From positions 399,001 to 463,000 of the forward strand of contig NW_027248399.1 in assembly GCF_041260155.1 (NCBI RefSeq): a stretch of DNA of 64,000 bases, given 5' to 3'. Position 1 is the stretch's first letter. Every line of letters begins with the position of its first letter. A model generated the notes under the pieces. The model was given only the letters and a program-made list of their open reading frames with translations. It made no database searches and had not been told where the DNA came from. A program made the position numbers and the translations under genes. Source of the stretch: Ptychodera flava (lineage: Eukaryota > Hemichordata > Enteropneusta > Ptychoderidae). Below, one piece after another: positions 1 through 64,000 of the stretch.

Positions 1-565
1 TCTGTATTGAGATGGTCAATTTTGATGTTGACTGTTCTCGACATATCATTCATTTTCCCATTGAGTTGTTTCATTTCTTTCAGCATTGACGTCCATGGCG
101 CATCACTTTCACCACTATGAGTATTACCGAATGTATTTCCACTTCTTAAACGCATTGGGTCCGTAGACTCACTACCGCTTGTAATACCAGCGTCTGCCAG
201 TTTCGTCTGTTTGCTCGGATTCGTCTTTGAGGCCCTGAATTTCGCTCCACGTCACCATACATGACCCCTATCAGTAGAACTATGAACGTCATAACAGGTA
301 GTAGTGCATGTAAAATGAAGCCAACATGGCCAGGCCTTGGTTTCGACGACGGTTGTTTGAAGCAACCAATTCTGCATCGCCACTGCTGCATACTGATGCC
401 CATACTTGTAACTTTTGTCAGTCCACTCCCGAGGTGTTGATAAAGTTGTCAACCAAAATTTGTCAATATTTTCTGTGCACTATGTCAGAAATTCTGGATA
501 AATAGGGAGCAGGTTTGCTATATGTTCACTTATGAAGCGCCCTCTGTTTTCCCTCACATTTCATT
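1..565 (-). mobile_element. 5' end of a 2A-bearing non-LTR retrotransposon (LINE), cut by window edge
   Basis: The minus strand encodes an ORF1 N-terminus: a hydrophobic stretch (FIVLLIGVM) followed by GDVERNSGP, a degenerate 2A-type motif (consensus D-V/I-E-x-N-P-G-P). After a frame change it continues into a helical segment (MLKEMKQLNGKMNDMSRTVN) that aligns with the coiled coil of the complete LINE at 39-44 kb. The probable 5' end lies near 540-565, where AGGGCGC resembles the first bases of the other element. The rest of ORF1 and all of ORF2 would lie left of the window. The proline-to-serine change in NSGP and the frame change suggest an older, inactive copy. It is known that some APE-type LINEs of sea urchins and other invertebrates start ORF1 with 2A peptides. 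The exact 5' boundary is approximate. Confidence 0.75.
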
Positions 566-1180
566 TCATTTCTAAACGTTGGCATGATGTTTGCGTAGGT
601 ATATTTCAATGATATTCTCGGCTTATTGTTAAGAATGACTTTTTCCATGAGTGCATATATTATAATTATGAATTAATGGCTATGTTAATCTTTCTCCATT
701 ATAACGCTAGTCAATTCGCTTTAAAATGTGATCTGCAGGTTTCTAAGAATCCCCCGGTCAGATTTGTTCAGAGGAGCCTTAAAGCGGTTAGAAGCTAGAG
801 AACATTTATTAAACTTTCCCCAAAAATGTCTTCCTCTTCCAAAGTGACTGTGCGATACCTTTCTTTTTTAAATGTGTAGGTTTTTAAGGGTGGCCTTATT
901 AAAAGTCTTTAAATGATAACAGGACTTTCATTCGCATCGTACTAGACCTAAAATTGAAAGGTTTCAATTTCACTCAAACTTTTTGTCAGGATATTTTACA
1001 CGATTCCTATTCAAACAGGTCAATTTTTGCAAAATCAAGCCTGTTTATTATTTCCTTGACCTCGAAATGAACCTTAACGCGTTGTTGACCAAACAAATAA
1101 TGTAAAAGTTTGAAAGTCGAACATCTTTCATCGAGGCGGTTTTGCCCTTATGTAACTTTGCAATTATTTTTATTTTAAAG

Positions 1181-13805
<12,625 letters not shown>

Positions 13806-15092
13806 AATCTCCCTCGTATAATTTCAACTTCAATTTCTGATCAACGATTCCATTCAGTCAAGTGGTACTAGTGTTTCGGAAATGTATATCAAGTTCCAAA
13901 AAATAGTCATTTTTGCATCGATTTGGATTCATTGTGCACGTTTTGGGATACTTTTAAACGGGCAGTGAAAAATTATTTCATGTAGACATTGCTGTTGTGA
14001 ACAAGATGTATGTTTCAAAGAGCTTTTTGATACGGAATAGCTGAGTGTATGAAAAACATTTGAAGCGGTCACGCTGTCTATTTGTTTGTCAGCAGAGTGT
14101 CCTGTCAACGAATGTATCCCTACAAAGAAATCTATAGGGGCAAGACGTCGCTTTATCTCGCGTGTATTTGATCTATATGAAAAGCGAAGTATTTACAATG
14201 CTGTAAAGAGCCTTGTTCATCCTTCCCCACTATTTACAACGTTTCATTGTTTGCGACACATTGGAACAGTTCTTGGAAACTGCCCTCGTTTCATGGGTTT
14301 TAAATGTTGTTGTTTATTAAACATATCAAGTAACCATTTGACTTCATTAACTTCATTTCTTAATTTCAAATAGAGAACAATTTTTTTTCTTAACAAATGG
14401 AATTTAAAAGATTAAAAGGTTACACCATAGTATATTCGTTCACTACCAATTCACTGAGTAAGGTTATGTCAATCGGTTCAAGCACTTCATTTTACGATTT
14501 ATGCACAAAATTGTCGATCATGTCTACATTTTAATCTCGGATAAGTTAATAAAACATGTGATGCTAGCAAAATATCTATTACAGTGTTTCAACAAAGTAA
14601 TATCTTTTTGTCATACCGTAATTTAAAGGCTGTCTCGAAATGAAAATTTAAATGCCTCTTTCCAATTTTTTCCAATTTCTGTCAGTAATTTGTCTTATCA
14701 TTTGTTAAGATTGATTCTCCGCTCCATATGTATGGCATTTTATTAGACTCTGTGAAAGATTACAACGATAAGCTATGATACTGAGTTAATAGCAAAAGTT
14801 CACACAAAATGTATGATCTGATGACACATTCTTTCACTTTATTACAGAGAAATAGCGTCAATGAAACTGTAGCTCCCATCCTGGACTATTTAGTGTTTGT
14901 TCTCTGGTCAGATATTTGAACATGTGTGAAAGGGATAAAGTACATGAAGTGAAAATACTTAAATTAATGTACTGGAGAGAGTGAAATATGTTTAATGTAT
15001 TTATTCAGAATATAAAATGGAAAAAAATACAGAATTAGAAATATCGAATACTGTGATACAACCATTAACTCAACAAGTCATTGGCAATGACA
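13806..15092. other. 3' flank of the kinase gene, no gene seen
   Basis: AT-rich sequence. An AATAAA at 14548-14553 is a possible poly(A) signal about 740 bases after the kinase stop. Open frames here (for example 14086-14373) lack splice context and known motifs, so I do not call them. Confidence 0.5.
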
Positions 15093-16226
15093 TAGTCCCC
15101 ACTTGTAATAGGAGTATAAGTCTTAATGGGGCAGGGAATGTGGTCATTAAGAAGTATCACTGGAGTGTATATGTTGAGATCTATGGGCACATAGGTCTAT
15201 GTCGTTGTTCCCAATTTGAAACACATGAGGCATGTCTAAGTTATGGCTCGAAATCGGGAAAAAAGATCAGACCTCTAGCAGTATTGGCCAGCCAAGAAAT
15301 ACATATGCGCATAATAAATGAGGTACAAGATGTGACATCTTGAGGTCTAATATCCTATCAAAAATGGAAGGGTATAGAACTTGTGGTTACTGAGATATGC
15401 ATATATATGTATAATCAAGGTCAAAGGTCATCGAGGTCACATGACATTTTGAAAAAAAAAATTATATTGCTAATTAATCCCATTATGCCAAAAAATCAGA
15501 CCTCTAGCTCTATTCGCTTGCCCAGAATTAGATGTGTGCATAATTAATGAGGTAAAGCGTGTGTTGTCATAAGGTCTCCCATCCTACTAAATACAAAGGA
15601 CATAGCAATCGTGGTTACTTATTTATTGACATAAACATATATTTTAGGTAAAAGGTCATCGAAGTCACATGACATTTGGTCAAAACATTTCTCTCCTATA
15701 GTTATACCTATATACCAAAAATAGACATCCAGCTCTATTGGCTTGCCCAGAAGGAGATATGTGCATAATTAATGAGGTACAGTATGTGGTGTCATAAGGT
15801 GTCCCATCATACCAATATGAAGGGTGTAGCACTTGTGGTTACTGAGTTATGGACAAATATGTATGTTTGAGGTCAAAGGTCACCGAGGTCATTTGTGACA
15901 AAAATTGTATTGCTAAGTTATCCCTATATACCAAAAATCAGACCTCTAGCTCTATTGGCTAGCTCAAAATTAGATATGCACATAATTAATGAGGTACAAT
16001 ATGTGGCGTCATAAGGTGTCCCATAATACCATATATGAAGGGTGCTAGCACTTATTGTTACTGAGTTATGGACAAATATGTATATTTGAGGTCAAAGGTC
16101 ATCGAGGTCACATGACATTTTGTCAAAATATCCGAGATATCTGCGTGAACGGATGGACTCACAGATGGACGAACAGACGGACATGACCCAATCTATAAGC
16201 CCACTGGACTTCATCCGTGGGGACTA
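15093..16226 (+). mobile_element. Tandem-repeat element with TAGTCCCCAC inverted ends
   Basis: The element opens with TAGTCCCCAC (15093-15102) and closes with GTGGGGACTA (16217-16226). Inside are about four units with starts near 15319, 15549, 15774 and 15991 (period 217-230 bp), each with 'cagacctctagctctattgg', 'aattaatgaggtac', 'tggttactgagttatg' and 'ggtcaaaggtcatcgaggtcac'. The last unit runs into a GGATGGACTCACAGATGGACG-type short repeat and the same tail as the 11.8-13.5 kb element. No protein is encoded; the 108-codon open frame at 15017 crosses its left edge and is probably spurious. Confidence 0.75.
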
Positions 16227-16230
16227 AAAA

Positions 16231-16297
16231 TTGTGTCACTGCATCCTTTTTGCAATATGAATACGATAAGAAACTAAATTTTTAATTTTCGTGGCCT
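16231..16297 (+). mobile_element. Fragment of the GGCC-A-rich inverted-repeat element
   Basis: These ~67 bp ('gtgtcactgcatcctttttgc', 'aagaaacta', ending TTTTCGTGGCCTTA) match the right end of the element at 21793-22287 ('cgtcaccgcatcatttttgc', 'gagaaacaaacta', ending TTTTGGCCTaa). The left part is absent. It is wedged directly between two tandem-repeat elements. Confidence 0.6.
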
Positions 16298-16880
16298 TAT
16301 ACATGGGGATGTATGGAGATCTGCTTATACATGGGAGTCTATGGACGTGTAAACTAAAATATGCAAATTTCATCACGATTTGCCCAAATTTGGGAAAGGT
16401 CACTCCTATGCACTTCCATACCAAGTTTCAAATCAATCGGACTTGTGGTTTCAGAGAAGAAGATTTTTTGACCAAAAATGGGGAGAAAATTACAAAAAAA
16501 TTCATGAAAAATAGCAAGTCCAAGATACTGACCCAAGATGTGCACAATCATTTCAGGTCAGCCCAAAGTACTTACATGCTAATTTTTCATGTAATCTGCT
16601 CAGTGGTTATTGAGTGTTTTCAATTTTGACTGTTTTTTACATTTTTCCACTTAATTTGTATATTTTGGGCAATGACAACTTGATTTGAACAAAATCTCAT
16701 CTACAGCCCATCATCCATGTACACACCAAATATCAAGATGAAATGTGCAGCGGTTTTGGAGTTTTTGATGTTGACGGACAGATATACAGACATACAGACA
16801 TACATACATACAGACAGTTCCCTAGCCTATAAGAATAGCTTCCATTGCCATATATACATATGGCTATGGGAGCTAAAAAG
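16298..16880 (+). mobile_element. Satellite-type element related to 24.0-24.9 kb
   Basis: Contains 'tttttgaccaaaaatgggg', 'taccaagtttcaaatcaatcgga', 'ttgacggacagatatacagac', a short (ATAC)-rich run, and the end 'atggctatgggagctaaaaagg'. The same order recurs at 24.0-24.9 kb, which ends 'caaatgagagctaaaaagg'. Non-coding; the 112-codon frame over it has no protein signature. Confidence 0.6.
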
Positions 16881-17343
16881 GAAATTTACTAATTGTTACA
16901 TACAAACTATTCAATATCACACAATCATATAATTGCTTAAGTTTTTCAACCCTCTGAAATTTTCAAACCAGTTTAAAGCGAAGTGGTCGTCGCGCTGCGC
17001 GTGCGCGATTTTTTTGTTGATAAACATAAATGTTTGTAAACATAAGTCTTCTCAACTTCAATCGGAGTGAGATGGGAGCGGTCCCTCACTTTGTTAACGC
17101 CTTTGTACGACTCAACATCATGCAATAGTAAAATATTAAGATCGGAAACAAACTTCAGTGGTGTATTTCTATCTATAAACTCATGTAAGGCTACGAACAT
17201 TGAGACACTACACTCGGCATATTATGTCGCTGAGTTTACTGCATGCAGTCACAGTGAACAAATGGATTTGATCTCGTGCGGTCACGCTGGTTGTACACAA
17301 TGCCATGTACAGCATGGTAAAATACATCACTAAAATGATCAAC

Positions 17344-17451
<108 letters not shown>

Positions 17452-17455
17452 AGCA

Positions 17456-17900
17456 ACAAGCACAATGCCTAACACAAAAATTACACTCAAGACCATGATC
17501 GGCAAGCCAGAGCAGGACACAGGAGATGCTGTTGCTTCGATAAGGGAGAAGGTCACCGCGTTGACGTACACGGATATAAGAGAATCCGGTCCCACGACGT
17601 ACCGGCCCCGCGACGACTTGGCCCACGACCCACTGTTGATCACCATTTCTTACTTCTTCTAGTAATATGTGGCAAGAAATAGTCAAATGACAGGACACAA
17701 TAGAAAAAACATGTGGCATTTGACAGGAAAATTGCACAGCTACACATAGGGACGTGTCGAGAGATCCTGTGCACGGTCATGGCAGTGATCCAACGGCTAG
17801 ATAGTGTATTAAGCCTACCAGTGCTACGCAAACTTGATAATGCTTGTGACAGATCAGCCGCCATTTTAACAAGCGGCAATATCACAAACGTAATAATCAA
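17456..17900 (-). other. Coding-like segment of unknown product
   Basis: Minus-strand DNA with codon-like composition, richer in G+C than its surroundings. One open frame (17646 downward) reads MVINSGSWAKSSRG..., is mildly polar and ends with a ~19-residue hydrophobic helix; it reaches a GT dinucleotide (GCTG/gtatat) at the edge of the AT tract that could serve as a splice donor. Another frame (17867 downward) starts MAADLSQALSS next to a CCGCCATTTT (YY1-like) motif typical of animal transcription starts. I do not recognise a family, and the frames disagree, so this is not called as a gene. Confidence 0.3.
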
Positions 17901-17992
17901 CCCGTAACCTCATGCGGCATTCTCGGATATGTTTTCAACAAGGGGGGGACCCCCTTAGGAGCATGCGCAGCGCCACGACCACTGCGCTTTAA

Positions 17993-20668
17993 GAAAGTCA
18001 TATTGGAATGGTGGAGTTAACTAATTGTGGACCATAGCTCTATTCTAGAATCTCTCTTACAGTGGACGCAGGAGGTATTGGTACACAAGTTACTGTAATA
18101 TTGAAATTGAACGACCATTTGGTAATGATCATTCTTTTTCTTACGATAGAAAGTATTAAGTTCAAACATACAGGAATTTTGACAATCAATGATAAATCTG
18201 CAGAAATGTACAGCGTTACACATTTTCATGATATGTCTGCATCTCTAATTTCTACTTTGCCAATTTTGAAATTATTTTGAAACTTGCCACAAAATCAGTC
18301 ACTTATTGCAAATTTTCTCTCAAAATTGATTTTTTTCTAGTATTTTCATTCATGGAGAACACATTTTTAGATGAAAAAATTTAGTTTATCATTAGGGCTA
18401 CTTGCAATGACCAGGCACTCAATGTCATAAAATCAATGTGAAAACAACTTTCATTGGAAAAAAAAGGGCAAATGAAATGGAGGCCCTCTCTCACTGCCGC
18501 TATCATGGGAGGTGTGAAATTACTTTATGGTACTTTAAAATCAGGAAATCTTCAGATAGGCATAGTAAACTGCTCTGCGCCAACATAGATCTTTTCATCT
18601 CATCCAGCCAACCACACAATAAATGACAGTCAAAAGAAAATATCACGTCCAGGGGCCACTCAGAGTGGTAATTTGTATCTTGTAATCTTCATGAGCCCTT
18701 TAAGTATGATGACATCAATGAACACCTGGGTTCAATACACTCATTTTTCTAACACATTTATATAGGTCACATTTGTTTTTGTGCAGTATTGAATTCAATA
18801 TTTATGGCCGAGTTGTGTGCATATTTCCTTGAAAATTAAACAGTAGCACGCGTTTCCAGCAATTCCATGAATACTACTAGTAATCCAGCAAATTTACAAG
18901 TTTTGTAGTACATGTACTCTATTAAATACTAGTAACTATTTGTATTTCAATCACAATGTATTCCTACATGTCATTGGTGTACATCTAGATGGTAGTGTGT
19001 ATACGTAGATTATGTTTGAGTTAATTTGCAAATGGATCTGGACTGTCTCTTTTGTACCTGATCATATTCCTTGCTAACCAGCATTACAACAGAAAAATTT
19101 AAGCTACTTTCACCAAGAAATGCTGACCTGCTTTCATATTTACTGTAGCATGATATTTCAAGCAACCAAGTGGAAAATAAAATGTGTTTTATATATTTTC
19201 ACGGTGCATTATTTAACCGTGCTCTGAAGAAATGAAATTGGTTTGAAATTGTAAATTTGCACTAAAATCTGTTTCGCAAGAAATGAATTTATTACAATAT
19301 TTCCAGGGTAAAAATATTAAGATTTTGAAAAATTTCATGTCCTTTTGTGTACCCTCTTATCCTTTTACTATTGTTTGTTTTGAGTTACACAAGCAAGTTC
19401 TGAAAATAAAATCATAAATAAGGAAACAAACCAAGAAATAAATGTAGTTAGGTGTAGGTGTTGACATTTTTTATATCACAGTGATAGCCAAATATTGTCT
19501 GTTGACCTTGAAAACAGATCTAGCACCAACTTTTGATATTGCCATATATTACTATGGTATTCTTCACAATCTTCTGCTGAAAGCACACAATTGATGTTCT
19601 GTGACATTCATTCCAAGTTGTGCTTCTTCCAAACAAGAATGGTATTTTGTCACTGCAAAATCATTGATTGCAATTGAAAAGCATATGGATTTTACATTGT
19701 GGAGTTGCACACACTGCAACTATGAAAACAGGATACACGGAAAACAATTTCTTTGTACAATGGAGTCACAATAAATAACATTTTACTTTGGGCATAGCAC
19801 TAAATAATCAATGAATGCTTTGATAATAACATGTAGAAACTTAATTATTGGAGAATTCTATCATATTATAAGGTCAATCAATCTTGCATTTTCATTTTAT
19901 CCTTTTCTTTCATATATATACAAATTTTGAAGGCCTTTCTGTGATGCTTGGTTATTTTCTTGCTATAAATATACAGATTATGGTGGTAGGCTATTATTTG
20001 AGGTAGGGGCCGGCAGCCATTGTTTATGCCTACATTACTGATATCAGGTGGGTGCGACCCCGGACTGACCCTACCTACAACAATCACCCACCACCATGAT
20101 ACTGCATATCCACAGCTTCATTTCAAAGTGATATAATATTTCAATCCTGTTCACTTTCATTTGACAAAAATACCACACATAAAATTTTCAATGTTTCTTT
20201 AATATAATATTCCTTTAATGGCAACTCAAGATGAACCATTTCAGTTTACAACTATTACAGACATTTTGAAAAAAAAAAACAGATGTCATATTGTGTCAAC
20301 AAACTTTGCTGCATTCTGAACAGCACTCGCTCATTTTGAAATCACTTTCCATTATCTTATCATCTCAATGGTTTTTCTATATTTACACGAGCATTTTTTG
20401 TCTACACTCTTCTATGTTAACAACAATCACACATATCCTTCCTGTGTGGATGTATAATAAAAAGTATACACTGATTGTACATTTCATTTTTTTCATCAAA
20501 CAATCATCAGATTTTTTATCTGTCAAGGAGAGTTCATTTTGTATACATCCAAAAAAAGTAACTAAAAACAATATGAGAAAAAGAAAATTCTGTTAGTTTT
20601 TGCACTAATGAGATACTAGCAGTCACAAGGCTATGAAACCCTTTCAATTGTCCCATTTGGCTAACCCA
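17993..20668. other. Intergenic, nothing recognised
   Basis: AT-rich DNA with no convincing exon. A short G+C-richer patch at 20005-20095 carries a minus-strand frame (VVGRVSPGSHPPDISNVG) with no known motif. Confidence 0.5.
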
Positions 20669-21211
20669 ATCTGATTAAAATCAGATGTAGAGTACGGCGA
20701 CCTGTACTTACTTGCGCGATATTCTGTTGCTGTCGCCTCTCACTACATCTGACCAACTCCCACAGAAGGTCGCCTTCAAATCTCGCGTTCTGGCCAGAAC
20801 AGCTGACCTATCAGAAGGCGCCTTACAGAGAACATTAGGTATGACTCGCAAGCATGCATGTGCACGAAGAAGAAGCACGAAAATCAAAATGGCATTACTG
20901 TAAAGTGTGTAATTGAGCTTAGCCCAGTTGAAAACACAGGAGCACGGCGAATTTGAAAGTGCGTCGTGCAGTGTACTTGTCGCTGCAGATTTGAACAACG
21001 ATCGAATGTTTACATGGATAAAAGCAAGGGAACGCGACATTACATTGAGGCACTCGACCTTGCGATTGCAATCTAATTGACTGCTGCAAAGCATGAGATT
21101 TGAAGGCGACTTTTATGGAGTTGGTCAGATGTAGTGAGAGGCGACAGCAAGAGAATACTGCATAAGTAAAGCGTAGCCGTACTCTACATATGATTTGATT
21201 TTAATCAGATG
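20669..21211. mobile_element. ~540-bp inverted-repeat DNA element
   Basis: Left arm from ATCTGATTAAAATCAGATG through GAGTACGG, GCTGTCGCCTCTCACTACAT, CTGACCAACTCC and AAGGTCGCCTTCAAATCTCG. The right arm repeats these in reverse (GAGATTTGAAGGCGAC, GGAGTTGGTCAGATGTAGTG, GAGAGGCGACAGC, CCGTACTCTACAT, TTTTAATCAGAT). Arms are about 130 bp and fairly well matched. The outermost 18 bp, ATCTGATTAAAATCAGAT, is itself a palindrome. The unique middle (~270 bp) codes for nothing I can identify. Likely a non-autonomous DNA transposon. Confidence 0.8.
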
Positions 21212-21792
21212 GGGGCTAAGCCTATTGTAATAAATTACAAACTTGAAGATTGACTGAGACATTGAAGCTGCCACACCTACATGATAATGATATGTCCCAA
21301 ACTGCCACCAAGTTAAACAAACATTGCAGTGATGTAGACAAATAGGGAAATTTCCAAACACAAACATATAGCAAGAAGCCTGAAGCATCAGATATGTACA
21401 TCTGTTTTTAAGCTATTCTAACCGACTTTAAAAGCATCAAACCAGGGATTTGTGTAGAAGCCACTACTTACACAGACAAGCAATTCCATAGATATACAAT
21501 ATGACAAGGGGAAAAAACAAAATACTTGAAATTAAAGTAGGAACATTTTTTCACACATATTGTCATATTTACATTCACAGTTGTAAGAGTTTGTGACTAA
21601 TAACCTGACCTTGTTGGATTAAGCAGCAAAGTTTACTGACTATACAGATGACACTTAGATTGTCCTGCATCTTGAAAATGAAAGACTGGTTGTATACAAG
21701 ATCTGTACACCATAACTTCTTTTAGATTCACTCATAGCGACTTCCATGCAACACTTTTTGTACAATGTGGTGTGTCAGCTGCCTTGCCAAGA

Positions 21793-22287
21793 TAAGGCCA
21801 AAAAAAAATAGTTTGTTTCTCATCCCCGCGCGCGTCAATGTAGACCTGCCGCGCCAACCTTTTTTTTTTGCATCTCAAGAGGGAACGAAAAAAAATGAAA
21901 AAAAACAAACAAAACTAAGAACAAATTAAACCGTTCAGATCATACCAAAGCAACACAAATATTTTATGATATACAAAACTGAACTAGACAGAACATTGAA
22001 CATCACACAGTGCTGTAACATTCCATTCAGAACTGTACACTATGTCATTGAAAGCTATCAAAACTGCATTCTGCACTTGATAGTCAAAAAGCAGCACTGT
22101 TGATATGCTAAAAATTTGCTGTGCATTTATCTCTGCATGCATTCCTATGTTCTCATGTTGTAAGCGCGTTGTTGTTGATGGTTGAATAAAAAAAAAGTAG
22201 CAGCAAAAAAAAAAAAACCGCGTCACCGCATCATTTTTGCAAGATGCCTAGGATGAGAAACAAACTATTTTTTTTTTTTTTTGGCCT
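21793..22287. mobile_element. ~495-bp inverted-repeat element with GGCC/A-rich ends
   Basis: Begins TAAGGCC-A9-TAGTTTGTTTCTCATCC and ends GGATGAGAAACAAACTA-T15-GGCCT. The inverted repeats are about 33 bp. Near the right end is 'cgcgtcaccgcatcatttttgc', near the left 'ccccgcgcgcgtcaatg'. No ORF of note. A fragment of the same family is at 16231-16297. Confidence 0.75.
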
Positions 22288-24000
22288 AAACTGACAAATG
22301 TTTATTCACCAAGTTTTCACTTTTGTTGCTCATAGCATTTTAGTAACCCTGTCTTCATTTGAATAAATACTAATTAACAGTTGAGCATGTACATGTATCT
22401 ACCACAAATACACAGGTAAAATGTGCAGCAATTCTCAATCTTTTGCAATAAGACCAGGGACTTCAAGAATATCACATTTGCATTAAAAAAAAATAAAACA
22501 TGCAAAACATGGTACTCCAAAACTTCTTTTAAACACAACATATAGATAGCTCCATGCTAATATTTTTGTAAAACAGTGTGTCAGCTGCACTGAAAACGTC
22601 TGTCTTCCAATGTGCTCATATTTACTTACAAAGTTCATCAATATTTTTGATATATGGTAATCAAATGATCCTTAGAACTTAATATCCAAATTTGATACCG
22701 GTATCTGATATGTAACTCTCGAAAACAAGACTTTTGATAAAAAGTCAGTAAAAACTTCAAAAATACATATATACGAATTTTATGCTTCTCAATCAAACTA
22801 TCGCATACATTGTTCCTCCAATCATACGTACCAAATAATAAAGTAATCATTCTCTTATCAATATAAATTGCAGATTATGAAAAATCATGTTTTTTCTCAT
22901 TCTTTTATAAACGCCTAGAAGATTCCAATGGATTACAGATAACCATCTAAACGTTCCGAAGCTGGCCATAGTTAATGTGGAAATTATTCAGTTATGAGCT
23001 CCACAAACTTGGTCTACAGAAAGACTGGTGGATGGATGGACATACAGACAGACTGACATACACAGACTGGCTGTGATGACATTGGCTCCTTAGTGTGCTT
23101 TGGCCCATGGAGAGTGATAAAGATATAACAAACAGGTGGATGTAATGATAAAATAGTTATATATCTTGGCACTCAGGGTGAATATTATACATCAATTTGA
23201 TTAGTTCTTGTCCTCTTTCTACTTAGTATGTTTAATATCTAAGACAATCAACACGCAAGGTAGTTATGTGTTGGCAAATACAGGCAAACAGCTACCTTTT
23301 CTTGATTTTCATGAACAACAGATAACCTTGACTGAAATGCTTAACAATATGCAACCAATGTTTACATTTTGCTCATACACCATGGCACCAGATACATAGA
23401 GAGATTTCAACATACAACCATTCACTCAAAAACCTTAAAGGGAAAAGTGCAACTGGTGCATCCACTTTTGGAATAACTTATAAAACCAATATGTCACAAG
23501 GGTGATGGCACTGAGATCAACTTAAGAACTTTAACTGTGGTGAACTTGACTATTCTTTCAAATCCTGGCCTGACTTGGAATCTTTAACTGAGATGCAGTG
23601 CATTGTAAAATATGTGCACAGAGACATGGGGGTAGACCATTTGATATCCTTGGGGGGCTCTGAAGATTGATGAGGTACATGTAGCACTATTTTCAACCTG
23701 ATCCACTTTACAGTATTTTTTTCCACTCTCCCACCTTTTCTTTTAGGCAGATTCGTTTTTTCTTTGACATTTGCTTGGAATCTAGCTAATAGAGCTCCTT
23801 TGTGTTATGTGGAGAATAACTTTTTGTGACATGTGTTGATGAAGGAGGAAATCTCTGACAGCCCACTTCAGGTCAGCCAGACCAAAATGGCAAATTTAGT
23901 TGCAAAAATATGTAATTGAAAAAGATATAATTTGAACATATTAAATTAAGATCATACATTAGAAAATTTCCACTTGATATCAAAAGCTATTAAAAAAGAT
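22288..24000. other. Intergenic, nothing recognised
   Basis: AT-rich DNA. A GGATGGATGGACATACAGACAG-like run at 23030-23065 recalls the ends of the satellite-type elements, so a degenerate copy may lie here, but I cannot delimit it. Confidence 0.4.
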
Positions 24001-24910
24001 TTGTGAAACACATCTTTTGACCAAAGTAGCAAAAATTGCCCCAAAAATACAAAATTGCAGATTTCATCCTGATTTCAATATTTCATATTAAGATAAACCC
24101 TAGGAACCTGTATACCAAACATCAACGATATCAAATGAGCAGTTTTTGATAAATACATTTTTTGACCAAAAATGACAAAAATTTGCCCAAAAAATACAAA
24201 ATTGTAAATTTCATAAGAATTTGAATACATCACATTTTGATGAACCTTATGAACCTGCAGACCAAATATCAAAGGCATCAGATGAGTAGTTTTTGGAAGA
24301 AAAAAATTTTTGACCGAAAATGGGGAAAATTGCCCCAAAATTACAAATACTAAAAATTCACTACAATTTTTACAAACTTGACTGAGGTCATCCCGAGGAA
24401 CATGGATACCAACTTTCAAAGCAATCGGACAAGCTGTTTCAGTAAAAAAGGTTTTTCTACTAAAATCTGAAAAAAATTACCCAAAAATACAAACACGCAA
24501 ATATCATCCTCAGTTGTACACACCTAATTTAGAATAACTAAAGGAACCTACATATCAAGTTTCAACCAAATCTGACCAACGGTTACTGAGTTTTAGCAGT
24601 TTGCAGCATTTTTCCTTTTTTACCTCATTTGCATATTTTTGACACTGACATGTTCATTTGAACAAATTCACATCTCCACCCCTAGGTGCACCTGTACACC
24701 AAATACTAAGCTGGTAGCTGCTGCGGTTTAGGAGTTTTTGATCTGGACGGACTAACAGACATACATACATACATACATACATACATACATACATACATAC
24801 ATACATACATACATACACACAGACGCCATGTAAATGAGATGCAAATGAAATGATTCACCTTATAAGCTCTCTTTGGTGTATCAAATGAGAGCTAAAAAGG
24901 ACGTCGAAAA
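24000..24910 (+). mobile_element. Satellite-type element with ~146-bp units and (TACA)n run
   Basis: Units with 'tttttgaccaaaaatgacaaa' recur near 24017, 24161 and 24308 (144 and 147 bp apart), then further diverged units, 'gatctggacggactaacagac', an uninterrupted (ATAC)n microsatellite at 24761-24816, and the end 'caaatgagagctaaaaagg'. Same family and order as 16298-16880. Non-coding. Confidence 0.65.
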
Positions 24911-24964
24911 AATATGAGTCTAATAACAATCTAAGTGAGAGGGGAAAGTTTTACACAACAGGAA

Positions 24965-25220
24965 GCAATCTCGAAATCTACGAAAGCCACCTTGATATCC
25001 CAAAACGAATTTTCCTTGTTACGCAAATATCTATCGGGAATGCTTCTTTGGAAAGTGTAAATAGTAGGTGTCATTATTTTCATGCATACTACGCTGAAGT
25101 AAAGTTATAAGGGTAATTTTTATTGTTCTCAATTGCATAAGTCCGCGCTTTATGTAGCACGCGAGTCAAGGGTCATGTCGTCACGATCCAGAGTTGACGT
25201 AATAATTTAAGTGATGAATT
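24965..25220 (+). repeat. Dispersed ~250-bp repeat of unknown class, copy 2
   Basis: Counterpart of 12105-12355 (landmarks 'aatctcgaaatct', 'ctatcgggaatgcttct', 'gtgtaaatagtaggtgtcat'). It starts about 55 bp after the satellite-type element ends, as copy 1 also adjoins such an array. Confidence 0.75.
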
Positions 25221-25433
25221 TCTGCAGTCGTACATTACATTTTGTATTTACGATTTTTTTTCTGTGGTGCGATTCAATTTTTCCGCAAATCTGTATGGTG
25301 CATTTTGATAAGTGTAGCTGATTCTGCTGATACATAAAATATACCTCTCTGTTAGGATGGATCTGTCAAATCCTGAAGAGTACACAAACTTTTATGCACA
25401 TATAAACCATTCAAATCACAAGTGATAATTGCA

Positions 25434-25439
25434 TTTATT
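25434..25439 (-). terminator. Possible poly(A) signal of the VioB-like gene
   Basis: TTTATT on the plus strand (AATAAA on the gene's strand), about 500 bases after the stop codon. Other weak candidates exist nearby. Confidence 0.3.
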
Positions 25440-25935
25440 ATTGTACTACAAAAATAACATTTCTGTCAAATTCGCACATTCCTTTATTTGGTGCAAAACA
25501 GGCATTCAGAAGTGAGGTTTTTAGTAGGTCTTTCTCTCTGACCGATCACTATATTTTATCTCTTCGTGTTAAATGGTAATGTCTGTCACAACCTAGTGTA
25601 AGATGACCAGCCTTAGCAATGATAATTTTCTTAATGTTATCTCATTGACAACTAGTTTCTTTTTCTATGTATATTTTTAATTTTCCATCCAGTTAATGAG
25701 AATCTATCATCCATGCTGTTTAGCTTAACATTCTATTAATAGAACATCTCTACATTTGTCAGATTTTTATGTGTATGGAGAAGTTCTAAATTTAGGGAAA
25801 GATGGAGTTGTATGAATATGCACTATGTGTATGTGTGTTTGTAAACACTTCTTTACGTTGTTTGCAACGGACATGTGCAGAAAAATATGAGTCCTGATGT
25901 ATGGACTAACTACAAATCGATTACCTTTAGTAGTT

Positions 25936-26247
25936 TTAGCTGTTAATGAGCACGTACAAGTCATGATAGATGTCATCGTTAGAGGAAGGTACTACTTTCC
26001 TGTCAAAGTTAGGAATATTGGTTTCTTGCATGGAAAGGTACTCGAATTCAAACGACGGTGCACCTTTGGTTCCTATATTTTGATCCTTGTTAAGATCTAT
26101 GGGTGTCTTTACCAATTCGTTCCCTGATTGATGTGCATTTACCCATCCATCGAGGTTTCCGTAGAAGCATCCTGAATACATCGCAATAAGTTGTGTACGA
26201 AAAGATCAGGTTCAAGTTCCACCTCTGAATCTTTCGGGTAACATTCA
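25936..26247 (-). CDS. VioB-like gene, last exon
   Basis: Begins after a CAG acceptor at 26248-26250 and joins the previous exon in phase (AG/T = Ser): ECYPKDSEVELEPDLFVHNLLRCIQDA, then, with one base missing, FYGNLDGWVNAHQ...LVKTPIDLN...KGAPSFEFE and a stop at 25936. VioB-family C-termini show the same order: a YP segment after DNP, a helix ending in FNG, and a closing P-x-FE. The polypyrimidine tract is weak. Confidence 0.7.
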
Positions 26248-29200
26248 CTGCTTGGATTATTTATATTTGCCAAATTTTGCCATGGTGAAGTGATGGAAAA
26301 GACCCTTTTAACTGGGTCTTAAATGATAATGAAAGGAAAAGACTTTTTTCTGATTGCTTTTAAAGTCTTCTCTGTCTGATATTTTTCATTTCCATAGTGT
26401 ATTAGGTTTTTTTTAGTTTGTGTTCTCCACTTTTTTCCTATACATTTTTGGTGTATGGGCTGGCTCTCGAATAAATAAATAAAACGTTAAAAAAATAAAA
26501 AAATAAAAAATGATACTCGTGACACCCTACATTACATCTGCAATGTACGTGCATACAGTGACACTGTGTGCTACTAAGTTGGATTGAGCGTTCATAACTC
26601 AAACTACATATTCAGAAGATCGCCCTCTATCTTTCTTGTGGAACTCAGACACAAATGGTCGAGAAACTTCTAGGTAGAGGGACTTAAAAGTTCACGATAA
26701 ACTTACGCTACGCAGACATTTTTTCTACCATTTTACGAGCAAGCAAACATACCAGGTTGATCTGACAAGACCCGAGCTAAAACGTGGGATTGTAGGCACA
26801 ACGGTTTAAGTTGATTTCCATTTTCATCACATTCTGAATAATAAGATTACCATTTCCAATGTAGTTGTAGTAGCATCCACGATAAATGACACCTTGATTG
26901 CCACAAAACTTGAGTCTTTATTCCACTGAATGTTTGTCACTTGAATGCTTGTGCGGATTGTGTAGACAAATGCATACACACCAATAATACGCACCATAAG
27001 AAACACGTAAACTGAAATATTACAGGAGAAAACACTACATAAGCATAAGATACGGTTTTGATAAATAGCGCCACCAACGCCCGCAATCAGAACATTTAAA
27101 GGCTTGCTAGCTTACTCTAAATTTTGATTCGGAAAGGATACTTCTGAGTACACAATAATAGGATACTATTTGTTTTAAAACTAATACTAATACATGCAAC
27201 GATGTTTCGGCGATGTTTCAATGTCAAGATTTGAGTCTAGATGTTATGTGTTCTACCAGTACGATTCTGAGTTCATGTCCGTTGTAAACATGTGACCGAC
27301 GCATCGATGGTAACATCGTAGCAAAACAGAACAATAAAACTCCTTGAAAGACATCAAACGACTCTCTATAGTGTTCACAAAATATACACACCTCTGTATC
27401 CGGATTAGCCGTGAACTTTATGCTACTTCTATCACAAGACTCTCGACTCAGGCAAAATCTCCTGAAGTTTCTCAAATCTCCTCTTCCTTTTCTTCTTGTA
27501 CTACGCATGCGCTAGAGCGCCCTCAACATCAAATTCTTAAAGCCAGACGGCAACATCCCGGCCCCTTTAATTATGCAGAGGTATACTTGGAGTAATTAAC
27601 ACCAATTTTAACCAATATATGAATAATTTGAACTTCCTTACATGAGTTGCCAAACATTTGGAAAATGTCATTACTGAATAAACTTGACTTCAACTTTAGT
27701 TAAACGACTAAGACTACTAGCATTCAAATTTTGAAATATAGAATAATTTCGTACTCTGATTTTATAGAATATCAAATGATTTGAGTAAGCAAATGTCTAT
27801 GAAAGAGTCATTTACACAGTCCAACGGATGTCTGATTACACACAAATAGTCTCTCTGGGTGTTCCTCTTCGAAGATGATATGTTGCAGTTTACTCCACAA
27901 TACAATAACATGCTTCTATAGAGTTTATACATCCGCCTCCAGAATAACACACAATTTAGTAATAGGACGTTCCAAGATCGAGGTTCTGGTTTTAACCTTG
28001 GCAATCCGTACTAGCCCTCTCTCATCAGTTAAAACATCTACTACTCTGCCCATCTGCCACTGATTCCTTGGCAAGTTGTCAACGACCAATACAATATCAT
28101 TCCTTTCAATGTTTTGTTCAGGATCCATCCATTTCTGACGCTCCTGAAGACAAGTCAGATACTCTCTGCTCCATCTTCTCCAGAACACATTAGCTAGGTG
28201 TTGAACTTGTCGCCACCTCTTTCTGGCAAAATTGTCTTCCTTCTGAAATACTCCAGGTGGTGGTTCCTGCCCTGACCGTAACAACAGAAGGTCATTAGGT
28301 GTCAGTGGATGAGGGTCTGTGGTATCGTTTGATACTCTAGTGAGTGGTCTACTGTTGATCACTGCTTCTACTTCACACATTAAGGTCTGTAACCCTTCGT
28401 CATCCATACAACCCTTTTGCTCTCTAAGTAAGCCATAGAGAATCTTTCGCACTGTCCTTATCTGTCTTTCCCACACTCCTCCATGATGAGAAGCATAGGG
28501 TGGATTGAACTCCCACTGTATATCTTCCTGACGTAAGCTGGAGTGGATTTGGGACTGGTTCCACTTCTCTATTCCTTCCTTGAGCTCTCGCTTTGCTCCA
28601 ATCAAATTGGTACCGTTATCGGATCTCATCTTACGAACAGGACCTCTTCTGGCAGCAAATCTTCTCAATGCATTTATACACGAATCTGTGTCAAGACTGT
28701 GAGCAACCTCAATATGGACTGCTCTAATGGACAGGCAAGTAAACAGCACTCCATAGCGTTTGACTGTGCTGCGCCCTCTCTTGATTTCAAACGGCCCAAA
28801 ATAATCTACTCCAGACTGTGAGAATGGTGGTTCTCCAATAACAAGTCTCTGTGCAGGTAGATCAGCCATCTTCTGTGTCATCAATCTGGCTCTATAACGC
28901 TTGCAAGTAACGCACTTACTTATTATACTTCTGATCTTGACACTGGCCTTTGGAATCCAATACCGTTCACGCAGTTTTGTCAGTGTGATGTTGGTTCCCA
29001 TATGTCCCATATGCGTGGCGATGAATGTCCTCCAATATCAAGTTAGTGATTGGCGAGTCTTCTGGTAGGAGGATTGGGTGTCTTCTTTCTATTGGGATTT
29101 CTGCACGAGACAGTCTTCCTCCAACTCTTACAATTCCATTAATATCTCGAATAGGGTCTAATTTATGATACTTGTATTCATAGTAGCTGCTGGCATCAGG

Positions 29201-32200
29201 GAAATGCCTTCCTTGTACATATTTGACTATTGCCATCTCTGCTGCTATCATATCTTCTGTGGCCAGGCAGTCTGGTTTCTGACTATTATTCTGTGAAGTT
29301 TTCTCACTTCCTCTTATCTGTTTCTTCAGATTCTCCTTTAGTCTCAGAATCCAGGCAACTGTAGTTTTCAGCCTTACCCAGCTTGAATATCTGCTTAACA
29401 GCTTATCCATTATTGAATGATGATCTTCCTTTATGACACTTGCAGCTACTCTTTTCACTTCTGGGTCATCTTGAGGCACAGCGCCACATAGCTCTGTCTT
29501 AGGCCACTTGGACTCTTCCATTATCACGAAGTCTGGTCCCTTTAACCACAACTTGGTCATCCTGTTGTCCTTGACATGTAACCCTCTCGAAGCTGCATCA
29601 GCTGGGTTCTCCTTAGTGTTAATGTACCTCCATTGTTCTGCTTTTGACCCTTCATGTATGGTAGCAAGACGATTCGCTACAAAGGTGTGAAATCTGCTTG
29701 TGCTATTATTGATATAGCATAACACTGACATGCTATCAGTCCAATAGATAACCCTGTCAAATGGATAGTCCATCTCTTTAGTAATCATGTGAGCGAACTT
29801 GACTGCAATGCTTGCTGCTGTCAATTCCATTCTTGGTATGGTGATCCTTTTCAAAGGTGCAACTCTGGCTTTACCCATCAATAGATTACAGTGTACTTGA
29901 CCTCTGTTGTCACTAAGTCTAGTGTAAGCAGCAATCCCTTAGCCGTTATCACTGGCATCAGAAAACATATGGAGTCGATAGGAAGCGATTGAGACATACT
30001 GTGGCTTTAGACTCCTTTGAATGGTGAGCTGTTCCAAGTGCACAATGTCTTCCAGCCATCTGTTCCACTTATTGAGGTCATCTGCATCAATAGGGTAATC
30101 CCATCCAATATTCTTTCTGCAGAGAGTCTGTAATAGCATTCTGGCTGGTAGCACAAATGGTGCAGCAATACTTAGTGGGTCAAAGACTGTGCTTATCATT
30201 GAGAGAATACCTCTCCTTGTATGTTGCACAGGTCTCAAGTTTATCCTGAATCAAAATGTGTCCGTATCAACCAACCATGCCACTCCAAGAGCTCTTTCTA
30301 TTTGCTGGTCACTGTAGTTAAGGTCATGCTGTAATGTTTTGGCCTTATCTTCTACTGGTATAGAGTCGTTAACCACCTCACTTGTACAAATCCACTTTGT
30401 AAGACGAAACCCACCTTTCTGACAGAGTTCTCTTGTTGCCTTGGCTGTTGCAACTGCTTGCTCATCTGTATCAACAGACTTCAGGAAATCATCTACATAG
30501 AAGTTTCTAAAGATGCTGTCCACCACCTCAGGGTCAAAGTCTGCCTTATTGTCTACTGCAGTCTGATGAAGTGCAATATTTGCACATGCAGGTGATGACA
30601 CTGCCCCAAACAAGTGAGCAACCATTTTGAAAGTTTTGGGTTCTCTGTTGAAGTCTCCCTCTGGCCACCAAAGGAATCTCAAACAGTCGGTATGATGTTC
30701 AGAAACCTTGACTTGGTGGAACATACCTTCAATGTCAGCCATCATTGCCACTGGCCCTTGCCTGAATCGCATCAGCACATTCAGTCAGGTTTGGTCCGGG
30801 CAGCAGTGTGTCGTTCAATGACACACCTTGACATCTTGCTGAACAGTCAAATACAACTCTTATTTTATGGGGTTTCCGTGGATGGTAAACGCCGTGGTGC
30901 GGTATATACCAAACCTTACATGTATTACTCTGATTATCCCCTTCTGTTACTTCTTTAGCATGACCACTCTCTAATAGCTTATTCATGAAATCTTTGTAGT
31001 CTACAGAGAACTTGTGGTCCCTCACCATCCGTCTTTTCAGTGCATTCAGGCGGTTTAGTGCTAAGTCTCTATTGTCTGGTAACACACCATCTTTCTTACG
31101 GAAAGGTAAATCCATGGAGTAATGACCATCTTGAAATCTAATTGACTTCATCATTTTCTCCCTGAACAACTTATCTTCCAGAGAAGGCTCTGTCCTGGTG
31201 TCCACACACCGTTCTGGAAAATCTAGGTTTATTGCATTTCTGACCAGTTGCTCCAATTGACTGTTTTCTTCTTAGACCCTTACTCTTCCTTTGTTGACTG
31301 CTAAACTACTTTTGGGGCCTTCCTCTCCTCTAAAGACATTCTATAAAATCCATCCAACTGCTGTTTTAGCTGCATAGGGACTCCCATGAGGTCCAGTCTT
31401 AATTGCCTTTGGCGAATATGCGTTCAGAACAGTGTTCCCAGTTAATAGTCCGATATTGGCATTCAGTGAAGGCACCTTAATTTCCCTTAGATGATCCCAT
31501 CTTTCGATGTCTTTCTGTGTAGGTATGTGTTCTCTTGTCACAGGATTCTGTCCTTCGTGTATAAGGGTGGCAAATTAATATAATCATGGCCATCCAGATC
31601 ACTGACAGTCAATCCACTGATCCTGTGGGTTGTGAGACTTTGTGGTGCTCCCATGGTGTCTAGTTTGACAGTCATTTTTCTTCCTGTCAATCCAAGCTGT
31701 CTAGCTAGCCCTTCAGTACAGAAACTGACATTGCTTCCAGTGTCCAAGAATGCATAAGTCTCCACAGCTATATTATTTTGAGCCCTGACTACAACTGGCA
31801 GGATAGCCATAGTGCACTCTCCACTGTCGCCGCCCCTGTAGAACAATGTATCTTGTCTGATGTGGTAATGTCTACACAGGTGAAGGCATTGACAGATGTA
31901 TTCTGCTGTGCACTACCATTTTCATTCTTTATAGTGGAATCATTATTATTTCTGTCTTCATTGTGAAGAATGGCTGGATGGTTTCCACTGCACTTGCTGC
32001 AGGACAGCCTGGTTCTGCACTGTCTTTTCTGGTGACCCTGCTTGAGGCATCCGTAACAAAGTCCCTTAGTTTTGACAAAGTCTAATCATACCTGAGAGGC
32101 TTTTCCAGAAACTGTAGACACGAGCTGAGAGCATGATTGAGATCACTGCAATAACTACAAGGTTTATCAAAGGCAATTTTCTTGCTAGTTTTCTTCTGCT

Positions 32201-35200
32201 CAGTTCTTGGTGACACTGCTTGTTCACTGTCTTTAGATAACGAACTGACATTACAAGATTTTACATTGGCTGCTAAGCTTCTTTCTCTATGCTGTCTACC
32301 CTTGGTCTGTCTGGCTGACAAACTTGGAACTTTCCTGAAGCAAGCATATCCTTCCCATACATTGGGTCTGTTGCTTTTCTTGCCTCCTTACGAACGAAGA
32401 CAACCAAGTCTTTGAACTTGACAGTGTTATCCCGATCTCTAATGGTCTGAACAATGTTCCTCCACTTGTCATGCAGCCAGAATGGAAGTTTACGTACAAT
32501 CTGTCTGATATTGTCCGCATACTCCAGTACCCTTGCCAGCATCCACATTGCCAACGGCATATTGACACTCCATGAGAAATACAGCATATTCGTCAAGTGC
32601 CTTAGCATCATCTGCCTTGATTGTAGGCCAATTTAATGCCTTCTTAATATACGCTGAAGCAATGACTTCTGCATTTCCATATCTGGATGTGAGTTCCTCC
32701 ATAGCCTTGGGATAACCTATATCACTGCTCAGGTGTGAATAACCCAATACAATTTTATGTGCTTCGCTAGTCGTATATTGTTCAAGGTAATTCATCCTTT
32801 CATCGTCACAATCTGTATAGGCTACTATTCTGGTAGTAAACTGACGTTTGAACCTAGGAAAGTCTATAGGGCTACCTCCAAATTTGCTCAACTCAATTGG
32901 TGGCTTTCTGAGTTCCTGTGTTATACACCGTGCTGTCATTTCATTGATGTTCTGTATATTTGGTTGCTGAACTGCTGGAGCTGCTAACTGTGTTGACACA
33001 GACACCCCCGGGTTGATGTCAATACTGTTTTGTTTGAATGTCTCACCAGATCTGTCTTTGTCTGACTGAGGCTGTATGGTCGGAATACCAAAACAGCTTT
33101 CATTTTCATTTTGTTCGAAACGACGAAGGACTTGTGTACGTGCATTACTAACAGCCATTTCCTGCTTTAGTCTGAATTCTTCTTGCAGTTTCTTCAGTTG
33201 TAACCTTGATAACTCTAACTCCAATTCAAGCCTTTTCCCTTTAATTTCTATCTGGAGCTGTTCCTCTAAAGCTGCACTACGTACTCTGACTTCGGCTTGT
33301 TTCTGCTCCTCTTGCAGTCGCAGCATAGATGTTGCAGAAACTCTTGACTCTCTACTGACCTTTGAACTATTGCTTTTGCTACTGACTTGAGATGCGCTGT
33401 CTCCTGGGTCTACACAACTGCTTAAATAGTTCTCAACAGACATCTGTAATTGTCTAACACGCTCACGCATGTTAGCGAACAGCAAACTATAGAAACCTTG
33501 GTCTTGATCTGACAAGCAAGAAGACAGCTCGCTTTCAGAAGTGAGATAGCCATCGTAAATTTGAAGAAGCTGCTTATGCTGTTCAACAACCTGTGATTTA
33601 TTTTTGGGCACTGTCAGTAAACTGGTCAGACTTCTCATAACATTTTCAAGCTCCTTTGTTGCTTGGTCATAATTTGTTAGGACTATATCACGCCTTGTTG
33701 GGGTGGACTGAACTTCATCTGTAGCTGCTGTAGTAATGTACTGCTTAATGTAACAAATACCCGGTAGTACCACACCTATATGAAATTCAACTATATATTT
33801 CTTTTCCTTTTACTAAAACAGAACTGAAGAAGTTCCCTTGTATCTTCTCACCAAGCTTACACTCAGATTTCTGCTTTACCTTGCTTTTACGCTTGGATTA
33901 TCAATTATTGGCCAGATCCCGTCCTCATGTAGGGATACTCTTTCACCCGTGAAGTGAAATGGTACGTTACATCTGCGATGCACGTGCATATAATGGCACG
34001 GTGTGTTACCGTTGTCACAGTATCTACGAGTGTACTTCTCTGAATACGCGATTTCACAACTGTCAGTACTAAACATGTCATCTTCGTGTGTGGAATGTAT
34101 CAAGTTCTGATCCACTACAAGTCTGTAGCCAATCACTACCTCCATAAATTAAAATAGTGAGATAGGTTACCGTCAGAGTCGTATGGTTGTGTTGGAAAAC
34201 TACCCTCTCCTTGCTCCGTTATCAGCTCTGTAGCTCGCCTAGCGTCATCGATGCTGGTGACAGCGAATGGCTTTTCCAAAGCTTTGCTGTACCAGTCTTC
34301 TTCAGTAACCTGTGTCGTTCCATCGCCACACGCGAAAAGACTTGAATTAATGCTTGCGTGGTAACTAAGGGCTTTCGATATTCTTTTGTAGTAGAATTGT
34401 CCGATTGTACGATTACTCAGGTATGTTAAAGGGCCATTATTTGTAACTTTTGACCATTTTTTACCTCGGAAAATTCCATGTTGGAGGCTCATATTTGTTG
34501 CAAAATGTTGTTTTACGAAGAAACAAACATGATTAGTGATATATAGCCACATAAAACTGCTAATTTTGTTCAAACGTGTCGCCCTTCCGAGCTCGTTTGT
34601 TGACGTCTGGCATGCTCAGCGTGCTGGGGAGAACAAAGATAATGTTGACGCCGCGATCACGCGATATGTACAAGTTCACGTTTATTGCGGGATCAAAACA
34701 ACATTGCGTCGTGGATTGCCAGACATCTGGCTACGGAACGTGCTCGGACAATGGACTACGACGTAAGTACCGGGCATAAGTAATGAATATTTATTTTGAA
34801 ATTGCTGTAAATGGCTCGAGCAGGTGCAGAAGAATGCCTATGTTGCAATCCGCGTGTCAACAGAGTTTGTATTTCTGTCCGGACAAAAATTGAAATTTTC
34901 GTTGTAAAATCACATGTTATTTAGTTGTAGGGCATGTAATGTTTCCGAACAATATGCGATTCTATGTTATTTGACAGGCTATTCAACATGAGCCAGTGAT
35001 CATTTCAATCAAAACTAACGGAAAAATCTCCAGAAGATACAGCTAATGGAACTTTAATGCATGGGCATAGGATTACTTACATGTAAAATCAGTTTGAACA
35101 TACTTTTTAATCAGACCTGGTCAGAAAATTGTGAAAATTGCCAAAATATGTTTCGCATTTGATTAAGTTGAAATTTATCATAATATATTACCTAAGTCAG

Positions 35201-38200
35201 GTCACGTGACCAAAATCTGTTATTTTCCCGCCAAAATTGTATATTGCAAATAACTGAACATTCCAACCGCTAAACATCAAAATATTTAAAATATTATTAC
35301 CAATTTATGTAAAATGGGATAGAAACTTGTGTTAAAACTACTGGCAGATGCAAAATTATTGAATTTTGAATTAGATTTCTTCACAAGAATCAACTAATAC
35401 AATATTTTGACGTTGTTTCCAAAAGTGCAGAGAAAATCAAGAAAATTTAACGGGTTACGGTTGGAATATTAAAATTAATAAAAGACGTAAATTTTGGCGG
35501 GAAAATATCAGATTTGGTCACGTGACTCAACTCGTCAAGATTTAGGCAGACATTTTTTTAAAGAATTTAATAATTTCAATAATTAGGCCAAATATCAATC
35601 AAATCTGGTGGTTTTTAAAGATAATTGATCATTTTCTTACTTTTTGGCTTGATGGGTACAAACACCATGCATTAACTTACTTGAGTATGATGCCTCAGTG
35701 GTGTTTCCGAATCTGTATCGAATTCGATGTCTTGGACCGACGACAGAACTCTCTGACGTAACTTGATCGGCAGTGTGTCGTCAGGTTCCTCAATTTTCAT
35801 GAAAACGTCTTCTATAAGACCTTTGGTAAGTCTTCCAAGAGACACGGTGAGGTGAGGATGAACTCCGCCAGGGAGTCTGGCAGGGTACGTTGGTACATGC
35901 TTCTTCTCGTTTAGAATCGGAGTTCCACATATACTTCGCAAAATATTCGCTACCATTGCCATATGAAGCATTTCCTCGGTTGCAATGCTACGAATGATAT
36001 TGGATATTGCTTTGTTATATCCTTTCTTGATTGACAGCCATGCCGTTAGATATGGAGGAATAGTCGACAGCTCGAGTTCAAGTGCGTCTGTAAATCGCGT
36101 TTAAGATCTTCTAAGCTGGGCTTTGGAATGTCACCAAGTTTAGGGTCGTCGAGCCATTGCAGAATAGCTCGTTGCTTCCTCCTCGACAGGTCTCTTGTGA
36201 CCGGCATGAATTCTGGGTCATTCATTGACAGCGTCATTGTCATCTTGAACATCCTCATAGTAAGCCATGTTGATTATATTGTTCATACCTGGGAACATGT
36301 TGGAGTACATTTTAAATATTGGGTAAATATCTCGATGCCAAGTCGGCCCACCTGGTAAAACTTCAAAGCTGTTATACAGAAATACCACTATCGGAAGATC
36401 AGAAGTGAGTGTATCTTGCCCGTGAACGCTGATCTCGTATAAGTATATTTGTCCGTCTATAATTTCCCTGGGATTGTCAGGATCGTAGCCGACGAATTCA
36501 AACACAGCTATGCCATTTTCGTTACTTTTTGCTACATCAGTAAAATGAACTGCAGTTGGTGGTTGGTTAAAAGGAACGTGGAGACCCTTTCCGCATCTGG
36601 AGTACATGTGCTTCTTTTTCACCGATTTCGCCGTTTCTATCTCTAATGGAATCCCTTCAAATGGGTGTCCAAACTTGTGAATGCATCAACTTTCCACGAA
36701 TCTCCAGGATCCTGACGGAACACTCTATCCCCCATAAAACCGACAGCCAAACCGTCAAGTCTCTCTGAAAGTACAATCATTTCACATTCATGAGATTTAT
36801 TATTCAGCTGCCGTATAAACAATGGTCGGACAGATACTTCTTTGATTTGGTTAAACGTCAGTGTGGTCGTTGAGGGCACTGTTATGATTCCAGCTGTGTC
36901 TTCGTACCATAGGTTACTGGTATAATTGATTTCATCCAATATTACAACTTCTGTATCACAATTCAAAAATTGAGTCGGCTGATGCAGCGGGTAGGCAAGC
37001 TGCAAAGTCTGCGTGACGTCAGGATCGGGAAATCCCTGTTCATTGTATGGTAGACTATTTCCAAGGTCAATTAAGATCTTTCCACGAGTTGGAAAAAGTC
37101 GAAAGTTGGCCATTCCAAATCTTTTACTTGAGGAAGGTGGATGCATCTGTCGATGGCGTAGACCATGCAATGGTTCTGCTGGGCCAGCGACACCTATGCT
37201 GCCAACGATACGACCTGTACCAAACTTTCCACTTTTTGAAAACGCTTCAAAATTGTCCAGATTGAATTTCACTGATAGAACATTCTGCACCTCGCTCTGC
37301 AAACTCAGTTGTCTCATCTCCTTTACTAAGTGTGAGTGGCTTTCGTCCTCTCCGTGCCAATCGACATCGACAAGAAGGGAATAAAAATCAGCCCCGAGGT
37401 GCCCGCTGTGTTCACGTTTAGATGTTTTATGATAAGAGTTTGACATCGGCGCCTCCACAAATTTTCCAGAGAAAGCACCTGGTACGTGTAGAGAAAGACC
37501 AAATATTGTCGGTACAGCAATGTACGCCGTATCGATGTCTGCAATCTTTGCTTCGGGACGATCCACTTACCTACAGTCATATGTAAACAATGCAACTGTT
37601 AGAGTTAAAACAATAAAGATGAAAGCGGGGAAGAATTATTTAAATCACATAAATATTTTTGACATAAAATGATTAATTTTTAGTGTAACTTTTGCGATAT
37701 AGTTGGCTTTTCTGACACCAAGAATTTGTGATTTGAGACTGTCAAGCCTTCAAACTATTGTGGACATGACCAATAACAATAATAATCTAGGTCATCATAC
37801 TTATCGTTAATGTCGACTATCATCATCATTTTAATTTGTTGTGTTATTGCATTCTACATTTTCGAAGGAACATCGCCACAATAACAAAAAGCATTGTATC
37901 GAAAAGGGAAAAATTTTCATGGAAATTAAACGTTTTCCTCAGTGACAGGATTATACATAATAGCATCAACACTATGAAAACAACGTCTATCTTGGACCTG
38001 TTCCAAGGCAATGGAATTGGTGACAAGTTCTTGTGTAACGGGTAAATCCTGAAGCAGAGATTTACGCTGTATTCTGCTGCGTACTATTTTTCTTTCGTCG
38101 AGCATAGAGTAACTTCAAGGCTTTGATTTCAGTGTTTCTCGCGCAGGTGAGCGTGGTTTGGCGGGAGAGTCATCCTTGAAATAATTATCCGGAAAAGTAA

Positions 38201-41200
38201 ATAGCTTGCAGGCGTTCACCCTTTACTGCGTAGACTCTTGGTACGTTCACCATAAATGGCATGTAGTTTGCGCTCACCGTAGGCCTATTTAAGTACATGT
38301 AAAACAGTGTTGCATGAAATGAAGATAGATAGGTAAACAAGGCGTTACTTTATTCGTCAATGGTAACTAAGCGTATTTCTAGTGCAAGTAGTCTGTATGT
38401 AAATCTACTACTCACTGAATACAGGCGTTCCTTAATCAGGCGATCCGTTCTTCTATGCGTGGAGCAGTCACCATTTGTATAACAGACAGATGTTACTTTG
38501 CAGTCTAACAGCTGGAAGCACCCTGAACCTTCTGGATTCCATCCAAGAATGCTGGGATCGTCTCTAAATCGTTCATCAAATGTTTTGATGTCGTAGTTCT
38601 CACAAAGGTTGTTTCGCGGTCGGTGAGTCGAACCAGAACGTTCCGGAAAAGTGCAGTCTCGGCCAGTCTAGGTATGAGTGACTGTTCTCTATAAAATGAT
38701 GTGCATTTTAAAATAAAGTGAGTAACTAAATTTTGGTTGTCGGAGACGAATTATACTAGGGGACAGACAACGAAATACTAGGAGGAATACGGAAGAAAGC
38801 AGTGTTTGCATAAAGGTGACGCCTATATGCCGATGGGACCGTAAAACGGCAGGCGAGTTTAAGACGGAAGTATGAATTTTTGAAATATGTACCATATGGT
38901 CACAATTGTCAGAAATACAGATACTTCAGATCCATAGTAAAACGACGTTACGTGTGGGTGAAAACCATTTACATAGTTGTTGGTTATTCTTATTATAAGA
39001 TAATTTGGGATCGCTAGAGGGCGTTCGTGGAGTGAGCATCTCAATCGCATCGGCTCCAGAAGAATTTCGAGATTTTTCGCACTAGGAGAGAAACAACAAC
39101 TTTTTGGAGCACTACCAGTTCTTTAAAGTGTTTCTGAAGCCATTTAAAACACCCATTTCAACATGGGTGTCTCAACTGAGCAGTGGCGGACAAGAATTGG
39201 TGTCTTTGACCACCAACCATGTGCGATAGGTAACCGCCATGACGTCAAAATCAGTGGTAATGGTATGTGTGCCGCCCTGCGCTTGTACCACTGAGCATGC
39301 TACTGCGGTCGGGTGACATCGAGAGCAACCCTGGTCCCAATCCTGGCAGTCAACAACCAAGTGAAAAGCGGGCAACAAGACAAACAACATTACTTGGGGC
39401 ATATTCGACATCGGCGAAGGACAGTGGAAACTTTGAACTTTCCGATATCATGCGGGAATTACGCAACGTGAAAGCAGACCTTGGCAGTAAAATGGACAGA
39501 ATGTCATCCGAACTGAATACAAAAATCGACAACTTAGTGCAAGATATTCAGAGTGTGCAACAAGAACTTGGAGAGGCACGTAGAGAAACTGCTCGTCTCG
39601 CTGAAGAAAATAAAGCCCTAAACGACCAAGTTTATGACTTGACAAATGAATTAGACGCCATGAGAGGCCAGATGAAGAGGGACAATCTAATCTTCAAAGG
39701 CATAGCTCAAGATGAAAACGAATCATGGGATCAGTCAGAAGCTAAGGTAAAATCATTTATTACCGATAAGCTTGGGATCGATGGAAGCGATATGAGTTTG
39801 ACAGGGTTCATTGTCTCACAAATGCCCATCAAGACCACAGCCAATCATCGCTAAATTTTCCCGCCACCAGCAACGCAAACAGGTGTTTGAGGCGGCCAAG
39901 AATCTGAAGGGCACACAATACAGAATATCGAGGATTTTACGCGAAGAGTACGTGACGTGAGGAGAAAGCTCGGACAGTATCTTGTATCGGCTAGAGCTGA
40001 AGGAAAGAGAGCGTTTCTGACATTTGACAAATTGAAGATCGATGGAAGAACATTCGTCTATGACAGTATACAAGATGATATTCGCCCATTGTCGAGAGCA
40101 GAGTCGACGAACAGCTAGGAAGACGGCCAAGGCCAAGGTAATTACACACACCGAAGAGAATCATCACCACATCCACATCCGACGTTTATACAGAATTCCT
40201 CGTATAGAACTTCAACCAAAAATCAAATTCAGTTCATTTGTTGGAATATTCACGGTCTCATCTCAAAAATGTGCGATTTAGATTTCATTTCTTATTTGCA
40301 ACAATTTGACGTTATCTTCTTGCTTGAAACCTGGATAAAACATGATTCACGTTGTACAATTGATGGGTTTAGTTCATTTAAGAAGGCTGGTTGCAAGAAA
40401 TCAAAATATGGAAGACATCCAGGTGGTATTAATGTATTTTTTAAAGACGCTCTTTCTATGGTTGTAAAAGAAATGTCGAGTGTCTCTGACAATATTGTCT
40501 GGATATCGCTTTATTGTAATCATGTCGAGAAGTCACCTTTAATTGTAATTGCAACTGTTTACATTCCTCCTGATGAATACGACAAAAGCAATAGTGATAA
40601 CACACTTGAAATTTTAGAGTTTGAGTTAGCTAAGTATTCTAGCAAGTTTCCAAATTCACGTTTTTACATCTGTGGAGATTTCAATGCTCGTACAGCTGAC
40701 AAGCCAGATTGTGTAAATGAGGATGTAACAAATTTTGTGCTTCCAATTGACTTTGTATCATCCCTCTCCAACATTGATGTTCACAAACGGGTTTCAAGCG
40801 ATAAGACTGTAAATACATCTGGCCAGAAGTTTCTTGATTTTTGCAAGCTACGGAATTAAGTATTGTCAATGGTAGGCTTTTCAGAGAAATAGGAAGCGGT
40901 GATTTTACGTACGTTAGTCACTCCGGATGTAGTGTCATAGACTACCTTATCACCAATGTATGTAATTTCTCAGATATTGACAAGTTTTACATTGACAAGA
41001 GAGTGGAGTCTGACCATCAACCCCTTGTATTTGATATCAATATACCACGAGAATGTCATGTCAAGGCATCAGTAAATACCATCGATGGTAACCTTAGTAC
41101 GGGAATTTTAACTCATTCTTATAATAGATTTTTCTGGGAGAGTAGTAAGCAAGAATCTTTTTAACAGTATTGGAATTCAACTCGAATAAGGGACCAGATT

Positions 41201-44200
41201 TGTGAATTCAATGCACTTGTTGATGATTCATCAATTGAACAAGCTGCTGAATGTCTTTTAAATATGATCAAGTCTGCTGCAAGTGAAATGAAGCGTACTT
41301 ACAATTGTAAACAAAGGTCAACAAATAATGAATGTCAAGGTAATACCTGGTATGATAGCGACTGTAAGAGAATGAAGCGTTCACTCAATTCAAAGTTGAA
41401 TGGTTTTAGGAATAATAGGTCAACAAACAATTTAGAACTATTAAAAAAGTGTAAACAGGAGTATAGAGAGCTGATTAACGATAAAAGAAAGCTCATAAAA
41501 GTAAAAATCTCGAAAAGTTACAACAACAGCCAAGAATGTGAACTCAAGAGAATTTTGGTCTCTTGTTAAGGAATGGTCTCTGTTAAAGAAAATCAGCTCC
41601 AGTGTCCCAGAATATACAAAATGATGATTGGTTTGGGTACTTCTGAACATTGTTAAATACTCCAGGTTTTGAAAACGAGGATTTTGTTCCATTTCACGAA
41701 GAAATCAGGGATTTTGTTGAAACTGTTGAAAATGAGGACAATTTTTTTAAATATGGATGTAGATGACTTGAATTTGCCAATTGTAATTGATGAAGTAGAC
41801 CATTGTATCAAGAAACTTAAGTGTGGTAAAGCCCCAGGTCTGGATGGTGTATCACCAGATGTTTTCAAGGCTTGTACACCTATTGCTAGACAAATGATGT
41901 GTAAACTTTTTAATGCTGTTTTAGACTCTGGTCACTTTCCGGCTGCCTGGGCGCAAGGTATTATAACTCCAATTTATAAAAAAGGTGACAATAATTGTGC
42001 TGGCAACTACAGAGGGGTAACTCTGCTTCCTATTATGGGAAAAATTTTCTGTAGTATCCTTGATAACAGACTTCGCATATGGCTCGAGAAAATGTATCCA
42101 ATTGTTGATGAGCAGGCTGGCTTTAGGAAAACATACTGTACTTCAGACAACTTATTTATTTTATCCACCATTATTTCAAAGTACTTGGCTCACAAGAGAA
42201 GTAGACTATATATAGCATTCATCGACTTTGAAAAAGCATTTGACAGAATTGATCATTACTGTATGTTTTATAATAGCTTATTCAGTGTGGGATTTCTTGT
42301 AAAGTTTATAGAGTTATTCTGTCAATGTATAGCAATGTAAAATCATGTGTCAGAACCCCGTCAGGTTTTACAGATTTCTTTGATTGCAGTTTTGGTGTAC
42401 AACAGGGATCAGTATTGTCACCCCTTTTATTCACACTTTTTGTAAATGATATTGGAATTACTCTAGCTGATACGCACCAGTATTCTGGTGTCGAAATTGG
42501 TATTTTAAGAATTTTGTATTTGCTCTTTGCAGACGACCTTACTATGATCAGCAGTTCAAAGATAGGATTGCAGCGCTTGTTTGATCAATTGTATCTTTAT
42601 TGCTCAAAGTGGAAACTTACTGTTAATACCAGTAAAACCAAAGTTATAGTTTTTAGGAGGGGTGGTGGTCTTCGAAAGTATGAAAACTGGTCGTATAACA
42701 ACCAGCCTGTTGCTGTAACTTCTTTTTATAGCTATCTTGGCATTGTCCTATCCTGGACCGGTCGTTGGTTTCAAGCACAAAAAACTTTGAGTGAACAAGC
42801 TAACAGAGCCCTGCATGGTCTGATCAGTTGTCTTTTTAAGTTTGGTCCACTGCCTGTTACTATTGCCTTGAAAATATTTGACTGCAAAATACTCCCCATT
42901 TTACTTTATGGTGCTGAAATCTGGGGCTTCCACCATGCTCCAGATATTGAAAAAACTCACAATAAGATACTGCGCTATGTACTTCAACTATACAGCAATA
43001 CATCCATTACTGCTATGAGAGGGGAGTTGGGTAGACCAACAATGACAGTAAATATTTATTGTAAAATTATTAGATACTGGTTAAGAATTTTGAAAATGGA
43101 TAGAAATAGAATTGTATACCGATGCTACGAATTTCAAAAAAGCAAGATTGATGTTAATAGGTATGACTTATGGGCCAGGGGAGTGAGAGGCTTGCTGCAG
43201 AGTTATGGTTTTGGCGAAGTCTGGGAACAACAAGGGGTTGGTAATGAAACCTTGTTTTTACGGCTTTTTAAACAAAGGTGTAGTGATATCGATGCACAAT
43301 GCTGGCTGAATGATATCAACAATAGTAGCAAACTTTATCTTTATTCTACCTTCAAAAAAGAGCTGGTATTAGAGCCATACTTGACCTGTATAGATAACCC
43401 TGTTTTCAGACATGCTCTTTGTAGTTTTAGAACATCATCACACACTCTGAGGATCGAGACAGGTCGTTGGAATAATATTCCAAGACAAGATAGACTATGT
43501 GAGTTGTGTAATTTGCAGGCAGTAGAAGATGAGTACCATTTTCTTCTCGTATGTCCGACGTATAATGACTTGAGAGCTAAGTACATGTCTTCCTATTATT
43601 TTAACCCTCCTGTAATGTACAAATTTAAGATACTTCTTTCATCACAAAATACTGCCACATTGAGGAAACTGAGTAAATATATTTTTCTAGCAACAAAACG
43701 TAGGAAAGAACTTACCATCGATGCGTAAGTTAAGCATACAGTTGTATTCTCTGATGCTTATTTATTTGTAAATAAGTTATTCTTTTTTTTTCTCTCTCTC
43801 TGTTTTTGTGGATGCAATTATTGCATTGACTAGCGATCTGTAAGCAACTTTACTGCTACTATTTGTACATATTGGCCGGAGGCCACAAGTACTGAATAAA
43901 CTGAAATTGAAATTGAAATAAGATAATTTGCACGCCACAAACTTATGTAAATATCATGTTCTTAGGTGTTCGGTTTTCTTTCCGTAAACGAACTTCAACA
44001 AACTGTGGCGTTGTGATATAAGCGTTACTAGTGCGGATGCGGATTTTAGAAGTGACACATTTGAACTTTTATTATTATGAGCCTGTTGTTTGTACTTCAA
44101 ACTAACTGGATATAACAAAAAACCAGCCTTTCACAGACATGGCCTTCCGTTTTACCTTATATGGCGCTGGTAGTCTTATTTCGTGAAAACTGCTGCTACT

Positions 44201-44527
44201 GTCATAAGTAAAGAGAGGTATTCAAGGCCCACCGACAATTTGTCATATAGACTTCATGCAATAACGATCTGACATTTAAACACCAGCAAAGCAACTGCCA
44301 GTTCTGAAAGGTGATCACGTGACTGATCGGATGACTCACCGAAATATTAAAAACTAACTTAACACTGTGGCATAGTAGATTTGAATTGCAGAGATGAGTG
44401 ATTCAAACTTACCTGGTTTTTGGGTGGAAGCGTTTCGTACCCATTCTGCTTTGTCAAAGGCAGCGATACTTTGAATAACAGCAAGAACATACCATACCAC
44501 AGAGCCGAGTTGATTGACGTATATCAT
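25936..44527 (-). CDS. Secreted VioB/RebD/StaD-like protein (indolepyruvate-imine dimer / chromopyrrolate synthase family), 5 exons
   Basis: Exons in transcription order: 44527-44413, 38667-38416, ~37570-35681, ~34415-33880, 26247-25936. The product of about 1,000 codons follows bacterial VioB from end to end: WPRLHFSGTF...SPTA (VioB DFPRIHFRG...APTAN), GWNPEGSG...VTSV, AKIADIDT, RIVGSIG, LIDLGNSLP, then the ferritin-like domain with LELELSTIPPYL, ATEEMLHM, EQGEGS and HYF..FMEVV, and a C-terminal DNP and APSFE. In bacteria these haem/iron enzymes couple two tryptophan-derived imines on the way to violacein or staurosporine/rebeccamycin. Exon 1 adds a hydrophobic leader (MIYVNQLGSVVWYVLAVIQS), absent from VioB, so secretion is likely. 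About six small frame breaks occur, most explained by one lost base; ferritin-type ligand motifs are kept. Introns hold a full LINE and a BEL/Pao fossil. Substrate in an animal is unknown. Family assignment is firm, function inferred. Confidence 0.85.
26523..26573 (-). pseudogene. Relic resembling part of VioB-like exon 4
   Basis: On the minus strand QCHCMHVHCRCNV mirrors PCHYMHVHRRCNV of exon 4 (33967-34010); about 40 of 48 bases agree. No reading frame continues on either side, and an A-rich (AATAAA)n-like run (26470-26517) follows it. It lies inside the last intron, so it looks like a decayed partial exon duplication. Confidence 0.5.
27925..33773 (-). mobile_element. BEL/Pao-type LTR retroelement fossil
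   Basis: A fossil of a BEL/Pao retroelement lying on the minus strand in the last intron of the VioB-like gene, same orientation as the gene. Parts from its 5' end: Gag-like region with long charged helices (~32.3-33.8 kb) and a Cys-rich patch, aspartic protease (DTGS, ~31.4-31.8 kb), reverse transcriptase (YVDDF, ~30.3-31.2 kb), RNase H (WTDSMSVLCYI, ~29-30.2 kb) and integrase (zinc-binding head, then the D,D,E core with SDNGTN, ~27.9-29.0 kb). The order protease-RT-RNase H-integrase and the RNase H style are those of BEL/Pao. It is broken, with roughly eight breaks, and I could not find a pair of long terminal repeats; the 5' side comes within ~110 bases of a host exon. Most domains remain easy to read, so it is not very ancient. 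Confidence 0.92.
33880..34415 (-). CDS. VioB-like gene, exon 4 (end of ferritin-like domain)
   Basis: Encodes NRTIGQFYYKRISKAL, a segment ending LFACGDGTTQVTEEDWY, then DDARRATELITEQGEGS, DGNLSHYF, and after one missing base FMEVVIGYRLVVDQ, finishing GIWPIIDNPSVKA with an AAG/GTAAAG donor. In VioB the corresponding motifs are VTDQGEGG and HFQRLREM. A Cys/His-rich insert (PCHYMHVHRRCNVPFHF) is not in bacterial VioB as I remember it. The acceptor at 34416-34417 is the best candidate but leaves the phase to exon 3 unresolved. Confidence 0.75.
34666..34762 (+). other. Possible first exon on the opposite strand, unidentified
   Basis: A GC-richer patch (34570-34770) in VioB-like intron 3. The plus strand reads MYKFTFIAGSKQHCVVDCQTSG and runs into a good donor (ACGAC/GTAAGT). 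The Cys spacing near the N-terminus faintly recalls the start of a THAP finger, but the rest of the domain is not seen, so this stays unassigned. Confidence 0.25.
35200..35527. repeat. Inverted repeat with GTCACGTGAC ends
   Basis: GGTCACGTGACCAAAATCTG...TTTTCCCGCCAAAATT on the left and AATTTTGGCGGGAAAATATC...GATTTGGTCACGTGAC on the right; the inner arms also share ATTCCAACCG / CGGTTGGAAT. Arms about 75 bp, spacing about 170 bp. Probably a miniature DNA element in VioB-like intron 3; no coding sequence. Confidence 0.7.
35681..37570 (-). CDS. VioB-like gene, exon 3 (main N-terminal domain and first half of ferritin-like domain)
   Basis: A ~1.9-kb exon. It encodes RPEAKIADIDTAYIA, GADFYSLLVDVDWHG, GRIVGSIGVAGPAEP, GKILIDLGNSLPYN, a beta-rich middle, the segment with GPTWHRDIYPIFKMYSNMFPG, and the ferritin-like start LELELSTIPPYLTAWLS...SIATEEMLHMAMVANIL. 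The donor is ACTCAA/GTAAGT at 35680. Three frame changes lie within it (before FEGIPLEIE, before NDPEFMPVT, before ALELEL); two fit one missing base, the third fits one extra or two missing. The E..E and EE..H motifs are typical iron ligands of ferritin-like folds. Confidence 0.85.
38416..38667 (-). CDS. VioB-like gene, exon 2
   Basis: Joins exon 1 in phase (G/AC = Asp) and encodes DWPRLHFSGTFWFDSPTA, then, one base out, NLCENYDIKTFDERFRDD, GWNPEGSGCFQLLDCKVTSV. This matches the family's N-terminal signature (FPRIHFRG...TAN, later YNAAGNNHF...ATVSHV in VioB). The GTGAGT donor at 38411-38416 is good, but the phase with exon 3 does not close without one extra base or an alternative donor. Confidence 0.8.
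38996..39008. repeat. Left target-site duplication of the LINE
   Basis: ATAAGATAATTTG, identical to 43918-43930. A perfect 13-bp duplication brackets the LINE and shows that both its ends are present. Confidence 0.9.
39297..40119 (+). CDS. LINE ORF1: 2A peptide, coiled coil, RNA-binding domain
   Basis: Starts MLLRSGDIESNPGPNPGS; an open frame without ATG runs from 39267. A long coiled coil follows (RELRNVKADLGSKMDRMSSE to ELDAMRGQMKRDN), then the L1-ORF1-like RNA-binding region RDNLIFKGIAQDENESW. After a frame change near 39820 it continues AKFSRHQQRKQVFEAAKNLK...REVRDVRRKLGQYLVSARAEG...DKLKIDGRTFVYD. Such proteins bind element RNA as trimers. The Met just four residues before the 2A core is odd, because 2A activity normally needs about 18 or more upstream residues; an upstream ATG (39239) lies in another frame, so a lost base before 39297 is likely. 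Confidence 0.85.
39312..39338 (+). promoter_or_regulatory. 2A ribosome-skipping peptide (GDIESNPGP)
   Basis: Encodes the canonical D-I-E-x-N-P-G-P core. In viruses and some LINEs this peptide makes the ribosome skip the final Gly-Pro bond, releasing the upstream product. Here it would cleave off a short N-terminal leader of ORF1. Confidence 0.85.
40190..43728 (+). CDS. LINE ORF2: AP endonuclease and reverse transcriptase
   Basis: The endonuclease part shows FICWNIHGL, FLLETW, GGINVFF, ATVYIPP, CGDFNAR and SDHQPLVFDI, all family-typical. The reverse transcriptase shows KAPGLDGVS, GNYRGVTLLP, DEQAGFRK, FIDFEKAFD, QQGSVLSPLLF, LLFADDLTM and LGIVLSWTGRW. The C-terminus has a CELC...EDEYHFLLVCP zinc-like motif. 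Breaks: one base lost near 40848 (FC/QATELS), an in-frame TAA at 41161-41163, a frame change near 41540, another near 41640, and one near 42320 (ELFCQ/MYSNVKS). The last 467 codons are open and include FADD. The protein nicks target DNA and copies the element RNA in place. Confidence 0.92.
43918..43930. repeat. Right target-site duplication of the LINE
   Basis: ATAAGATAATTTG, identical to 38996-39008. Confidence 0.9.
44413..44527 (-). CDS. VioB-like gene, exon 1 (start and signal peptide)
   Basis: ATG at 44527-44525 opens MIYVNQLGSVVWYVLAVIQS, then IAAFDKAEWVRNASTQKP and a strong donor (CCAG/GTAAGT). The segment LGSVVWYVLAVIQSIAAF is a good signal peptide or membrane anchor. The phase fits exon 2 exactly (Gly-less join giving Asp-Trp-Pro-Arg). 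Another frame also opens with a hydrophobic start (MFLLLFKVSLPL) but does not fit exon 2 in phase. Confidence 0.65.
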
Positions 44528-44721
44528 ATTGGTTTTGCCAACTGGAACACTTATTACTTCTTATCTTCAAGCCACATGCAGTGTTTCCGCTATGACGTAA
44601 ATGTACACATACAATTACTGAAAATTTAATGCTGAAAGAAATTACCGGTACTAACTATACATCTAATATTTGTCCGGAGACAAAAATGCTGCTTACAAAG
44701 ATAACCTAAAATACGTTCATA

Positions 44722-44754
<33 letters not shown>

Positions 44755-44773
44755 AATCATCATCATCATCATT
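44722..44773. repeat. (ATC)n microsatellite
   Basis: About 17 trinucleotides with one interruption, about 200 bases upstream of the VioB-like start codon. Confidence 0.95.
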
Positions 44774-45187
44774 TTAATGTAATATTTAAGTTTAAAGTAA
44801 CATAATACAATTCAAATTTGGCAGAATACATGGGAGCTAGGAATACAGTCACAGTTGTGTGCTTCGGAGATACTTATGTGGATTTCAAAGTGCGACAACA
44901 CATCCACAACAGTGAATTTGCGACAAGGCACATTGATATATTCTATCCGATTTTGAAATGTCATTGTCATGCAAGACATACAAAACAACCATCTGGTTCG
45001 TCGTATAATGCCACATCAATATTCATGAAGGTGTCCAATTATAGATATTCTATGCAACGATTAAAACAATGTTTCTCCCTAAGGTGATAACTGGAGTAAA
45101 GTTGCCGCAACAAATTAATATATTAATATTAAAAAGCAGCTTGAGTTATGTACATGAACTACAAATATATAAGTAACCAGGGTTTAA

Positions 45188-45189
<2 letters not shown>

Positions 45190-45275
<86 letters not shown>
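45190..45275. repeat. (TC)n microsatellite
   Basis: About 86 bases of pure TC, like the one at 1555-1642. Confidence 0.98.
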
Positions 45276-45281
<6 letters not shown>

Positions 45282-47396
45282 AACGATAACTCCACTGTTT
45301 ATGTGTAATTCTACAGAGTTTTCACTTAGGAAAATTCAAATAACAGAAAGGATACTTTCAATCGTCGAATAATTCCTGTGACAGAAGATGTTAATAACAT
45401 ACGGAGTTTGGTTTACAAATTTTATGCTCATTTCCTCTTTTAACTTCTTGTAGCAATGACATTAGCTTCCATGTGAAAGGTATTATATGCACGGCAAAAA
45501 GAATCATGTCTCATCTACGACTTTACTGCAGACAGTATTTCATAGAGTCAAAGAAACTGTTTGGCAGTCACCATTCCGGATAAATTATTATTGAGTTATT
45601 GGTGAGTAAGAAAGATACTAGTATATCTTTCTCACTCTGTTTCTATGAAGATACAATGTGGAAAGAAGTAACGATGGCTTGATAATGAGCTACATTTACA
45701 GATTTATGAATTTTAACGTCGGGTCATAGGGTCTAGCGAAAATGTCCGCCCTAACGGGCGGGGGTTGGGGTAGGGATGGCTTTGTCTCAGAGCAGGTTTC
45801 TTCTTTCCATTTTATATGTTGTCAAGTACGTTGGACTGTGACATTAAAAATTATACTACAGTCCCTTCACAGACGAGGAACAGTGATACTACCAACCTTG
45901 GGTGTCGTGGTCTCATTTTAGCACTGGTTTTGTAAAGAAACTTTTTTCCCCTTCACTGTTTCCTAGACTTGCCCGTTGATAATTTTACTCTACATTTTAT
46001 CACTATGATATGCATGTCAATTATCTGATGCGTTTGATTGCCTAATTCGGCAAAGCAAGCAAGGGTAAGTTGCTAATCTGTGGACGCTGTCACCAAACTA
46101 TCACTGGATGAACTTTGACAAAGTCAACATGGAAGGCACCAGCACAGGTCCTCTGTTATACTATTGGCGGTGCGTTCGTTGTTTGATATCATCTGATTGT
46201 TTCAAATTGTGTAAATCACCCCATGCTACTTATACGAAACTGCGATGCTTATAGTAGAATGTGATTGGCTTATAAGTACTTTAATTGGTGGGATAGTTTG
46301 AAATATTGTACAAAGATTTCAGTTGATGATAATTCCTAACAGTGATTAAGCATGATATCTTCATGCACATTGATGTATTGATTATAACAGTTGCCATATA
46401 GGGCACTGTTGAATTGATATATTTCTTGTTGGCAAAGTTTGTGACCCCGTAATGTGTGTATCAATGAGGACTTTCCAGGATACAGTGTGAGCTATCTTAC
46501 CCTGTCATATCATTTCTAGTCACGAATGTTTGTGACGTCGTTGTTCAGTGTACATGCATAGACTCCGTGAAACTGCTAAAGAGACACCTGCAAATTCCCG
46601 ACGGTACATGTGTAGGCAATGCTTTGTTCATAATTTAATATATAACGTCCTAGAACAGTTTACGTAAGCGGTACACAGAAGAAGTGATTTGTACAAAATT
46701 GAATTCATCAATGTCTTTAGACGATAGCTCTGTACCTTACAAGGTTTGCTGTACAATAATGTTTTGTTCAACAGACAAAACGGTCATTGCCCGCGGTAAA
46801 ATATGAGTATTGCATTCAGGATACTGTTCATAAGACAAACCAAAGTAATAAAAAAATCACCCTCTTCAGATAACCGTGTTGCGACAAAGTCTGAAGAGTT
46901 CTGAAAACAACGTAAATCGTCATCCGAGGGATATCCATGTATTTACACTCATGAGAATTAATAAAGTTATTCACTGTTAATTAATGCAAATTTGGTGGCA
47001 TGCCATCTGTGAATTAATGCGCTCGCCTGAGTGTACTTTTGGATAGCGCATATAGTTGTCGGCATGTGCCTTAAAACGGTTTAGTCGAACAAATGGATTA
47101 ATTACAGCTTTACCTCAGTGAGATTCCCCAACCTTGAACCATGACCGAAATATTCGTGTCATGGTGTCGTGCTCTGCTGTATTCGACACTGACCTCTGAC
47201 CCTGACTGTCTCAGTCTACCATGAACCCAATTGTCTTTGCCTGATGTTCTGAGTGTAAAAAAAGGTATCCTTGACCACGTGCTAAGTAAAGCTATTGTTT
47301 TCCTTTGTCCCACGGAAAGGCGGAAATTTAACAAATGCTATTATAGTATTGAAATTAAAATCCAACATTGTCAAAGAATTATTTTTAGGTTGATCT

Positions 47397-47432
47397 GATC
47401 ATGGAGCTACAAACGTTTGTAGTTCCATGATC
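47397..47432. repeat. 36-bp near-perfect palindrome
   Basis: GATCATGGAGCTACAAAC is followed without a gap by GTTTGTAGTTCCATGATC; one mismatched pair. It may form a hairpin or a dimer-binding site, or be the remnant of a foldback element. Confidence 0.8.
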
Positions 47433-49228
47433 TGATGAAGGTATTCTGCTTCATGCTTAAAATTACAGTGAGAAACCCGGAAACATCATCCGGTTGAGTA
47501 ATGCGCACAACATTCAAAACAAGGAACGAGATCCTCTTTACAAAGATATTTATTATTCATTTTCGTGCAAAATGCGCTGTTTGTAACCCGGACATGCGCA
47601 AAAACAATATATTTATTTTTGGCGCTCTCGTGTCACGAGCATTTTTGTTATTTGTGAGTTTTTGCAACTCAACGCGTAGTCAAGCTATTTCTTTTTTCGT
47701 TGAGTTAATTTTTTAAAGTTTGGCTAAAATTTAAGATATGGATTGACACATCTGAAAGTCGCCGTTATCATTTTACATGAAGGAAAATGTCCATCCATCG
47801 AAATAAGTACATTTTATCTTTCAATGGGTTTCGCTTCTGTAGATCCAGATGTGGACCCATATTGCATTGATGAAACAAAAATAGCTGCGGCAAGAATCTT
47901 GGAGCGCATCTAAATTCTCCTAACAATTGTGCTACTTCTTGTGCTTTTTAAGTGTTTTACGGGTCTAGAAATCGGTAACCTTGTAACATGTTAACACTAG
48001 CGCTAGCAATGCTTACACTATAGCGGTTCTACATTGAAAATTGGTGTTTACTTGGGCCATTGAGACTAGGTTTTCAGTTCCCAGTGGACATACACACTGT
48101 GTAGCAGAAGGCTGTCGTTCAGTTCATGTATGGCCGTCATGCAAAACGTGTCAAAATTCGTCATATATTAAATCGCGTCCACAAAATTCATCAACCCGGC
48201 AAGACTTATTTAGAAATAATACGGAAAAAGTTCGAACGCAACCTAAATGCATATTCTCTTACAAACCAAGGCTGAGTTATGTGATTTGGACGAACATGCG
48301 ACACTCACTTATTGACAGCATTTTTACTGTAAGGTATTCCATATAGAGAAGCGTTATAGAATAAGCTTATAGAATGGGCGCTAGGAAACCTATCTCAGCG
48401 ATTTATGTATAAGACTCACATTTACGATCGCGATAATCGCCGAAATGTTGTAAATATATTTTATGCCGCTGACGAATGGTACCGAAGATGATCTCGGAAC
48501 TCTGGCGAGGTTTAATATAGTTACACATTTCGTACTTGACGTCTCTTTAAATCCTACGGATATTTCATAAATCCACGGGTTTTACGGTCAATATTCTGTG
48601 CCGTTTTCATTCACTAACTTGGTCGAATCATAAAAAAGTATTGAATCTTTTTTGAATGGCAAATTACATAGGTCATACCTTGCTTGCTCCCCACAACGAT
48701 TAAGTTCAGACCGACCACTGGTAACTGCAGTATCTCCGGACTTGTACCCAATGATGCATTGTATCTGCCTGCATCTATGGAACTAAAGAAGCAAGGCTTT
48801 TACAGTGATATTTATTTTTAGTAAAGTTGAGAATCACCTCGGCCAAATGGTCTTTATTTTGAGACCAACAGAGCGGTACCGAAATATGGCGTCTCTCCCA
48901 TCCATTCATATGTGTCCTTTTATGAAAAGCACGTGACCCATGTAATGCTTGTGACATGGCTTGGCCATCTGTTTCATCGGTAACGCACCTTGAGCCTTCA
49001 AGGCTTGATAAAATTCTAAAAATCACTTTTCATAAACAAATTAATTACCATTTTATCAATATATACTGTAACATACTTCTTTATTAGTTTATCTTATGGT
49101 TAATGCCGCAAGCACGGAAAACTTCTTTACTTCCCGAATTTTGAAGTGTGAGCTATTTCGCTTGTGTAAGGTTAGAGTTTATTGCCTCGCTGCGAAAAAT
49201 TTGTGTCAGTGTTTAGGCTCTCAACGAT

Positions 49229-49394
49229 CACTATAGGGAAAAATTGCGAGACTAGAGCGAGAAAATGACGCTTTCTCGCAATCAGTGAGAATCTGTTCTT
49301 ATTCTCACCGCTGTCGGTGTGAAATTTTAATCTGCACTGGAGATTGGTGAGAAATGCATTCCTTGGCAATTCCTCGCAATTTTTCCCTATAGTG
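49229..49394. mobile_element. CACTA-type miniature DNA transposon
   Basis: Perfect 22-bp inverted ends: CACTATAGGGAAAAATTGCG and its complement ending ...CCCTATAGTG, flanked on both sides by GAT (a 3-bp target duplication). CACTA ends with 3-bp duplications define the CACTA/EnSpm superfamily. At 166 bp it encodes nothing; the inside has GCGAGAAA-like subterminal motifs. Perfect ends suggest a recent insertion. Confidence 0.85.
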
Positions 49395-50049
49395 GATCTC
49401 TTATTGTTTGATTGGATTAATTTGTTTGATTCACCTCTGACCTGATGAACTTTACAATCTCCAAATATGTGTGTGTGTGTGTATTTATTTGCAGTGACGG
49501 GGTACTACATACCGCCGTACATTAGAAGGGAGGTGAATTACCGTAGTTGGTTCACTCCATGATATCAGCGCCAGTCTGCCAAAGTTTATTATTTCAATAT
49601 GCAAGTTACTGTGGTTTTAATATTTATACGTCTTGGGACTTGGGATAAGTAACGGTAACTCCACCGTGGGATAAAGTCTTCCAGAACCCCCTCCCTCCCC
49701 TGTTAAATCTGTCCAAGTCTTAAAGGTCTCCTCTTTGTTTACTCCACATTTCTATGCAGCCTTCGGTTGCGTCTTCACACTTTGCTGTCATAGAGCCAAG
49801 TGTGTATGTATTACCTGATGGTTACTTGACTGTGATAATATCACGCGAGAACGACTTCCTGCAGCACCCTGTGCAGCAAAGAAATCTGCTGGAACTGCAG
49901 ACTTGTATAGAGATACACAGTTAAAACACAGAGACAAGACATACAAAATTTAACAAATACAGAGAAAACAAATTTAATTTTAAAACTGTCTAAGGTTACA
50001 GAAAAAGGATCTATGTCGTTGTTGTCTGTCAACACGGAAGCAGGGTCCA

Positions 50050-51560
50050 CTTTGTGAAATCAAATCATGTTCACAACATTGCTGCCTCCAGATAGGGGCC
50101 TAATGATCTCAGTTCTTACACATACGGTTAAATAGAATGTATAATCCGAGGTAGATAAATGGTACATGAATCGGCTGTGGCTGTGGTGGTACGATAGGAA
50201 TGGCGCCCTCTTTTGGTATGTTGTTAGCTGTTGCTATGTCTCTTTAAAAATGTTTTATACAGAGGTTAGCGCAATAAATAACTCCACTGAGACAATAAAA
50301 AGAAATTAAGCAATAACTACAGAAAGATGACCCGAGAAATGTTCCTGCAAACTTGTTTAAGCGATTATCGAATCCGAAATCGATTCTAGCACCGAGCCTA
50401 GCTTCAACTCGTCGCTTGTGGTCGCGAACAACATATCGTCAGTCTATGGAGATTTGCATCTTCTGCGGTTGAGGAAGGTCCTGGTTGATGATGGGTAAAA
50501 TTCCCAATTACCTGAAGTTTCGGAGGCTGGCACTAGTGGCAGCAAAGCGAACGAAGCCATGTAGATTTTGTGAGATCACTGTGCCTGACACTTCGCTTGA
50601 TCAACGAACAGTGATGCCAACGTCATGCATGATGGTTCCATTCGATGTTCCAATGGTGACGGAGGTGTGACGAAACAAGTTCGCGTCCAAGTTTCGTTCC
50701 ATCCATTGCTGACGACACGATTTGTTTGCGACGTTGCGACGCGACGCGGAGAACATATTCATTCTTCTCTCAGCACTGTTCAGAGACGAAGGTCCTCTCT
50801 TATGCTCTTTCTGATGGAACCAAAACTTCCTAAAGTCAGCGGCATGCTGTGTTTCTATATCGAAATCGCATGATGAAGTCGACAAGTTTGACGTTTGGTA
50901 GCATTTGGATGCTAGGTTGTATCCTAGTAATTCAGATGTTTCTCATCGCCCCCGGTGATGCAAAAATCATCCAAGGGCATATGAAAACGGCTTCGGTAAG
51001 TTTCAGCATTTTTACGTCAATGCGCCAGGTGTCAGTATTTCTAATCACAGGTCCATCACTGACATCAACTTGTAAACTGGCTGAGTGGTAGAGTAGATGG
51101 CGAACTCCACTGGGATAATACGTTTACATAGAGGGTCCAATTTTATCACTGTACAAACTTCCTTCGCCTGAACTAGCATCATTGATTTCTCGGCAGTTGC
51201 ACGGGACACAAATTACAAGTTATCAGATTAAGTCAGTTGTTATATTACCACAATAAATAACATAGAGGTAACATATTACTGTACTTCCGGCATCCAAAAC
51301 CAATCAACATTGTTCATTCAACATGATCTGAACTTTGAAAAAGTCACGACTCCAAATTTCCCCAAACACAAACGGGACTTTGGTATGATTGACATATGTA
51401 TTTCAACTCGTTACTGACTTTGTATACTCCTCTGTTTTCTCTCCTTTTCAGAACTTCAATTTCATTGATAGGTTTTGTTTCCAGCCAAATGAAAAGGGAA
51501 CACTCCACTATGAAATTAAGTACAAAGCCGTAAGTATCACATTATACCGATAATGTAATT
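50050..51560 (+). repeat. Tandem duplication, left copy (TMEM145-like promoter to exon 2)
   Basis: Homologous to 62476 through the window end, about 12.4 kb apart. It covers upstream DNA, 5' UTR, exon 1, intron 1 and exon 2. Upstream and intronic DNA differ by many substitutions and indels, but 50683-50831 is identical to 63100-63248 (149 bp). Confidence 0.9.
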
Positions 51561-54500
51561 CTCTGACCTTGTACACCAAGTTGTCTTTGTGTTTAGCCAT
51601 CTAGTAATTCACACCTTGCAAACTTTTAATTTCTATATGAAATTTTGAAACCAATTAAATAATATTGCTTAGTGTGAAATCTCATTGGAAATATGCTTCT
51701 CTTACAAACAACTGTTACTACCGGTATGTTTGTTGGCGCAAAGCTATTTCAGTCTGTGTGAGCCAACTTCAAAATGTTAAACGTATTCCATAAACTGATT
51801 AGATCCATCTGCAGATTTTATCAGTATATGTCCATGGTTCAAAGGTCATGTGATGGGGATGCCGTACCAAATTGCCTTTAAGTTTTGCTAACTATGAACT
51901 GAATGGTGCCCAGAGCTGTTATCAGTAAACTGACAGTCCCAGTGATAATGCAGTGCAGTGGTGTGTTGAGGTGATTTTGTTTACATCCACCACATCTTAG
52001 TCTGAGGGGTCAACTTGTTGATATTTTGATAAAGGGATGGGGCAAGAAATTGTCTGTAGGACATGGTCCAAGAAAGTAATTTTTTTAGTTTGACCATCGG
52101 GAAATACAAAAATGGTCCATCATAACCACTAGAATCCACTGTACTTTACCTTCTCATTGCTGTAGGAAAACTGTTGTTACAAGTTACTGATGTTTAATGA
52201 TGAACCTGACCAATGGCCGTATATCCGAAAACATGAAGATACCTTGGTAGGTGTTTTGCTTGCTTTTAGTGAATCAAATGATATTTAAGTAGCTTCCTTT
52301 TCAAAAGTTAAGCTATTTCAATTCAAATGTCTATATATGTATATCTAGCATTTTATAAAATTTGTGGAAATAAGTTTTCAGGTCACTTAGAGCGCCATAA
52401 TATTTTTTCAGAACTTTTGTTTTGTGGTTTCCCTACACTTTCTGCATTGAATCCCTACACTGTAATTTAATGCCAAGTATTTAGCATATCAACACCACCT
52501 ATATGAGTATAATCTACATTGTTATTGTTGAAAATTGTATTCAAGTCCGGACTAGAATTCATTTTTAAACAATAAACACTGATCACTACACACATATATA
52601 CAAGCTGTGTTTGACAAAAAGAATACTCAAAATTTCAGCATGACAAACAGATAGGGTCAGACGCAGTATTTGATATACAGAAGCAGAATACTGAAAGACT
52701 TGCCACAAGTGACAGCTTATGTCCCTTTGATATGTACCAGTATGCTTATGATATTATGATCCTCTAGGCCAATGCCATGTTTTAGTGTACTACACAGCTT
52801 TTTGACCTTTTATTATTTACATCACTCATTCTCTTCAGACTTGTGGTGATAAGAAGGAAGCAATTCCAGGGACTCACAATTCCAAGCTGACATTGACTGA
52901 TGGGTATAATGGATGCAAGAAAGTGACTGACTCCGATGGCATTGAGGTAATACAGTTTTAGGTCATAAGTTAGCTTCGCCGGTTTGGCTCAATAAAGTTC
53001 TCTTTGATACAGGCAAATTTCATGTATTACATTTACATTGTACTGGGATATTGTATTCATTGTGCAAGAACTTTCCAAACCTTCCTATGCCAACAAAAAG
53101 ATATCAGAAATATCATGAATGAGTCAGAGATTTTTTGGCCACTGCTTCCTCATTACAAGCATTTCAAGCTTTGCATTCATGAAATGTGTGAGACTGTAAT
53201 ACAGTGGTTTTGATATCTAATGGAATAGCTATAGTAACTTGTTGTGTCAGTGCAAGATGGTGGTAACGGACATTTTGGTAGAAGTAATCATCATGCTGAA
53301 AATGATCTGAAATTACTTGTTACATTGACTTAAATTCAAATAGAGTATATTCTTTGTGTAGAGCCATTATTAAGTATTTATTAGAACAAGTTTTGCATTC
53401 AGATTTTGGAATCTAGTATTAATCCTTTGAGTGCTGTAATTTTTCCCACCAAAATTTTAGTGCAACATTTCACCAATTTTTATGAATTTATCTGTGAGTC
53501 TTTTATTAATTTTGGACAAAATGGACATCATTTTCATTGGCTACAGTTTTATCAAATTTCTGTAAAAATCTGAAACAAATTGACTAATAGGTATTTTTAT
53601 AAAGGTGACAAAAATTGACTTTGGCACTCAAAGAGTTAACAAACTGAAACTGACTTCCTAGCGCCCCTGTTCAATTATCAAATTTCTAGTTATGACCGTA
53701 CAAGACAAGTGAATTCCAATTGGTAAGATCGTTTTGTAAAGTCAACCATCAGCAATGTCTGACGTCTTGTTGACTGTACTCACCATTATTGTATGAACTC
53801 TTTATTTCAGTGGATGCACTGTGTTGGAGGTCGCTCCTTTCAAACACCCCGTGCACGTTGGTGGTACTTGGTGATGAGTAACTGTTATTCTGATGTAGCT
53901 ATGGACTTTGATTATAACATTACTATGACCAACGGTGTCAAGTTGTGGGATAAACACTTCTCAGCTGATGAAAGATGTAAGTATTGGGAAAGTTATCGCA
54001 ATACTAGTGATGAAAACCTATCGCATTAGTGCTCATTAAATTAAAGTTAAATGAAACTTGATGATACTGCTTTGATTCATTTTATGACATCAGTAAATTG
54101 AAAAAAAATCATGATCTGTGAAATCTATTAATGGTTAAACTGTAAAGGGCACAAAGTTGGCCATTTTTTGTGAATTTTGTTTGATACGAGTATTGTTTGA
54201 CATGTTGAAAGATACTCAATGAATGGGTGACCATTCATACCGGTATATTCGATCCTGGTTTAAGACACGATAAATGAAACCATTGCGAGAATGAATAAAC
54301 GATCCATTTATTCATTCTCGCGATGGTTTCATTTATCGTGTCTAAAATCGGGGTAGGATATATGTACGGTCACTCATTCATTCAGTATATTTTAACATGT
54401 CAAACAAAACATGTAGTATCTCGTATCAAACAGCATTCATGAAAAATGGCCAAGTTTGTCCTTTTAAAGTAAAACAGACATCACATGTATGATGCAGTCT

Positions 54501-57500
54501 GAAGACATGGTACTTCAACATTAGGACTAGAGTAGAACAAGAGACTACACAATAGACAAGAACAACACAAATAAAATATATCATTTGATGGACACTCCCT
54601 GTACTGAGTAGAGGCTGCATAGAGTGTACTGGTACATCTTCTGTACATTTGAGCAAACATTATTAAAATGTTCCTGTTACTGGTCCTAATTTTTTTCTGA
54701 TTTTCAATCTTTCAGATATTCTGGAAACCAATTTGGTGTTTATGGTTTTGTATTTCTTCCTGTCTGTGATCACCATCCGATTTTCCAGTAAGTAATGTAT
54801 ATGTCAAAATATTTACTTTTCAAGTTTGTATTGGATGATCCATGTTCTTTTCACTAAGCATTTGTCCAAATGTTTTCTTATCTAGGAATATTTGCTTGTC
54901 CAGTAAGTACTGGTCTTGGCAAGTTATAAATAAGATTTTTGTACTCTTACTGATGTTATAGAAAGCATTACTGCACTGAGTGTTTTTCAGGAAAAGGGTG
55001 AAAATTTACCTGAATAAAAATTTTAGTTGTTGAATACTTTGTGATTGCTGAATAGCAATGAGAGCGCAGCGTGAATGTGACTTTTAATGAAGCTCACAAG
55101 TACGACCATATCATACGAAATAGAGAAATATTCATACTGTAAAGCACACTCACACAATATAGCATTATAAAGGTGATTTAATTTGATTTGAAATACCCTG
55201 TGTTGTACTTACAGAGATTCTGTCAGAACGGAGATTTCTACACTCGACATACAAGTTGTTTGCCTTCTCAGTATTGGCAGAATTTTCCAGTTTGTTTCTA
55301 ATGACAATTGCATACGGCATGTACGGAAAGACCGGTTTACCGTATCCTGGATTGGAAATGTTCGGTAAGTGAATCACAAGTTAGTAGTAATAGGTCACCT
55401 GAAATGACAGATATGCCATGTACTGCTTTGTAACTTTTGTGTCCATGCCTCAGTCAATATATTTTATATTACATGAGATTACCCATAAATAAAATTGATG
55501 TGCAGGGTAGTAACTCCTGGTGCAGGAATCCAGTACAATAGAATGTAAGGAAACTTATCAATTGGAATGTTACTTCAACTATATTTCTTTGCTTCACAGA
55601 TATTACACTCAAATGATGACGGGGATCATCCAAGCCCTGACAATATTTTATGAATTTTTGCAATTTTCATAGTTCACATTATTCAATCAACAGAAAAACA
55701 AAATCATACTGATTTAAGAGAGTGAATATATGACTTGTGGATTTTATTTAGTTATTTATCTGTTTTTCTTTGTCTATTTTCTTATGTATTCCCAGCAAAC
55801 TTTATTGAATCAGCAGGAATTCTGGTCTTCATCTTGACAATCATTTTGCTTGGCAAAGGATTTACAATCACAAGGTAGAAAGGTTTTTCTCAAAATCCGT
55901 TAATAATCACCACCGACTGGTCAGACCATTGAAAATAAACTTCTCAGTCTGTTATGATTGGTTGCCCTTATCTTTATACCGTGTATCAAACCATATTTGA
56001 TATTCCTTCAATGAAGGATACTGCTGTGTATTTCACTTTTTACTGAGTATCCTCAAAATTCAAGTTTATATCTGTTGTTGCTAGCAAAGCACCAAATAAT
56101 ACAATTACTGTTCAATGTTTAATTTATTATAAAATGACATTTATAGAACAATTCCCCGTACTTGCCAGCCTAACATACGGTATACAAGATATTTGAAAAA
56201 GCATGCATAAGTTACTCAGTCAGGTTGACATAGAGTGCCTTTCACTTGCTTTGTGTCTCTTTATTACTTTTATTTTTTTCACTTTATTGCTCTGCATTGA
56301 ACTCTTAATTGTTATAAGTTTGTTGTGATTTAAAAAATACCATCAATGTATTTACTCTTTATTTTCACTTGTTGATTTATAAATAAATCAAAGAAAGACT
56401 AAAAAAAAAATGACATGTGTTTTCATTTCAACAGAGGTAAACTGAGTGAAGTGAGTTTGACAAAGCTGGCAGTCTTCATGACGGTATACACCATTGTGTA
56501 CTGTGCTCTGTACTTCTGTGAGGAAACCATGTTTGACCCAAGAGATGTTCTCTACAAATATGAATCTTATGCCGGCTATGGACTGATTGGACTGTATTTC
56601 ATTGGTAAGTGATTTGTACTGGAACTGGTATGAGGAATTAAATAACAACTAACAAATCAGTGGTTTGTGGAAAGAAATAGCACAGACTACTACAACAATC
56701 ATCTCATAGGATACAAACTGTTAATAATAGCACACATTAAATGCACTGATGTGTATTTCTTTTAAATTCAATGCTCTTGCCTTTCTGAGAAATTCTTTCA
56801 CAGTGACTGCCCATTCTCACAGTTCTGCATGACTGGTGAATCTCACCTGACTTCATGATCTCGACATTGATCCGGTATGACTGTGCCATACCATTTTCTT
56901 ACATTCATCATCATTGGCCATTAATGATACTCTACATGACCTTACATTCTTGTAGTTTTGGTGGTACTGGTATATGATAAGCTTCAATGTATAACACTTT
57001 ATTTACTGGTAGGAAAATAAGCCATATTTGTTTACAAATATGTGGCATTTCAGGAGAGAAATCTCGGCATAAGATTGCTTATTGTACTTTGTTTAGTAAA
57101 TTTGTGGATTTGATAACACCAATAAAAACATCACCATATAAGTTAGATAATTCAGTGTTCATGAACATAGCCAATTCACAGTATTATATCATTTCACTGT
57201 TCAGGATTTGTATGGACTCACTATGCCATCTACTTCTCCATCAAACATCACCCTGACATGGTAGAATTCTATGTTCAATTTGGTGTGGTATTCTCTTTCT
57301 GGTGGCTGGCTACTCCTGTGACTATCCTTGTCTGCAACTATGCTATCGATGCCTGGGTTAGGTAAGTACATACGGTACATGGTCTGTTAGCATGACATGC
57401 TGTCAATTACAATGCTTCTCAGTTAATGTATGTATTGCAGAATAATTGCGTTGTTCTACTCTGAATGGAGAAACTATAGTCTGACATTGACACTTAACCC

Positions 57501-59209
57501 ATCTTCATTTATCTTATCCCATCAGCATATAACACAGAGGCTGTGTGTAATATTATCTATTCCAGAGCTAAGGTTGTGAATGCATTGAGAGAGTTGTCAT
57601 CTGTATTGGACACATCTTCTTCCTGATACTGACCAGACCTAATGCTGCTAACAGGAACTTCCCATTCAACATCAAGACAACACAGGTCAGTGGATTTCAA
57701 AAAATATTCCCTCTAGTCTGTGTTCCCTTGAATGTAAGCAACAGCAAAGAAAATGAATGCATTGATTTGAATCCAAGTGTATCAGAGATGTATTTTGAAA
57801 AGTCAATATATACTGGTATATGTCCAAAGCGAATCTCTCCTATCATCAATGAGAAATCAATTGTCAATGATCATCTACCTTAGGATAAATTCCAATAATT
57901 TTATCTTACAGATTGATAGCCAGAAAGGATATTTTCCAGAAGCGTACACTGGTACCCCATCTGTATTGAAGGCTGAAGCTGGCAGATTTTAGATCTGAAG
58001 TTTACCGATCTCTTTGTTACAGACAAAACTCCTAAAGTCAAGCAGGCAGAACAAAGTCAGGTATTTATAGAATCTCTAACTGATAGTGCTATACCTGGTT
58101 TCATCATTCAGCTAAATACATTATTACACCAAAAGACATCGTCACACCATGATCCCTTTTGTTTGTAAATTTAATCTGGCAGAACAAAGTCAGGTATTGA
58201 TGGAATCTAGCTGATAGTGTTATTCCTAGTTTCACCCCTTTACCTAAAGACCTCATGACACCATGATCCTTATTGTTTGTATTTAATCTGTTAGTGAAAT
58301 GACTGAATTTGCAACAGTTTTAACCCTTTGAGCGACAAAATCTATTTTTCCCCCTTCATAATACAAACCAAGTCAATGTTTCTCAGGTTTTGGCCAAAAT
58401 TTTGAGAAAAAACTGTAGCCAATGAAATGTGATGTTCATTTGGTCCAAAATAATAAAAAATTACAGAAAAACTCATAAAAATTTAGTAAAATTTTGCACT
58501 AAAATTTTAGTGGGAGAAAATTACAGCGCTCAAAGGGTTAAGAAAAAAATGGATGTATTCTTTCGTCTTAATTACTGTTATTGTTCAACTGATAGTTTAC
58601 AATTAAATGTTTGCTTTGGCATGTGTACAATAAGATATTGCTATCACTGAAACATTGCAACCGCACTGCATTGTATTTTTAACACAATTATATTGACAAA
58701 ATCTAACCTAAGAATCAAGCTTTGAGTGAAACTTGGCTTTGGTAGCTTTTCATTACCATGGCATTGATATACTCAAGTAAATGAGGATGCTTCTTCCCTG
58801 CATGACACATAAAACGTGGATAAGATCTTAGAAGGGACAATTAGAACGGAGATATTTTTGTCACCTTTGTCAATGCACTGTAGTTTTGTTGGAATATTCT
58901 CTGTATGTTTTTTTCTGAAATTAACACTTTTTTTCAATTTTAAGCCATGTTCATAGATTTTATGCTAATGTTGCAATATTGATAATTGATAATTTTCTGG
59001 CGACTTAAACCTTTCAGTCTGATTTTCTTCTTTCGTTTTTTGAAATGCACACTTCAACAATAACTGATGGCACATTCCCATCATTTTATTCCTGTGTATT
59101 TTTTTTCTGACAGGGAGATTCCGCTGTGTCATCAGGCATCACCTTGGATGCATGGATTGAACGGGAAGGTCTGTGGGCACTCAGGAACGTCGTCATTAAG
59201 GAATATTAA
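50870..59209 (+). CDS. TMEM145-like: TMEM145-like seven-transmembrane protein (GPR180/TMEM145 family), 13 exons
   Basis: Exons: 50870-50995, 51452-51529, 52166-52246, 52839-52946, 53811-53976, 54716-54787, 55215-55364, 55796-55874, 56435-56604, 57205-57361, 57566-57685, 57912-58060, 59114-59209. About 517 codons: signal peptide (LGCILVIQMFLIAPGDA), a Cys-containing luminal/extracellular domain (FDRFCFQP-like start, CCYKLLMFND, WMHCVGGRSF, RARWWYLVMSNC), then seven hydrophobic helices from LVFMVLYFFLSVITI to VICIGHIFFLILTRP, and TRPNAANRNFP after helix 7, which is typical of the family. These proteins are GPCR-like membrane proteins of the secretory pathway with poorly known function. Two one-base losses are apparent: exon 11 (VVNA/ERVVICIG) and exon 12 (GRF/DLKFTDLF). 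Introns 4, 5 and 12 hold miniature transposons. An AATAAA follows the stop by ~220 bases. Confidence 0.92.
53419..53639 (+). mobile_element. TTAA-flanked miniature element (CCYTTTGAGYGC ends), copy A
   Basis: Starts TTAATCCTTTGAGTGCTG and ends GGCACTCAAAGAGTTAA. TTAA at both outer ends plus CCCTTTG-like termini fit a piggyBac-type non-autonomous element. The inside ('cattttcattggctacagttttat') is shared with copy B at 58320-58541 in opposite orientation. Intron 4 of the TMEM145-like gene. Confidence 0.8.
54143..54467. mobile_element. Palindromic miniature element (AGGGACAAAGT family), copy 2
   Basis: TAAAGGGCACAAAGTTGGCC...GGCCAAGTTTGTCCTTTTAAA, with arms sharing TTTGATACGAG, CAATGAATGGGTGACC and CGAGAATGAATAAA. 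Same order as 1772-2104. Intron 5 of the TMEM145-like gene. Confidence 0.85.
58044..58300 (+). repeat. Direct duplication of the exon 12 end and its splice donor
   Basis: GGCAGAACAAAGTCAGGTATT at 58047-58067 recurs near 58182, followed in both by 'gataGTG.TAT.CCT.GTTTCA' and 'cacCATGATCC.TTTTGTTTGTA'. Period about 135 bp, about 80-85% alike. The second copy carries the end of exon 12 plus a GTATT donor, so a decoy 5' splice site lies 135 bases downstream of the real one. Confidence 0.8.
58320..58541 (-). mobile_element. TTAA-flanked miniature element (CCYTTTGAGYGC ends), copy B
   Basis: TTAACCCTTTGAGCG...CGCTCAAAGGGTTAA. Reverse orientation of copy A (53419-53639), shown by 'actgtagccaatgaaatgtgatgtt'. 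Intron 12 of the TMEM145-like gene. Confidence 0.8.
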
Positions 59210-59428
59210 GGCCGTCATTTTCACCTGGGTCATCTTAGCAACTGTCAAGAGTTTTATACCATCTAGAGTACTTCTTTGGAACACTCACTGCTCAATTGAC
59301 ACTCTCAAAATATCTCATTCAATGTTCCATTTTGTACAGGACATTGCAACCATTATTCTCATTTGACCCGGGCCATCAAACGAAACTGACAAAAGTTCTG
59401 CCCCTGTAAATATTTATTGTTAACTTTT

Positions 59429-59434
59429 AATAAA
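59429..59434 (+). terminator. Poly(A) signal of the TMEM145-like gene
   Basis: AATAAA about 220 bases after the stop codon, followed by a TGTGTGCGTGTG-like GT-rich element at 59458-59471, as expected of a cleavage site. Confidence 0.7.
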
Positions 59435-62400
59435 AATGTACAAAACCAAACATTGCTTGTGTGCGTGTGCTTTATTTAGTAGTTTTCTGTAAACGCCATC
59501 TTTTACCAAGACGGTTATTTATGGATGATATAGTATACTGGCATGTTGTATTCTGTCAATTGTTAGATGTGAGGAAAACATGAATAATAAAAAATCACAT
59601 AAAAATAGTGTAAGGAGAAAATAAAGGGGTGTTACAAGAGATTTCTTGGTGGGCTTGCATTTCATTTTTTTTTCTTGTATCAAAGAGTAATATTTTTTCT
59701 TTACTTTTTCACTTTATTTGATTATTTGATCAGGAGGGGGGAATAGAATTTGTTACCAATGATGAGAGTAAAGTTGTTAAAGGGGAGAGTGCATGGTAGT
59801 TGGCGATGGATACAGGAAAGGAAGAGAAAATTTGACTTAAAATCGTAGTGGGAGTGCAGAAGAATACAGTTTTCATTCCCTTTTCCAAATTTTTATTTAA
59901 TTCTAAATGCTAATTCTAAGGCATGGTATAGTTACAGTGAAAACATCCCTGCTTTCAAGATCTCAAAGCAACTTGGTTAGCATGGTGCATGATATTATAA
60001 AATATTTGCCATTTGTTTCATGGAAATACTATCTTACAGTAATACAATATAATAAGATTTAGAATGAGAACTGTTTCTAATGTGGAGTTCAACTTTGGGT
60101 TGGATTGCATTGGACAAGGCACATACAGTTCATGCCTTGTTGAAGGTGGAAAACTGATTGAAGTGGAATATTAACTTTATGTTTTATAAACAAGATGCTT
60201 CGCAGAACCTTGCCGAATGAAATAGTTCCCGATTATGTTGCAGCAGTGTTTGTGTAAGAGATAACTGGAAATGCATGATATGATGATTGTACTGTCGGGA
60301 ATAGTCAGATCTGACCGTCGTCAGTCTAGTGAAGCAATGACACCGCAGCATCTCACACTCAAAATCCATACCAGCCCTGTGAAGCTGAAGTGAGTATGAG
60401 GATGACGCCAATTTTACACTCGCAAGTGTTTATCTCGCCTGAAACACACACAGCAAGTTGACTACAAAGTTGCACATTCCCAAAAAGGCAATTAGGGTAA
60501 ACTGTTTTACAGAATTTGTTTGGAGACCATGACATGATTAAGCCTCTCCATGGTTTTTCAGTTATTTTGTTTTTAATATACAGAAAGAGTTGGGGATTGA
60601 TATCTCTCAATCCCTTCCATATTATACTATTATTTGTCCGAAAATGAAAAATAAGGAAGGTCGGGAAGAATGATCAAATAATCAAATTCTGATTCTCCGG
60701 CATCTTGTGTTACCTTCATTCATTCTGTCTGTATCAGTTTTGTGAAAAGCATACCAAGCAATTAATACTGTTTAGCAAATAATTTATTTCTAGGCAGCCT
60801 TAAATTCAAGTAGATACCAAACTTATTTCACACTACATTTGTACATTTGGTCTTTCTTGGATACTTCTTGTATCAATGATACATGTATGCATTGAACAAC
60901 ATTTCATCTACTGATTTTGCCTGCATATTACAACACTATTTGCTACAGGTTTCTGGATATTTAGGTGTCATAATTTCTTTCGAGAGAGTGGAGGTACCAT
61001 AGCTAAAGAAAAGTGACTTTTGTGTTGAAGAATGAATTATGCAGAGTTCGAAGTGTGAGTCATCGCTAAAGGAACGAGTCAAGCGTTGACTTTATGACCT
61101 GAAATGATACAGACGGGTTGAAATTATAACTATCAACAAACGACAGTACAAATATCTATCGTAGATTTCATGAAAATGTGTCAGCGAACTTTCCCTCCTT
61201 CAATCTTTGCTTCATCGTCATGTTGGTTTTTTGTGAGTCTAAATTTGAATTTATACAAATTTAATGTTAAAAAATGATCAAGTCATTAAAACCTAAGTTA
61301 ATGACAGTGACTTTCTCTAATACATATTTGTTGATGTGTCCGTCATGAAAACTGATGGTAAAACAATATGTATACTCAGTAGGTAATCCGACTACCCATT
61401 TTCTAAACCTGAAACTTTCACTCGTTTTTACAGGTTTTGCTCATAAAACTCATCATATTTTGTGAGATACATGCACTAAAAAGTGAAAGTGCATATAAAC
61501 CGATGAATGGATTTATCAAACTTGATAGCCAAGCTGTAACCACTCAGAAGTGTTCTTGTTGTTAAAAAATAGATTCGTTTGTCTAATTGAGATTAAAGTG
61601 TCATGTCAGTAAAAATGTCAATCTGCGTGGTTGATTTAAATCTGCGGGATCTGCAGGTTTTTAAGTACCAATCGGAATAACAGCCTGATTGTTCAAGTAC
61701 TGACTTGGTCCTGTTCTAATGAGGGAAGGGAAATACAACAGCGCAGAGACAGCACAGGACTGCGATGGAGACATCAAAGACTGAAAGCGAATCTCCAAGC
61801 AGACCTTTAAAACAAATGCATATATTTCGCAGTTAAGTCACCCTTGCGTTGCCACCACACCTGCAACACGATGGCAGAGGTGTTGGATTTCACACCGACA
61901 GCCATAAAGTGCAGGTCTAAATGGGTTTAGATTAGAATTAATTCACTCCACTGTCCATATCAATAAACAGTACATGGTATTGAAATCGTATTTGAAAACA
62001 GACGAACAAGAACAAATTTGCTAATGAAACTTTTTAAGCAAAGTGTTAAAGCTACTGAGTAAGAGCGACGCTTTTTTCAGTATTATTTCCATGCTGGTTT
62101 TATGTTATCCTCCCATAAGGCTTTCACCGCTTTGATTTGAATCAAACTCTCATGTTTTCTACGATGAAGTTTTGACCGATACTGTGCTCATTTAATTCTT
62201 CCTTTCCATGTAAGCTTAGCTATAGGCCTACTAAGAAAGTGGTCAAAAGTGTAAGTATACAGCTGCTACCTGTACGGACTTAAGGCTACTTTGCCAGATA
62301 TTAGAGAAAAAGATGCACATTGCCAAAGGAATAGTGGTGATTCCGCCAAACTATTTATTTATTTATCTATTTATTTATTTATTTATTGCAGCCTATTTTA

Positions 62401-62475
62401 CACTTCAGGCGCAAATGCATTTGTGAACAATGGCAAATCATTCACTGAACACTGTCAGCACTGAAGGATCCAATT
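59435..62475. other. Intergenic DNA between the two TMEM145-like copies
   Basis: AT-rich, no exon or mobile element that I recognise. A (TTTA)n microsatellite lies at 62351-62386. Confidence 0.5.
62351..62386. repeat. (TTTA)n microsatellite
   Basis: About nine TTTA units with one variant. Confidence 0.9.
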
Positions 62476-64000
62476 TTTAAAATCAAATAACGTTCGCAGT
62501 ATTACTGCTTATGCTTCTACATTGATCGCATATAGGCCTACATGTAAAATATGTACAGGTGAATTGGAAAATGCCGAAGTTGTGGCTGCGGTTGACTAGC
62601 CCAGTGGAAGGGCGCCCTCTTTTGGAATGTAGTGAGCTGTTGCAATTTCTCGTTTAAAAGTGTTTTTATACAGAAGTAGGCACAAAAGTAATTGCACTAA
62701 GATATAAAAGAAAACAATAGCGATAAATTCAGAAAGAGTTCCGAGAAATATTCTTTCACGCTGCTTTTAAAAGGACAAAAAATAACGACCAAAAAATCCA
62801 AACCATTATAATACTGAGCTTAGTTTCAACGACGCCGTCCGTCGTCTGGTCGCGAACTATAATTTGTCTGTCTGCGGAGATTTGCATCTTCTGCCGTTGA
62901 GGAAGGACCTGTTTGATGATGGGTGAAATCCTCAATTATCTGAAGTTTCGGAGGCTGGCAGCAAAATTGATGAAGCAATGCAGCATTTGTAAGATCACAG
63001 TACCTGACACTTCGCTAGATAGACGACCAGTGATGTTATGAAGCCATGGCCCGGCTTGATGGTTCCATTCGATGTTCCGATGGTGACGACAACAACTTTG
63101 CGTCCAAGTTTCGTTCCATCCATTGCTGACGACACGATTTGTTTGCGACGTTGCGACGCGACGCGGAGAACATATTCATTCTTCTCTCAGCACTGTTCAG
63201 AGACGAAGGTCCTCTCTTATGCTCTTTCTGATGGAACCAAAACTTCCTGAAATCCGCGGCATGCTGTGTTACTTTGTCGAAATCGCATGATGAAATCGAC
63301 AAGTTTGACGTTTGGTAGCATTTGGATGCTAGGTTGTATCCTAGTAATTCAGATGTGTCTCATCGCCCCGGTGATGCAAAAATCATCCAAGGGCATATGA
63401 AAACGGCTTCGGTAAGTTTCAGTATTTTTAGTCAATGGTGTCAGTATTTCTAATCACATGTCCCCATCAGCTGTAAACTGGCTGGTCGAGTAAATGGTGC
63501 ACTGTAAACCGCGATTCACATGGAGGATGCAATTTTATCACTGTACTAACTTTCTTTGCCAGAACTAGCGTCATTAATTTCTCGCCGCACGTACTGCACC
63601 TGTGCGGGACACAAATTGCAAGTTATCAATGAAAAGTCAGTTGTTATACTACTGCAATAAATAACATAGAGGTAGCATACTGTACTTCCGGCATCCAAAC
63701 CTGCAATCATCATTGTTCATTCAACACGGTGTGAACTTTGAAAAGGTCACGACTCCAAATTTCCCTAAACCACAAACGGGACTGTGATATTATTGACTTA
63801 TGTATTTCAACTCGTTGCTGACTTTGAATATAAATCCTCTGTTTTCTTCCTTTTCAGAACTTCAATTTCATTGATAGGTTTTGTTTCCAGCCGAATGAAA
63901 AGGAACGCTCCACTATGAAATTAAGTACAAAGCTGTAAGTATCATCATACTGATAATGTAATTCTCGTGTTCTGTGTGTTTAGCTATCTATAATTCACAC
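62476..64000 (+). repeat. Tandem duplication, right copy (continues past the window)
   Basis: Counterpart of 50050-51560. It includes the shared CGCCCTCTTTTGG box (62611-62623 vs ~50200), the 149-bp identical block, exon 1, intron 1 and exon 2. Confidence 0.9.
63287..63934 (+). CDS. TMEM145-like: Second TMEM145-like gene, exons 1-2 (rest beyond window)
   Basis: Exon 1 63287-63411 and exon 2 63858-63934, with the same splice sites as the first copy. Exon 1 reads MMKSTSLTFGSIWMLGCILV and differs by a few bases; a run of five C becomes four at 63366-63369, which shifts the frame at IAPGDA. Exon 2 (NFNFIDRFCFQPNEK) has GGG shortened to GG, which shifts it again. Both are one-base losses in repeated-base runs. 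It is a tandem paralogue, or a misplaced second allele. Confidence 0.8.

Follow-up and report, generated by a model that had tools for sequence, protein, structure and literature searches.

A gene of the VioB/RebD superfamily on a Ptychodera flava contig, encoding a putative secreted ferritin-like protein

Most known members of the VioB/RebD-type family come from bacteria in which amino acids are converted into coloured, bioactive compounds. Whether an animal can carry such a gene as its own, and what the encoded protein might do, is the question raised by a stretch of 64,000 nt from Ptychodera flava (assembly GCF_041260155.1, contig NW_027248399.1, positions 399,001-463,000 of the forward strand), which is called the window here and is numbered from its first nucleotide. 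A reading made from the letters of the window (the sequence-only reading) had placed in it an animal VioB/RebD/StaD-type enzyme gene with introns and a secretion signal. The best reading of the present analysis is an old animal branch of the superfamily, predicted to encode a secreted oxidative enzyme of the ferritin-like (di-iron-type) kind. The gene was found on the minus strand between 44527 and 25936 in five exon blocks, which together give about 1,030 residues when read through in the homologous frame:

44413..44527, minus strand: exon 1, with the ATG, a signal-peptide-like hydrophobic stretch and the donor CAG/GTAAGT
38412..38688, minus strand: exon 2, start of the N-terminal domain, SYLDWPRLHFSG..GWNPEGSG..ERLYS; frame change at about 38614; 3' end at 38412 or 38416
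35681..37565, minus strand: exon 3, most of the N-terminal domain and the first half of the ferritin-like domain (LELEL, EEMLH); frame changes at about 36673, 36244 and 36097
33880..34446, minus strand: exon 4, second half of the ferritin-like domain (TIGQFY, EQGEGS, HYF..FMEV), with a Cys-rich insert; frame change at about 34149; 5' end uncertain
25936..26247, minus strand: exon 5, C-terminal end, ECYPKDSEVELEPDLF..APSFEFEY..LINS and stop; frame change at about 26190

The read-through protein opens with a signal-like hydrophobic stretch, which is followed by about 580 residues of N-terminal domain and by a ferritin-like domain of family PF12902, and it is homologous from end to end to bacterial proteins made of the same N-terminal domain and PF12902. 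All motifs named in the sequence-only reading (WPRLHFSG..SPTA, GWNPEGSG, AKIADIDT, RIVGSIG, LIDLGNSLP, LELEL, EEMLH, EQGEGS and HYF..FMEV) were found in the place and order given there. In a comparison with PF12902, two matches were obtained (35675-36100, E 3.4e-35, 122.4 bits; 34139-34615, E 1.7e-12, 48.1 bits), both exceeding the gathering cut-off of 22.3 bits. Pfam did not recognise the N-terminal domain of the window protein; the same was true of one split bacterial relative and of the N-terminal parts of one VioB and two fused relatives. The first exon resembled a signal peptide, as had been claimed, with a best 15-residue Kyte-Doolittle mean of 2.09 within the first 45 residues versus 1.56 elsewhere. 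The protein contains 14.6 Cys per 1000 residues, versus 6.3 in the split and 1.1-13.0 in the fused bacterial rows; this is about twice the bacterial mean and fits an extracellular protein. Glycosylation sequons were hardly enriched (5.8 per 1000 versus 4.8-4.9). The window protein is probably secreted, as judged from its predicted sequence. The proposed GT-AG introns were confirmed in part: intron 1 joins cleanly and intron 4 joins in phase, but introns 2 and 3 keep the phase only if a weak donor is used or one base is wrong, and intron 4 costs three residues, looks like an insertion and is flanked by copies of an 11-bp repeat. No second copy of the gene was found within the 64-kb window, and scans of the window with Rfam (gathering threshold) and for tRNAs gave no matches.

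The surroundings of the gene bear on the question of its origin. Three features outside the exons were placed as follows:

39261..43728, plus strand: element in intron 1, inferred to be LINE-like, with a reverse transcriptase in ORF 42277-43728 (PF00078, E 2e-14)
1156..1491, plus strand: receptor-kinase-like host exon in the flank, alone at E 0.0012, below the Pfam cut-off; other kinase ORFs nearby reach E 7.9e-17
50870..57362, plus strand: TMEM145/GPR180-like host gene in the other flank, single exons placed by eye

The contig was taken as animal because kinase exons lie on one side of the gene and the TMEM145/GPR180-like gene on the other. Bacterial contamination or a chimeric contig would agree with the finding that all relatives were bacterial, in collections that cover prokaryotes, plasmids, phages and viruses. 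Such an origin is nevertheless hardly credible: introns holding retroelements lie between the exons, host exons stand on both sides, a bacterial operon context is absent, and identity over long alignments was at most about 33% to any bacterium found. Mobile elements in the introns had been reported from the sequence alone, and matches to reverse transcriptase, integrase and DUF5641 in retroelement ORFs bore this out. Together with the signal-like first exon and the host exons on either side, they uphold the claim of a resident animal gene, and the gene is almost certainly resident in the animal genome.

Two features were placed in intron 4:

26250..33901, minus strand: insert with both 11-bp direct repeats, interrupting, by homology, one ancestral exon
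27925..33809, minus strand: retroelement ORFs inside the insert (integrase and DUF5641, by Pfam matches), which we take to be BEL/Pao-like

The two exact repeat copies are located at 33891-33901 and 26250-26260. When one copy was read straight into the other, a single open in-frame sequence resulted, IIDNPSSECYPKDS, with four residues between the NP and YP motifs, equal to the number in most of the bacterial rows shown. Among 20,000 random pairs of points at a similar distance, only four shared an exact 11-mer within 20 bases. The repeats, the open joined reading and this rarity make it probable that an exon received an insertion of about 7.6 kb. The insert could be spliced out at GT and AG sites of matching phase, at the price of three extra residues, so that the insert may be either a new intron or a disruption. 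Because it lies in the last coding part, the 3' end of the gene is doubtful.

The conserved frame switches six times along the gene, at the positions listed with the exons; these switches and the insertion-like nature of intron 4 had gone unmentioned in the sequence-only reading. As assembled, every exon chain is interrupted and none is open throughout. A recently dead copy, in which indels and the 7.6-kb insertion with its retroelement had put the gene out of action and for which a working paralogue might exist elsewhere, would account for the six frame changes and for the location of the 11-bp repeats at the very point at which the homologous reading breaks off. It also agrees with the apparent absence of the C-terminal helix of about 20 residues found in the bacterial proteins, and with the poor conservation of exon 5. 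Furthermore, no break was visible by eye in TMEM145 copy 1 or in the kinase exons, so that the frame shifts are unevenly spread. The segments between the frame changes (as trimmed) are, however, free of stops, 83 of 109 strongly conserved columns are retained, and the in-phase GT-AG sites on both sides of the insert would permit splicing. A second, partial TMEM145 copy at 62.6-64.0 kb also argues against decay. Compared with copy 1 it shows two ungapped blocks of 96% and 98% (the 5' region and exons), with 83% for the whole stretch; its exons are nearly identical to those of copy 1 and its introns have diverged. Both of its visible exons are one base shorter, each time in a homopolymer. As such gaps in conserved exons resemble long-read indel errors, the assembly probably carries indel errors, and many of the frame shifts in the VioB/RebD-superfamily gene may have the same cause. 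From the sequence, most of them are more likely to be assembly indels than decay. A dead copy is therefore regarded as possible but somewhat doubtful, and it is somewhat more likely than not that the gene functions in the living animal.

The conserved columns were counted in an alignment with 77 bacterial rows. Of the columns conserved in at least 95% of these rows, the window protein is identical in the 83 of 109 given above, and the four VioB proteins keep 56-59. When each of five fused rows was left out in turn, the row concerned kept 105-109 of 109-111 conserved columns. Seven of the 26 columns lost by the window protein fall in exon 5, which is itself poorly aligned. E634, E667, H670, EQGEG and H853..E859, presumably metal ligands, are kept in the alignment, which gives metal-ligand-type residues in four helices. 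His635, conserved to 96% in the bacterial family, is replaced by Leu in the window protein.

In bacterial and archaeal genomes, 74 loci were detected. The best relatives, each a single ORF of about 890-1030 aa, came from Myxococcaceae, Undibacterium, Acidobacteriota, Verrucomicrobiales and Bacteroidota (loci L005-L008, L010-L015 and L018, referred to as fused). In blastp, the read-through protein matched the 11 fused proteins with E values from 6e-92 to 9e-116 and 29-33% identity over 850-1010 aligned columns. Most of the remaining loci consist of two neighbouring genes, a hypothetical protein and a ferritin-like protein (split pairs). The fused proteins (about 900-1030 aa) have in common with the window protein a single chain in which a short linker joins the N-terminal domain to PF12902, but they have no introns and carry a His in IELEH where the window protein has Leu. 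The split pairs contain the same two parts and are homologous to the window protein along both, but are encoded by two genes. By alignment, the closest relatives of the window protein are uncharacterised bacterial proteins.

In a tree of 82 rows (the window protein, 11 fused, 66 split and 4 VioB; six N-terminal ORFs lacking a paired ferritin-like ORF were excluded), the fused rows formed one clade with a support of 100. The same clade was recovered, with a support of 100/100, in a careful tree of 37 rows, for which the split rows were cut by hand from 66 to 25 and VioB was excluded. The window protein, on a long branch, fell with the fused proteins in the best careful tree, at a support of only 19/84. 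Among 30 columns separating fused from split proteins, it is fused-like in 9, split-like in 10 and neither in 11. A grouping with the fused clade had been suggested by two hand-picked motif resemblances and was dropped in view of this balance. In the 82-row tree, a quick one that included VioB, the window protein stood beside VioB at the base of the family with a support of 96, a position that came with a long-branch warning and was distrusted. On this evidence the window protein is placed as a deep branch of the superfamily.

A possible closer donor was sought with a query of 839 residues in the phyla of L005 (Myxococcota), L008 (Acidobacteriota), L011 (Bacteroidota) and L060 (Pseudomonadota). 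Matches were obtained in 15 of 195, 9 of 247, 6 of 296 and 10 of 349 genomes, respectively, and in these four phylum searches no relative closer than the Myxococcaceae locus L005 was found. In Actinomycetota, the phylum of L020, PF12902 was detected in 33 of 396 genomes at E 0.001, of which 27 were above the cut-off. Pattern-based scans of viral contigs, which can miss distant relatives, gave none, and no relatives of the Undibacterium protein were found in phage records.

Comparison with VioB (violacein), RebD (rebeccamycin type) and StaD (staurosporine type) was performed on four VioB rows, from genomes that also carry split pairs, on a RebD row from a Pseudonocardia plasmid, whose cluster also holds tryptophan halogenases, a glycosyltransferase and a P450, and on a StaD-like row from Streptomyces clavuligerus. 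The three names are our assumption from gene context, the records of RebD and the StaD-like protein reading ferritin-like domain-containing protein. Each VioB adjoins an ORF resembling an FAD enzyme, a likeness assumed from a motif. In blastp the window protein matched RebD with E 6e-5, the StaD-like protein with 5e-4 and the four VioB with 0.007-0.28, whereas the Myxococcaceae fused protein reached 1e-115 in the same search; VioB was ruled out as the nearest relative on these values. In profile-profile comparison, the nearest bacterial relatives (the fused family) matched the RebD/StaD/VioB alignment with a probability of 99.9% over 795 columns. The N-terminal ORF gave probabilities of 0.3% against the VioB profile, 30% against the RebD/StaD/VioB profile and 99.6% against the fused family. 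The VioB/RebD/StaD-type label of the sequence-only reading thus stands for the two-part architecture and the superfamily, but not for the narrow type. Pairwise similarity of exons 2-5 to VioB, RebD and StaD, on which that label had been staked, was nearly lacking, and the relationship was recovered solely through the intermediate bacterial family. The ferritin-like domain also matched PDB 3hl1, a 'Ferritin like protein' (E 4e-5 for the window piece, 1.5e-12 for the fused-family profile), in which the N-terminal domain of the window protein has no match.

RebD and VioB couple two amino-acid-derived imines with iron and an oxidant. A true animal equivalent of VioB, RebD or StaD, dimerising tryptophan-derived imines to a bisindole, or to a bromoindole with halogenation, would agree with the common superfamily and domain order, with the fused polypeptide of VioB and RebD, and with the Leu that both carry in place of His in the first ferritin-like helix, as in the window protein. 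It is very unlikely, as uncharacterised bacterial proteins are far closer and the window protein does not have the segment that VioB and RebD carry inserted between the first two ferritin-like helices. In addition, the seven families detected in 120 of the 126 listed ORFs outside 25.9-44.6 kb include no amino-acid oxidase or halogenase, genes that animals need not cluster. As the blastp matches to VioB, RebD and StaD are weak compared with that to the uncharacterised fused protein, indole dimerisation is not transferable to the window protein. To our knowledge, no reaction has been assigned to the fused and split bacterial family.

For the old animal branch preferred here, the following is proposed. 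The gene would have come either from bacteria by transfer or by descent within an old eukaryotic branch, and its product would combine the N-terminal domain outside Pfam with a PF12902 ferritin-like (di-iron-type) domain bearing the metal-ligand-type residues. Outside the cell, the metal site would most likely employ O2 or H2O2 in the oxidation or coupling of an imine- or enamine-like metabolite derived from an aromatic amino acid. The homology, exon structure, kept residues and host flanks are observations; secretion, the metal and the reaction are predictions. If the gene is functional, an oxidative enzyme acting on an aromatic metabolite is slightly favoured. The whole proposal, an animal-resident gene for a probably secreted single-chain VioB/RebD-superfamily protein that would be oxidative on an aromatic amino-acid-derived metabolite, is given an even chance. 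In a more specific version, which is unlikely, an ancient bacterial transfer would have left the animal lineage with a working secreted enzyme that makes a dimeric aromatic compound for defence or pigmentation, a way into such chemistry encoded by the animal itself; one intron would then be new, created by the retroelement-bearing insertion.

Public databases list PF12902 proteins for fungi and perhaps for invertebrates. In one open-access library, no animal member was described among the matches listed, a PF12902 label in Schistosoma aside. This label was given to vesicle proteins in a proteomics study and may denote an ordinary ferritin (PMC7563238). PF12902 proteins are known in a fungus (PMC4417212). 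Should the gene be functional, certain animals may produce indole- or aromatic-derived compounds themselves, by a route so far attributed to bacteria, and a symbiont origin claimed for such compounds would need re-checking. The gene further draws attention to a bacterial family that is widespread and of which half is a domain with no Pfam match here, and offers an entry to its study.

Genes next to the bacterial relatives were surveyed by Pfam class, the Ebo names at the fused loci being inferred from these classes. Six fused loci were sampled; in two of them, L006 and L007 of Undibacterium, EboD and EboE class genes adjoin the fused gene, and L006 also has the EboC class; 10 of 81 listed neighbour ORFs were scanned for the fused loci. 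Around 24 split loci, 85 of 138 listed neighbour ORFs were scanned and gave four of the DHQ-synthase (EboD) class, three EboE, two EboC, two EboA and one LodA. An association with ebo genes was rejected as a rule for the family, since the EboD class accounted for only 4 of these 85 ORFs, and the link is regarded as a hint in favour of the enzyme proposed above. In one article, ebo genes help to move an indole-phenol precursor to the periplasm in the cyanobacterium Nostoc, and mutants in an ebo-bearing cluster leave Pseudomonas vulnerable to nematodes (PMC6282210). Among the split-pair loci on plasmids, annotated ebo genes were present in L001 and L003, two ebo classes in L004 and none in L002; L001 also carries a LodA/GoxA oxidase and a tryptophan 7-halogenase.

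The retroelement-bearing insert of 7.6 kb between exons 4 and 5 of the VioB/RebD-superfamily gene is bordered by an exact direct repeat, and may now be serving as an intron of this gene.

26250-26260 and 33891-33901: exact direct repeat of 11 bp bordering the insert

A short stretch ahead of exon 5 (26519-26575) was similar to the Cys-rich insert of exon 4, near 34000 (63% over 19 residues, E 0.002). An explanation for this likeness could perhaps be an exonised repeat. Other repeats were observed in the window, as follows.

12086-12355 and 24949-25220: 275-bp repeat pair, 84% identical
15260-16128: tandem array with a unit length of about 225 bp

No Pfam match was obtained for the partner or N-terminal domain of about 600 aa in the bacterial family, in five proteins tried. 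This is apparently an unrecognised domain that the family has in common with VioB/RebD.

L022:5998-7908: example of the partner/N-terminal domain (L022, a bacterial locus)

At L060, L065, L074 and L064, two split pairs, each of a hypothetical and a ferritin-like protein gene, are arranged in tandem within one bacterial locus.

In the flank, the start of a TMEM145/GPR180-like gene is tandemly duplicated.

50197-51563 and 62606-63966: the two tandem copies of the TMEM145/GPR180-like gene start

The introns were far less conserved between the copies than the 5' region and exons, and one-base homopolymer gaps were found in both visible exons of the second, partial copy.
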